Positions 1 to 64,000 of a stretch of 64,000 bases of DNA are shown piece by piece (the stretch's first letter is position 1; the number at the start of each line of letters is the position of its first letter). Below the pieces are notes generated by a model. It did not search any database. It was not told the origin of the DNA and worked only from the letters and a program-made list of their open reading frames with translations. Source of the DNA: Hypericum androsaemum (taxonomy: Eukaryota; Streptophyta; Magnoliopsida; Malpighiales; Hypericaceae); NCBI GenBank assembly GCA_963995505.1, contig OZ023189.1, forward strand, positions 1,005,155-1,069,154, written 5' to 3'. A program made the position numbers and the translations under genes.

Positions 1-187
1 CGTTTTTTGGCCCGAAAAGTGGACAAACCGCCTTCGGCAGTTTGCCATCACGTAGAGCTCGAAAAATTATGCGAAATGAAAAAAAAAATTTCTCGATTCG
101 GCTACCAGAACACCAAGATATTGCCCTTCAAAGTTTTTGACAAAGTGCACCCCTTTCATATGAGATGGTCACTACTCACGAGGCCCA
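1..187. other. Unassigned sequence at window edge
   Basis: This stretch lies left of the point where similarity to the Ty3/gypsy polyprotein stops. The short open frame here has no recognisable motif. It may be part of another repeat that truncates the neighbouring element on its integrase side, but nothing in the sequence identifies it. Confidence 0.4.
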
Positions 188-505
188 TTACCTCAAGATT
201 CCCTCAGTCAGCTTGTAGTTTGGATCAGCATCTGCATCAATAAGCAACTTTGTTTGTAATTGTACTACAGTAGGATCGTCTCTATATGAATCAAGGATCT
301 CTTGATGCCATTGTGGATAAACTGTAGTGACAGAAATAGCATATAACTCTCCAGTTGTAACTGAATTCCTGTCTTTGTTCTTCCATGATAATGCATCAGC
401 TGCAATATTTTCCTTACCCTTCTTGTACATGATTGAGAAATCCAGGCCTACCAACTTTGAAATCGCCTTCTTTTGCAAGCTTGTGTGTACTTTCTGCTCC
501 AACAA
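188..505 (-). pseudogene. Ty3 RNase H C-terminus and linker fragment
   Basis: The translated fragment contains LVGLDFSIMYKKGKENIAAD followed by ALS, the usual end of Ty3/gypsy RNase H (GLDF.I.YK.G..N..ADALS). A linker leading toward the integrase zinc-binding region follows. It belongs to the same minus-strand polyprotein as the blocks to its right. It is separated from its RNase H N-terminal half (1203-1409) by about 700 bp of inserted or rearranged DNA. The integrase core expected at lower coordinates is absent. Confidence 0.8.
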
Positions 506-1010
506 GTACTTAATGCTAGATTATTATTTTCCCGGCCTTGTAGAGACAGTTAAAGGCAACAGAGATCCCTCCTGCAACAAATTCTTTTGCAACAATGCAC
601 ATCAGCTGGATTCATGCCTCCTTGTTAGTAAGCAGCTTGATAGAGCATCCAAATACCAGCTTCACCTCTGCATTTTTACTGTAAAAAAAACCAGCACCAT
701 GCTCTTTAATTTCGAATATCAAGAGCATGAGAAATTTGTTGAGCACATTCCTGCACGAAAGCTGCTGGATCAAAAAAATGACAACGAGCTATAAGACCAA
801 TCCAACATGTTTGCAAATTGAACTAGGAAATACTTCATCACTAGTTCTCTTGGTTACTGCAAAAATTAGTTTTCCAAGCTTAATGCTAGTGATATCTCTT
901 GGAACAAGAACAAACACTTTGTTATCTTGCCACTGGCCATCTGTGAGCACCTCATTTTCATCTATCACAATTTTCTTTAGGTCGTGGCTGAGAAAACCTT
1001 CAATTATCTT
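506..1010. other. Unassigned block inside element 1
   Basis: This segment splits the RNase H region of element 1. On the minus strand it encodes a short stretch with DENEVLTDGQWQDNKVFVLV and VPRDITSIKLGKLIF. I do not recognise this as a retroviral domain. It could be a fragment of a protein carried by a non-autonomous relative such as the element at 58630-61824, but I see no clear alignment. Its function is unknown. Confidence 0.35.
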
Positions 1011-1358
1011 GTTGAGACTGATGCATGTCAAAAGGGAATTGGTGCCGTATTTATGCAGGATGGCCGACCTTTGGCATACTTGAGTCAATCCTTTGGCCCG
1101 AAGAATAAAGGAAGGTCAATTTACGAGAAAGAGTTACTAGCAGTTTTGACAGCCATTGATAAATTGCGACCATATCTTGAGAATGGTATATCTTGAGAAT
1201 GGTCAACTGTCAATGGCTGTCAAGACTGCTAGTAACTCTTTCTCGTAAATCGATATTCTTTCATTCTTTGGGCCAAAGGATTGACTCAAGTATGCCAAAG
1301 GTCGGCCATCCTGCATAAGTACGACACCAATTCCCTTTTGACATGCATCAGTCTCAAC
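1011..1358. repeat. Inverted duplication of RNase H segment (fold-back)
   Basis: Positions 1011-1160 on the plus strand and 1210-1358 on the minus strand are the same RNase H segment (VETDACQKGIG, MQDGRPLAYLSQSFGPKN, EKELLAVLTAID) facing each other across a spacer of about 50 bp. The spacer repeats a short ATCTTGAGAATGG motif at about 1173-1202. A transcript of this region would form a hairpin with arms of about 150 nt. The minus-strand arm is continuous with the rest of element 1, so the plus-strand arm is the added copy. Confidence 0.85.
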
Positions 1359-1682
1359 AACGAAGGGCTTAGTGAAGTCGAGTAAGGTTAAAACAGGGGC
1401 CTTTGTCATTACTTTCTTCAGTTGATAAAAAGTTGCTTCCGCTGTAGGATTCTATAAGAAACCACCCTTCTTGAGTAAGTCATATAAGGGCATACAAATC
1501 AGTCCATAATCTTGGATAAACTTCCTATAATATCTAGTTAATCCAAAGAATTTCCTAACATCAGAGACAGATTTTGGTAGCTGCCAAGTAGTCATTGCTT
1601 CAATTTTACTCTGATCAGTACTTACTCCCTTTTTGTGATGACATGCCCCAAATATTCTACTCGGCTGGCTCCAAATGCACAT
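1203..1682 (-). pseudogene. Ty3 RT C-terminus and RNase H fragment
   Basis: Two minus-strand blocks belong here. 1452-1682 carries VRKFFGLTRYYRKFIQDYG, the Ty3/gypsy connection segment after RT (usually GFLGL.GYYR.F). 1203-1409 carries the RNase H start, with PVLTLLDFTKPFVVETDACQ and the first catalytic Asp in ETDAC. A frame change separates the blocks. They lie directly downstream of the RT block at 1809-2270 in element order. Confidence 0.85.
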
Positions 1683-1808
1683 TTACGTAGCTGGGCATAG
1701 AATTGCTGCTGCCTAAAAATCTCCAAAGCCACATTCAAATGTTGGATGTGCTCTTCCTCTGTTTTGTTGTATATCAATATTCACGCGTTTAAAACTAAAA
1801 TAAATTTC

Positions 1809-2591
1809 TCAAGAATTCACCAAATACATCACATCGTTCATAAAGGCTTGGAAACTTGCAGGTGCATTAGTAAGACCAAACAACATCACCCTGAATTCAA
1901 AGTGATAATGGTGAGTTCTGAAGGCTGTCTTTTGAATGTCTTCTTCTCGCATTCGTATTTGATGATACCCGAATCTGAGATCAAGCTTAGAGAAGACAGA
2001 TGCACCATTCAACTCATCTAAAAGATCGTCTATCATGGGAATATGAAACTTATTCTTCACTGTAATGTTGTTTAATTTCCTGTAATATATGCACATTCGC
2101 CATATACCTTCCTTCTTTTTCACCAACAACACAGGTGATGCAAAGGGACTTTTGCTAGGTTGAATAAAATCTGATTGCAGCAATGATTTGACCTGATTCA
2201 CAATCTCTGTCTTTTGGAAGTACGGGTACCTATATGGTCTTATACTCAATGGTTTCACTCCAGGAACCAAGGTAATTTCATGATCAAACTTCTTGGGAGG
2301 TGGTAAAGTTGTTAGTTCTTAGAAGATATCATCGAATTGAACTAATAATTGCTGTAATTTATGCTGAAACTCAGGGTCTGCAGCTTTGATATGTTGTGTT
2401 TTCTTAGTAGGAATGTCTTCTAACACCCAAAATAACTCCTCAACACTGCTTCCCTTTCCCTTCCTCACTATTTTCTGCAACTGATCACAATCTATAACAT
2501 GGCAGTCCGCAGTAAAGAATTCTGCAGAATCAGACTTCAACACCTGTAGCTGATATAGTTCATCACCACTCATGCCCTTGAGAACTGCCAA
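1809..2591 (-). pseudogene. Ty3 protease tail and reverse transcriptase fragment
   Basis: 1809-2270 shows Ty3/gypsy [35 protein letters not shown], then [15 protein letters not shown] and [17 protein letters not shown]. The catalytic FxDD region lies beyond a break and is not visible in this frame. 2319-2591 is the inter-domain stretch between protease and RT. At least two frame breaks separate the parts, so this is not a functional gene. Confidence 0.88.
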
Positions 2592-2750
2592 ATTTCCATC
2601 TTTTTAAACAATAGCTTGCATCTTCCAAAAGTCGAATTCAACTGAGGTTCCTGGCTTATCCCCTTTCATCCAATCCGTTTCCAATACCATATCATATCCA
2701 CCTAACTTCAGAATCCTCATATCCCTACTAAACTTGTGTCCACCCATTTC

Positions 2751-3077
2751 CTATTGGAATTCTTTGCACTGATCCTTGCTTGTCATTTTCTCGCCATTAG
2801 CGATGTTAACTACGACTGATGGAATGGTTTCAGACTTCAAGGACAAATATTTAACAATCTTATCATCAATAAAACTGAACGTGCTTCCAGAATCTAGCAA
2901 TACCAACAAAGGTTTATCTTGACTTTTGCCCTTGATTTTTAGAGTACCACTTTGGCAGCTGCTATCAACTTCGACAGCCTGTAGAGAGATAATTATAGTA
3001 CTTTGTTCCTTATTCTCCTCTAACAAGTCCTCTGACACAAACAACCCATCATTTTCTTCCACTGATATGACATTCAT
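2751..3077 (-). pseudogene. Ty3 aspartic protease fragment
   Basis: The frame contains LKIKGKSQDKPLLVLLDSGS followed by TFSFIDDKIVKYL, the retropepsin active site with its catalytic Asp intact (DSGS). It follows the gag knuckle in element order and leads toward RT. The family role is polyprotein cleavage during particle maturation. Here it is an isolated block with no link to a complete polyprotein. Confidence 0.85.
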
Positions 3078-3095
3078 CGTTGGTTTCTTCTGTAC

Positions 3096-3527
3096 TTAAC
3101 ACACATGACCAGAGAACCACTTCTCACCACATCTATAACACGGGGCATCTTTTCTCCATATTTTTCCGTAGATACTACCTGTACTGCTAACACTCCCACT
3201 CGACCTGTTTGCATTATACCCGCTATTTCCACTCTTGTGTGTATTAGTTGAAGTTGTTCCACTGTTTTGATTACCAAAACTCATTGATCTTCCAAACTGT
3301 TTCTTCTTAAACATAGCATTTATAGCAGTTTCATGTAACTTTGCTGCCCTAATCGCTTCAGCTAAAGAAGTTGGCCGCGAAGCCTTAACCATTTCTTGAT
3401 TATCCTCTTTTAGTCCAGCCATAAAACTATACTTTTGTTCTCAATTGTCACCAATCCCTTTAATTCTTCAAATTTACTCACATAATCATCCACATCTCCA
3501 ACTTGCCTAAGCTGATTGAATTCCCCA
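3096..3527 (-). pseudogene. Ty3 gag C-terminal fragment with Cys/His knuckle
   Basis: The minus-strand translation starts abruptly at an EFNQL..VDDYVSKFEELKGL stretch (about 3527-3430). This is homologous to the gag of the Ty3 element at 21514-21963 (EEFNHLKQTSSVDDYIRKFE). It then runs through a basic Ser/Asn-rich linker to CYRCGEKWFSGHVC. The gag N-terminus, leader and primer site are missing, because the sequence passes directly into an LTR fragment at about 3528. A stop and a frame change lie around 3420-3435. Confidence 0.8.
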
Positions 3528-3632
3528 CTCTACTACTTTTATCCTAAGTACAAGTATTGGAATTAACCCAACTCAGCCCACGGCCCATTACTCAAATTCC
3601 TACCAAGTACCTGCCAAACCCAGTACATAACA
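3528..3632 (-). repeat. 5' LTR fragment of element 1
   Basis: On the minus strand this begins TGTTATGTACTGGG and continues with GGGCCGTGGGCTGAGTTGGG. It is close to the LTR start of the element at 58630-61824 (for example 61824 read leftward). Only about 105 bp remain. The rest of the LTR, the primer site and the 5' part of gag are deleted. Confidence 0.75.
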
Positions 3633-3672
3633 GGGGACATAGTTGTTTATGATATTATAGAGGGGAGAGCAA

Positions 3673-4103
3673 GGGGTTTTGGATTGGGTACGGAGTGAAG
3701 AAATTGATTTCGAACGGTTTTGAGTGAAGGGAGACCGCAGCGGCAAGCGCAGGTTTATAATAATGGCAAGCGCAGTTATGTGATAATGGCAAGTGCAGTT
3801 ATGTGATAATGACATTTATTTTTGTGAAAACGGCAAGTCCCCATTGATGATAATGGCACGCGTGATTTTTTTAATTTTGGTCCCTCGTGTTTTAGCATTT
3901 TTGCAAAAATGTCACATTGGCATGTGTAGTTATTTGATACTGGCATGTACAGTTATTTGATGATGGCATTTGTATCCGGCCTGTGTTTGTGTGTGACTTT
4001 TTTCATTTTCATTCCTATATTTTAGTGTGTTTGCAAAAAAATCCACGCGTATCTTCATTTAAAACGGTTCGGAATAGTGGCATTCCGTACCCAATCCAAC
4101 CCC
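3673..4103. mobile_element. Small TIR transposon (MITE-like) with 7-10 bp TSD
   Basis: The ends are inverted copies: GGATTGGGTACGGAGTG at 3681-3697 and its near-complement CATTCCGTACCCAATCC at 4081-4097. A further match continues inward (TTCGAACGGTTTT against AAAACGGTTCGGAA). The element is flanked by AGAGCAA at 3666-3672 and 4104-4110, extendable by GGG, so the duplication is 7 to 10 bp. This fits a non-autonomous hAT or Mutator element. The interior has short tandem repeats of a GATAATGGCAAGTGCAGTTATGT type (3755-3810, weaker to 3965). There is no transposase. Confidence 0.75.
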
Positions 4104-4110
4104 AGAGCAA

Positions 4111-5580
4111 GGGACGTGAGTAAGTAACAATCAATTTCTCGTTCTCTCTCTCTCTCGAGTAAAAGTGTGGTTGTTTTATTAAGAATTAAAACATGAAGAT
4201 TTTGGGATGAAATTCCCCATATTAGACAGATATTAGACAGTAGAGCCAAAAAAAGAAATTCTTAAACTTTAGCTAATAATATATTCATTTACCGCGTAGT
4301 CTTCTGCGTATTCCAAATACTTACTCAAATTCCTTTTCCCAGATTCTATTTTATTAACTGCATCTTTAACAATTTTTCATCTCTAATATTTTTTTAATTT
4401 TGGTGAATTATTTATCTAAGTCGAGCATTATCAGATACTATTTAGAAATAAGTTTTTAATGATTTATTTACGCTTCAAATTAAGACAATTTGTTAAGGAT
4501 CCGAAGACAATTTACACTTAATTAAATAACTACAGAATGGAAATAAATCCTTTATAAAAAATTTTAATCAAGTGAATACTACTTTTTGGTAATATGAAGT
4601 ATCTGATAAAATTTTAAAAGTCACCCGATAGCCATTGATTAATGCAGTGTTTTCCTTCCTTCAAGTTTCTTCTTCTCGGACTCCATTGGGAAGGAGTCTG
4701 TACCAATTTTTTTTATTTATTAACAGGTTTTATAACTTCAAGTATTTTTTATTTTTTATTCAATAGTATAAAAATAGCACTAATACAAATTTTCATTTAT
4801 TTATTTATTAACCGTATTCCCGGAATTTGCTAAGGCACTATTATTAACACAAGGGTGCGAGTAGTTAGATCATATTTTCTTACCATAAAAATGGTTGCAT
4901 GAACAACACCAAAGAGATTTGAATGTTTTAAGAAACTCTAAGTACAACTTACAAATAAAAATATATTATTGAAAAGATCACTCATAAACAAGGACATGAT
5001 ATTTCTTGACTATGGACATTGGAGAATAAAAAAGAAATAGCATGCTTATTTAATAGATGGCAAATTGAACGGTTGATATTCAAATTTAGGAGAGAGAAAT
5101 CCACCATAATATCGATACATAATAAAATTATAACTATTAAAGTTAAGAAGTTATACCTGTGAATAAACTATACACGAAACATCCCTTATTATCATTGAAA
5201 TATAGCTTTTAAACACAATAGCTTGATAGTCTTAACTTTTTAAGTTATACTTGTCCATGTTATTTGAAAATTATTTAATTTTTTAAAAATTAAATTGTCG
5301 TTTGATCATTTTCAAATAACAATCAGACACTAAAAAATGAATATAATTGATTCGTTCATTAAAACGAATCAATAAAAAGAAACCAAACAAGCAAATCAAA
5401 AAATAAAACTGAAGTCGGGTAGGTTGATATTGAATTTTTGATATTATGTTTACTAATTAATATACATATATATTAATTTAAAATTTTTGGATAAGATCCA
5501 ATAAATCCATATTCATATCCTTGTTTTTTTTAAATAGGGAAAACGAGTCAACTTCATTAAAAGATAATCAAAGTTACACC
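4111..5580. other. AT-rich intergenic DNA
   Basis: No gene or recognisable transposon is visible. There is a short (CT)n tract at about 4138-4156 and many homopolymer runs. Open frames here are short and have no protein motifs. It may include the 5' region of the glycosylase pseudogene that follows. Confidence 0.5.
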
Positions 5581-5594
5581 TAGTCTAGCTCCAG

Positions 5595-6523
5595 GTGAGG
5601 AGAAACAAAGTCCGGAGGGGAGCTAAAAAAGCTGACATCAGAACTAACAGAACCATAAAGCTTAGTAAACAGACAATTCTCGAAGCCCAGCAACAAAGAC
5701 TAAGAGAGTCTGCTAACCATGTTGACGATCTTGTTGTGGAAGACAAGCAACAGAAGAAGAAGAAGAAGAAGAAGAGGACATCTTTAACTAACTTTTGAGC
5801 CGAAAGTTCTTACCTGGGAGGATAACCAAGATTTTGGAGCCCGTGGCTACCTTAATGTCAGCGATGAAGTTGTAAACATGGGGATAAGTTGTATTCATCC
5901 GTCTTAGAGGGGATGGCTGCTGCTACCTCTTATGATGCTAATGAGGGACTGGATACGATAGCTAAGGATCAAATGTCCAGTTCCATCAGTAAAAGCGGAA
6001 AATTTGGGATCAAAAGCTCGGTGCAGGACCCTGTTCCCCAGCTTCAAGGGACCCTTTTCCGATTTTACAACTCGTGGACGGGAGCCTCCTCAATCCTATA
6101 ACTTATGTACAGGGCTGCCATTTAGTGTTGATCCCTATTTTGCAGGCAATCATAGTGGGAGCTTTGCTGATGGGGCATGTGAAGCCAGAGAATTCAACAA
6201 TGTTGTGAGGAAGGAGAAGCATAAGATTGTGACATCTCCATACTTTGCCAAGAAAAATGGTAAGAACGAGAATGAAAGTCCGGGGTGCTCCAATACCAAG
6301 TCTTGCAACAGGCCTGAAGTGGTAACTTCCCCATACTTCCAATTAAAGAAGCCAAAATCTTGTGACAAAGATCTCCAATTTCCTGTAGGGGCCAGTGTTT
6401 CTGGTTGTACGAAGAGAGGGCAAGAGAGTTTGCTAATCATCTTAACGATCTTGCTGTTGAAGACAAGGAAAAGAAGAAGAGGAGCAATGATGCATCTTCA
6501 ACTAACTTAGAGCCGAAAGTTCT
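5595..6523 (+). pseudogene. MBD4-like DNA glycosylase pseudogene, 5' part
   Basis: This part encodes lysine-rich, disordered N-terminal sequence with two copies of a VTSPYF motif (about 6231-6246 and 6321-6340). I associate SPYF motifs with the N-terminal region of plant MBD4-like glycosylases. The identification rests mainly on the downstream part (11959-12541). The frame running into 6523 reads ANHLNDLAVEDKEKKKRSND and then NLEPKVL. It continues in phase after the copia insertion as VSEDVVNQ. Stops and frame changes occur around 5798, 5905 and 6103. A ten-lysine (GAA/AAG)n run sits at 5752-5777. Segments near 5692-5812 and 6412-6523 are duplicates of each other. Confidence 0.65.
6519..6523. 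repeat. TSD of copia A1 (left)
   Basis: GTTCT at 6519-6523 is repeated at 11959-11963, directly outside the two LTR ends of A1. This shows a simple integration into the glycosylase coding sequence. Confidence 0.9.
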
Positions 6524-6982
6524 TGTTGGAATAAATTTTTATTAATGCAATCTCACACCCCTTCGTCCGAAAAGGCACGAACTTTTTGGAAAATTGGGGT
6601 GCATGATGGGCACATCCGAAGAGTCACGAAGTCTTTGAAAAACTCTACAAAGACGAAGAGGTACCTGGAGGGCACATCTGAAGAGTCACAAACTTTTTGG
6701 ATCACATCATGCCCCTTCAGAAATGCATGTGACTTTTCAGGTTCCAACCCTCCATCGCCTATAAATAGACCTGCCCCCCTCATTTGCAAATCACCCCGAA
6801 CACTTATTGCATAAGCATTCATTAGCAATAGTCGTTCTACTCTCTCCCTCTCTAAGAAAGTTTCAAGTATCCAAGGTTCGCCCGAAACTTTGAGATTCGT
6901 TGTACTACGATCTTGGAAGCAGCAAAGTCGTTATATCTTGGGGACGATTGCCGCAGCCCGTGAGCACTGAATACGGGGCAAT
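6524..6982 (+). repeat. 5' LTR of A1 (3' end deleted)
   Basis: It begins TGTTGGAATAAATTT. A TATA box (TATAAATAG) is at 6760-6768. Three direct repeats of a CCGAAGAGTCACGAACTTTTTGGA-like motif start near 6568, 6617 and 6669, spaced about 50 bp, upstream of the TATA. Compared with the A3 copy, about 83 bp between two CAATC motifs is missing at the end, so the LTR runs straight into the leader. Confidence 0.88.
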
Positions 6983-6998
6983 CGTAAGACGAGATCTG
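6983..6998 (+). promoter_or_regulatory. Primer-binding-site region of A1
   Basis: CGTAAGACGAGAT directly follows the LTR remnant. The same 13-mer lies 2 nt inside the LTR in A2 (13663) and A3 (32061), which is the normal position of a primer-binding site. It is not TGG-initial, so it does not fit priming by a tRNA CCA end. It is complementary to sequence inside the family's own LTR (see findings). Confidence 0.55.
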
Positions 6999-7009
6999 TG
7001 TACCTGAAG

Positions 7010-10000
7010 ATGGTATCAACAAGCCCAGCACCAGTGCCAGCGGTCCCGGGAACTGTCCACGCCGAAAGGCCGTCCAAGTTCAACGGTACCGAGTTCAAGA
7101 GATGGCAACAGAAGATGCTGTTCTACTTGACGATGCTCAACCTGGTCCGATTCTTGAAGGAAGAGGCTCCGAAGGTGGCAGAAAATGAGGCTGATCCACA
7201 GAAGATCAACACCCTCGATGCATAGAGTCATAGCGACTTCCTATGTCATAACTATGTCCTGAATGGCTTAGACGACGCCCTCTACAATGTCTATGCAGGT
7301 ACCAAGACTGCGAAAGAATTGTGGGACTCCCTGGAGAAGAAGTACAAAATGGAGGATGCCGGGATGAAGAAATTCATCGTCGGAAGGTTCCTCGACTTCC
7401 AGATGGTGGACTTCAAGAAGGTCATAGACCAAGTCAGAGAGCTGTAGCTGATTCTACACGAGATTCACGCCGAAGGCATGCAACTCAGTGAATCCTTCCA
7501 GGTGGCTGCTCTGATCGAGAAGCTACCCCCTCTGTGGAAGGACTTCAAGAACTACCTCAAGCATAAGAGAAAGGACATGGGACTTGAAGACCTGATCGTG
7601 AGACTAAGGATCGAGGAAGACAACCGAAAGTCCGAAGTCAAGACCGGCAGGACCAACTCCGAGGCTAAGGTACACCTCGCCGAAGGTGGTACCGGCAAGA
7701 AGAGGAAGAAGCCCGGGAATAAGCAGGAGAAGCAAGAGCCAAAGCAAAAGAAGGCTAAGAATATGAAGGGAAATTGCTACAACTGCGACAAGCCCGGTCA
7801 CATGGAAAAAGATTGTCGCCTGCCAAAGAGGGACGATCGTGAGAAGGTAAATCTGGCTGAAGACCTGTCTGAGCTAGACTTATCCGCCGTGGTGTTTGAA
7901 GCCAATCTGGTGGATAACCCAAGAGAGAATGGTTCATTAACACAGGGACAACCCGACACATCTGCTCTGACAAGGAGATGTTCTCGACCTATATCGCGAT
8001 CAACGGTCGGAAGTTGTTTATGGGTAACTCTGCAACTTCTTTCGTAGTCCGACTAGGCCAGGTGGTGCTGACGCTGACCTTTGGAAAAGAGTTAACCCTC
8101 AAGGATGTGCTGCATGTCCCAGACATTCGTAAGAATTTAGTATCCGGCTCACTGTTAAGCAAAGCTGGGATGAAGCTAGTATTTGAGGCTGATAGGTTTG
8201 TTCTGACCAAGGCCGGTGCCTATGTAGGAAAGGGTTACGTCGAGAGGGGGCTCTTCGAGATGAATGTAATAACTGTCAAACGTGCCTTTAATGGTCCTAA
8301 TAAAGTTGTTAATTCTTCTTATTTGGCTGAGTATTCTAACTTATGGCATGATAGATTAGGACACGTAAATTTGAGGTCACTAAGAAAGTTAGTAAGTTTA
8401 AATTTATTGCCTAAAATGGAGTTTGACCCGAACAATAAATGTGAAGTATGTGTAGAAGCAAAAATGACCAAAGTACCTTTCCATTCAGTGGAAAGAAGTA
8501 CTACACCTTTAGAGTTAATTCATACCGACATATGCGATATGAAACAAGTGCAAACTAGAGGTGGGAAAAAGTATTTTATCACATTTATTGACGATTACAC
8601 GAGGTACTGTTACGTACACCTCTTAAAAGGAAAAGACGAAGCTCTAGAAGCTTTCAAGAGTTATAAGAATGAGGTTGAAAATCAACTTAGCACTAAAATC
8701 AAATTGATTCGAAGTGATAGAGGGGGAGAATATGTAGCTCCGTTTGAGGAATTCTGCCAACAACATGGCATTATTCATCAGACAACTGTTCCATACTCAC
8801 CTCAATCAAATGGCGTAGCTGAGCGCAAGAATCGAACTCTTAAGGAGATGATGAATGCTATGTTGATTAGCTCGGGCTTACCACATAACTTGTGGGGGGA
8901 AGCTGTGCTATCAGCTAATCACATTCTAAACAAATTGCCACACAAGAAAAGGGACAAAACCCCATATGAATTATGAAAAGGGAGAAAGCCTTCCTACGGT
9001 TACCTTAAAGTGTGGGGGTGTCTAGCTGAGGTAGAAATACCTCCACCTAAAAGGGTGAGAATAGGACCCAAGACCGTTGACTGCATCTTTATCGGATATG
9101 CCCACAACTGTAGCGCATACCGATTTCTAGTGCACAAGTCTGAAAACTCTGAAATCAACGAGGGAATAGTCATGGAATTAAGGAATGCAACATTCTTTGA
9201 GAATATTTTTCCTAAAAAGGAAACGAAAGAAGTAAGCTCAAACATAAGAAGTTATGAAGCTACACAAAGCTCTGATCAAGGTGCTGAGGAACCTAGACGG
9301 AGTAAGAGGGCCAAAACGGCCAAATCATTTGGTCCAGATTTTCTGATGTACGTATTAGAAAATGAACCTGGGACAGTCCAAGAGGCATTATCTAGTCTGG
9401 ATGCTCCTCTCTGGAAAGAAGCTATCAATAGTGAGATAGAATCCATTATGCAAAATCACACGTGGGAAATCGTGGATCTCCCACCAGGTTGCAAACCTTT
9501 AGGTTGCAAGTGGATCCTTAAAAGGAAATACAAAGCTGATGGATCGATCGATAAGTATAAAGCTTGGTTGGTAGCTAAAGGGTTCAACCAGAAGGAAGGA
9601 TATGATTTCTTTGACACGTATTCGTCGGTCACAAAAATCACATCTATTAGAGTGCTCATAGCTGTTGCAGCACTCTATAACCTCGAGATACATCAGATGG
9701 ATATAAAAAAAGCTTTCATAAATGGAGAACTATAAGAGGAAATATATATGGAACAACCTGAAGGGTTTGTTGCCCCCTGACAAGAACATAATGTATGCAA
9801 GCTGGTCAAGTCACTGTACGGGCTGAAACAGGCGCCGAAACAATGGCATGAGAAATTTGACAGAACAATGATGTCAAATGGCTTTAATATTAATGAGTTT
9901 GATAAATGTATATACATTAAAGGCACACCTGATGCTTACATAATTGTTTGTCTGTATGTAGACGACATGCTAATCACGGGAAGTAGTAAAGATCTTATCG

Positions 10001-10837
10001 TAAAAACTAAGAATATGTTAAAGAATAACTTTGACATGAAAGATATGGGTCTATCTGACGTCATACTGGGGATTAAAATCTCTAGGACAACTGAAGAAAT
10101 TGTCTTGTAAAAATCTCACTACGTTGAGAATATACTCAAGAAATTCGATGCGTTTGACAAACCTCCGGCTAAGACTCCGGTAGACCTGAATCTACACTTG
10201 GCTAAAAACAGAGGTGACCCAGTATCTCAACTGAAATATGCAAAGATCATTGGTAGTCGAATGTACTTAACAAATTGTACACGCCCTGATATTGCATACT
10301 CAGTTAGCAAGCTTAGTAGATTCACGAGCAATCCAGGACCAGACCATTGGCTAGCTCTAGAAGGGTTCTAAAGTATCTGAAACATACCATGAACCATGAC
10401 ATACTTTATACCTAGGTATCCAGCTGTATTGGAAGGATACAGTGATGCGAATTGGATATCGGACACTAAACATAGGTGGAGGAGCTGTGCCCTAAAAATC
10501 CTCTAAACAAACGTGCATAGCTCGATCCACCATAGAGTCAGAGTTTGTAGCACTAGACAAAGCTGGGGAAGAAGCTGAATGGCTCAGAAATTTTCTAGAG
10601 GATATTCCGTGTTGGAACAAGCCTGTGCCCCCTGTATTGATACATTGTGATAGCATGTCTGCAATCGGGAGAGCACAAAGTACTATGTACAATGGTAAGT
10701 CTCGACATATCCGTAGGAGACATAACACCGTTAGACAATTTATCTCAAGTGGAGTAATAACCATTGATTATGTGAAGTCCAAGGACAACATAGCTGATCC
10801 TTTGACGAAAAGGAATCAACTAAGATCAAATGTATAA
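7010..10837 (+). pseudogene. Copia A1 gag-pol pseudogene
   Basis: Order along the DNA: gag with a UBN2-like region (7010-7470); a CCHC knuckle [14 protein letters not shown] (about 7777-7818); a ruined protease site (about 7925-7990, after an extra AA); a pre-integrase zinc region ([19 protein letters not shown]); an integrase core ([26 protein letters not shown]; 8510-8980); RT (9400-10110; CLYVDDMLITGS); and RNase H (10480-10837). Lesions include TAG at 7223 and 7445, a frameshift near 7925, TGA at 8974, TAA at 9733, TGA at 9778, TAA at 10108, and a deletion of about 32 bp near 10470. The ATG at 7010 fits the start used in A2. Confidence 0.9.
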
Positions 10838-11418
10838 CACAATAAGGGGAATGAGGTTAAACCCCACACATTAAAGAACGTTCATAACGGTAACTCAACC
10901 ATGATGAGTGGAGATCCCACGAACTTGGTTCAATGAGACAATTAAGTTATGGATGGTTCAGAAGATCACTTGGAACCCGTCCCATTCTCAGAAGCTGTCC
11001 AAGTACTACCCTGCAGAGGTGTGGTAAGGTTAAGCGTCTACGCTTTTAATGATTCCTATACCAGGAAAAGGTGGAGTATGGCAGGATACTCCTGATAGGA
11101 GATCACCTATATAAGTGTAAAGTGAGGCCGCTTCAAATAAAAAAATACTTATGAATCCAAGATAAGGTCCATGGCCAAAACAGACACAACGTAAGAACCA
11201 AAGGATATTAGAGATATCATTGTGTAAATGTTATTGTCTTGGTTTACATAAAAAACCTGACCAGTTCAAAATATCGCGTTCACTGAGCAGCAAGTAAATC
11301 CGATAGCATTTTACTAGGGAAGGTTCAAAGCGGTAAGCTACCTTTCTCGATGCAATGATAACTTGTCAACATTTTCTTAAAGTGTCAGCATGCATTAATT
11401 ATCATTCGTGTGGGGGAT

Positions 11419-11958
11419 TGTTGGAATAAATTTCCATTAATGCAATCTCACACCCCTTCATCCGAAAAGTCACGAACTTTTTGGAAAATTGGAGTGCATG
11501 ATGGGCACATCCGAAGAGTCACGAACTCTTTGGAAAACTCTACAAGGACGAAGAGGTACCTGGAGGGCACATCTGAAGAGTCACAAACTTTTTGGATCAC
11601 ATCATGCCTCTTCAGAAATGCATGTGACTTTTCAGGTTCCAACCCTCCATCGCCTATAAATAGGCCTGCCCCCCTCATTTGCAAATCACCCCGAACACTC
11701 ATTGCATAAGCATTCATTAGCAATAGTCGTTCTACTCTCTCCCTCTCTAAGAAAGTTCCAAGTATCCAAGGTTCGCCCGAAGCTTCGAGATTCGTTGTGC
11801 TACGATCTTGGAAGCAGCAAAGTCGTTGTATCTTGGGGACGATTGCCGCAGCCCGTGAGCACTGGATACATGGTAATCTCATCTTACGAAAAAAGAGTCT
11901 AACTCTTGCCTCAACTTTACATGATCCTAATCAAGTACACCACCTCCGACAAACAACA
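11419..11958 (+). repeat. 3' LTR of A1
   Basis: It starts TGTTGGAATAAATTTCC right after the polypurine tract and ends CCGACAAACAACA. The TATA box is at 11655-11663. The U3 repeats are as in the 5' LTR. It is complete at 540 bp, the shortest LTR of the family here. It lacks the long U3 insertion and the GAGCAC hexanucleotide repeat found in A2, A3 and A4. Confidence 0.9.
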
Positions 11959-12541
11959 GTTCTTGTGTCGGAGGATGTTGTGAATCAGTCTCAGCCACAA
12001 CAGATTAATGACAGAAAAGATTTAGGAGTCCCTTGCTGCTTTAATGTTGACAGTCTTGGATCTAACAACGTCTTCAGTGACGAAGCCGGGAAGATGGAGA
12101 AAAGAGGGAAGACCGATGATCGTAAACATGAGGATCGGGTATTTTCATCCATCTTAGATGAATTCTGGGATCAGAAGAATTGAAGAAATGCTAGCACAGT
12201 TTGCTTATAAAGGGGGTTCATTGGGTAGAGGAAAGGACACTATAAGTGGAAAATATTCTAGGAATGGAAAACCTGCAAGGCAGTGTGGGAATGCTGCAGT
12301 AGAAAGAGTTTCCGAAGGAGAAGTTAATAGCACAAAGTTACAGAAGGAGAAGTTCAAAGTGGAAAAGAAGAATTTTGATAGCAAGGAACATGCGGCGGAT
12401 GTGGCTTACCTACGAAAAAACACAGAAAACACATGGAACCCACCAAAATCTTGGTTTGGACTCTTACAAGAGGGTCATCTCCAGGACCCTTGGAGAGTGC
12501 TGATTATTTGTATGCTCCTTAATCGTACCACTGGTCGACAG
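11959..12541 (+). pseudogene. MBD4-like DNA glycosylase pseudogene, middle part
   Basis: The coding sequence resumes in phase after A1. It ends with WNPPKSWFGLLQEGHLQ then DPWRVLIICMLLNRTTG, which matches the start of the HhH-GPD glycosylase domain of MBD4 (W.PP.SPF.L.QE...DPWKLLIA...LNRTSG). In the family this domain removes T or U mispaired with G in DNA in the nucleus. The exon ends at 12541 with a good donor (CAG|GTATGG). A one-base insertion near 12178 shifts the frame (FWDQKN then stop). The rest of the glycosylase domain, including the helix-hairpin-helix and catalytic Asp, is not in the window. Confidence 0.8.
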
Positions 12542-12712
12542 GTATGGTATGTTGCAATCTCATGTGTTACTTTTTTAGTTGGTTTTGTTACTTTATAGGT
12601 TGGCAATGAGTACTTACTCTTGACTGTACAAGTCAGAGGTGCGAATTTCTTTACTGTAACAATTGTTTAACCTGGAACCATCATTGTTGGACTCATCATC
12701 CTCATTGTCATT
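12542..12712 (+). other. Truncated intron of the MBD4-like gene
   Basis: Non-coding sequence follows the splice donor at 12541/12542. It is cut off by the LTR of A2 at 12713. No further glycosylase exon is visible here or anywhere else in the window. Confidence 0.55.
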
Positions 12713-13660
12713 TGTTGGGTTTGAATGCATATTTAATGCATTTGGACCAAGCTGAAAGGCCCAAGCTGAAAAGCCCAAGTTGGAAAGTCCAAGCCGAGGA
12801 AGGGATTACCATATCAAAAATCGCAAGGGATTTTTCCCTGTTTATAAGGTAAAGCTCCAAGCTGGTGTAACATTAAATGTTCCATGCGCGTGTGCGTGTG
12901 CGCATGGCGCATTGGATGCAGGTCACAATGGGTGCTTTGTGGCGCACTTGGCACTTCGTACATGTCGTGAGAAGCTGGAGGAGCCTTAAGCATTTTGCCC
13001 GAGTTCGGAGAGAGCTGCGTAGCTACCGAAGTGACGAGGGGCTGCAAGCGCCTTCCAGGATGGCCACCGAAGAGGCACGAAGGGCTGGAACGTCCTGGAG
13101 ACTTCCAGACAGCCAAAGGGTTGCGAGATCCCTCATGAAAGAGTGCTAGCAAAGTCTGGACGCACCTGGAAGCATCCAGAATGCCACCAAAGTGCCACGA
13201 GAGTAGCCAGCCTGTCTGCCTAGCGAAGGGACATCTCCGAAGGGCCACGAGCGATCTGGCTGCCTGCCTGAGTCGCATCTCTTCGGAAGTGCCTCGTGCC
13301 CCTTCGGAGTGCCTACCTGCCACTCTTCCAATGGCTATAAATAGGCCTCACCCCCTCATTTGCACACCATCCCAGCAGCAAGTGCATTCCATAAGCATTG
13401 TTGTCTTCTTCTCTCTCCCCGTTCTTTATTTACAAATAGTCCGAAAGTTCTGGGTATATAAGGGTTCGCCCAAAAGTTTCGATATACGTGTGCAACGTTC
13501 TTGGAAATGCCCGAACAGTCATTGTATCTTGGGGATGATTGCCGTAGCCCGTACCGCACTAAAATATACGGGGCAATCTCATCTTACGGAGAAAGTGTCC
13601 AACACTTGCCTCGACTGCCGTAGATCCTAATCAAGTACACCGAACCCTCTGACAACAACA
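12713..13660 (+). repeat. 5' LTR of A2
   Basis: It starts TGTTGGGTTTGAATGC and ends GACAACAACA, 948 bp. TATA (CTATAAATAGG) is at 13335-13345. The U3 contains a short GCGTGTGCG tract rather than the long GAGCAC repeat seen in the 3' LTR, and several CCGAAGnGnCACGA motifs. Its start more closely resembles that of A4 (TGTTGGGTTGAATGC) than its own 3' partner. Confidence 0.85.
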
Positions 13661-13662
13661 AT

Positions 13663-13675
13663 CGTAAGACGAGAT
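13663..13675 (+). promoter_or_regulatory. Primer-binding-site region of A2
   Basis: CGTAAGACGAGAT starts 2 nt after the LTR end at 13660. It is complementary, with one mismatch, to ATCTCATCTTACG inside the LTR (13577-13589). Confidence 0.55.
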
Positions 13676-13689
13676 TCGTGTACTTGAAG

Positions 13690-16600
13690 ATGGCATTGTC
13701 AAGCACCGTAGCACTGACAACGGTACCAGGAACTGTCCACGCCACAAGGCCAGTGAAGTTCAACGATACCGAGTTCAAGAGGCGGCAACAGAAGATGACG
13801 TTCTATCTGACCACGCTCAACCTAGTTTGGTTTCTGAAAGAGGAAGCACCGAAGATAGCGAAAAATGAGATGGATCAACAGAAGATCAACGCTATCGACG
13901 CATAGAGTCACAGTGACTTCCTGTGCCAGAACTACGTCCTGAATGGACTAGACAACACGCTCTACAATGTCTACGTGATAGCCAAGACCACTAAGGAGCT
14001 GTGGAGTTCACTCGAGAAGAAGTACAAAACGGAGGATGCCGGGACGAAGAAATTCATCGTCGGACGATTCCTCGACTTCAAGATGGTGGACTCCAAGAAG
14101 GTCATCGACCAAGTGCAGGAGTTGTAGCTGATCCTTCACGAGATCCAAGCCGAAGGGATGCAACTCAGCGAGTCCTTCCAAGTAGCTGCGATGATCGAGA
14201 AGCTCCCCCCGCTCTGGAAGGACTTCAGGAGCTACCTCAAGCACAAGAGGAAGGACATGGGCCTAGAAGACCTGATAGTGAGACTTAGGATCGAGGAAGA
14301 CAACCGAAAGTCCAAAGTGAAGCAAGGCAAGGCCAACTCTGAGACCACCGTGCACCTCGCTGAGGGAAAAGGTGGCAAAAAGAGGAAGAAGTCTGGGGAT
14401 AAGCAGGAGAAGCAAGAGCCCAAGAAGAAAAAGAACAAGAAGATCAAGGGCGACTGCTACAACTGCGGCAAACTCGGCCACATGGCTAAGGACTGTCGCC
14501 AGCCGAAGAAGGACGACCAAGGAAAGCCTAACCTGGCTGAAGACTTGTCCGAACTGGATCTGTCAGCCGTGGTGTTTGAAGCCAACCTGGTGGAAAATCC
14601 AAGAGAGTGGTTCGTGGACACAGGAGCTACCCGCCACGTCTGCTCAGACAAGGAGATGTTCTCGAACTATATACCGATCACCGGCCGAAAGCTGTTCATG
14701 GGAAACTCTGCAACATCCAAGATCGTCGGTCTGGGTAAGGTGGTCCTAAAGCTGACCTCAGGAAAGGAGCTAGCCCTCAAGGATGTGCTGCATGTCCCGG
14801 ACATCTGCAAGAACTTAGTTTCCAGCTCACGGTTAAGCAAAGCCGGTCTTAAGCTTGTATTTGAGGCTGATAAGTTTGTACTGACCAAAGCGGGTCAATT
14901 CATAGAAAAGGGTTATCTAGAAAAGGGGCTATTTAAGATGAATGTAATAACTGTACATCGCACCTTTAATGGTAAAAATAAAGTTAACGCTTCTTCTTAC
15001 TTGGCCGAGTGTTCTAATTTATGGCATGGTAGATTAGGACACATAAATTTAAACTCGCTAAGAAAGTTAGTAAGTTTAAATTTATTACCGAATCTAGAGT
15101 TCAACCCATCCGATAAATGTGAAGTATGTGTGGAGGCTAAAATGACCAAAGCACCTTTCCATTCGGTGGAAAGAAGTACTACGCCTTTAGAGTTAATTCA
15201 TACGGACACTTGCGATATGAAACACGTGCAAACTAAAGGCGGGAAGAAATACTTCATCATGTTTATCGATGATTGCACGAGATACTGTTACATATATCTC
15301 CTAAAGGGCAAAGACGAAGCTCTTGATGCCTTTAAGAGATATAAGAATGAGGTTGAAAATCAACTCAGCGTGAAAATCAAAATGATCTAAAGTGATCAAG
15401 GGGGAGAATATGTAGCTCTGTTTGATGAACTCTTTCAAGAACATTTCATTATTCATCAGACGACTGCTCCATACTCACCTCAATCGAATGGCGTAGCTGA
15501 ACGCAAAAATCAAACTCTTAAGGAGATGATGAATGCTATGTTGATTAGCTCGGGCTTACCCCAGAACATGTGGGGGGAAGCTGTGCTCTCAGCTAACCAC
15601 ATTCTAAACAAGTTGCCACACAAGAAAAGGGATAAAACCCCATATGAACTATGGAAAGGAAGGAAGTCTTCCTACGGTTACCTTAAAGTGTGGGGGTGCC
15701 TAGCAAAGGTCGAAGTACCTAAGCCTAAGCAGGTGAGAATAGGACCCAAGACCATTGATTGCATCTTTATCGGATATGCACAAAATAGTAGTGCTTATCG
15801 GTTCTTGGTGCATAAATCTGAAAACCCTGAGATAAACACGGGTATGGTCATAGAATCAAGGAACGCAACGTTTTTTGAAGATAGCTTTCCTAATAACGAA
15901 AGAAAGGAAGCAAGTCCGAAGAAAAGGGCTCACGAGACTACGCAAGGGTCAAATCAGAAAGATGATGAACCTAGACGTAGTAAACGGACGAAGGTAACTA
16001 AATCTTTCAGTCCGGACTATCTAACCTATGCGTTAGAAGATGAACCCAGGACAATCTAAGAGGCATTGTCCAGTCTAGATGCTCCTCTCTGGAAGGAAGC
16101 TATCAATAGTGAGATAGAATCCATTATGCAAAACCACACGTGGGAAATCGTGGATCTCCCACCGGGCTGCAAACCTTTGGGATGCAGGTGGATCCTAAAA
16201 AGGAAATACAAAGCTGATGGATCAATCGGCAAATACAAAGCTCGATTGGTAGCTAAGGGGTTCAAACAGAAGGAGGGACATGATTTCTTTGACACGTATT
16301 CACCAGTCACAAGAATCACATCAATTAGAGTGCTCATAGCTGTTGCGGCACTCTATAACCTCGAGATCCACCAAATGGACGTAAAAACAGCTTTCCTAAA
16401 TGGAGAACTGGAAGAGGAGATATACATGGAGCAACCTGAAGGGTTTGTGGCTCCCGGTCAAGAGCATAAAGTGTGTCGGCTAGTCAAGTCATTATACGGG
16501 CTAAAACAAGCGCCAAAACAGTGGCACGAGAAATTTGACGGAATAATGCTGTTGAATAGATTTAAGATCAATGAGTGCGATAAATGTGTTTACATTAAGG

Positions 16601-17583
16601 GCACACCTGAAGCTTACGTAATTGTATGTCTCTACGTAGATGGCTTACTAATTATGGGAAGCAATAAAGAGGTTATTGTGAAAACTAAGAACATGTTAAA
16701 GAACCACTTTGACATGAAAGATATGGGTCTGGCAGACGTCATACTAGGAATAAAAATCTCTAGGAAAGCTGACGAAATTATCTTGACTCAATCCCACTAC
16801 GTGGAAAGCGTGCTCAAGAAATTTAAAGCTTTTGACAAACCTCCGGTTAAGACTCCAGTAGATTTGAATCTACACTTAGCCAAGAATCGAGGGGACCCAG
16901 TATCTCAACTGAGGTATGCGCAGATTATCAGGAGCTTGATGTATTTAACAAACTGTACACGTCCCGATATTGAGTACTCAGTTAGTAAGCTTAGTAGATT
17001 CACAAGTAATCCAGGGAAGGATCACTAGCTAGCTCTGGAAAGGGTTTTACGGTACTTAAAACATACCATAAACTATGGCATACATTATGCTAAATATCCA
17101 GCTGTATTAGAAGGATACAGTGACGCAAACTGGATATCAGACACTAAGGACTCCAAATCCATGAGTGGATACGTATTCACCATAGGAGGATGAGTTAAGT
17201 CTTGGAAGTCCTCTAAACAAACGTGCATAGCTCGATCCACCATGGAGTTGGAGTTTATAGCACTAGACAAAGCTGGGGAAGAAGCTGAATGGCTCAGAAA
17301 CTTCCTAGAGGATATTCCGTGCTGGAGCAAACCGGTGTCTCCCGTATTGATACATTATGATAGCATGTCTGCAATCGGGAGAGCACAAAGTACAATGTAC
17401 ATCGGAAAGTCTCGACATATCCGTCGGAGATACAATACCGTTAGACAGTTGATCTCTAGTGGGGTGATCACCATTAATTACGTAAAGTCCAAGGACAACT
17501 TAGCTGATCCTTTTACGAAAGGAATCAATAGAGATCAAATGTACAATGCAGTAAGGGGAATGGGATTAAAATTCACACACTAA
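13690..17583 (+). pseudogene. Copia A2 gag-pol pseudogene (single frame, stops only)
   Basis: All coding blocks of A2 lie in one reading frame over 3.9 kb: gag, the knuckle [14 protein letters not shown], protease with intact [13 protein letters not shown] (about 14610), the pre-integrase zinc region, integrase ([19 protein letters not shown]), RT and RNase H. It is interrupted only by stops: TAG 13903, TAG 14125, TAA 15388, TAA 16057, TAG 17026, TGA 17191. The RT active site reads CLYVDGLLIMGS, so the second Asp of the catalytic YVDD is lost. The ATG at 13690 is the first Met of the frame and aligns with A1. Confidence 0.9.
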
Positions 17584-18126
17584 AGAACGTCCATAGCGGT
17601 AACTCAACCATGATGACTGGAGATCCCACAAACTTGGTTCAATGATACAACTAAGTTATGGAGGGTTCAGTTAATCACCTGGAACCTATCTCATTCTCAG
17701 AAGCTGCCAAGGTATTAACCTGCAGAGGTGTGGTAAGGTTAAGCATTATGCTTTTAATGATTCCTATACCTTGATAAAGGTGGAGTATAGCAGGATATTC
17801 CTGATAGGAGATCACTATGTAAGTGTGAAGTGAGGCCGCTTCAAATGGGAAAAAACACTAATGAATCCAAGAAACGGTCCATGGCCGAAACTGACACAAC
17901 GTGAGAACCCAAATATACTAGGGTTATTATTGTGTAAATGTTATTGTCTTGGTTTATGCCAAAAGCTGACGGTTCAAGACATCACGTTCATCGAGCAGCG
18001 AGTAAATCTGATAACATATTACTAGAGAAGGTTCAAAGCCGCAAGCTACCTATCTCGATGCAATAATAACACGTCAGAACTTTCGATTAGAGTCTGCATG
18101 CATTGGTCATCATTCATGTGGGGGAT

Positions 18127-19141
18127 TGTTGGATTTGTGAATGAGCCCAAAGAAGGCCCAAAGTCCAAAAGAACAAAAGGGAAAATAGAAAGTGCCATCC
18201 CACTTTAGAAAGTGGCACCAACTTTTCCTAGTTTAAAAGGAGAAACTCCTTGTTGACTAGGAAATAAGTTGACCACCTGGAGGGAAAGCCAATTTGGACC
18301 GCGACGAGGATGGTGCGTAGCACTATCCGAGCAAGAGCACAAGCATGAGCACATGCACGAGCACGAGCAGGAGCATGAGCACGAGCATGAGCACAAGCAC
18401 GCACACACGCAATAGCACGAGCACGCGCACGCGCGTGTGCGTGTGCGCATGGCGCATTGGACGCAGGTCGCAATGGGCACTTTGTGGCACACTTGGCACT
18501 TCGCACGTGTCGCGAGGAGTTGGAGGAGCCTTAAGTATTTTGCCCCGGTCCGGAGAAAGCTGCGCAGCTACCGAAGTGACGAGGAGCTGCGAGCACCTTC
18601 CAGGATGGCCACCGAAGAGGCACGAAGGGCTGGAATGTCCAGGAGACTTCCACAAGGCCGAAGGGTTGCGAGATCCATCACGAAAAGGGTGCCAGCACAG
18701 TCTGGGCGTGCCTGGAAGGATCCAGAAGCCACCGAAGTGCCACGAGTGTAGCCAGCCAGCCTGCTGGCCGAACGGACGCGTCCCTTCGGGATGGCTACTT
18801 CCCTGCCTCCTCCGGCCTATAAATAGGCCTGCCCCCTTGCCATTTTCCTCATCCCAGCAGCAAATGCACTCTCCATAGCATTGTTGTCTTCTTCTCTCCC
18901 CCGTTCTTCACTTACAAGTCCGTCCGAAAGTTCTGGGTATATAAGGGTTCGCCCGAAAGTTTCGAGATACGTGTGCAACGTTCTTGAAAATGCCCTAACA
19001 GTCATTGTATTTTGGGGATGATTGCCGTAGCCCGTACCGCACTGAAATATACGGGACAATCTCATCTTACGGAGAAAGTGTCCAACACTTGCCTCGACTG
19101 CCGTAGATCCTAATCAAGTACACCACCTCCGACCAACAACA
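18127..19141 (+). repeat. 3' LTR of A2
   Basis: It starts TGTTGGATTTGTGAATG after the tract GTGGGGGAT and ends CCGACCAACAACA, 1015 bp. It contains an imperfect (GAGCAC)n hexanucleotide repeat at about 18328-18440, which also creates false open frames. TATA (CTATAAATAGG) is at 18817-18827. The part downstream of TATA matches the 5' LTR closely, but the first part of U3 does not. Confidence 0.87.
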
Positions 19142-20849
19142 TCTACATCCTTGATGATCAATCCATTTGACAAGGTTCTGAGTTGAGATGACTCCTTGTC
19201 AACATTACTGTGCTCTTTGGTGCAGTCGATGCTTTATTTTCATCAACGGTCTCCTGGATCTTCCTTCTTTTCTTCTTCTTTTTCTTCTCTGAGCTGTTTA
19301 CTTCAACAGAGTCCTCGGGATTGCCATCCAGTATGTATTATGTACATAAGGCATAAGGTAGTCAGCGTGCACTTGCAAACTATGTATCCAAGTCTGGCAT
19401 AAATTGGACTCTGCATGCATGCAAGATCATTTGAGGTGATAAGCAATCAAGTTTTACTGCCCTCTTCTCCCTTTTCTTCTCTATCTTCTTGGCTCCGGTG
19501 CACATTAAAGAACCATATAAAGGGACTTGGACTTGAACAAATTAGCATTGTTTTTCAAATCGCTCAAACGATCATAGAAAGTACATGTTCCAAAAGCTCA
19601 CGTTTCATCTCATCTTTGTTCACTTAACACTTTTTACACTCACTTGCTAATTCTTCATTTCTTTCTATTGGGTGTCTAGAATACTAGGGCCAATCAGAAT
19701 ACACGATAACATAACTTAGCAAGAAACAAATAACACAAAATAAAATGAGCTGACTGCTTCAAAACTTAATGGGTGTGAGCCAGCCAGGCTGAGCAAATAC
19801 AAAATGAAGTGGTCACACCAAAATATACTGACCCATTGCCGGTGCACTTCTCGGTTTCTCCACTTTGCTGCACATCATGTGCCACTTCAGTTTTAGCCTC
19901 AACCTCACCTTGCTGAGACTTATTATCGCTCTTTTTCCTTTTCTTCTTCGACAATGGCACATCAGCAGAGACTTGGCCATCAAGAGGCAATTCCACTTCA
20001 GGTAAGTTATCTGCCCCGTAATTAAGAGCTGTCAGTGATTCCAATATAAACCCAAAAAATGACATTGACCAGAAAAACCAAAAGTCGCAGACAGGGAGCA
20101 CAAAAATCTAGCGTACATGAACTAGAATAACTACATTCAAATGCATGTCTCAAAGGTGATCACAGTAATAGCTGGCGAATATGAACATCATCTTATCCAG
20201 GAGCTGAGACTCATGTTTTTTTTATTACTTTTCCTCATACAATATTCCTCCTTATGCAGACACCGGGAAGAAATATTGAAAGCAAGTTTTAACAAGAAAT
20301 TGAAATGTTTGATAGAAGGACTAGGGTATCACTTAGTTTCAGCTCAATGCTTCGAAAGTTGTTGAGTAAATTCGCATGAATTAGGGGAAGTTGCCCCCCA
20401 AAAGTAACAAACCTACATAACCAGGAATGCTATAGCTTTTATAAATGGGCCAAGTTTTATAACAACATGACAACCTTTCAAGACCTTTAGCACGCCCTTC
20501 ATCATGCTGGGCCAAACAAGAAAATTCCTAACTGTCCTCTAGTCAAAGCATTGATCATCAAACACAATGCAAACCAAATCGGCTGATTAAAATAAAGGAG
20601 TTAGGGTACCGCACGTACTTATCATTTGGATTGACCTAGTCTTCTTCATTTACGCTGGGATTAGGGTCTAGCCTCTTGGTTTATGTTGCACCATGAAGGG
20701 CTTCGGCATAATTAAGTTCTGGACCATCCTCGCCCTCAGATGTTGATGCTTCTCCTCCTTCGGTACCTGCTTGGTTATTGGTTTCAGCTTTGTACCATTC
20801 TCCACCCTCGCGTTGACAGACTGCTCTGTATCCTGATCGACCTTCTTGC
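19142..20849 (-). pseudogene. FKBP43/53-type immunophilin pseudogene, central and linker exons
   Basis: Minus-strand exon-like blocks. At about 20640-20849 there is an acidic/polar stretch (AGTEGGEASTSEGEDGPELN in one frame). At 19833-20011 is an exon with LPEVELPLDGQVSADVPLSK then KKRKKS, with acceptor CAG before 20011 and donor GGGTCAGT after 19833. At about 19142-19330 is a Lys-rich block (SEKKKKKKRRKIQETVDENK), then SSQLRTLSNGLIIKDV. That last motif marks the start of the FKBP peptidyl-prolyl isomerase domain in plant nuclear FKBPs. The sequence ends there, at the A2 LTR. The whole isomerase domain is missing and frames shift near 19200. Confidence 0.7.
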
Positions 20850-21142
20850 TGTCACGTGCCTAAGAGTGTCACGTGAAATTAGAAGGAACAAGTAGGTGAC
20901 GTGGCCAAAGTAGTGAGCTGAAGTGGAAGGCTTGTGATGTGGCATTATATTGGCAGTAATTTTTGTAACGTGTAACGGTTGTAACAGATTGTAACTACCT
21001 ATAGCTAGCTATTAAAGGATGTACCAAGCCCATTAGAAGGGTATCAAAGAAATATATCAATAATACCCCTCTTCTACTCTCTGTTCTTCTCTCTACTCTT
21101 CTTCTGTTATCAAGAACTCCCCTATCTTCTTGGATTGTGATA
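20850..21142 (+). repeat. 5' LTR of Ty3 element 2
   Basis: 293 bp, TGTCACGTGCC to GTGATA. It contains two CACGTG E-box palindromes near 20853-20876 and CT-rich sequence near its end. It lacks a segment of about 25 bp that the 3' LTR carries near 26700-26724. Confidence 0.85.
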
Positions 21143-21144
21143 TC

Positions 21145-21157
21145 TGGTATCAGAGCC
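21145..21157 (+). promoter_or_regulatory. Primer-binding site, tRNA-iMet type
   Basis: TGGTATCAGAGCC lies 2 nt after the LTR and matches the common plant initiator-Met tRNA primer site. Confidence 0.9.
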
Positions 21158-21186
21158 TAATCGAGATGGACACCCGCTAGAAAAAC

Positions 21187-22135
21187 ATGGAGGAAAACTA
21201 CAAGCGGTTGGAGACGCAGGTCACCTCTTTGATCGAAACAACTTCAACGCAAGCCCAACAGTTCACGGAATCACAAAAGCAACTAGAGCAATGGAAGGTG
21301 GAGATCATTGCTGCCATTATCGGACTGGGTGTTGCACTGAATAAAGAGGATAAAGGGCTGCTTGGAGCCTCTCCTCGTGTTGGAGAGGCGTCTCCTCGAG
21401 CTATGGAAGTCGTGAGCCCCGCTCCGTCGCCGGTTCCCCCTCGTCCTTCCGAGGGACGCACAACAGTAAGACTAGATTTCCCTACCTTTCGTGGTGACAA
21501 TATCCGATATTAGATGAGGAAATGCGAGAAATACTTCTCTGTGAACAACGTGGAGGCAGCGAAGTGGAAGGAAATGGCTTGTTTGCATTTAGATGAAGAA
21601 GGTGATGTATGGTACGAGTCGTGGACTGTGCACAATAAGGAAGCTTCTTGGAGGACTTTCGTTGAACACCTGTGTCAGAGGTTTGGGGATAAAGGCATTG
21701 CTAGTGTAATTGAGGAATTTAATCATCTTAAGCAGACGAGTAGTGTGGATGATTACATTAGGAAGTTTGAAGGGCTGAAGGGGTTATTGCTTAGAGAAAA
21801 TCCATCCTTGACTGAGATGTACTTCATATATAGTTTCATCGGAGGGCTTGGTGATGCTGTGAAGGCGTTAGTTCGCACTCACGCACCGGTGAAGCTAGGA
21901 GATGCGATGGAAAAAGCCCGCCTTCATGAGACGGCTTTGAAGGTTTCGAACAAGTCCCAGTAGGTCCATACAGGTGGTGTTGTAGCGCCTATTAGTGGGG
22001 GTAACAAATCTGGGATAGCTTCATTTCATAGAGGTGCTTCGCAGACAAAGAAAGAACTGTCATGCTATATGTGTGGGGACAGATGGTTCAGGGGTCACGT
22101 ATGTAAGGCAAAGAGGGAAATGGGAGTAAGTGCCA
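21187..22135 (+). pseudogene. Ty3 element 2 gag
   Basis: 21187-21513 is a coiled, polar N-terminus (MEENYKRLETQVTSLIETT) ending at TAG. 21514-21963 is the gag core (WYESWTVHNKEASWRTFVEH; EEFNHLKQTSSVDDYIRKFE), also closed by TAG. Around 22063 lies the Cys/His knuckle CYMCGDRWFRGHVC. The ATG at 21187 is the first in frame about 30 bp after the primer site. Gag would package the element RNA in the cytoplasm. The internal stops prevent a full-length product. Confidence 0.87.
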
Positions 22136-22155
22136 TTTAAGAGGAAGATGGCGGC

Positions 22156-23045
22156 TTGGACTTTCAAGATGCGGTAGATCAAGATTTGGTTGGGGATGAT
22201 GTGGAAATTTCGATGCATGCCATCAATGGCAGCAACGGAAGTAGTACGTTAAGGTTGAAGGGAATGATCAAGAACAGACCGATCTTGATTCTTTTGAATA
22301 CCGGAAGCACGTCGACATTTATAAGTTCGAAGATTGTGCTAATGGGGACCGTGTGTCCTGTGCCAGAGATTGCCCCGGCGTGTCGTGGGAAATGTGTGGT
22401 AGCTCTTTTAAAGGGAACTTCCGGGTGCTTAACTTGGGTACCTTTGACATGATCTTGGGAACTGACTGGATGCAGGAGGTTAATCCTGTAACGTTTGATT
22501 TCATCAAAGCAGAAGCCACTATTCGCAGCAAGGGAAAGGAGATTACTCTCCAAGGTCATAGGCTGACGGGTGTGCATGAGTTGAGTTGCTTAGATGGTGA
22601 GCAGTTGAGCTGGGATTTTAGCAAGAAACAGATAGGGGAAGTGGTTCTGCATAGGCGGTTTGAAGATGATGAGGAGTCGAGTGTGTCAGCGACTGGTGAG
22701 CTAAATTCGTTGGAAATTAATCCCATGTTTGGTGCAGATTTTCCCATGAAATTCCAGTCTCGTTTGCGGGCTTTGTTGAGTGAGTTTGGGGACTTGTTTA
22801 TGGAACCCAAGACGTTGCCACCGGAGAGGTCGTGTGACCATGGGATTGAGCTGCAGCCGGGAACACAACCAATTTCTATCCACCCCTACAAGTACCCTTA
22901 TTTTCAGAAGGCAGAGATCGAAACACAAGTGAAGAGTTTGTTGGATTCGGGGTTCCTACGACCAAGCAAGAGCCCATTTGCTTCGCCTGTTCTACTTGTC
23001 AAGAAGAAGGATGGATCATGGCGCATGTGTATCGACTATCGATAG
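22156..23045 (+). pseudogene. Ty3 element 2 protease and RT start
   Basis: The protease block reads ILILLNTGSTSTFI, so the catalytic Asp of the D-T/S-G motif is replaced by Asn. A frame change near 22350 leads into the protease tail (LGTFDMILGTDWM). The RT N-terminus follows ([36 protein letters not shown]) and stops at a TAG at 23043. The same layout is seen in element 1, where the protease Asp is intact. Confidence 0.87.
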
Positions 23046-24410
23046 CTCAATAGTCGGACAATTAAGAACAAATACCCGATTCCTATTATCGATGACCTCC
23101 TCGATGAACTGAACGGGGCTCAGGTTTTCTCTAAACTTGACCTTAGGGCTGGCTATCACCAAATACGGATGCAAGAAAGTGATATTGCAAAGACGACATT
23201 TCGTACACATCACGGACATTTTGAGTTCCGAGTCTTACCTTTTGGCTTGACTAATGCTCCGGCTACTTTCCAAAGTCTAATGAATCATGTGCTCGGCCCA
23301 TTTTTTAGGAAATTTGCTTTGGTGTTCTTTGATGATATATTGGTGTACAGTCGGAGTGAGGATATGCAAATTGAGCACTTGACGAAGGTGTTAGAACTGC
23401 TAAGGTGTGATCAGTTTTTCGTTAAGATGTCCAAGTGTGATTTCGGGGTGGCAAAGGTGGACTACTTGGGACATGTTATCTCGGGAGCAGGGGTGAGCAC
23501 CGATTCGAAGAAGATTGAGGCAGTACTATGTTACCCTCTGCCTGCTACAGTCCATGATTTGAGAGGGTTTCTTGGTCTTGCAGGTTATTATCGCAAGTTC
23601 GTTCGTAGATATGCGGAGGTTGCAAAACCATTGACCAACTTGCTTAAAAAAGATGGTTTCAAGTGGAACGAGTCTGCCACTTTGGCATTTGAGAGACTTA
23701 AGGAATTACTTGCTACTGCTCCGGTCCTTGCATATCCGAATTTTGCTTGTCCATTCGTTTTGGAAACTAATGCATCTGACTATGGAATAAGGGCAGTATT
23801 ATCTCAACAAGGGAGACCTCTGGCTTATCTTAGCCAGGCTTTGGGGCCACGACACGCGGGTCTAGCAATATGTGATAAGGAGCTCTTAGCCATGCTTGCT
23901 GTAGTCGCTCAATGGCGTCATTACTTGGTTGGGCAACCCTTTGTCATACGCACAGACCAAAAAAGTCTTTGATTTCTTATTGATCAGAAGGTTCACTCAA
24001 ACTTGCAGAAGAAAGATGTCTCGCGGCTGTTGGGTTTGGATTTCACGATTGAATACCAGAAGGGTTTGGATAATAAAGTTGTTGATGCTCTTTCACGAAT
24101 ACCGCAACCCACTGCAATGGGTTTGTGTCAAGTGGAAACTGAGGAACTCGGGGCCATTACTGCTGTAGTGCCCAGTTGGAGGTTGGAGGTGGAAAAGAGT
24201 TATGCATGGGATGATCGGGTTTTGCAGTTGATTCGGGAATTGGTGCTAGCTCCTGATAGTAGTACCAAATTCAAGCTACAACAAGGTGTGTTGAGGTATA
24301 AAGGCCGCATATATGTGGGTTGCTCAGGACAATTGCGTACGGAAATCATGGCTGCTCTTCATGACTCGGCAGTTGGTGGGCACTCTGGCAATCTAGTTAC
24401 GTACAAATGA
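23046..24410 (+). pseudogene. Ty3 element 2 RT and RNase H
   Basis: The RT core is well preserved: [30 protein letters not shown] and the catalytic FFDDILVYS (Asp pair at 23331-23336). The connection GFLGLAGYYRKFVRRY follows. RNase H reads FVLETNASDYGIRAVL, with Asn replacing the first catalytic Asp (usually ETDASD). A stop near 23970 interrupts it. 24003-24410 carries the RNase H end (RLLGLDFTIEYQKGLDNKVV) and the start of the integrase zinc region (ALHDSAVGGHSG), closed by TGA at 24408. Confidence 0.88.
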
Positions 24411-25506
24411 GTTAAACATCACTTTTATTGGCCAAGGTTGAAAGCCAATATGAGGGAATTTGTTGTGGAATGTGATGTTTGCCAATGTTGCAAATCTGAG
24501 GACGTGGCGTACCCTGGTCTACTCCATCCGTTGCCCATTCTGCGTGGGGTGTGGAGGGACATCGCCATAGACTTCGTGGAGGGGCTTCCGAAGTCGGGAG
24601 GCAAAAGTGTGATCTTTGTGGTGGTGGATCAGTCCACCAAGTACGGCATTTCATTGCTCTCGCTCATTATTACACTGCGATACAGGTTGCACACCACTTG
24701 TTTGATCAAGTGTGTAAGTTGCATGGGGTCCCGGAAACAATTGTTTCGGACAGGGATGCGTGTTTACAAGCAACGTGTGGAAGGAACTTTTCCAACACTT
24801 GGGCATGAAGTTGCAATTTAGTTCAGCATATCACCCACAAAGTGATGGTCAGACGGAGAGATTGAACCAGTGTTTGGAGAACTACCTCCGAGCAATGTGT
24901 TTCTTGCGTCCGAGCACATGGATTCAATGGTTATCGCTTGCAAAATTCTGGTACAGCAGTTTTCATTCGTCCTTAAAGTGCTCTCCTTTCGAGGCCTTAT
25001 ATGGCTACCCACCCCCTGCGGTGCCTGGTTTATTGGACGAACAACCATCTGTAGCTGTAGTGGCAGACTTTGTGACTCGCCGAGCGCAGATGGTGAGGGT
25101 GTTGACAGACAACCTGCAGCATTCACAGGCTCAGACGAAGGTTCAGGCAGATAAGGGAAGGAGTGAGAGGTCGTTTGCTGTTGGCGATTGGGTGTTCTTA
25201 AAGTTACAGCCTTATAAGCAGGTATCATTGGCTGTCCGCAAGAACGTGAAGTTAGCGGCCAAGTTTTACGGGCCATTTCAAGTGCTTGAGTGCATTGGAA
25301 TCGTGGCATACAAGTTGGAGCTCCCTGTTTCATGTCTGATACATCCTGTATTCCACGTTTCACTGCTTAAGAAACGGGTGGGTAAAGGTCAAATAGCAAT
25401 AAGATCCCCGCCCTTAACTACGGCGAAAGGTTTGCTCAAGGTGGAGCCAGTGGTAATTTTGGATCACAGGTTAGTGAAGCGAGACAACAAGGCAGTAGTT
25501 CAAGTG
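24411..25506 (+). pseudogene. Ty3 element 2 integrase and first half of chromodomain
   Basis: The zinc region ends CDVCQCCKSED. The integrase core shows IAIDFVEGLPKSGGKSVIFV and VDQSTKYG. A frameshift near 24640 is followed by SDRDAC (in another frame) and FSSAYHPQSDGQTERLNQCL. The C-terminal domain reads LKLQPYKQVSLAVRKNVKLA and LIHPVFHVSLLKK. The chromodomain begins at about 25440 (VEPVVILDHRLVKRDNKAVV) and is cut at 25506 by a solo LTR. Its second half is at 26299-26380. Confidence 0.87.
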
Positions 25507-26293
25507 TGTTGGAGCGGAAAATTAATTCTCGGATTTGTTTGACCGTGTCTCAGTAAAATAGACATATTTTCCTACTCGTATATTCGATTGAAGCGATTCC
25601 AAAAGCTACAAAAAGATAAAACATAGATCCAGAACTTTCTAGTTTGTGACTTCTCCAAATTCGGCATAGAAGGAGGTCAGACTTGGGTCGGAAGTTTCGG
25701 GAGTAGATTCTCTCCTTATTAGGCCGCGGATCTGCTGAACCTATTTTGGTAAAAATACCGTAACTTTCTCCTCACGTATTGGATTGATACGATTTCAAAA
25801 GTCACAGAAGGAGAAGACAGAGATCTATAACTTTATTGTTTATGACTTTTCCAAATTCAGCATGGAAAATGGTCAAATATGGTTTGGATGTTTCGGGCAG
25901 TTTAAGTTTTCCTTATTAGGCCGAGGCTATGTTAAGTTTTCCTGTTTGAAAACGGCCTAGGGTTTTTCTATGAGGCTGGGGCGAGCTTGTTCTATATAAG
26001 GAGAGCTAGGTACAGGCATGAAGGACACCCACAAACCAAACACCAAATTCTTAGCTTCATTGCTTTTATCTTAGCTTTTATCTTATGTAGCCTCTAGCTT
26101 TTATCTTTTATGTTTTACATGTTTTTTTTCTTTCCCTATCAATAAAATCTTTCCTCCCCACTCTCTTTCTTCTCTCCTCTCAACCCCATATTTCTTCCAT
26201 CTTTACCTATTCGTTCGAATCACTCTTGGGACGACCACTCCGGACCCGTTCTTAAGATCGTTTCTGACGTTCTACCACTATTTATTTGCAACA
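25507..26293 (+). mobile_element. Solo LTR nested in the chromodomain of Ty3 element 2
   Basis: It begins TGTTGGAGCGG and ends TTTGCAACA, 787 bp, flanked by AAGTG at 25502-25506 and 26294-26298. It contains a TATA box (TCTATATAAGG, about 25991-26001), a possible poly(A) signal (AATAAAATC, about 26141) and an internal imperfect duplication of about 185 bp (25560-25740 against 25750-25930). The motif TTGGGACGACCACTCC (about 26227) resembles TTGGGACGATCACTCC in the LTR of element D (minus strand near 45940), so it may be of a related lineage. It has no internal region, as expected for a solo LTR. Confidence 0.88.
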
Positions 26294-26298
26294 AAGTG

Positions 26299-26380
26299 TT
26301 AGTTCAGTGGGCTAATCTCCATGTGGATGACTCCACTTGGGAAGATTACACGGCACTTTGCGCCCAATTTTCTTCTGCAG
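26299..26380 (+). pseudogene. Second half of the Ty3 chromodomain
   Basis: In one frame this reads VLVQWANLHVDDSTWEDYTA and then LCAQF, the typical end of a plant chromovirus chromodomain (VQW.....DATWE). In the family this domain recognises methylated histone H3 and steers integration into heterochromatin. The first half ends at 25506, with a solo LTR between the halves. Confidence 0.85.
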
Positions 26381-26426
26381 CAGGTATCAATTCTTGGGGT
26401 CAAGAATGAATTGAAGGGGAGGGTGT

Positions 26427-26742
26427 TGTCACGTGCCTAAGAGTGTCACGTGAAATTAGAAGGAACAAGTAGGTGACGTGGCCAAAGTAGTGAGCTGAAC
26501 TGGAAGGCTTGTGATGTGGCATTATATTGGCGGGAATTCTTGTAACGTGTAACGGTTGTAACAGATTGTAACTACCTATAGCTAGCTATTAAAGGATGTA
26601 CCAAGCCCATTAGAAGGGTATCGAAGAAATATATCAATAATACCCCTCTTCTACTCTCTGTTCTTCTCTCTACTCTTCTTCTGTTATCAAGAACTCCCCT
26701 GTTCTTGGTGATTCCTTCTACCAATCTTCTTGTATCGTGATA
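26427..26742 (+). repeat. 3' LTR of Ty3 element 2
   Basis: 316 bp, starting TGTCACGTGCCTAAGAGTG. It is close to the 5' LTR, apart from a segment of about 25 bp (about 26700-26724) and scattered changes. It is followed by CCTGC, the near-match of the left flank CTTGC. Confidence 0.87.
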
Positions 26743-26747
26743 CCTGC

Positions 26748-27198
26748 AGAAGTGCATCAGTAGTTTAGAAAGACGCAAACATTTCCTAAGAATGAAACGA
26801 GATCCAAAATAAAGGGTAAAGAATATCATAAGGTTCTGTAGGTTGCAATTTTTTTCTCTACATGATACTGGAGATCAATTGGGCTCATTCTGCCACCAAC
26901 AGAAACCACTAAATCTATACATTAATTGCTCACGCAAAAAAAAAAAAACAATGCACAGCAAACCAGTTAGTAAATAGTAAATACCAAAACATACATCCTT
27001 AATTTTCAAATTTTTCCTTACTGGCTGAGAGTGAAAGAAAGCATCCACTTATGGCAACACAGTTGACGTCATCTTTCAACTCAGCCTTCCTTGTATCAGA
27101 TAACCTTTGGTCAGATGCTTTGTCATCATATGATCCTACGCCATTTTCACTGGGTTTGGTTTTGACGAGGGATGAGATAGGAGCACCATTAGTATAAA
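26748..27198 (-). pseudogene. FKBP-like pseudogene, exon between the Ty3 element and solo LTR
   Basis: On the minus strand, 27030-27190 reads GAPISSLVKTKPSENGVGSY then DDKASDQRLSDTRKAELKDD in one open frame. This is hydrophilic linker sequence of the type lying between the acidic and Lys-rich parts of nuclear FKBPs. Splice sites could not be placed with confidence. A solo LTR sits about 10 bp upstream of the block in gene orientation. The rest of the interval down to 26748 looks intronic and includes an A-tract at 26936-26948. Confidence 0.55.
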
Positions 27199-28888
27199 TG
27201 TCCTAGAGACAATCGTAATAAGAACATTGTACTAGATCATATTCAGTTGTATTATTGATTTATATTAATAATATTGGACATTACATAAAATGGATATAAT
27301 GTTTGATTGTTTGCGTATATTCATGTTTATGTTCCCGTGAACAAATGTTGTCATTGAGAATGAGAGATCTCGAATGACTGTGAACATAGTTCTTAAATAG
27401 CCCCAATCAATGATCATCGAGAATGGGATATCGATGATGCGATTGAGATTGGTGTGCGATATGGATCATATCCTTAGAGGATGTAGTGGTTCTCACAACT
27501 ACGAGATACTAGGTATTTCATGATGGATGCACAGATACTTTGGACAGTATTGGCATACCCGACCGAGAAACCGTTTGGTGTATTCTATTTACGTGTCTAC
27601 GGTAATATCGGTTTGTGGAGTAGTGAAATGGTCCTCAGACTTGAGGTCAATACGCACGACATGTACGTAGTAATGGACTTTGATCATGACCGACGCTTGC
27701 ACTCCTGACGGGGTAGATATGGCATGTGTCAAGTACATTGCGAAGTATATGTGCGTGGTAGTTGAGCCAAGAATAGGATTCATTCCTCTAATAGACTTGG
27801 AGAGAATACTTGTCTTCTCATGATTAATTGGATCGTTAGTCATTGGCTAATGCACGTCACTTTTAGAATGGTGTCTAAAGTGACAATATGATCAATTAAT
27901 TGAATGAGATAATATGATTAAGTTATTTGAACAGACACATAATCATGTTCTAGACTTAATCGAATATTCGTAAAGAAAGGATCATACCACTATGAGCTTT
28001 ACATTACAGGTAGCTGCAGTATCCTCGCAACGTACCTCATATGTTGAGATTGTCTGGTTTATTGTCTAGGGTTAAACTAAGACCATTAGTTTGACTAATC
28101 GCTTTAAATATGAGGGCCTATGAGTCACACAACAATAGTCTTAGTTACGAATTGAAGTTGGTTAAATTAAATATTGATTTGATCAAGAATATTTCATTTA
28201 TAGAGAACTGAATTATAATTTTATTAAATAGAATTATAATTATAATTATTTAATTAAATTAGATTTAATTAAATAATTTTTATGTATATATATATATATA
28301 GTGAATATGTTAGACATATTGACTCGGTCAAGGAAATATATTCTGTAGGGACCTCTTTGCAAATTCGAGAAATCAGAAATTGTAGATAAGCTCCTGGGGC
28401 TTTTCTGAAATTTTGGCTTTATGATTAATTACGGTATGGTACCTGGATTAATCACAAAATTGCAATTTGGTCCCTACTTAATTATAGGGACTTATATGTA
28501 ATTTTACCTACCTAAAAAATTATTGTTTGATGCTGGACTATTGTTAAAATTAGATTTTAGTCCTCGGATGTTTCTGTAACTTTTTGGGTTGTCCAAAAAT
28601 TATATTTTAGTCCCTGAATTAATTTTAAAAGGGTGAGTGGAAGGTGTTGGTGGTTGCCACCAATAATGCCATTTCCTTTACTATAAATAGGTGTGTTGGT
28701 TTAGAGTCTCCGATGATTACAACTGTGTAGAGTTTGTAGACTAGGGTTACGTGGATACCATAGTAGAGGATTCGATCAATGAAGAAGATTCGATCCACGA
28801 AGAGCTTTGATCTACAGAGATTTGTAAGAACTCTCTAACTATACTCTTATTTTTAAAATTTTTAAGCTTCCGTTGCTTCGACCTTCCA
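27199..28888 (+). mobile_element. Probable solo LTR, 1.69 kb
   Basis: It starts TGTCCTAGAGACAATCG and ends CTTCGACCTTCCA, flanked by TAAA at 27195-27198 and 28889-28892. No coding domains are present. It is AT-rich, with a (TA)n tract at about 28270-28292 and a TATA-like CTATAAATAGG at about 28681. It separates two exons of the FKBP-like gene. The start resembles LTRs I associate with large copia elements, but that is memory, not a computed match. The strand is inferred from the TATA box. Confidence 0.55.
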
Positions 28889-28969
28889 TAAATCCCTCAA
28901 TCAAGTTAGGCCCATATTATTTTATTTTCAAAAAACAAAAAGCTGTGAGGCGTCTATATCGTGCGCGCA

Positions 28970-28984
28970 GGGGGGGGGGGGGGG
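28970..28984. repeat. G homopolymer, 15 bp
   Basis: An uninterrupted run of 15 G lies in an otherwise AT-rich intron of the FKBP-like gene. It may be real or a sequencing or assembly artefact. Confidence 0.8.
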
Positions 28985-29221
28985 CGAAATCGTCGAAATA
29001 CACTGAACGAGCCCATTTTCGGCCCACCACATGCGCGCGAGGCCTTTTCTTCTCACAAGCTCTTTACAAGCCCAATAACACACTTCTCCTTTTAAACTAG
29101 CTTTCCATCCTTGCACTTTCCAATGTGGTACAAGGGTTTGCCAAAGTGTAAGTCAAAACTTAACTTTGACCTCTTATTTTATTCTTATTTTTCTCTCTCT
29201 CTCTCATTTTTCCAACAGTAC

Positions 29222-29361
29222 CTTCATTACTAGAAACAACAGATGGTGAAAAGACTTCGGGATCACCATCATCAATAAAGCTGTCCTCATACTCGTCGTC
29301 ATCGCTACCTTCTACAGACTGCTCAGCCTCACTATCCGCTAAATCCTCGCCAGAAGGTTCT
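29222..29361 (-). pseudogene. FKBP43/53-like acidic exon
   Basis: This is an exon with a clear acceptor (AATAG before 29361) and donor (GAAG|GTACTG after 29222). It encodes EPSGEDLADSEAEQSVEGSD, then a run containing DDEYEDSFIDDGDPEVFSPS. This acidic EYEDSFID..DPEVF motif is one I know from plant FKBP43/53-type nuclear immunophilins, between the N-terminal nucleoplasmin-like fold and the basic linker. Acidic tracts of this kind bind histones. Confidence 0.75.
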
Positions 29362-29559
29362 CTATTCAAACCAATAAAGGAGAAACACGAATATAGAAAA
29401 AATCCCGAAGGTGAACCGTCAACGAGCACTCATTCCATACACTACGCTCTCTTTAACAGTCAGATTAACTATACATTAAACTAAAAAACCTCTTCTCTCA
29501 ATATAGCATAAAGAAGGATACAGATCACCGGACGGCCGCCAGTAGTAACCTCCGAGATG

Positions 29560-29911
29560 AACACCCCATGACTGAGAAGACTACGTCGTTGTCCTCCTCC
29601 TCGAACTCCACATTGACCGGACAAGAGATCACCTTCTCCCACGACAGGGCGCAGAGGTACACGGGCCTCTTATCCCCAACGTTACACTGTACGAAGACGA
29701 CCCCGTTCGCCGCAGTCCCAGACCCCAGCGTGGCCTGCGACACGTGGAGCCTCCCCCTGGCGTTGTTGCCTGGGGCGTGGGTGTACGGTCTCCCCGGCTT
29801 CACTTCTACCCCTGAAATTTAAAAAAAAAAGAATTAAGTTAAACGGTTACACCGAGGGTAAAATGGTAATTAGCGTGGATTGTTTTGAAGGTACGGACCC
29901 CAGAAAGCCAT
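29560..29911 (-). pseudogene. FKBP43/53-like exons 1-2, nucleoplasmin-like domain
   Basis: Exon 1 is 29899-29911 (ATG GCT TTC TGG G). A short intron of 87 bp ends in TTTCAG, and exon 2 starts at 29811. Spliced, they begin MAFWGVEVKPGRPYTHAPG and continue with GRLHVSQATLGSG, VQCNVGDKRPVYLCAL and CPVNVEFEEEDNDVVFSVMG. This is the N-terminal nucleoplasmin-like domain of plant nuclear FKBPs, which act as histone chaperones with prolyl isomerase activity. After VFSVMG the expected VHLGGYY continues in a different frame, so an indel near 29575 breaks the gene. The promoter should lie right of 29911. Confidence 0.8.
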
Positions 29912-31233
29912 CGGGAGAGGGAGAAGAAGAGGCGGGGAGAGAATGTGTTTGGATTTTCAAGTATTTAGTTTTGTGCTCCGAGGGTTTTTAAACCCTGGGT
30001 AAGGGGAAGGGTTTAGCGGAGGAGAAGAAACGGTGCCGTATCCGTCTTTCAAATTAAAGGAGGCAAAGTCTCGCTCTTGACCGCGAAGTTAACCGGGTCG
30101 GACTTGGAATTCGTAAAAAAAAGAAAAAGTACACTTTAGTACCTTGTAGTTTCACGTATTCCGTATTTAGGGTATGTGGTTTAAAATTTCAGATTTGGAC
30201 CCTGTAGTTATTTTTGTTTGGACATCCCTCGGTCTCGGGTAGCCCGGGCAGCTTTCCCGCTATTGGGTTATCCACGCGAGCTCCACATTCCCAAAACGAT
30301 GTCGTTTGGCGTCCTATGTGTATGCCCACGCTCTCAGACCAACGTAAATGTTGCAAATATTCCATGTCAGAAATTGAGATTATCTTCATGGTATCAGAGC
30401 AAGACAGAAGCATTATCTTCAAGGCATCAGACCAATTCCTTCCTTAGATAAATGTCGCATCGCTTCAAGTGTCAAAAGATAATGGAACCATAGAACTAAC
30501 TCTATCAGAATTCTACAAATGACCGACTGATACATAACAAATGGGTTGCCTTGATTAGGGAGAGATGTACTTGATTAAGAGTCAACAGCTTCGCCAAGGC
30601 TTGCATCAAAGCGTCTTCATTTTGACTGCCACTTACTTCTTCATGCCTCATGGGTGTTGCGGTATACTCTTCAAGGGGTTTTAGGAGCGCTGTCATCAAA
30701 AGAATTTTTTTATCGGTGAAACTAGATTAATCTTTATCGGTGAACAAAGAAACTCGTGTTAAATTAACAACTCCATTTTTTTATAAGTTCCATTTTCAAC
30801 TTTTCAAGCTAAATTATTACCCTCTTTTATGCTATTTGAGCAAGTGTTCACTCAGTACACTTCTAAATTTATTTTAATTAAGTTAAGTGGTTATCTTTCC
30901 CTTTTTTCAACACCATTTCATTGCTTTGCGTAACATTTTGTAAGGGGGTTTTTAATTAATAATTATCACTCCCAAACGGGCCAGACCAATTTTTTATAGG
31001 TTCAACTCTCCACCTTCATCAATTCATATTTTGTTTTGTGTTATTAAGCTAAATGATATTTTTGTTACAAACGAATTGCTTTTATTATTTTTTTCCAACG
31101 GGAGAACAATTTTTGAATAATATTATGATAATTCTTGTATTTGAAAATTATATTTGGACCATATTTTTCCAATAAAACCAAAGAGAAATGAAGTGAACCT
31201 TTTAAAATCCACAGTAAAATTGACACTTTGGAC
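29912..31233. other. Upstream region and unassigned intergenic DNA
   Basis: It begins with the presumed promoter and 5' UTR of the FKBP-like gene. A tRNA-iMet-like motif TGGTATCAGAGC is at about 30389-30400, preceded by CA, but no matching LTR pair is visible. A minus-strand open frame at 30505-30699 (64 codons) has no recognised motif. From 30700 the sequence is AT-rich with nothing identifiable, ending at the LTR of A3. Confidence 0.45.
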
Positions 31234-32058
31234 TATTGGAAAAGCTTGAATGAAAATTCAATGCAAAGCCCAAAGAGAAAGGCCCAAAGTGGGAGGCCCA
31301 AAAGGAAAATGGAAAGTGTAATCCCACATTTGAAAGTGGCACCAACCTTTCCTAGTTTATAAGGAGAAACTCCTTATTAGCTAGGAAATAAGTTGACCAC
31401 CTGGAAGGATAGCCAACTCGGATCGCGGCGAGGATGGCTACGCACCATCCGAGCACGAGCACGCGCACGCGCACACGCACGCGCCGGCGCACGTGCGTGT
31501 GCGCATGGCGCATTGAACGCATGTCGCAATGGGGTTGCGAGCGCCTTCCAGGATGGCCACCAAAGAGGCACGAAAGGCTGGAATGTCCTAGAGACTTCCA
31601 TACGGCCGAAGGGTTGCGAGATCCCTCGTGAAGGAGTGCTAGCATAGTCTGGGCGCACCTGAAATGATCTAGAATGCCACCGAAGGGCCACGAGCGCAGC
31701 CAGCCAGCCTGCTGTACACGCCCCTTCGGAGTGCCTACCTCCCTCCCATCCAGCGCCTATAAATAGGCCCATCCCCCATCATTTGCACTCACCCCACTAC
31801 AACTTGCATAAGCATTCGTTAGCAATTGTAGGCTCTCTCTCCCTCTCTCAATAAGTTCTGAATATCAGACGGTTCGCCAGAAGCTTCGAGGGTTGTTGTG
31901 CTACGAACTCGAAGTCTGAAAGTCGTTGTATCTTGGGGACGATTGCCGCAGCCCGTAAGCACTAAATACGGGGCAATCTCGTCTTACGGAGAAAGAGTCC
32001 AACTCTTGCCTCGACTAATAAAGATCCTAATTAGGTACACCTCCTCCGACAAACAACA
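31234..32058 (+). repeat. 5' LTR of A3
   Basis: TATTGGAAAAGCTTGAATG to CCGACAAACAACA, 825 bp. TATA is at 31758-31767. A GCACGCGCAC-rich tract is at 31455-31505. It contains ATCTCGTCTTACG (31976-31988), the exact complement of the leader segment at 32061-32073. The segment corresponding to 36830-36950 of the 3' LTR is missing. Confidence 0.87.
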
Positions 32059-32060
32059 AT

Positions 32061-32073
32061 CGTAAGACGAGAT
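32061..32073 (+). promoter_or_regulatory. Primer-binding-site region of A3
   Basis: CGTAAGACGAGAT starts 2 nt after the LTR. It is perfectly complementary over 13 nt to LTR positions 31976-31988, 70 bp before the LTR end. See findings for the self-priming idea. Confidence 0.55.
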
Positions 32074-32087
32074 CTGTGTACTTGAAG

Positions 32088-35000
32088 ATTGCATCAACAA
32101 GCTCAGCACCAGTTCCAGCGGTCCCGGGAACTGTCCACGCCAAAAGGCCGGCCAAGTTCAACGGTACCGAGTATAAGAGATGGCAACAGAAGATGCTGTT
32201 CTACCTGACGACGCTCAATCTGGTCCGATTCTTGAAGGAAGAGGCTCTGAAGGTGGCAAAAAATGAGGCTGATCAACAGAAGATCAACGCCCTTGATGCA
32301 TGTAGTCATAGCGACTTCCTATGTCGTAACTATGTTCTGAATGGACTAGATGATACCCTTTACAATTTCTATGCAGGTTTCAAGACCGCAAAAGAATTGT
32401 GGGACTCCTTGGAGAAGAAGTATAAAATGGAGGATGCCGACTTGAAGAAATTCATCGTCGGACGATTCCTCGACTTCAAGATGATCGACTCCAAGAAGGT
32501 GATAGACCAAGTGCAAGAGTTGCAACTAATCCTACATGAGATCCATGCTGAAGGAATGCAACTAAGCGAGTCTTTCTAAGTGGCTGCTCTGATCGAGAAG
32601 CTACCTCCTCTGTGTTTAAGAACTACCTCAAGCATAAGAGGAAGGACATGGGGCTGGAAGACCTGATCGTGAGACTAAGGATCGAGGAAGACAACTGAAA
32701 GTCCGAAGTCAAGACCGGCATGACCAACTCTGAGGCTAAGGTACACCTCGCCGAAGGTGGTACTGGCAAGAAGAGGAAGAAGCCCAGGAATAAGCAGGAG
32801 AAGCAAGAGCCAAAGCAAAAGAAAGCTAAGAAGATCAAGGGCAATTGCTACAACTGCGACAAACCCGGTCACATGGCAAAAGATTGTCGCCTGCCAAAGA
32901 GGGACAATCGTGAGAAGGCAAATCTGGCCGAAGACCTGTCTGAGCTAGACCTATCCGCCGTGGTGTTTGAAGCTAATCTAGTGGATAACCCAAGAGAGTG
33001 GTTCATTGACACAGGGGCAACCTGACACATCTGCTTAGACAAGGAAATGTTCTCGACCTATATCGCGATCAACGGCCGGAAGTTGTTTATGGGTAACTCC
33101 GCAACTTCTCCCGTAGTTGGACTAGGCCAGGTGGTGCTGAAGCTGACCTCTGGAAAAGAGCTGACCCTCAAGGATGTGCTGCATGTCCCAGACATTCGTA
33201 AGAATTTAGTATCCGTCTCACTGTTGAGCAAAGCTGGGATGAAACTAGTATTTGAAGCTGATAGGTTTGTTCTGACCAAGGCTGGTGCCTTTGTAGGAAA
33301 GGGTTACCTTGAGAGGGGGCTCTTCAAGATGAATGTAATAACTATCAAACGCGTCTTTAATGGCCCTAATAAAGTTGTTAATTCTTCTTATTTGGCTGAG
33401 TGTTCTAACTTATGGCATGATAGATTAGGACACGTAAATTTGAGCTCACTAAGAAAGTTAGTAAGTTTAAATTTATTGCCTAAAATGGAGTTTGACCCAA
33501 ACAATAAATGTGAAGTATGTGTAGAGGCAAAAATGACCAAAGCACCTTTTCATTCAGTAGAAAGAAGTACTACACCTTTAGAGTTAATTCATACCGACAT
33601 GTGCGATATGAAACAAGTGCAAACTAGAGGTGGAAAAAGTATTTCATCACGTTTATTGACGATTGCACGAGGTACTGTTATGTACACCTCTTGAAAGGAA
33701 AAGACGAAGCTCTAGAAGCTTTCAAGAGTTATAAAAATGAGGTTGAAAATCAACTTAGCACTAAAATCAAAATGATTCGAAGTGATAGAGGGGGAGAATA
33801 TGTAGCTCCGTTTGAGGAATTCTGCCAACAAAATGGCATTATCCATCAGACAACAGCTCCATGCTCACCTCAATCAAATGGCGTAGCTGAACAAAAGAAT
33901 CGAATTCTTAAGGAGATGATGAATGCTATGTTAATTAGCTCAGGCTTACCACAGAATTTGTGGGGGGGGGGGGGGGGGAAGCTGTGCTATCAGCTAATCA
34001 CATTCTAAACAAATTGCCGCACAAGAAAAGGGAGAAAATCCCATATGAACTATGGAAAGGGAGAAAGTCTTCCTACGGTTACCTTAAAGTGTGGGGGTGC
34101 CTAGCTAAGGTAGAAATACCTCCACCTAAAAGGGTGAGAATAGGACCCAAGACCGTTGACTGCATCTTTATCGGATATGCCCACAACAGTAGCGCATACC
34201 GATTTCTAGTGCACAAGTCTGAAAACCCTAAAATCAACGAGGGAATGGTCATGGAATCAAGGAATGCAACATTTTTTGAGAATATCTTTTCTAAAAAGGA
34301 AACGATAGAAGTAAGCTCAAACAAAAGAAGTTATGAAGCTACACAAGGCTGTGATCAAGGTGCTGAGGAACCTAGATGGAGTAAGAGGACCAAAGTAGCC
34401 AAGTCATTTGGTCCAGATTTTCTAAACTACATGTTAGAAAATGAACCCGGGACAGTACAAGAGGCATTATCCAGTCCGGATGCTCCTCTCTGGAAAGAAG
34501 CTATCAATAGTGAGATAGAATCCATCATACAAAACCACACGTGGGAAATCGTGGATCTTCCACCAGGTTGCAAACCTTTAGGTTGCAAGTGGATCCTTAA
34601 AAGGAAATACAAAGCTGATGGATCAATCGATAAATACAAAGCTCGGTTGGTAGCTAAAGGGTTCAAACAGAAGGAAGGATATGATTTCTTTGACACCTAT
34701 TTGCCGGTCACAAGAATCACATCCATTAGAGTGATCATAGCTATCACAGCACTCTATAACCTCGAGATACATCAGATGGATGTAAAAATAGCTTTCCTAA
34801 ATGGAGAACTAGAAGAGGAAATATATATGGAACAACCAGAAGGGTTTGTTGCCCCCGGACAAGAACATAAAGTGTGCAAGCTGGTCAAGTCACTGTACGG
34901 GCTGAAACAGGCGCCGAAACAATGGCATGAGAAATTTGACAGAACAATGATGTCAAATGGCTTTAAGATCAACGAATGTGATAAATGTGTATACATTAAA

Positions 35001-35983
35001 GGCACACCTGATGCTTACGTGATTGTATGTCTGTATGTAGACGACATGCTAATCACGGGAAGCAGTAATGATCTTATTATAAAAACTAAGAACATGTTAA
35101 AGAACAACTTTGACATGAAAGATATGGGTATAGCTGACGTCATACTAGGGATCAAAATCTCTAGGACGACTGAAGGAATTGTCTTATCACAATCTCACTA
35201 CGTTGAGAATGTACTCAAAAAATTTGATGTTTTGACAAACCTCCAGCTAAGACTCCGGTAGACCTGAGTCTACACTTGGCTAAGAACAGAGGTGACCCAG
35301 TATCTCAACTAAAATATGCAACGATCATTGGGAGTCTAATGTACTTAACAAATTGTACACGCCATGATATTGCATACTCAGTTAGCAAGCTTAGTAGATT
35401 TACGAGCAATCCAGGACCAGACCACTGGCTAGCTTTGGAAAGCGTTCTAAAGTATTTGAAATATACCATGAACCATGGCATACTTTGTACTAGGTATCCA
35501 GCTGTATTGGAAGGATGCAGTGATGCGAATTGGATATCGGACACTAAAGACTCCAAATCCACTAGTGGTTATGTGTTCACCATAGGTGGAGGAGCTGTGT
35601 CCTGGAAATCCTCTAAACAAACGTGCATAGCTCGATCCACCATGGAGTCGGAGTTTATAGCACTAGACAAATCTGGGGAAGAAGCTGAATGGCTCAGAAA
35701 TTTCCTAGAGGATATTCCGTGTTGGAACAAGTCTGTGCCCCCTGTATTAATACATTGTGATTGCATGTCTGCAATCGGGAGAGCACAAAGTACTATGTGC
35801 AACGGTAAGTCTCGACATATCCGTAGGAGACATAACACCATTAGACAATTGATCTCAAGTGGAGTAATAACCATTGATTATGTGAAGTCCAAGGACAACA
35901 TAGCTGATCCTTTGACGAAAGGAATCAACAGAGATCTAATGTACAACGCAGTAAAGGGAATGGGGTTAAAATCCACACATTAA
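32088..35983 (+). pseudogene. Copia A3 gag-pol pseudogene
   Basis: Blocks: gag to 32579; knuckle [14 protein letters not shown] (about 32845); protease WFIDTGAT then TGA at 33023; pre-integrase and integrase (33047-34000); RT with intact CLYVDDMLITGS (about 35020-35058); RNase H region to 35983. The expected start codon is ATT (32088) instead of ATG. Other lesions are TAA at 32577, a 7-bp deletion near 32613, TGA near 32697, TGA at 33023, a one-base loss near 33640, a 17-G run at 33962-33978 that shifts frame, and a one-base loss near 35229. Unlike A1 and A2, it has TGT and CAA at the two gag codons where they carry TAG. Confidence 0.9.
33962..33978. repeat. 17-G homopolymer inside A3 integrase
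   Basis: A1 and A2 have six G at the same place (TGGGGGGAAGC). The extra 11 bases shift the reading frame in the C-terminal part of integrase. Confidence 0.9.
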
Positions 35984-36535
35984 AGAACGTTCATAGCGGT
36001 AACTCAACCATGATGAGTGGAGATCCCACAAACTTGGTTCAATGAGACAACTAAGTTATAGATGGTTCAGATGAATACTTGGGATCCGTCCCATTCTCAG
36101 AAGTTGTCCAAGTACTACCCTGCAGAGGTGTGGTAAGGTTAAGCATCTACGCTTTTATTGATTCCTATACCAGATAAAGGTGGAGTATAGCAGGATACTC
36201 CTGATAGGAGATCACCAATATAAGTGTGAAGTGAGGCCGCTTCAAATTCAAATAAAAAAAATACTTATGAATCCAAGATAAGGTCCATGGCCGAAACGGA
36301 CACAACGTGAGAACCAAAGGATATTAGAGATATCATTGTGTAAATGTTATTGTCTTGGTTTACATAAAAAAGCTAACCAGTTCAAGACATCGCGTTCACT
36401 GAGCAGCAAGTAAATCCGATAGCATTTTACTAGGGAAGGTTCAAAGCCGTAAGCAACCTTTCTCGATGCAATGATACTTCGTTGGAACTTTCTTCAACGT
36501 GTCAGCATGCATTAATCATCATTCATGTGGAGGAT

Positions 36536-36752
36536 TATTGGAAAAGCTTGAATGAAAATTCAATGCAAAGCCCAAAGTGGAAAGGCCCAAAGTGGGAGGC
36601 CCAAAAGGGAAATGGAAAGTGCAATCCCACATTGGAAAGTGGCACCAACCTTTCCTAGTTTATAAGGAGAAACTCCTTGTTAGCTAGGAAATAAGTTGAC
36701 CACCTGGAAGGATAGCCAACTTCGACCGCGACAGGATGGTGCGTAGCACCAT

Positions 36753-36785
<33 letters not shown>

Positions 36786-37442
36786 CGCTTGCACACGTGC
36801 ATGTGCGCATGGCGCATTGGACGTAGGTCGCAATGGGCGCTTTGTGGCGTACTTGGTACTTCGCACGTGCGCATCGTCGCGAGGAGCTGGAGGAGCCTTA
36901 AGTATTTTACCCAAGTCCTGAGTGAGCTGCGTAGCTAACGAAGCGACGAGGGGCTGGAACATCCTGGAGACTTCCAGACGGCCGAAGGGTTGCGAGATCC
37001 CTCGTGAAGGAGTGCCAGCATAGTCTGGGCGCACCTGGAAGGATCCAGAATACCACCGAAGGGCCACGAGCGTAGCCAGCCAGCCTGCTGGCCGAATTGA
37101 CGCGCCCCTTCGAAGTGCGTGCCTCCCTCCCATCCAGCGCCTATAAATAGGCCCATCCCCCATCATTTGCACTCACCCCACTATAACTTGCATAAGCATT
37201 CGTTAGCAATTGTAGGCTCTCTCTCCCTCTCTCGGAACGTTCTGAATATCAGACGGTTCGCCAGAAGCTTCGAGGGTCGTTGTGCTACGAACTCGAAGTC
37301 TGAAAGTCATTGTATCTTGGGGACGATTGCCGCAGCCTGTAAGCACTAAATACGGGGCAATCTCATCTTATGGAGAAAGAGTCGAACTCTTGCCTCGACT
37401 AATAAAGATCCAAATCAAGTACACCTCCTCCGACAAACAGCA
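36536..37442 (+). repeat. 3' LTR of A3
   Basis: It starts TATTGGAAAAGCTTGAATG after GTGGAGGAT and ends CCGACAAACAGCA, 907 bp. It carries a (GAGCAC)n stretch at 36754-36785 and TATA at 37142-37151. Confidence 0.87.
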
Positions 37443-38596
37443 TACTATTAATTTTTTTGGCAGATTATTATTATAATTTGATTTAGATGATGTGATATTC
37501 TAATATTGCTCTATTGACTAATCTAAATTCGTATCCATTAAAGCTTAAAAAGTGATTTAAAATTTTTTAATAAATATTTAATACTACCATCTTCACTCTA
37601 TTTGGAATGTCATATCGAGAACATATCTCAATAAAGCAGGTGGCGCAATGGGAACCACGAAAGCTTGTTTTGTTTGTCTTTCCCGTTTTGCTTCTAATTA
37701 AACAAGGTTTCGTCCTTATTTTGTCTTCCCTGTGTGTTTATTCGATAGTAGTTTGTTTTTTGGGGTATCCGATAGTAGTTACCGACACACACTTTTTAAT
37801 TGTTAAGGTGGGCGTTTGAAAATAATGTGTTAGGCAGTTGAATGGATTACTTTAAGTGGCCTCTGGATTGGGTACTAAGTATTGAGACACGCACCGCACC
37901 ATGCGGGAGAGAATCTGAGCAACATGCGGGAGAGAATCTGAGCCATCTATATGCTCTGAAAAGGGGCACCGGATTTGGTGCTGGACGTGTATTTTCGTCT
38001 AGGACCATCCCGGCACACGCACAAGTTCGCTTAGTTTTGATACAATGGTTCGCTCAGTTATGATACAATGGGTCGCCCAATTATGATGCAACGGATCGCC
38101 CGAAGCTGTCCCAATTTTTCAGAACACGCACGAGTTCGCTTAGTTATGATGTAATGGTTTGCTTAGTTATGATACAATGGTTCGCTTAGTTATGATGGAA
38201 TGATTTGTCCGAAGTTCGACGAATGGGCCGAATGGGCTGAATATAGCGTCCTGGAACACGTGCTAGTTCGCCCAGTTATGATACAATGGTTCGCTCAGTT
38301 ATAATACAATGGGTCGCCCAGTTATGATGCAATGGGTCACCCCGGAACACGCACAGGTTCGGCCAGTTATGATACAATGGTTCGCCCAGTTATGATACAA
38401 TGGTTCTCCCAGTTATGATGCAATGGGTCGGATCCAGGACGGTCCTGGAAATAGGGTTCCAGGACCAAATTAGGTGAAATTAAGTATTAACTATTTGTTT
38501 GAAAATTGTTGGAAAATCTGTGTTGGAGGATGAGAGAACAATTTTGGTGTTGCACCGACTTCAAGGATCTTGTAAACAAACAAATAGCTTGACATA
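37443..38596. other. Intergenic DNA with minisatellite, before copia B
   Basis: AT-rich sequence without genes runs to about 37870. After that come a direct repeat of ATGCGGGAGAGAATCTGAGC (about 37901-37941) and the hierarchical minisatellite annotated separately. The last 130 bp before 38597 may be leader sequence of copia B, but no LTR or primer site is recognisable. Confidence 0.5.
38025..38430. repeat. Hierarchical minisatellite, 23-24 bp monomer
   Basis: The monomer is close to CCAGTTATGATACAATGGTTCG. Monomers come in groups of about three, and each group is introduced by an AACACGCACGAGTTCG-like linker (about 38010, 38115, 38250, 38345). This gives roughly 100-bp higher-order blocks repeated about four times. 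Confidence 0.8.
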
Positions 38597-39619
38597 ATGG
38601 AGGCTGAAACATCAATAGTTACTGCACAATCTCTACAAGTGATGAACCAGACATTGAACCGTCTACAATGCTTTGATGGTGAAAACTTTACCTGTTGGCA
38701 AGAGACTGTGAAGTTCTTCCTCATCACCATCAAGTTGTGGAACATTCTTGAAGATGGCTTAGGGGAGATTCCTACTACAACTCCAGAGGACAGTGACAAA
38801 TTGAAGGCCAAATGCAAGAAGCGTCAATAAGAGGATTTCATGTGTCGAGGTCACATTCTGAATGCTTTAGATACTAATGTCTACAATGCAAGCATCTCGA
38901 CGGCAAAGGAGTTGTAGACAGCACTGGACAACAAATACAAGATCTCTGAAGCAAGCAACGAGAAGTTTCTGATATGTAACTTCATTGATTTCAAGATGGT
39001 TGACAGTAAGTCAATCATCGCCCAGGTCAGCAAACTTCTACTCATTGTCAACCATCTCAAGGATGCTGGTATTGATCTATTGGACTCTTTTGTTGTTGGA
39101 GTCATAATCTCTCATCTTCGTCCTTCATGGAATGGTTACAATAAAAAACTTAAGCATGCTGAAACTGACCATGATCTTGAAGGTTTGCAGCATCATCTTC
39201 GTATCGAAGAGGACTCTCGTAAATGAGAGATAAAAGATAGTCAGCAAACTGGAGATTTCTCTAAGGCTAACAATGTTGAAATTTTGAAGCCTAAGAATGA
39301 TTCTCCGTTTAAAAAGAAAAATCCTAACCAAAAGGATAAGAAGAAAGGTGATTGCTTCTGGTGTAAGAAATCTGGCCATTATGCTCGTGACTGTCATCAA
39401 CGAAAGAAAAGATTGAAAAAGGAGGCAAACATGGTCGATGAAAAGGACAAACTTGTCGCTGTGGTACAACCATTCATATCTGTAAAGACAAAAATCTTTA
39501 TAAGACATATGGACCGGTTATTGAAGAAGGAAACAAAGTTACTTCAGCAAACAACCGAAGCAGCAAGGTCGTTGGCAAAGGCACTGTTGAACTCCCATTT
39601 ACATTGGGAAAGACCTTGA
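38597..39619 (+). pseudogene. Copia B gag and protease remnant
   Basis: 38597-38830 is the gag start (MEAETSIVTAQSLQVMNQ, LQCFDGENFTCWQETVKFFL), a UBN2-type capsid, ending at TAA. Further gag is at 38996-39226. The CCHC knuckle CFWCKKSGHYARDC is at about 39354-39396. The protease active site near 39460 has lost its D-S/T-G frame, and only a downstream TLKNVLHVPDI stretch (about 39618) remains readable in another frame. Confidence 0.83.
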
Positions 39620-39774
39620 CTCTTAAGAATGTACTACATGTCCCTGATATTGTAAGGAACCTAGTTTGCGGAGTCCTTATTAACAAGGCCGGATTCAAGG
39701 TTACTTATGAGTCTAATAAGTTTGTATTGTCCAAGAACGGGATGATCATTGTATAAAGATACTCTTGTAATGGG

Positions 39775-41334
39775 ATGATTAAACTCAATCTAATAAAGGT
39801 TGATTCTACTTATATTGTTGACTCTTTTGATATTTGGCATGCTAGATTAGGACATGTGAATTATGGTTCTCTCAGAAACACGAAAAGATTAGGATCGATT
39901 TCCAATTGCGATTTTGAGAATGTTTCTAAATGTGAAATATGTGCACAAGCTTTATACATAGAACATCATTCAAATTCGTAGTTAGAAATTCTACCTTTCT
40001 TGAATTAGTGCATAGTGATGTTAGTGATTTAAAAAGTCATATAACTCGTGGTGAAAACAAATACTATGTCACTTTCATTGATGATTGCACTAGATATGCA
40101 TATGTTTATTTGATGAAATCTAATGATGAAGTTTTTGGCAAGTTTAAGATTTACAAGGCTGAAGTAGAGACACAACTAGGGGAGAAAATTAAAGTTTTAC
40201 GATCTGATTGTGGTGGTGAATACTTTCCTATTGAGTTCACTTTGTTTTGTCAAAGAATATGGTTTAGTTCATCAAGTTACTGCAACTTACACACCCCAAT
40301 GAAATGGTATTGCTAAAAGAAAGAATATGACTTTGATAGAAATGGTGAATGCTGTGCTAATAAGTTCTAGTTTGCCTAATTCTTTATAGGGTGAAGCCAT
40401 TTTGTCCGCATGCTATATTTTACATAGAGTACCTTTGAAAAAGAAGAATGTTTCTCCTTATGAATTGTGGTTTAAAAGAAAGCCTAACTTGAAAAGATTA
40501 AAAGTGCGGGGATGCTTAGCATATGTTAGAAAGCCTGATCCTAAAAGACCAAAGTTAGGAAATAGAGGTTATAAATGTGCATTTGTAGGCTACTCACATA
40601 ATAGTACAACCTACACATTTTTAATTCTTGATACTTTTGAGATTATAGAATATGTAGATGTGGAATTCTTTGAGAACTTAACTAGGCATAGTTCCCAAAA
40701 TGAACCCGTTGGAGATCCATTGTTGCCTAGTCTAGAACCGATAGACACTAACAACAATGATGACACTTTAGCTCCTACGGAAGATGTTAAACCTCGAAAA
40801 AGTAAGAAAACGAGAATAGAGAAAGACTATGGTCCTGAAATCATAACATATCTTGTATTATGTAATAAAAATGAGATTGTTAATATTGTTAAGTATGTTA
40901 TGCATGTTGATGATGATCCTAAAACCTATCATGATGCTATGAGTTCTAGAGATGTCATTTTCTGGAAAGAGGCTATCAATGATGAGATGAATTCAATTTT
41001 GTCTAATGCAACTTGGATATTGTGTGATTTACCTGCTGGTGCTAAGCCTATAGGATGTAAATGGATATTCAAAAGAAAATTGAATGCCGATGGCTCCATT
41101 GATAAATTTAAAGTCAGATTGGTTGCTAAGGGATATAGGCAAAGACATGGGATTGATTATTTTGATACACATGCTCCTGATGCACGCATTACATCCATTC
41201 ATTGTTTAATTGCAGTTGCATCTATTCACAAATTAGTTATACATCAAATGGACGTGAAAACTACATTCTTAAATGGTGATCTGGAAGAAAATATCTATAT
41301 GGAACAACCTGAAGGTTTTGTACTACCAGGCTAA
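39775..41334 (+). pseudogene. Copia B integrase and RT remnant
   Basis: 39775-39981 has the pre-integrase region (DIWHARLGHVNYGSLRN, CEICAQ). 39939-40316 has the integrase core ([31 protein letters not shown]), ending in a frameshift. 40402-41334 carries the integrase C-terminal part and RT (EAINDEMNSILSNATWILCD, GCKWIFKRKLNADGSID, HQMDVKTTFLNGDLEENIYM). It ends before the catalytic YVDD box. Confidence 0.87.
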
Positions 41335-41457
41335 GAAAAGAGAGTTTGCAAGTTAGTGAAATCTCTTTATGGCCTGAAGCAAGCTCTCGTGTAATGGCAT
41401 GAGAAGTTTGACAAAGTTGCATTGTCATATGATTTTATTGTTAATGATGTTGATAAA

Positions 41458-43085
41458 TTTAAACGATGCCAACTTGGCTTCCGACTCATGATGAGAAACC
41501 GCCTCAGACGAAGCCAACTTGGCTCCACCTCATGATGAGAACACAAACCGCCTTAGTCATAAACTGTCTTAGTCATATTCAATGACGCCAACTTGGCTCC
41601 GGCTCATGATGAGAAACGCAAACCGCCTTAGTCATATCGACGTCTAAACTGCCTTACTCATATTGAGGCACCGACTTGGTTCTGGTACAATTCGAACGTT
41701 TCACTCAAAGCCCAATAAGCGAGCACCGCGGCCGAGCGAACGAGCGAGCACACCAAGCGAATGAGTGAGCACCGCGGCCGAGCGAGCGAGCGAGCGAGCG
41801 AACGAGCACCTTGGCCGAGCAAGCAAGCAAGCACTTTGGCTGAGCGAGCGATGGTCGTGGCTGAGTGAACGGCCGAGCAACTTGGCTGAGCAAGCGAGAG
41901 CACACCGAGCGAGCGAGAGAGCACATCGAGCGAGCGAGCACCTTGGCTGAGCGAGCGAGCAAGCGTAGCAGCCGACAAAGCAAGAGAGCACACCGAGCGA
42001 GGCCCTTGGCCGAGCGAGCGAACATCGCAGCCGAGCGGGCGAGCGTCGTGGCCGAGTAAGCGAGCGAGCACCTTGACTGAGCGAGCGTCGCGGAAGAGCG
42101 AACAAGCGAGCAAGCGTTCGAGCGAGCACACCGAGCGAGCACCTTGGCTTAGCGAGCGAACCAAACGAGCGATCACCTTGGCCGAACGAGCGAGCATCGC
42201 AACTAAGCGAGCGAGCGAGCACCTTGACGGAGCAAGTGCGCAAGCTTCGCGGCCGAGTGAGCTAGCGAGCCAGCGTCGTGGCTGAGCGAACAAGTGAGCA
42301 AGCGTGGCGGTCGAGCGAGCGTTGTGACCGAGTGAGCGAGCGAGGCCCTTGGCCGAGCGAGCGAGCGTCGCGACTGAGCACCTTGGCGGAGCGAGTGAGC
42401 GAGCATCGTGGCCGAGGGAGCAAGCGAGCACCTTGGCAGAGCGAGCAAGCATCGCGGTCGAGCGAGTAAGCATCGCGACCGATCGAGTGAGCGAGCGTCG
42501 CGGTTGAGCGAGCGAGCGTCGCGACCGATTGAACGAGCGAGCATCGCGACCGATTGAGCGAGCGAGCGTCGCGACCGATTGAGCGAGCGAGCCCCTTGGC
42601 CGAGCGAGCACACTGAGCGACCGTCAAGGCCGAGCAAGCGAGCGAGAGCCCCTCGGCCGAGCGAGCGAGCAAGCCCCTCGGCCGAGCGAGCGAGCAAGCA
42701 TGGCGGCCGAGTGAGCGAGCAAGCATGGCGGCAGAGCGAGCGAGAGAGTACACCGAGCGAGCCCCTTGGCGGAGCGAGGCAGCGAGCATCGCGGCAGAGC
42801 GAGCGAGCGAGCACCTTGGCAGAGAGAGGGAGCGAGCATCGCATCGGAGCGAGCGAGCACCATGGCCGAGCGAGCGAGCGAGCACCTTGGCTGAGCGAGC
42901 GAGCAAGCAAGCATTGAGCCGGCGAGCACCGAGCGAGCGAGTGAGCACCGAGCGAACGAGTGAGCACCGAGCGAACGAGCGCATCGATCGAGCGGAGTAA
43001 GCAAAGTGCACGTAAGTTGGGAATGAGCGAACAAAACCAAAAATCCAGCGTACTCCAAAGCTGAGTCCTTTTTCGAGTCCCAACA
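41458..43085 (-). repeat. 3' LTR of element D (truncated)
   Basis: It starts TGTTGGGACTCGAAAAAGG (minus strand, 43085). A long GCTC/GAGC-rich minisatellite (about 41715-43000) comes next, then a block with repeated ACGATGCCAACTTGGC-like motifs (41460-41660). The TATA, R and U5 parts are absent. The open frames on both strands of the GAGC region (Leu-Ala-Arg-Ser and Ala-Ser-Glu-Arg repeats) reflect lack of stops in the repeat and are not genes. Confidence 0.75.
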
Positions 43086-43958
43086 ATGCCCCCCGTACGT
43101 AAATGCTTCGGTATGACCAGTTGAGAAGCGTTGACGTGGTCCTAAAAAAAACTCTTCGAGACTTGGTGAACTTGTGGCACTTCTACTCAAAGGGATTCCT
43201 CATCTCAGCCTTGGCATCTTGTAACTTCCCCGGGGTAGGGTGATGATCGCTACTCTCTGATAGCTCCATAGGATATAGGCCGCCGTCCGTAAAGACATAC
43301 CCGGCCGACTCATATGGTGACAAGGTGTAGACTCCATTCTCCTTTTCACCTCCCCCTAGGGCTTCACTTGCCATAGGCAAACAAGCTACGGCGCTTGCCT
43401 CAAAGTGAAGCTTCGGTCAGTCGTTGGGTCGAAGGGACCTCTCGCTCGACTAAACTCATATACCGAGCAAATCGGCCATCTATGTTGTTCCAGGCCATCC
43501 TTGTTAGCATTATAGACCCATCACATGAGACTGTTACAATATAATACGTGGTTGATGGCCGTGCATCGGTCATCATGATCTCTACCTTCCCATCTGACTT
43601 CCACCAGATTAGACATTGGCGGATGGAAGATGAGATTACCTGAACGAGCGAACTAAGTCTCGCCCTTTCCCGATAAAGTTGGTCATGATATTGCTAGTCT
43701 GGCTGGCCTCATCTTCCTCCTTCTCCTTATTGCATTTTCAGAGGAGAGACTGAAGAAAAGTATTCACCATTACTATAACGTCCATGAGTACCCTCTCGAT
43801 CGGCTCTCCGAGAATGTGAGCTGTGATGCTAAGAGGTTTTTTGCATTCGCCCATCCTTTGGGTTAGCCTCACGATAGTAACATTATCATTAAAGGCTTTC
43901 ACTACAGGTATGGCTGAGCACTTCTCTCCTACTTGAGGCTCAGTAGGATCTTCTTTGA
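43086..43958 (-). other. 3' internal region of element D, no recognised gene
   Basis: This lies between the polypurine tract and the end of the 313-codon frame. Short minus-strand frames such as 43183-43380 have no known motif. No pol domain is visible. Confidence 0.55.
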
Positions 43959-45271
43959 TTAGTCACCCTTGAGGTAACTTGGCTGGTTGGATCTCGACCC
44001 GAAGCTAGTCGGTAAGGAGAACTCCAAATTAGTCATCGCCTTGCCTGGGAAGTCCCCAAACTTGACATACCCGAAGCCAAGATCGGCCGAGACCTCCTTG
44101 CACTTTCTATAAGTATTGTCCTTCTGAGGGTGATCTCCTTCCAGGTGGATCTCATTCACCACCTTGGGTACCCACTTGCGGATCATCTTCTTGTGATTGT
44201 CAGCGGGTACCTTCGGTCGAACCTTATTGATGCTCTTCTTTCCCTTAGAGGCTTCAACCTCATTGGCCCGGCCTCGAGTTAGGGCCAATTGGTATTTAAG
44301 TCTTGGGTAAGCTAAAAGAGTATTTTGGTCCTCTAACTTGGTTCTTTGCTCCGCAAGTTTCCTTTCGAGGTCCTTGATGACTTGTTTTTGCTTTTGGACC
44401 TTCCTCTCAAGACGACGTCTCTGAGTCTTAGTCATGATGCCTTGTGTTAGTGGATCAGGGGTAACCCTATTATCTCCAAGCTGGTTGAAAGCGTATCGGT
44501 GTGGGTTGGACCAGTCTTGAAGGTCCACTTTGATACGGAGACAACGGAGCCTCCACATCTCATCGGCCTCCCTTGGACAGTAGAACTTCTGAGTCCTTGG
44601 AATACTACTACTTGGTGGCCATCCTTGCCCCCCGAGTCTTGCCCTCCGGGTATTAAGGTTGGCCTTTTCTTTCTTAGGGCCATCAGGTCCCCTTGAATGA
44701 AAGGACTTCTGAGCCTTTGGTTTGCCATTCTCGGGCGGCCTTCCTTGCCCCCCGAGTCTTGCCCCTCGGGTCTTAGGATTATCCTTCGCTTGCATAGGGC
44801 CATCCTTCTTTTGGCTTCGTTTGAGGCCAACCATAGCAACATAAGTAATTATGCGGGGGTCGATTGACGGTTGCCCCTCGGGGCACTGATATGTGTCCAA
44901 GCCCTCGGAATAAAAAAGTTGAGATTATCCTTCCGCCCCTTGTTCTTAGGTTGATTCGAACTCCAGTTGATAGTTGACGTCATCTTCATCGAGCTTTTCT
45001 TGTCAGTTGACATGGTCCTCATCGAGCTCTCCTTGTCGGTTGACATGGTCCTCATCAAGCTCTCCTTCCGATTGACATCATCCTTATCGAGCTCTTCTTG
45101 TCGGTTGACGTCGTCCTCATTGAGCTCCCCTTGCCTCAACATCATAAAGTGAGGAACCGGCTGAGGAATAGGAAAGCTTGGGTCCAACCCCTCTTGCTCT
45201 AATCTCACGAACCGAGGAGTCGCCTCATGAGTAAAAAAGCTTAGGTCCAACTCCTCTTGCTCCAAAATCAC
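43959..45271 (-). CDS. Unknown gag-like proteins of element D
   Basis: Two overlapping minus-strand frames, 44849-45271 (140 codons) and 43959-44900 (313 codons). The first is acidic and built from short tandem repeats (DVNRQEELDKDDVNRKES). The second has a duplicated block (ARLGGQGRPPENGKPKAQKS and ARLGGQGWPPSSSIPRTQKF), then a likely coiled coil (MTKTQRRRLERKVQKQKQVI, KDLERKLAEQRTKLEDQN) and a basic C-terminal part. I do not recognise a defined family. Position and composition suggest a gag-like or accessory protein of a non-autonomous element. The frames may be parts of one protein joined by a frameshift. Confidence 0.5.
45000..45130. repeat. Short tandem repeat in element D frame
   Basis: A 36-42 bp unit containing GAGCTCnnCTTGTCGGTTGAC is repeated about five times. 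It produces the repeated acidic motif in the overlapping minus-strand frame. Confidence 0.75.
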
Positions 45272-45855
45272 ATACTGAGGAGACGGAGACGGAACATAAG
45301 CAAGTCACGAAGCATTAGGTCGTTGACAAGCATCACCATCTCATCTTGCCTAAAAGAACCTTCTTGGGTCTCCTCATATATAGAGGACTCTCGCACATCC
45401 GGGTAATCAGAATCCTTAACCGATGGGAGTCGGCAATGTAAGCTTATGAAGTCATGAGTCTCGGCATCATAACAATGTAAAGATCCTACCCTCAATTGTT
45501 CCGAAGTAGGCTAAGTAAAGGACGGTGGCCTTACTCCATCATTGGTGGCCACCGAACAATCCCCAATAGCCCACGTAAGAGATTCTTCACAGCGCTTCCG
45601 AAACTCCTCACGTGCGAGTCGATTCTCCAATATTACCTCATCAAGCTTATTGATGAAATATGCAAGTGGATCCATCGGGATGAAAGTTGCCTTAGTCGGC
45701 TCTTTGTAGGGAGCCGTGGGAGATGAGTTCTTTACCGCGTCTAACTAGGAAGCGAAGGAAGGTGTCGGCTTCTTAGAGGAAATCGGAGAAACAAAGTAGT
45801 TAGTTGGCTTAGCTAGACAAAGGTGTTAGACCGCCTTATCAGACGTCCTCCCTAA

Positions 45856-45874
45856 TCCCACCAAGCGTGCCAAA
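45856..45874 (-). promoter_or_regulatory. Primer-binding site of element D
   Basis: The minus strand reads TTTGGCACGCTTGGTGGGA, 4-5 nt inside the LTR end at 45879. The position and TGG-containing start fit a tRNA primer site. The tRNA species was not determined. Confidence 0.65.
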
Positions 45875-46078
45875 AATATGTTGTGGGAAAAGTGGTACAA
45901 GAACGCAAGACTTCCTGAGACGGTCAGGAGTGATCGTCCCAAGGTCGGTCTAACGAAATGGGTGAAAAAAGAGCTAAAGAACCTTAGACGTTCGATCTAA
46001 GGGAGAGGGGGAAAAAGAGCTACGCTACGGAAAGAAATATGATACAAGTAAAAATAGAGTAGTTGGTTGTGTGGTTGA

Positions 46079-47236
46079 TTGATGATCCCCGATTTCACGC
46101 TCGCGCCCTCCTTATATAGACGATGCCAACCTCCTCAAACGATGTCAACTTGGCTCCGGCTCATGATGAAAACCAAAACTGCCTTCAGACGATGCCAACT
46201 GGGCTTTCGACTCATGATGAGAAACTGCCTCAGACGAAGCTTACTTGGCTCTGCCTCATGATGAGAACACAAACCGCCTTAGTCATATTCAATGACGCCA
46301 ACTTGGCTCCGGCTCATGATGAGAAACACAACCGCCTTAGTCATATCGACGTCTAAACTGCCTTAGTCACATTGAGGCACCGACTTGGTTCTGGCACATT
46401 TCAAACGTTTCTCTCAAAGCCCTATAAGCGAGCACCGCGGCCGAGCGAGCGAGCGAGCACACCAAGCGAACGAGCGAGCGAGGGAACGATCACCGCGGTT
46501 GAGCGAGCGAGCACATCTAGCTAGCGAGCTAGCACCTTGGCCGAGCGAGCGAGCACCTTAGCCGAGCGAGTGAGCAAGCATCGTGGTCGAGCGAGCGAGA
46601 GAGCACACCGAGCGAGCCCCTTGGCCGAGCGAGCGAGCGTCATAGCTGAGCGAGCGTGCACCTTGGCCGAACAAGTGAGCAACCGTCGACGCCGAGTGAG
46701 CCCCTTGGCCGAGCGAGCACACTGAGTGAACGTCGCGGCCGAGCGAGCGAGCACCTCGGCCGAGTTAGCGAGCGTCGCGACTGAGCGAGCGAGCGAGCAC
46801 CTGGGCGGAGCGAGGGAGCGAGCGTCGCGGCCGAGGAGCGAGCGAACACCTCGGCCGAGCGAGCTAGCATCGCGGCCGAGCGAGCGAGCACCTAGGCCGA
46901 GCGAGTGAGCGAGCGAGCGTGCGTCGCGACTGAGCGAGCGAGCGAGCAAGCATTGAACAGGCGAGCGAGTGAGCAAGTATTGAACCAGCGAGCACCGAGC
47001 GAGCGAGCACCGAGCGAACGAGCGCATCGATCGAGCGGGGTAAGCAACTTGCACGTAAGTTGGGAATGAGCGAACGAAACGAGTCAACTAAGGTAGAGGG
47101 GGAAAAAGAGCTACGCTACGGAAAGAAAGAGCCAAAGAACCTTAGACGTTCGATCTAAGGGAGAGGGGGAAAAAGAGCTACGCTGCGGAAAGAAATATGA
47201 TACAAGTAAAAATAGAGTAGTTGGTTGTGTGGTTGA
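46079..47236. repeat. Tandem unit 1 of element D array (1158 bp)
   Basis: This unit lies next to the U5 end of the LTR. TATA (minus CTATATAAGG) is at about 46111-46120. Its GAGC minisatellite is visibly more diverged from the others. Confidence 0.8.
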
Positions 47237-48415
47237 TTGATGATCCCCGATTTCACGCTCGCGCCCTCCTTATATAGACGATGCCAACCTCCTCAAACGA
47301 TGTCAACTTGGCTCCGGCTCATATTGAAAACCAAAACTGCCTTCAGACGATGCCAACTGGGCTTTCGACTCATGATGAGAAACTGCCTCAGACGAAGCTT
47401 ACTTGGCTCTGCCTCGTGATGAGAACACAAACCGCCTTAGTCATATTCAATGACGCCAACTTGGCTCCGGCTCATGATGAGAAACACAACCGCCTTAGTC
47501 ATATCGACGTCTAAACTGTCTTAGTCACATTGAGGCACCGACTTGGTTCTGGCACATTTCAAACGTTTCTCTCAAAGCCCTATAAGCGAGCACCGCAGCC
47601 GAGCGAGCGAGCGAGCACAGCAAGCGAACGAGTGAGCCAGTGAACGATCACCGCGGTCGAGCGAGCGAGCACCTAGGCCGAGCGAGAGAGCACATCTAGC
47701 TAGCGAGCTAGCACTTTGGCCGAGCGAGCGAGCACCTTAGCCGAGCGAGTGAGCAAGCATCGCGGTCGAGCGAGCGACAGAGCACACCGAGCGAGCCCCT
47801 TGGCCGAGCGAGCGAGCGTCGTAGTCGAGCGAGCGTGCACCTCGGCCGAACAAGTGAGCAAGCGTCGACGCCGAGTGAGCCCCTTGGCCGAGCGAGCACA
47901 CTGAGTGAACGTCGCGGCCGAGCGAGCGAGCACCTCGGCCGAGTTAGCGAGCGTCGCGATTGAGCGAGCGAGCGAGCACCTGGGCGGAGCGAGTGAGCGA
48001 GCGTCGCGGCCGAGGAGCGAGCGAACACCTCGGCCGAGCGAGATAGCATCGCGGCTGAGCGAGCGAGCACCTAGGCCGAGCGAGTGAGCGAGCGAGCGTG
48101 CGTCACGACTGAGCGAGCGAGCGAGCAAGCATTGAACCGGCGAGCGAGCGAGCGAGCATTGAACCAGCGAGCACCGAGCGAGCGAGAACCGAGCGAACGA
48201 GCGCATCGATCGAGCGGGGTAAGCAAATTGCACGTAAGTTGGGAATGAGCGAACGAAACGAGTCAACTAAGGGAGTGGGGGAAAAAGAGCTACGCTACGG
48301 AAAGAAAGAGCTAAAGAACCTTAGACGTTCGATCTAAGGGAGAGGAAGAAAAAGAGCTACGCTACGGAAAGAAATATGATACAAGTAAAAATAGAGTAGT
48401 TGGTTGTGTGGTTGA
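47237..48415. repeat. Tandem unit 2 (1179 bp)
   Basis: Same order as unit 1. It differs in the GAGC block and has CATATTGAAAACC in place of CATGATGAAAACC near 47320. Confidence 0.8.
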
Positions 48416-50741
48416 TTGATGATCCCTGATTTCACGCTCGCGCCCTCCTTATATAGACGATGCCAACTTCCTCAAACGATGTCAACTTGGCTCCGGCTCA
48501 TGATGAAAACCAAAACTGCCTTCAGACGATGCCAACTGGGCTTTCGACTCATGATGAGAAACTGCCTCAGACGAAGCTTACTTGGCTCTGCCTCGTGATC
48601 AGAACACAAACTGCCTTAGTCATATTCAATGACGCCAACTTGGCTCCGGCTCATGATGAGAAACACAATCGCCTTAGTCATATCGACGTCTAAACTGCCT
48701 TAGTCACATTGAGGCACCGACTTGGTTCTGGCACATTTCAAACGTTTCTCTCAAAGCCCTATAAGCGAGCACCGCGGTCGAGTGAGTGAGCGAGCACACC
48801 AAGCGAACGAGCGAGCGAGTGAATGATCACCGCGGTCGAGCGAGCGTGCACCTTGGCCGAGCGAGCGAGCACATCTAGCTAACGAGCTAGCACTTTGGCC
48901 GAGCGAGCGAGCACCTTAGCCGAGCGAGTGAGCAAGCATCGCGGTCGAGCGAGCGAGAGAGCACACCGAGCGAGCCCCTTGGCCGAGCGAGCGAGCTTCG
49001 TAGCCGAGCGAGCGTGCACCTTCGCCGAACAAGTGAGCAAGCGTCGACGCCGAGTGAGCCCCTTGGCCGAGCGAGCACACTGAGTGAACGTCGCGGCCGA
49101 GCGAGCGAGCACCTCGGCCGAGTTAGCGAGCGTCGCGACTAAGCGAGCGAGCGAGCACCTGGGCGGAGCGAGCGAGCGAGCACCTGGGCGGAGCGAGTGA
49201 GCGAGCGTCGCAGCCGAGGAGCGAGCGAACTCCTCGGCCGAGCGAGCTAGCATCGCGGCCGAGCGAGCGAGCATCGAGGCCGAGCGAGTGAGCGAGCGAG
49301 CGTGCGTCGCGACTGAGCGAGCGAGCGAGCAAGCATTGAACCGGTGAGCGAGCGAGCAAGCATTGAACCAGCGAGCACCGAGCGAACAAGCGCATCAATC
49401 GAGCGGGGTAAGCAAATTGCACGTAAGTTGGGAATGAGCGAACGAAACGAGTCAACTAAGGGAGAGGGGGAAAAAGAGCTACGCTACGGAAAGAAAGAGC
49501 CAAAGAACCTTAGACGTTCGATCTAAGGGAGAGGGGGAAAAAGAGCTACGCTACGGAAAGAAATATGTTACAAGTAAAAATAGAGTAGTTGGTTGTGTGG
49601 TTGATTGATGATCCCCGATTTCACGCTCGCGCCCTCCTTATATAGCCGATGCCAACCTCCTCAAACGATGTCAACTTGGCTCCGGCTCATGATGAAAACC
49701 AAAACTGCCTTCAGACGATGCCAACTGGGCTTTCGACTCATGATGAGAAACTGCCTCAGACGAAGCTTACTTGGCTCTGCCTCGTGATGAGATCACAAAC
49801 CGCCTTAGTCATATTCAATGACGCCAACTTGGCTCCGGCTCATGATGAGAAACACAACCGCCTTAGTCATATCGACGTCTAAACTGCCTTAGTCACATTG
49901 AGGCACCGACTTGGTTCTGGCACATTTCAAACGTTTCTCTCAAAGCCCTATAAGCGAGCACCGCGGTCGACCGAGCGAGCGAGCACACCAAGCGAACGAG
50001 CGAGCGAGTGAACAATCACCACGGTTGAGCGAGCGAGCACTTTGGCCGAGTGAGCGAGCACCTTAGCCGAGCGAGTGAGCAAGCATCGCGGTCGAGCGAG
50101 CGAGAGAGCACACCGAGCGAGCCCCTTGGCCGAGCGAGCGAGCGTCGTAGCCAAGCGAGCGTGCACCTTGGCCGAACAAATGAGCAAGCGTCGACGCCGA
50201 GTGAGCCCCTTGGCCGAGCGAGCACACTGAGTGAACGTCGCGGCCGAGCAAGCGAGCACCTCGGCCGAGTTAGCGAGCGTCGCGACTAAGCGAGCGAGTG
50301 AGCACCTGGGCGGAGCGAGTGAGCGAGCGTCGCGGCCGAGGAGCGAGCGAACACCTCGGCCGAGCGAGCTAGCATCGCGGCCGAGCGAGCGAGCACCAAG
50401 GCAGAGCGAGTGAGCGAGCGAGCGTGCGTCGCGACTGAGCGAGCGAGCGAGCAAGCATTGAACCGCTGAGCGAGCGAGCAAGCATTGAACCAGCGAGCAC
50501 CGAGCGAGCGAGCACCGAGCGAACAAGCGCATCGATCGAGCGGGGTAAGCAAATTGCACGTAAGTTGGGAATGAGCGAACGAAACGAGTCAACTAAGGGA
50601 GAGGGGGAAAAAGAGCTACGCTACGGAAAGAAAGAGCCAAAGAACCTTAGACGTTCGATCTAAGGGAGAGGGGGAAAAAGAGCTACGCTACGGAAAGAAA
50701 TATGTTACAAGTAAAAATAGAGTAGTTGGTTGTGTGGTTGA
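48416..50741. repeat. Tandem units 3-4, first 2326-bp dimer
   Basis: Units of 1189 bp (48416-49604) and 1137 bp (49605-50741). The pair recurs almost identically at 50742-53067. The shorter unit lacks a block of about 50 bp in the GAGC part (the one with ACATCTAGCTAACGAGCTAG in unit 3). Confidence 0.85.
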
Positions 50742-53067
50742 TTGATGATCCCCGATTTCACGCTCGCGCCCTCCTTATATAGCCGATGCCAACCTCCTCA
50801 AACGATGTCAACTTGGCTCCGGCTCATGATGAAAACCACAACTGCCTTCAGACGATGCCAACTGGGCTTTCGACTCATGATGAGAAACTGCCTCAGACGA
50901 AGCTTACTTGGCTCTGCCTCGTGATGAGAACACAAACCGCCTTAGTCATATTCAATGACGCCAACTTGGCTCCGGCTCATGATGAGAAACACAACCGCCT
51001 TAGTCATATCGACGTCTAAACTGCCTTAGTCACATTGAGGCACCGACTTGGTTCTGGCACATTTCAAACGTTTCTCTCAAAGCCCTATAAGCGAGCACCG
51101 CGGTCGAGTGAGTGAGCGAGCACACCAAGCGAACGAGCGAGCGAGTGAATGATCACCGCGGTCGAGCGAGCGTGCACCTTGGCCGAGCGAGCGAGCACAT
51201 CTAGCTAACGAGCTAGCACTTTGGCCGAGCGAGCGAGCACCTTAACCGAGCGAGTGAGCAAGCATCGCGGTCGAGCGAGCGAGAGAGCACACCGAGCGAG
51301 CCCCTTGGCCGAGCGAGCGAGCTTCGTAGCCGAGCGAGCGTGCACCTTCGCCGAACAAGTGAGCAAGCGTCGACGCCGAGTGAGCCCCTTGGCCGAGCGA
51401 GCACACTGAGTGAACGTCGCGGCCGAGCGAGCGAGCACCTCGGCCGAGTTAGCGAGCGTCGCGACTAAGCGAGCGAGCGAGCACCTGGGCGGAGCGAGCG
51501 AGCGAGCACCTGGGCGGAGCGAGTGAGCGAACGTCGCAGCCGAGGAGCGAGCGAACTCCTCCGCCGAGCGAGCTAGCATCGCGGCCGAGCGAGCGAGCAT
51601 CGAGGCCGAGCGAGTGAGCGAGCGAGCGTGCGTCGCGACTGAGCGAGCGAGCGAGCAAGCATTGAACCGGTGAGCGAGCGAGCAAGCATTGAACCAGCGA
51701 GCACCGAGCGAACAAGCGCATCAATCGAGCGGGGTAAGCAAATTGCACGTAAGTTGGGAATGAGCGAACGAAACGAGTCAACTAAGGGAGAGGGGGAAAA
51801 AGAGCTACGCTACGGAAAGAAAGAGCCAAAGAACCTTAGACGTTCGATCTAAGGGAGAGGGGGAAAAAGAGCTACGCTACGGAAAGAAATATGTTACAAG
51901 TAAAAATAGAGTAGTTGGTTGTGTGGTTGATTGATGATCCCCGATTTCACGCTCGCGCCCTCCTTATATAGCCGATGCCAACCTCCTCAAACGATGTCAA
52001 CTTGGCTCCGGCTCATGATGAAAACCAAAACTGCCTTCAGACGATGCCAACTGGGCTTTCGACTCATGATGAGAAACTGCCTCAGACGAAGCTTACTTGG
52101 CTCTGCCTCGTGATGAGATCACAAACCGCCTTAGTCATATTCAATGACGCCAACTTGGCTCCGGCTCATGATGAGAAACACAACCGCCTTAGTCATATCG
52201 ACGTCTAAACTGCCTTAGTCACATTGAGGCACCGACTTGGTTCTGGCACATTTCAAACGTTTCTCTCAAAGCCCTATAAGCGAGCACCGCGGTCGACCGA
52301 GCGAGCGAGCACACCAAGCGAACGAGCGAGCGAGTGAACAATCACCACGGTTGAGCGAGCGAGCACTTTGGCCGAGTGAGCGAGCACCTTAGCCGAGCGA
52401 GTGAGCAAGCATCGCGGTTGAGCGAGCGAGAGAGCACACCGAGCGAGCCCCTTGGCCGAGCGAGCGAGCGTCGTAGCCGAGCGAGCGTGCACCTTGGCCG
52501 AACAAATGAGCAAGCGTCGACGCCGAGTGAGCCCCTTGGCCGAGCGAGCACACTGAGTGAACGTCGCGGCCGAGCAAGCGAGCACCTCGGCCGAGTTAGC
52601 GAGCGTCGCGACTAAGCGAGCGAGTGAGCACCTGGGCGGAGCGAGTGAGCGAGCGTCGCGGCCGAGGAGCGAGCGAACACCTCGGCCGAGCGAGCTAGCA
52701 TCGCGGCCGAGCGAGCGAGCACCAAGGCAGAGCGAGTGAGCGAGCGAGCGTGCGTCGCGACTGAGCGAGCGAGCGAGCAAGCATTGAACCGCTGAGCGAG
52801 CGAGCAAGCATTGAACCAGCGAGCACCGAGCAAGCGAGCACCGAGCGAACAAGCGCATCGATCGAGCGGGGTAAGCAAATTGCACGTAAGTTGGGAATGA
52901 GCGAACGAAACGAGTCAACTAAGGGAGAGGGGGAAAAAGAGCTACGCTACGGAAAGAAAGAGCCAAAGAACCTTAGACGTTCGATCTAAGGGAGAGGGGG
53001 TAAAAGAGCTACGCTACGGAAAGAAATATGATACAAGTAAAAATAGAGTAGTTGGTTGTGTGGTTGA
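50742..53067. repeat. Tandem units 5-6, second 2326-bp dimer
   Basis: Units of 1189 bp (50742-51930) and 1137 bp (51931-53067), repeating units 3-4 at an offset of 2326 bp with very few differences by eye. Confidence 0.85.
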
Positions 53068-55193
53068 TTGATGATCCCCGATTTCACGCTCGCGCCCTCC
53101 TTATATAGACGATGCCAACCTCCTCAAACGATGTCAACTTGGCTCCGGCTCATGATGAAAACCAAAACTGCCTTCAGATGATGCCAACTGGGCTTTTCGA
53201 CTCATGATGAGAAACTGCCTCAGACGAAGCTTACTTGGCTCTGCCTCGTGATGAGAACACAAACCGCCTTAGTCATATTCAATGACGCCAACTTGGCTCC
53301 GGCTCATGATGAGAAACACAACCGCCTTAGTCATATCGACGTCTAAACTGCCTTAGTCACATTGAGGCACCGACTTGGTTCTGGCACATTTCAAACGTTT
53401 CTCTCAAAGCTCTATAAGCGAGCACCGCGGCCGAGCGAGCGAGCGAGCACACCAAGCGAACGAGCGAGCGAGTGAACGATCACCGCGGTCGAGCGAGCGA
53501 GCACCTTGTTCGAGCGAGCGAGCACCTTAGCCGAGCGAGTGAGCAAGCATCGCGGTCGAGCGACCGAGAGAGCACACCGAGCGAGCCCCTTGGCCGAGCG
53601 AGCGAGCGTCGTAGCCGAGCGAGCGTGCACCTTGGCCGAACAAATGAGCAAGCGTCGACGCCGAGTGAGCCCCTTGGCCGAGCGAGCACACTGAGTGAAC
53701 GTCGCGGCCGAGCAAGCGAGCACCTCGGCCGAGTTAGCGAGCGTCGCGACTAAGCGAGCGAGTGAGCACCTGGGCGGAGCGAGTGAGCGAGCGTCGCGGC
53801 CGAGGAGCGAGCGAACACCTCGGCCGAGCGAGCTAGCATCGCGGCCGAGCGAGCGAGCACCAAGGCAGAGCGAGTGAGCGAGCGAGCGTGCGTCGCGACT
53901 GAGCGAGCGAGCGAGCAAGCATTGAACCGCTGAGCGAGCGAGCAAGCATTGAACCAGCGAGCACCGAGCAAGCGAGCACCGAGCGAACAAGCGCATCGAT
54001 CGAGCGGGGTAAGCAAATTGCACGTAAGTTGGGAATGAGCGAACGAAACGAGTCAACTAAGGGAGAGGGGGAAAAAGAGCTACGCTACGGAAAGAAAGAG
54101 CCAAAGAACCTTAGACGTTCGATCTAAGGGAGAGGGGGTAAAAGAGCTACGCTACGGAAAGAAATATGATACAAGTAAAAATAGAGTAGTTGGTTGTGTG
54201 GTTGATTGATGATCCCCGATTTCACGCTCGCGCCCTCCTTATATAGACGATGCCAACCTCCTCAAACGATGTCAACTTGGCTCCGGCTCATGATGAAAAC
54301 CAAAACTGCCTTCAGATGATGCCAACTGGGCTTTTCGACTCATGATGAGAAACTGCCTCAGACGAAGCTTACTTGGCTCTGCCTCGTGATGAGAACACAA
54401 ACCGTCTTAGTCATATTCAATGACGCCAACTTGGCTCCGGCTCATGATGAGAAACACAACCGCCTTAGTCATATCGACGTCTAAACTGCCTTAGTCACAT
54501 TGAGGCACCGACTTGGTTCTGGCACATTTCAAACGTTTCTCTCAAAGCTCTATAAGCGAGCACCGCGGCCGAGCGAGCGAGCGAGCACACCAAGCGAACG
54601 AGCGAGCGAGTGAACGATCACCGCGGTCGAGCGAGCGAGCACCTTGTTCGAGCGAGCGAGCACCTTAGCCGAGCGAGTGAGCAAGCATCGCGGTCGAGCG
54701 AGCGAGAGAGCACACCGAGCGAGCCCCTTGGCCGAGCGAGCGAGCGTCGTAGCCGAGCGAGAGTGCACCTTGGCCGAACAAGTGAGCAAGCGTCAACGCC
54801 GAGTGAGCCCCTTGTCCGAGCAGGCACACTGAGTGAACGTCGCGGCCGAGTGAGCGAGCACCTCGGCCGAGTTAGCGAGCGTCGCGACTGAGCGAGCGAG
54901 CGAGCACCTGGGCGGAGCGAATGAGCGAGCGTCGCGGCCGAGGAGCAAGCGAACACCTCGGCCGAGCGAGCTAGCATCGCGGCCGAGCGAGCGAGCACCT
55001 AGGCCGAGCGAGTGAGCGAGCGAGCGTGCGTCGCGACTGAGCGAGCGAGCGAGCAAGCATTGAACCAGCGAGCACCGAGCGAACGAGCGCATCGATCGAG
55101 CGGGGTAAGCAAATTGCACGTAAGTTGGGAATGAGCGAACGAAACCAAAAATCCAGCTTACTCCAAAGCCGAGGCCTTTTTCGAGTCCCAACA
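53068..55193. repeat. Tandem units 7-8 and U3 start
   Basis: Unit 7 (53068-54205, 1138 bp) and unit 8 (54206 to the LTR start) share private variants such as AAAGCTCTATAAGC (AAAGCCCTATAAGC elsewhere). They form a third closely related pair. Unit 8 ends in the unique LTR start next to 55193. Confidence 0.8.
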
Positions 55194-55258
55194 AAAGTAA
55201 ACAAGTCTGCGGACTTCTAAGTCCCAACATCACAATATAAGCAATTGGTGGTTCTCAC
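55194..55258 (-). other. Intron fragment of an orphan gene
   Basis: This is minus-strand sequence after the splice donor at 55259. It is cut at 55193 by the LTR of element D. Confidence 0.4.
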
Positions 55259-55365
55259 CTCTCTGGACATGTTCTTCCAAGCCTCGAAACCTCTCCTATC
55301 AAACTCCTTCCGCTCTGCCATCTCGCACTCCCTCATAAATTCTTCCTTGTGCGCAGAATCAAACA
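55259..55365 (-). pseudogene. Orphan exon of an unidentified plant gene
   Basis: This 107-bp open block has a good acceptor (CTGAG before 55365) and donor (GAGAG|GTGAGA after 55259). It encodes DSAHKEEFMRECEMAERKEF and then DRRGFEAWKNMSRE, charged and likely helical. I do not recognise the protein. Following exons would lie left of 55193, where element D sits. Earlier exons to the right are not identifiable. It is probably a gene fragment truncated by element D. Confidence 0.5.
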
Positions 55366-55399
55366 CTCAGAAAGGAACGACTCGCAAAGCGATACAGTA

Positions 55400-55505
55400 T
55401 AGCCAAATGGCTTGTATCCCAATGGTACAAGGGGTTGTAAATACCTGGAAGGTCCAAGGTTCAAACCTTGGCAATATCATGGTGTAATAATTTACTTTTC
55501 AAAAA
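55400..55505 (+). mobile_element. tRNA-derived SINE with 14-bp TSD
   Basis: AAAGCGATACAGTA at 55386-55399 is repeated at 55506-55519. The 106-bp body has an A-box-like start (TAGCCAAATGGCTTG) and a B-box-like AGGTTCAAACCTTGG at about 55458-55472, as in RNA polymerase III promoters. It ends in a TTTTC plus A-rich tail. It is non-coding and depends on LINE machinery. Confidence 0.8.
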
Positions 55506-55519
55506 AAAGCGATACAGTA

Positions 55520-55838
55520 AAATGCAGTAGCAATACATGAAGAACCGAAAAGGCGATCTGGGTTGGCGACCAGTGCTGAAGACAAGATGGCGGTTTGGAT
55601 GATTCGATGATCTGACGCCTTTGAACAGTCTAACAACGGGCATGTCCTCTCTGCGGCATTGGTGCATATCAGCCAACACCGAACTTGGCACTGATGATCA
55701 GAATTGTGCTTGCATCAACCCACTTACTTATGTATTAAGTGATCAAAAAGGAAACAATACATACCAAGTCTCGAAAGCACTCCCATTTGGCGCTCTAGGA
55801 ATATGCATCCGCCGATTTCTCATTTATCTTTTTATTTA
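55520..55838. other. Unassigned sequence between SINE and MULE
   Basis: Short frames exist on both strands (for example 55461-55691 minus) but show no motif I can name. It could include further exons of the orphan gene. Confidence 0.35.
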
Positions 55839-56710
55839 GGGCAAAATAGTGAGAGATTCCTGATGTTTGAAGGAATTCATTAATCAGGACTGCCTAGAAT
55901 TAATTAATCCCTAAAAATTTCAAAAATTAATTGATTAGTCCCTGAACACATATTCTGTCACTTTTTCGACAAGACATTTTAAAGTGCCAAAATACCCCTA
56001 AATATAAAATAATAAAATTCCTTGGCCGTGGAAAGGAATTTAATAGCACCTTAGCAGTGGAAAGAAGCCTCGTCGTCGTCGAGGGTTCGACCGTCTCTGA
56101 CACATGGTTATCATTTTCCAACGCATTGAGACCGGCGAGGGCTGCCTGAGAACGGTTGTCAGAGATATTAAATCTGGGTTTTCTCTTGCAATTTCTCCTA
56201 CGATTTCTCGATTAGTTAGGGATGACATACGTGGTGTTAGAAAGATAATACGACCACCGTTGGAAAAGACAAACACGGCTCGTGAACTAGGGTTTCAGAA
56301 GACAATATAACCTCCGCTGTCTCTTTTCTTAGCTTCCATCTCCTTCACCCATCTCCGTCTTCCCGTTTAAATTAAATTGCTTGAATCTCTAATTGGGTCT
56401 TGATTTTGGCTTCTTTGGCTGGATTATAAAGTGCCATTGGGATAAATATAGCCCTACATCAACTGATTCTCAGCCATTTTCTTCAAAATCTGCTATTCCA
56501 ATTAATGGGTTTAAGAAAGGCAATTTTATAATTTTTGAGTAAGTTTAGGGGTATTTTTTGCACTTTACAAAATATTTTGTCAGAATATTGATTGAAATTG
56601 TGTTCAGGGACTAATCAATTAATTTTTTAAATTATCAGGAACTAACTAATACTAAGTCGTCCTGGTTAATGAATTTCTTTAAATATCAGGGACCTCTCAC
56701 TATTTTGTCC
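55839..56710. mobile_element. Non-autonomous Mutator-like element 1, 9-bp TSD
   Basis: The TIRs are about 170-190 bp long. The left end reads GGGCAAAATAGTGAGAG and the right end (reverse) GGACAAAATAGTGAGAG, and both continue through TTAATTGATTAGTCCCTGAA. TTTTATTTA flanks it at 55830-55838 and 56711-56719, the 9-bp duplication typical of Mutator elements. There is no transposase. The interior (56020-56400) has higher GC and may be a captured gene fragment. Confidence 0.87.
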
Positions 56711-56885
56711 TTTTATTTATATATTTCCCAAAATTGCAAGAAACTTGCCGTCTCGTCCCAACTAAGCAAAGCAAGTCAGAAATAGGGCATTTGGCGGGAG
56801 CGGGAAAAACCTTTCTGGCGGGGCTTCTGCTTGATGGGCCCGATTCACATCCACGGCCCAGTGGACCAGCCTATCATTTTTTTAA
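56711..56885. other. Spacer between two Mutator-like elements
   Basis: A short spacer with no recognised feature apart from the two TSD copies at its ends. Confidence 0.5.
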
Positions 56886-57822
56886 GGGCAAATTGCCCTC
56901 CCATCCCTGGTATTTAGAGAAACACTCATTTTAGTCCTTACTATTTCTGATAACATATATTCATCTTCCAAGTTAGTGAAAATATATTTCTCAGGTTCCA
57001 CGCTGAGATCAGTGGTCGACATAATTTTTTTAATGACCATTTTATCCTTCAGTAAAAAATAAATAAATAAATAAACACTGTTCTTCCCTACCAATTCTGG
57101 CCGGCCAAGAATACCGATTCCGATCGCTCGTTCCGATGAGGACCAGATAGATGTTAAGGAAATGGAGGGCCAGTGGGAATCCGGTTCTTCCCCGACAGAT
57201 AAATGTTAAGGAAATGGAGGGCCAGTGGGAATCCGGTTCTTCCCCGACCACCATTCCTCCTCCAATTCCCCAATTCCAATTGGGAATTTTTATTTCTTCT
57301 CCAGCCGAATCCCAATTCCAGAAGATGACCATTCACTGAGCTCCCTAGATCCGGAAGATGACGAGGGCCGGTTCTCTTCAGTCGCCGAGGAAGATGATGA
57401 GGGCGATGGAGCATATCACCGGCGTGCAGGGTCCCCTCAGTCGCCGACATCGACGAGTTCAGCCGATGTCAAAGGGGCATCCATCCGCGATCATAGTAAT
57501 TGCCAAGGAAGATGACGAGGGCGGTGGAGCATATCACAGTCGTCGACGAAAGTGGTTTGGCGGCGGCGGGATCGAAAACAGAGTTGTTCCGGCTGAGATT
57601 ACAGTGGTTTCTGGGTTAGGGACAAAGGGGATTTTTTGTTTTTTTATTGTAAGGGTATATTTGTCATTTTGTAATTATTGTTGACCAATGAGGTGGGACC
57701 GGCAGGGACCTGAATGAGAGATACATTTTCCACAAATTTGGAGGACCAATATATGTTATCAGAAATAGTAAGGACTAAAATAGATATTTCTCCAAACACC
57801 GGGACGGCAGGACAATTTGCGT
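56886..57822. mobile_element. Non-autonomous Mutator-like element 2, 9-bp TSD
   Basis: TIRs of about 150 bp: left GGGCAAATTGCCCTCC, right (reverse) ACGCAAATTGTCCTGCC. Both continue with TTTTAGTCCTTACTATTTCT and GATAACATATATT. TTTTTTTAA flanks it at 56877-56885 and 57823-57831. The GC-rich interior (57100-57600) looks like captured coding DNA, with a 48-bp direct repeat (AGATGTTAAGGAAATGGAGG start, about 57148 and 57196) and repeated GAAGATGACGAGGGC motifs. There is no transposase. Confidence 0.85.
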
Positions 57823-57831
57823 TTTTTTTAA

Positions 57832-58629
57832 GCTCTCATATCACCTACCCTACCTATATTCTTCGCCGTCGCCGTTTTGAATCCTTTTTCACGTCAAAGA
57901 TGAAATACGAAATCTATAAATAAAATTGGTTGATACTAAAATATTGAATTCTAAATCTATAAATAAAATTGACCTCGCTAAATAAATCAATTTCATATAG
58001 ATTTGAACTCTCCTGGAACATACATATGTCTATAATGATATTTGTCTCAAACAAAATTTGAACATGGGAAATTGTTAGTATTCGAGGTACAAAATTAATC
58101 AATCGAAATAATGTTTGAGAAATTGGATTTTAATGCAAGTGTTATGTGTTGGTCCACTTTTAAAGTGTGTTCGGCTTGACCAAGTAATTATAGATGAGTC
58201 TAATTTATATAATTATTAAGTTAATTAAATTAACAACTTTGAGTTAATTAAAATATAGGTCACGGGTGTTTGAGATCAATTTGAAGCTTATTAAAATAAA
58301 TCTGTGATGATACATAACAGTTGCCAAAATTTATTTTTAGAGTGAATAAATATTAACTTTAAACTGATATGAGTGACACAAAAATAACTGATATCACGAA
58401 TTGGTTATGGACGCATGCATGGAGAAGTTTATAACCAGTTATAGCAAAAGTAATTTGAAGAAGAAAAAAATGTATTTTCGTACTGTCCGTCCTGTTGATA
58501 CAGCCGTGATGAACCGGGGGCCACAGACATGAGCTGATGTCAATGGGGTCCATGATTCTTTGCCGAAGAGCGAAAAAGAAAGGATCGAGAAGAAAGAAAG
58601 AAAAAAGATGGCCAAAGATAAGTGTATAA
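57832..58629. other. AT-rich intergenic DNA
   Basis: Nothing recognisable. There is a repeated ATCTATAAATAAAATTG motif at about 57911-57970. It ends at the TSD (TATAA, 58625-58629) of the next element. Confidence 0.5.
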
Positions 58630-58881
58630 TGTAATGTCCCTAATTAGGATTTAGGGTTCCTGAATTAGAAATTGGGGAAAAGGAATAGAGAAAGAGAGGA
58701 GGAGGGAGAAAGATAGAGGAAACGTAATGTTTCTGTAGATTTCTTCTAAAATATCAAAATGGTTCCTGAGTTCTTCTACTCTACAATTTATATCTTAAGT
58801 ACATGTATTGGGCTCAACCCAACTCAGCCCGCGGCCCACTACTCAAATCTACTAAGTTCCTGCTAAGCCCAGTACATAACA
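58630..58881 (-). repeat. 3' LTR of element C
   Basis: 252 bp. On the minus strand it runs from TGTTATGTACTGGGC to GGGACATTACA. Nearly identical by eye to the other LTR, suggesting a fairly recent insertion. Confidence 0.9.
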
Positions 58882-59032
58882 GCCCACCCCTTTAACCAAC
58901 CTTGTCCTCAAGGTTCTAATCAACAACAAACTCGGAAACAAACTTCGCCAGCAAATCAAAGGGAAATTGTTGCAAAAATGCTATCTGCACATAGCAAATA
59001 ACATTCAATTCTTGGCGTCCTAGGATTGTCAG

Positions 59033-59804
59033 CTAAACCTCAGGTGGTTTATCTTTCCAGCTCAATTCTGCTGCTCCGCAACATCGCAAAACTGCATGAG
59101 ATGGCATAGCTTCCTTCTGAACAAACCAATATACATCCGTTGTAGCCAAAGGGGCAGCAATTGCCGCCACCAATCTGAATGCAGTTCCAACACCTGCAAG
59201 AAATCTGAATGCAGCTCCAACACCTGCAAGACAGGTTGCTGAAAGATGTAGACCGTGATATTCTTCCAATAGCTGGTCTAGGATCGTTGCAAACTTGATA
59301 CTGAAGTTGTCTAAAACTAGTTCTTCCATCTCCTTATGCACATGTGCAGGTACTTCTGCCATCTTTGCTTTGGCTTGCAGCACAATGACAAGCTAAATCA
59401 TAGCTGAACTCCTAGTGCATCTTGCAGTTAAGTCCCATGTCATGGTTCGATATCTGTAGTGCTGTGTAAAATTGCAGACTTGTAGCAACTCAAAGTTTTG
59501 TACCTTTTACTGCTAAAGCTTGTAGACCTTTTACTGCTAAAGCTTGTAGACCTCCAGCTGTTGCATCTGTCCCTCTTACAACATAAACGTCTGAAACAGA
59601 TGCTTCTGTGTACCAAAAGCATTGACAAAGCACATAACAGCACACAAAATATTCAACAAAGGAAGCCCTGCACCGGAGGAAGCCCACAAAACATGAACAC
59701 AATTGATGTTCAAAACTTGCTGCTTCCTGACCATCAATTCTCGACAGCAACATGCTCTTTATTTTCTCATACTTTCGCACGTATTTCTTAACCACCCAGA
59801 CCAA
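59033..59804 (-). pseudogene. Element C 3' internal frames, unknown
   Basis: Two minus-strand frames, 59490-59804 (104 codons) and 59033-59383 (116 codons), lie downstream of the main frame. Neither has a motif I can name. Both contain short tandem duplications in the DNA (a 36-bp CTGAATGCAG..CCAACACCTGCAAG repeat at about 59177-59230 and a 25-bp repeat at about 59505-59552). They may be remnants of the C-terminal part of the same protein. Confidence 0.4.
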
Positions 59805-59873
59805 TTTTAATTGATTAAACTCAATGCTGTTCTTGACAAAAAATTCATATCCTATGTCTCTTTTTCTTGAATT

Positions 59874-61514
59874 CTATGCTTCAATAAATCCATTGTCCTG
59901 GATAGTGGTTGTTCTCTCCACCCAAAAATTAGTATACCTGTCCAACATTTCCTTCCTTCCAAAAATCAAGACCTCACCAACGTAAGAATCATTTACGACA
60001 TGCTCTCCTAGCAACACAATGTTCGTGCTTGTCCTGTCCAAAAGAATCCCAAGGTGTATCAATACCAGCTTTTCTGGTAGCCTTCCCCGATGCAATCCGA
60101 AAAGTGGCATCATAATACTCATCTTGGGCCAAGTACAAGGGACAAAATTCAGCACCTTCATTGTGTTTTTCAGACTAAAAGCGACACCAACATGCGACTG
60201 ACTAACTACATATAACCAATCAAGAGCATCAAACTCAATCAATTCCCCTTTGCTTCCTAGATGAAGTGCTCTACTACCCATGTAGCGAAGCACATAATTC
60301 TCTTCTGCCTTGACATTAGTAAATTGAATTTTCCCAAAGAGAGTTTTAAGAATCAAACAGCCATGTACTTTTGCTTGAATTAGTTGGGAAACAAACATTG
60401 CCCTTTCCTTGTACTGAGAGAAACACTCAAGCCATTCCTTTGATCGCCATCAATGCCAAAACTTCCAAAAGAACTCCTTCGAAAGAAACAACGGTCTAAC
60501 GTCTGCATTGACCAATTTCCTTGCTGCAACCAAGTAAGCATACTTATCCAAAAATTCAGCTGCAAAATAAAAAGAATTGCCATCTGTTGCATTCACTTCT
60601 GCAACAATAGGAAGTTTGGAACCTGCAACCTCATTTGACCATGCCTCAATCTCATTCCAAGATTGAATACCATATGCTTTCTCCTCTAGATTCATGTTTT
60701 CCATATCCAATTCTTCCTTGTCAAGAAGCTCACCATAAGCATCCTTTGCCAAAATACTACCAGAAGACCACAACTGACCCACTTGACTCTCCAAACCGAA
60801 ATCACAAGGTTCAAGTCGTTCCTTTTTAACAACGTCCAACGCTTCATCTCGTACGACCATGTCATTAATCAAATTTTTCTTCACGCCCACTGAGTTTTCA
60901 CCTTCACAGAGATTCCCAACAACACAGCTTTCTACCACAGATTCATCAACATCCACTTCATTCTCAAAACGCTCACACAAAGCATCGACGAAATCATCCC
61001 AACAAGCCTCTTCATTTCCCAAACACCATGACAAATACCACACTCTCGCCTTACCCATCAACAAATCAGCCACTAAACTATCTTTGTAGGCTTCCAAAGA
61101 TGGGTTAATCTCAAAGAATTCTTCACAAATCTCAACCCAATCATATGGGTTAATACCCGCAAAAGAAGGGGGACTAGGAAAACCCAGTCAAGACAAGACG
61201 AGGTTTACCTTATTCTTATGGATTTCCGAGGCCCATTCGTCCAATAACTCGTCTAAGTACTGACTCCGGCAAGGCTCTATTCCATAGTTACGACCCAAGA
61301 ACGCTAGGTGCCTCTCCAGCGCGAAAGAATCGTGCTCTGGCTCGAGACAGGTTTTCTTCATTTCTTGGTATCGTTCTTGAAGAAAAAGGGACGATTCCTC
61401 ATCTCAATTGTGTGCGGCCAAGGCTTCTCTGTCGATCTTTCGGAGCTCGCCCATCTTCGAGGGAAAAATCTGCAAAGACCAATTATGCTCCAGGCTTCGA
61501 AATTGATTCACCAT
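59874..61514 (-). pseudogene. Element C gag-like protein with novel C-terminal part
   Basis: The likely start ATG is at 61512-61514, about 45 bp after the primer site. Early codons contain a stop near 61407 and a frame change near 61190. From there the frame reads PPSFAGINPYDWVEICEEFF and ARVWYLSWCLGNEEACWDDF, then VDALCERFE. This matches the retrotransposon gag core (compare WYESWTVHNKEASWRTFVEH in Ty3 element 2). One frame then continues for about 400 codons to 59874, with a single TGA at 60450. The extension (for example YVLRYMGSRALHLGSKGELI) matches nothing I know. There is no zinc knuckle, protease or pol. Confidence 0.7.
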
Positions 61515-61557
61515 AATTGCCCACCTTGTTATTAGCTAGCAATTCCGATGATTGATA

Positions 61558-61569
61558 GCTCTGATACCA
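61558..61569 (-). promoter_or_regulatory. Primer-binding site of element C
   Basis: The minus strand reads TGGTATCAGAGC just inside the LTR, the tRNA-iMet-type plant primer site. It fixes the element's orientation. Confidence 0.9.
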
Positions 61570-61571
61570 CT

Positions 61572-61824
61572 TGCAATGTCCCTAATTAGGATTTAGGGTT
61601 CCTGAATTAGAAATTTGGGAAAAGGAATAGAGAAAGAGAGGAGGAGGGAGAAAGATAGAAGAAGACGTAATGTTTCTGTAGATTTCTTCTAAAATATCAG
61701 AATGGTTCCTGAGTTCTTCTACTCTACAATTTATATCCTAAGTACATGTATTGGGCTCAAACCAACTCAGCCCGCGGCCCACTACTCAAATCTACTAAGT
61801 TCCTGCTAAGCCCAGTACATAACA
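61572..61824 (-). repeat. 5' LTR of element C
   Basis: 253 bp. On the minus strand it runs from TGTTATGTACTGGGC to GGGACATTGCA. It includes a CT-rich R/U5-like tract (CTCTTTCTCTATTCC). Confidence 0.9.
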
Positions 61825-61829
61825 TATAA

Positions 61830-62662
61830 ACTTTGAGATGTCTTAATAATTTTACAATTTTCAATTTTCAGGTAACTTAGTGTAGATCACTCACATAATT
61901 GGACAAAAACGTTTAGTATAGATGACGTAATTTTTTTAACCATCAGTAACCATAATATCTTTTACCCCAATTTAGAGGCAACGGATAGAGCTCGATTCGT
62001 ATTCTTTCAATGAAAAAAATGTATGTAATTCGAAACCAAGGTGAAAATCGACTTATATACAACGACGGAAGACCAAAACCAACGTAAGAACGTCGCCATG
62101 TCTTCAATTTGGAGATACAAGTTAGCCAATGTGCATATTTGGGCAGATAAATCGAAGGGGTTGAATTCAATTCTACCGGAGGCCCAACAGCATGATCCGA
62201 ACAATGTGAAACGATTCGCACGCGTGATGACAATATTGTAATATCCAAAATTATACAGGGAAAAATTTGGAAAATAAATAATTACACAAATGCAGTGAAT
62301 ATTTAAGGTATTAGCAAGTAAAATTGAGAGAATGTAGTGAAGCAATTGGTTATAAATGCAGGTGCTGCATGAAAAGTAAGATGGAGTTCCTTTCTGGTCA
62401 TATGTAGTTAGGTTTAATTGCAGTTTTGAATATATAGATGCTGATAAAAATCTGAAACTGAATAGAATTTTCTTCTTGCAATTTTTCTGCAAAACTGTTT
62501 TTTATGGGACTAGTAAGACCGCCAAACTTGCAGACAAAAAGAGTAGCAAAGAAATGTTGTGTAAACTTAAAAAGGAGGATTCATCCTTGTTCGAACATAA
62601 AACCACGAAGCTCGAGTAGCACTAAACTGAATTCCTTGGAGGGATTCTACAAATCACAACTC
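61830..62662. other. Unassigned AT-rich DNA
   Basis: The frames here overlap on both strands without motifs. Nothing is recognised up to the LTR of A4. Confidence 0.45.
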
Positions 62663-63698
62663 TGTTGTTTCGGAGGGTTGGTGTACTTGATTAGGATCTT
62701 CGGCAGTCGAGGCAAGTGTTGGACACTTTCTCCATAAGACGAGATTGCCCCGTATATTTCAGTGCGGTACGGGCTTCGGCAATCGTCCCCAAGATACAAC
62801 GAATGTTTAGGGCATTTCCAAGAATGTTGCACACGTATCTCGAAACTTTCGGGCGAACCCTTATATACCCAGAACTTTCGGACTCATTTCTAAGTGAAGA
62901 ACGGGGGAAAGAAGAAGACAACAATGCTCGGAAATGCAATTGCTGCTGGGATGAGATTTATGGCAAGGGGGCAGGCCTATTTATAGGCTGGAATAGGCAG
63001 GGAGGCAGCCACCCTGAAGGGACGCGTCCGCTCGGCCAGCAGGCTGTCTGGCTGCGCTCGTGGCCCTTCGGTGACTTCTGGATCCTTCTAGGCGCGCCAG
63101 GCTGCGCTCGTGGCCCTTCGGAAGCTTCTGGATCCTTCCAGGCGCGCCCAGGCTGCGCTGGCGCCCTTTCGCGATGGATCTCGCAACCCTTCGGCCTTCT
63201 GGAAGTCTCCTGGATGTTCCAGCCCGTCGTGCCTCTTCGGTGGCCAACCTGAAGGCGCTCGCAGCTCCTCGTCGCTTCGGTAGCTGCGCAGCTACCTCCG
63301 GACCCGGGCAACATACTTAAGGCTCCTCCAGCTCCTCGCGACGATGCGCACATGCGAAGTGCCAAGTGCACCACAAAGCGCCCATTGCGACCTGCGTCCA
63401 ATGCACCATGCGCACACGTACGTGCGTGTGCACGAGCTCGTGCGCGTGCACGAGCTCGTGCTCGTGCTCGTGCTTGTGCTCGTGCTCGTGCTCATGCTCG
63501 TGCTTCGCACCGTCCTTGCAGCTAGCGGTGGGTCAGCCTTTAAGTAGTCAACCAAGTTTGAGAGGTGATGAGGGGAATTCCTTATAAATAAGGAAATCCT
63601 CCTTGCTCTAATCAATATGGTAATGCAACCTTTCCATTTTCCTTTTGGGCCTCCACTTTGGGCCTTACCATTTTGGGCCAAATGCATTCAACCCAACA
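62663..63698 (-). repeat. 3' LTR of A4
   Basis: The minus strand runs from TGTTGGGTTGAATGC (63698) to CGAAACAACA (62663), 1036 bp. It contains a (GAGCAC)n-type repeat at about 63430-63510 (GCTCGT on the plus strand), a TATA box (minus CCTATAAATAGG, about 62976-62987) and a tandem duplication of about 55 bp with CTCGTGGCCCTTCGG at 63057 and 63107. It carries ATCTCGTCTTATG, the counterpart of the LTR site complementary to the primer-site segment. Confidence 0.88.
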
Positions 63699-64000
63699 AT
63701 CCCCCACATGAATGATGATTAATGCATGCAGACTCTAATAGAAAGTTCTGACGTGTTATTATTGCATTGAGATAGGTAGCTTGCGGCTTTGAACCTTCTA
63801 TAGTAATATGTTATCGGATTTACTCGCTGCTCGGTGAACGTGATGTCTTGAACCGTCAGCTTTTGGTGTAAACCAAGACAATAACATTTACACAATAATA
63901 ACCCTAGTATATTTGGGTTCTCACGTTGTGTCCGTTTCGGCCATGGACCGTATCTTGGATTCATAAGTGTTTTTCCCATTTGAAGCGGCCTCAATTCACA
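62663..64000 (-). mobile_element. Ty1/copia element A4, 3' end (continues beyond window)
   Basis: Minus-strand copy of family A. Its 3' LTR is 62663-63698 and the 3' non-coding internal region continues from 63699 to the window end. The internal part matches the 300 bp before the 3' LTRs of A1-A3 (for example TCATTCATGTGGGGGAT next to the LTR, and GAAGCGGCCTCAATTCACA at the window end). The coding region lies outside the window. Confidence 0.9.

Follow-up and report, generated by a model that had tools for sequence, protein, structure and literature searches.

An eightfold tandem array of the LTR body within the 5' LTR of a non-autonomous retrotransposon of Hypericum androsaemum

A 9,315-bp LTR with the ends TGTTGGGACTCGAAA...ACTTTTCCCACAACA occupies exactly positions 45879-55193, minus strand, of the window, which is the whole stretch of 64,000 nucleotides analysed (assembly GCA_963995505.1, contig OZ023189.1, positions 1,005,155 to 1,069,154). 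The body of this LTR consists of eight head-to-tail units of 1,096-1,196 bp (cut at anchors), which are 96.3-99.7% identical to one another over their shared part. The array represents an embryonic satellite of local extent. It probably arose by insertion of an element with single-unit LTRs, one illegitimate duplication in the 5' LTR, and subsequent unequal exchange that raised the number of units to eight.

Architecture of the expanded LTR and its element

Self-BLAST of the window places the array at 45964-55080, with matches longer than 1 kb being 88.9-96.5% identical and the longest being approximately 5.4 kb. Together with the anchors and the native LTR ends at 45879 and 55193, this result confirms the claim of the initial annotation that a single LTR contains an eightfold block. 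The locus is located approximately 1 Mb from a contig end. The features of the element are as follows.

45879-55193, minus strand: expanded 5' LTR; its native start (55193) and native end (45879) enclose eight tandem units
54044-55139, minus strand: U1, 1096 bp; the 54 bp at the native LTR start stand before it
52906-54043, minus strand: U2, 1138 bp; mosaic of a U3/U5-like 5' part and a U1-like 3' part
51769-52905, minus strand: U3, 1137 bp; 3 differences from U5
50580-51768, minus strand: U4, 1189 bp; mosaic of a U6-like 5' part and a U3/U5-like 3' part
49443-50579, minus strand: U5, 1137 bp
48254-49442, minus strand: U6, 1189 bp
47075-48253, minus strand: U7, 1179 bp
45879-47074, minus strand: U8, 1196 bp; ends with the native U5 region and CCCACAACA, adjoining the PBS
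46110-46119, minus strand: TATA box CTATATAAGG of U8, one of eight
46119, 47277, 48456, 49645, 50782, 51971, 53108 and 54246: minus-strand starts of the eight TATA boxes
47064-47093, minus strand: inter-unit junction motif, 30 nt, exact, first of seven sites
48243-48272, 49432-49461, 50569-50598, 51758-51787, 52895-52924 and 54033-54062, minus strand: the other six junction motifs
45852-45878, minus strand: PBS-like motif TATTTTTGGCACGC..., directly after the 5' LTR
43086-45878, minus strand: internal region of the non-autonomous element, approximately 2.8 kb
43088-43096, minus strand: polypurine tract, a run of G adjoining the 3' LTR
41463-43085, minus strand: 3' LTR, a single unit truncated immediately upstream of the TATA box

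The terminal TG...CA ends, TGTTGGGACT...CCCACAACA, are present in common with the family LTRs. The TATA box CTATATAAGG is found eight times on the minus strand and not on the plus strand of the array, and is kept in every unit. GAGC-rich minisatellite arrays are likewise found in all eight units, so that the annotation of both elements in each unit is correct. Judged from the sequence, transcription could begin in every unit; the presence of a TATA box is not itself transcription, and eight TATA boxes are therefore not equal to eight active promoters. The unit represents nearly the whole LTR, without only its first ~50 bp and last ~86 bp, each of which survives once at the array ends. The block had been placed inside the LTR, and this placement holds, but its extent must be revised, since the unit is nearly the whole LTR plus a 41-nt R copy per junction.

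One structure is common to all seven internal junctions. R/U5 is joined to U3 approximately 50 bp inside the LTR start, and 41 nt of the R segment, copied once more, stand at each junction together with 8 nt and a TTTCGTT microhomology. In the 385-Mb assembly, the 30-mer of the junction is matched exactly at seven places, all of which are located within the array, and a search of this assembly with up to 3 mismatches gives no match beyond the seven.

The PBS-like motif and the polypurine tract are arranged in the correct order next to the LTRs, and the PBS-like motif is also found after the LTR in several relatives. The longest ORF of the internal region (43959-44900) matches no Pfam family, and a protein search with the internal ORF gives none of 955 candidates at E ≤ 0.001. 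Copia coding sequence is present to the left of the 3' LTR; the 3' end of the element is cut at 41463, and the target site duplication is unreadable for this copy. The element is a dead, non-autonomous LTR retrotransposon. This copy should neither re-transpose nor spread the array by retrotransposition, because its 3' LTR is truncated and lacks the TATA box, R and U5.

Family LTRs in the host genome and class of the element

The single-unit count rests on 12 complete family LTRs (1.2-2.75 kb) at the loci fetched from the host assembly (385 Mb, 29 contigs). Each of them contains one TATATAA, one TATA/R match and one U5 match, in agreement with the earlier proposal that the block is normally present once. 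Ten of the 12 start with TG and nine end with ACA. Exact 5-bp direct repeats flank five of the 12, while three others are located inside longer elements where such repeats are unreadable. Left out of this count are L001-L008 and L029, which are the window itself; L031, which duplicates the place of L009; L021, which covers an LTR tip alone; L030 and L032-L036, which contain incomplete LTRs; L010, L012, L014, L016, L018, L020 and L022, which have no listed LTR feature; L037 and L038; and the 5' LTR of L009, whose tip is not visible. Because the relatives are single-unit and the junction is found only in this array, the unit is an LTR body multiplied at one locus.

The LTR of one relative (L019) matches the LTR features of the element at 83-91%, and RVT_1, RT_RNaseH, rve and H2C2 are found downstream of it on the same strand (L019/L020). 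Through this relative with RT, RNase H and integrase domains, the element is assigned to the Ty3/gypsy class, as far as domain content indicates. A second (archaeal-type) RNase H is the hallmark of the Tat lineage. The candidate second RNase H consists of two pieces, which match no Pfam family and whose similarity is by eye only. The filing of the element with Tat/Ogre is thus supported only in part, by the Ty3/gypsy domains of the relative but not by the Tat hallmark, and Ogre satellites derive mainly from the 3'UTR in the available text of PMC7004042.

Unit divergence, mosaic units and origin of the array

In a promoter-proximal segment of approximately 300 bp, the mean K2P distance is 0.014 between units (maximum 0.023) and 0.075 between the units and their own 3' LTR. 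The array seems to have grown mostly after insertion, because the units are approximately 1.4% apart from one another and approximately 7.5% from their own 3' LTR. For comparison, the LTR pair of an element on C17 differs by 0.091 in the promoter-proximal segment. The distance to U8 is 0.0655 for a solo LTR on C16 versus 0.0649 for the own 3' LTR, and the units of the array do not group clearly as sister to the 3' LTR (support 0.215). That the 5' LTR is part of another element is conceivable, and is unsupported by this sister support and the K2P comparison.

U2 and U4 fit a single switch between two parents at 31 of 32 and 35 of 36 sites respectively. These fits are reached by none of 20,000 shuffles, with the parents picked after seeing the data. 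Nine mosaic tests were run, with p uncorrected for multiple testing, including two each for U2 and U4 (parents U3 or U5). U3 fits a switch between U2 and U4 at 26 of 30 sites (75 of 20,000 shuffles), and U1 a switch between U2 and U8 at 46 of 51 sites (163 of 20,000). No switch beyond chance is detected for U1 with U2 and U7 as parents (3,836 of 20,000), and no switch for U6 with U4 and U7. The apparent mosaic structure of U7 (parents U6 and U8; 48 of 61 sites, 8 of 20,000 shuffles) is an artefact of the native tail of U8. U2 and U4 both contain a downstream-type 5' part joined to an upstream-type 3' part, and this polarity fits duplication by unequal exchange.

U3 and U5 differ at 3 sites, and U4 and U6 at 15. 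The numbers of private substitutions are 9, 7, 15 and 9 for the outer units U1, U6, U7 and U8, and 1, 1, 4 and 1 for the inner units U2, U3, U4 and U5 respectively. U8 is not the most diverged unit; its 36 private substitutions are obtained when its native tail is aligned to the junctions, and its identities of 95.0-95.8% with this tail become 96.8-97.6% after trimming. The mosaics and the fewer private changes in the inner units are consistent with exchange or homogenisation, but are not proof of it.

According to the preferred explanation, the LTRs of a non-autonomous Ty3/gypsy element (minus strand, approximately 41463-55193) would have been of the usual single-unit form at insertion. A single illegitimate event in the 5' LTR would subsequently have copied almost all of the LTR body in head-to-tail orientation, with the founding join from R/U5 to U3, approximately 50 bp inside the LTR start, being made via a templated 41-nt R copy, 8 nt and the TTTCGTT microhomology. 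Homology of the copies would then have led to unequal crossing over, or an equivalent sister-chromatid exchange, which would have produced eight units and the mosaics. The order and nature of these events are our inference, as is the choice of exchange over slippage or conversion. Some observations stand against this explanation. The truncated 3' LTR cannot tell a one-unit from a multi-unit insertion. An old array could seem young as a result of homogenisation, so that the founding event may predate what unit divergence suggests. U4 is located between U3 and U5, a position not obtainable from a single one-unit exchange, so that at least one further event is required.

It is possible, but rather doubtful, that the founding dimer represents two LTRs, of tandem or nested elements, joined by a deletion between them and not by duplication in one LTR. 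Such joining is a variant of the first step and is compatible with later growth by unequal exchange. With two bases removed, the LTR start TTGGGACTCG resembles TTGACTCG, the 8 nt ahead of the microhomology, and LTR-UTR~LTR joining is proposed for the maize CRM repeats in the available part of PMC3648361. However, this likeness covers only 8 nt and is judged by eye, and a second element is needed, of which no other trace is seen, while the element retains its own internal region.

It is unlikely that a multi-unit LTR was made during reverse transcription, by strand transfer between repeated R segments or by template switching, and was inserted as an array. The unit spans U3 to R/U5, the repeated R segments are possible alternative strand-transfer sites, the truncated 3' LTR is compatible with this origin, and abnormal strand transfer is a hypothesis for Tat/Ogre 3'UTR repeats in the accessible part of PMC7004042. 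However, the units are far closer to each other than to the 3' LTR, the mosaics U2 and U4 suggest that DNA was exchanged once initial copies were present, and the junction is found in no other copy in the assembly. A false expansion or collapse in the assembly is very improbable. The near-identical U3 and U5 could be a false duplication, but most unit pairs are distinguishable, 23 of 28 having at least 25 differing sites in the shared part, with indels of up to 42 bp, and a 29-contig, 385-Mb assembly suggests long reads. The unit number could be off even if the array is real.

That the array is an outlier of a larger satellite family from this LTR is scarcely credible, although other long LTR-related arrays exist in the assembly, such as one with 1,907-bp units on C1. 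Among the 40 scored of 574 candidate matches, those of at least 93% identity to the unit are the eight in the window, the others are at most 83% identical except for pieces of 41-81 bp, and no other array of the unit is found. The TATA 15-mer with up to one mismatch gives 2,412 matches in the assembly versus 10 for the reversed control; among the matches listed, some are spaced by approximately 1,907 bp on C1. The C1 stretch (L037) matches none of the LTR features, and this array is an unrelated element with a 16-nt TATA stretch in common with the unit. A pair of LTR-like places on C17 (2.457-2.460 Mb, approximately 2.9 kb apart), considered as a two-unit tandem, appears to be the LTR pair of a short element, each place having one TATA/R and one U5.

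Known LTR-derived repeats and biological meaning

The eight units form a head-to-tail array of related monomers, as in a satellite. Long arrays or many copies are not found among the scored matches, and the junction occurs seven times, at one 9.3-kb locus. The idea of a satellite forming in an LTR is therefore retained as satellite-like growth in an identifiable element, but not as a satellite of the conventional kind.

Other plants also contain LTR-derived tandem repeats in which each monomer has a TATA box (maize CRM4TR). The maize LTR-UTR repeats CRM1TR and CRM4TR are a closer precedent than Ogre satellites, because the published Ogre satellites derive mainly from 3'UTR repeats (PMC7004042, in part). 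According to the available text of PMC3648361, CRM4TR monomers measure approximately 1.39 kb, are confined to a single locus, and include internal short repeats as well as a TATA box, with cDNAs beginning 18-43 nt downstream of this box; an illegitimate join is the proposed first step in the formation of the CRM repeats, and their growth is ascribed to non-allelic gene conversion. In that text, the monomers derive from a Ty3/gypsy LTR, as here, but each comprises LTR and UTR, and dozens of copies extend over more than 100 kb of pericentromeric DNA, whereas the present array consists of LTR only, in eight copies. CRM1TR is described there without a TATA box, which is present here in all eight units. 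Unlike the CRM repeats, the present array is still located within native LTR ends and attached to the PBS and internal region.

In the Ogre-derived satellites of Lathyrus sativus, short tandem arrays in LTR retrotransposons occasionally expand into satellites, but the source is the 3'UTR hypervariable region and not the LTR, and expansion occurs mainly in primary constrictions (available part of PMC7004042). Tandem plant LTR-retrotransposons (PMC11899658) and Cassandra arrays (PMC7215508) are also tandem structures with LTRs, for which unequal or illegitimate exchange is discussed as the cause in the accessible portions of these sources; there the LTR alternates with the internal region, whereas here the LTR alone is repeated, inside one LTR. 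The sobo satellite of wild potato, as named in PMC3648361, shares gypsy-LTR similarity and a single (pericentromeric) place, but has a 4.7-kb composite monomer over approximately 360 kb.

The present array seems to show satellite formation by a known route at a very early stage, and is caught unusually early. It is conceivable, although we hold this at less than even confidence, that it is a satellite at birth, in which a whole-LTR monomer and its promoter are being multiplied inside the recognisable parental LTR, with the junction, the exchange products and the single-copy state readable in one genome. If so, unit number should vary among accessions, giving LTRs with one to many tandem promoters. 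The beginnings of satellites are usually lost, because the arrays grow beyond the sequence they came from. In the present case, the source LTR is preserved together with one founding junction and two likely exchange products, which makes illegitimate duplication followed by unequal exchange testable across haplotypes. The array is also a natural case for the effect of extra LTR TATA boxes on transcription or silencing.

Array and its parent element

Self-comparison of the window (G000:C10:1005155-1069154 of the 385-Mb, 29-contig host assembly) locates a tandem array at 45964-55080. The array fills a single minus-strand LTR of 9,315 bp, in which TGTTGGGACT starts at 55193 and CCCACAACA ends at 45879. 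When this LTR is cut at a fixed anchor, eight units of 1096, 1138, 1137, 1189, 1137, 1189, 1179 and 1196 bp are obtained, from U1 nearest the native LTR start to U8 beside the PBS. This result confirms the initial annotation, which described a 9.3-kb LTR of about eight tandem blocks, each with a TATA box and a GAGC-rich minisatellite; both features are found in all eight units. The TATA-box sequence CTATATAAGG is kept in every unit, and is not found on the opposite strand. The units are 96.3-99.7% identical in pairwise comparison of the part common to all eight, from which the junction copy and the native tail are removed.

Features of the element
54044-55139, minus strand: unit U1, from the anchor cut
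45879-47074, minus strand: unit U8, from the anchor cut
43086-45878, minus strand: internal region of about 2.8 kb, between the PBS position and the PPT
G run between the internal region and the 3' LTR: PPT
43085 down to 41463, minus strand: 3' LTR

TATTTTTGGCACGC... lies at the PBS position directly after the LTR, as in several relatives. No Pfam family is found for the longest ORF of the internal region. The 3' LTR, which is 82-83% identical to the units over all aligned positions, ends immediately before the TATA box position and adjoins copia coding sequence. Judging from this anatomy, the element is non-autonomous and should not manage complete reverse transcription, because its 3' LTR is without R and U5. 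Its internal region matches many genomic places, the best others being on contigs C19 (90%) and C17 (88%) when 40 of 1,084 candidates are scored. A relative on C17 (loci L019/L020) has LTR features matching those of the element at 83-91% and an internal protein with 38% identity over 130 aa. Downstream of its LTR, in the same orientation, lie RT, RNase H and integrase domains of Ty3/gypsy type. A Ty3/gypsy affiliation agrees with these domains; any assignment to the Tat lineage would be tentative.

Also in the window are three copia elements that are related to one another and bounded by direct repeats, at 6523-11869 (repeats 96.2% identical over 452 bp), 12895-19141 and 31570-37439 (92.3% over 494 bp); inverted parts of their family occur at 62663-64000. 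An inverted self-match of about 350 bp (89%) at 1009-1360 is possibly a foldback element. Inverted repeats of about 190 bp (80.5%), about 0.5 kb apart at 55838-56711 and close to the array, possibly represent a non-autonomous DNA transposon.

The unit as LTR sequence

With 40 of 574 candidates scored, a genome query with one unit gives 131 matches. Those inside the window number eight, at 93-100% identity; the others reach at most 83%, except for pieces of 41-81 bp. A complete LTR, 1,175 to 2,752 bp long, is visible at 12 fetched loci. Each contains one TATATAA, one TATA/R match and one U5 match (counted when at least 35% of the feature is covered), and the promoter-proximal block is lengthened by internal repeats in several. 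Exact 5-bp direct repeats flank five of the 12 (L011, L017, L023, L024 and L028), with the ends of L009, L019 and L027 unreadable inside longer elements. The block is single in all 12 complete LTRs examined, as had been claimed, and this comparison of sequences indicates that it is ordinary LTR sequence.

Within one LTR, L023:4761-5111 contains two LTR-start-like stretches 260 bp apart (second tip-like stretch 84%), possibly a small partial duplication. The LTR pair of one short family element (L038:980-1416 and 3517-4315) has promoter-proximal repeat stretches of unequal length, changing by eye in steps of about 50 bp; these LTRs therefore vary at several repeat scales. Another tandem array, at G000:C1:7919500-7928500 (L037), consists of units of about 1,907 bp, about 99% identical, in which LTR-like and gag-like stretches, a PBS-like motif and a purine run can be made out by eye. 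It is perhaps an unrelated short LTR element in tandem with common LTRs. TATA spacing hints at further units at C1:7.936-7.942 Mb and at others of about 2.85 kb at 8.37-8.80 Mb.

Origin and growth of the array

All seven inter-unit junctions have one structure, in which R/U5 breaks off behind ...TTTGGCTC (in a single junction, TTTAGCTC) and is followed by a 41-nt second R-segment copy (TTTCTTTCCGTAGCGTAGCTC...CTTAG), TTGACTCG and U3 (TTTCGTTCGCTC). The 115-nt junction stretches are identical in five of the seven and differ by a few substitutions in two. The 30-mer CCTTAGTTGACTCGTTTCGTTCGCTCATTC matches the assembly exactly seven times, always within the array, and no further match is found at up to three mismatches. 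The simplest reading of these sequences is that the junctions would descend from a single founding event. By eye, TTTCGTT at the matching place of the native U5 provides a 7-nt microhomology. A possible derivation of TTGACTCG from the LTR start (TTGGGACTCG) would favour a founding step in which two LTRs were joined.

In the unit alignment, U2 resembles U3/U5 as far as approximately column 444-511, beyond which it resembles U1; U4 resembles U6 as far as approximately column 675-788, beyond which it resembles U3/U5. With parents picked after inspection of the data, a single switch fits 31 of 32 informative sites for U2 and 35 of 36 for U4 (0 of 20,000 shuffles each); in the remaining mosaic tests, switches are weaker or absent. 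Both mosaics join a downstream-type 5' part to an upstream-type 3' part, which is the polarity predicted for duplication by unequal exchange, whereby X, Y would become X, (Y5'/X3'), Y. The order U1-U2-U3 fits this scheme directly, with one of 32 sites off, and the order U3-U4-U5-U6 requires at least one additional event. Private substitutions in the common part number 15 in U7, nine each in U1 and U8, seven in U6, four in U4 and one each in U2, U3 and U5; the inner units are therefore more alike. Exchange is expected to homogenise the middle of an array, and the greater likeness of the inner units would match this expectation.

In the promoter-proximal segment, K2P is 0.014 on average between units (maximum 0.023), 0.065-0.084 between units and 3' LTR, and 0.091 between the two LTRs of an element on C17. 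Most growth seems to be later than insertion, because the units are nearer to each other than to the 3' LTR. Homogenisation through exchange can mask older duplication, and the original unit number of the 3' LTR is unreadable owing to its truncation. The promoter-proximal tree is poorly resolved (support for grouping the units with the 3' LTR, 0.215). Insertion with a single unit, in-place duplication of the LTR body and later unequal exchange together provide the best explanation, which we consider probable.

Related arrays are described in published work. Maize CRM4TR is an LTR-UTR tandem repeat at one locus, with monomers of about 1.39 kb, a TATA box in each, and cDNAs that begin just downstream of the TATA box (PMC3648361). 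3'UTR repeats are the source of Ogre-derived satellites (PMC7004042), and LTR segments are listed in a review among satellite sources (PMC12628747). LTR and internal region alternate in tandem LTR elements (PMC11899658) and Cassandra arrays (PMC7215508), and Retand tandem arrays lie between pol and the 3' LTR (PMC11963269). A narrow search, covering the top-ranked titles and abstract starts, found no report of an LTR-only array still within native ends.

The proposal that a satellite is forming inside an LTR is upheld in part: the locus is an LTR that has been amplified locally and stands at an early point of an already known route to satellite DNA. Its tandem TATA boxes are putative promoters and the array is a candidate future satellite. 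The mechanism itself is not new; the worth of the locus is that stages are preserved in one place.
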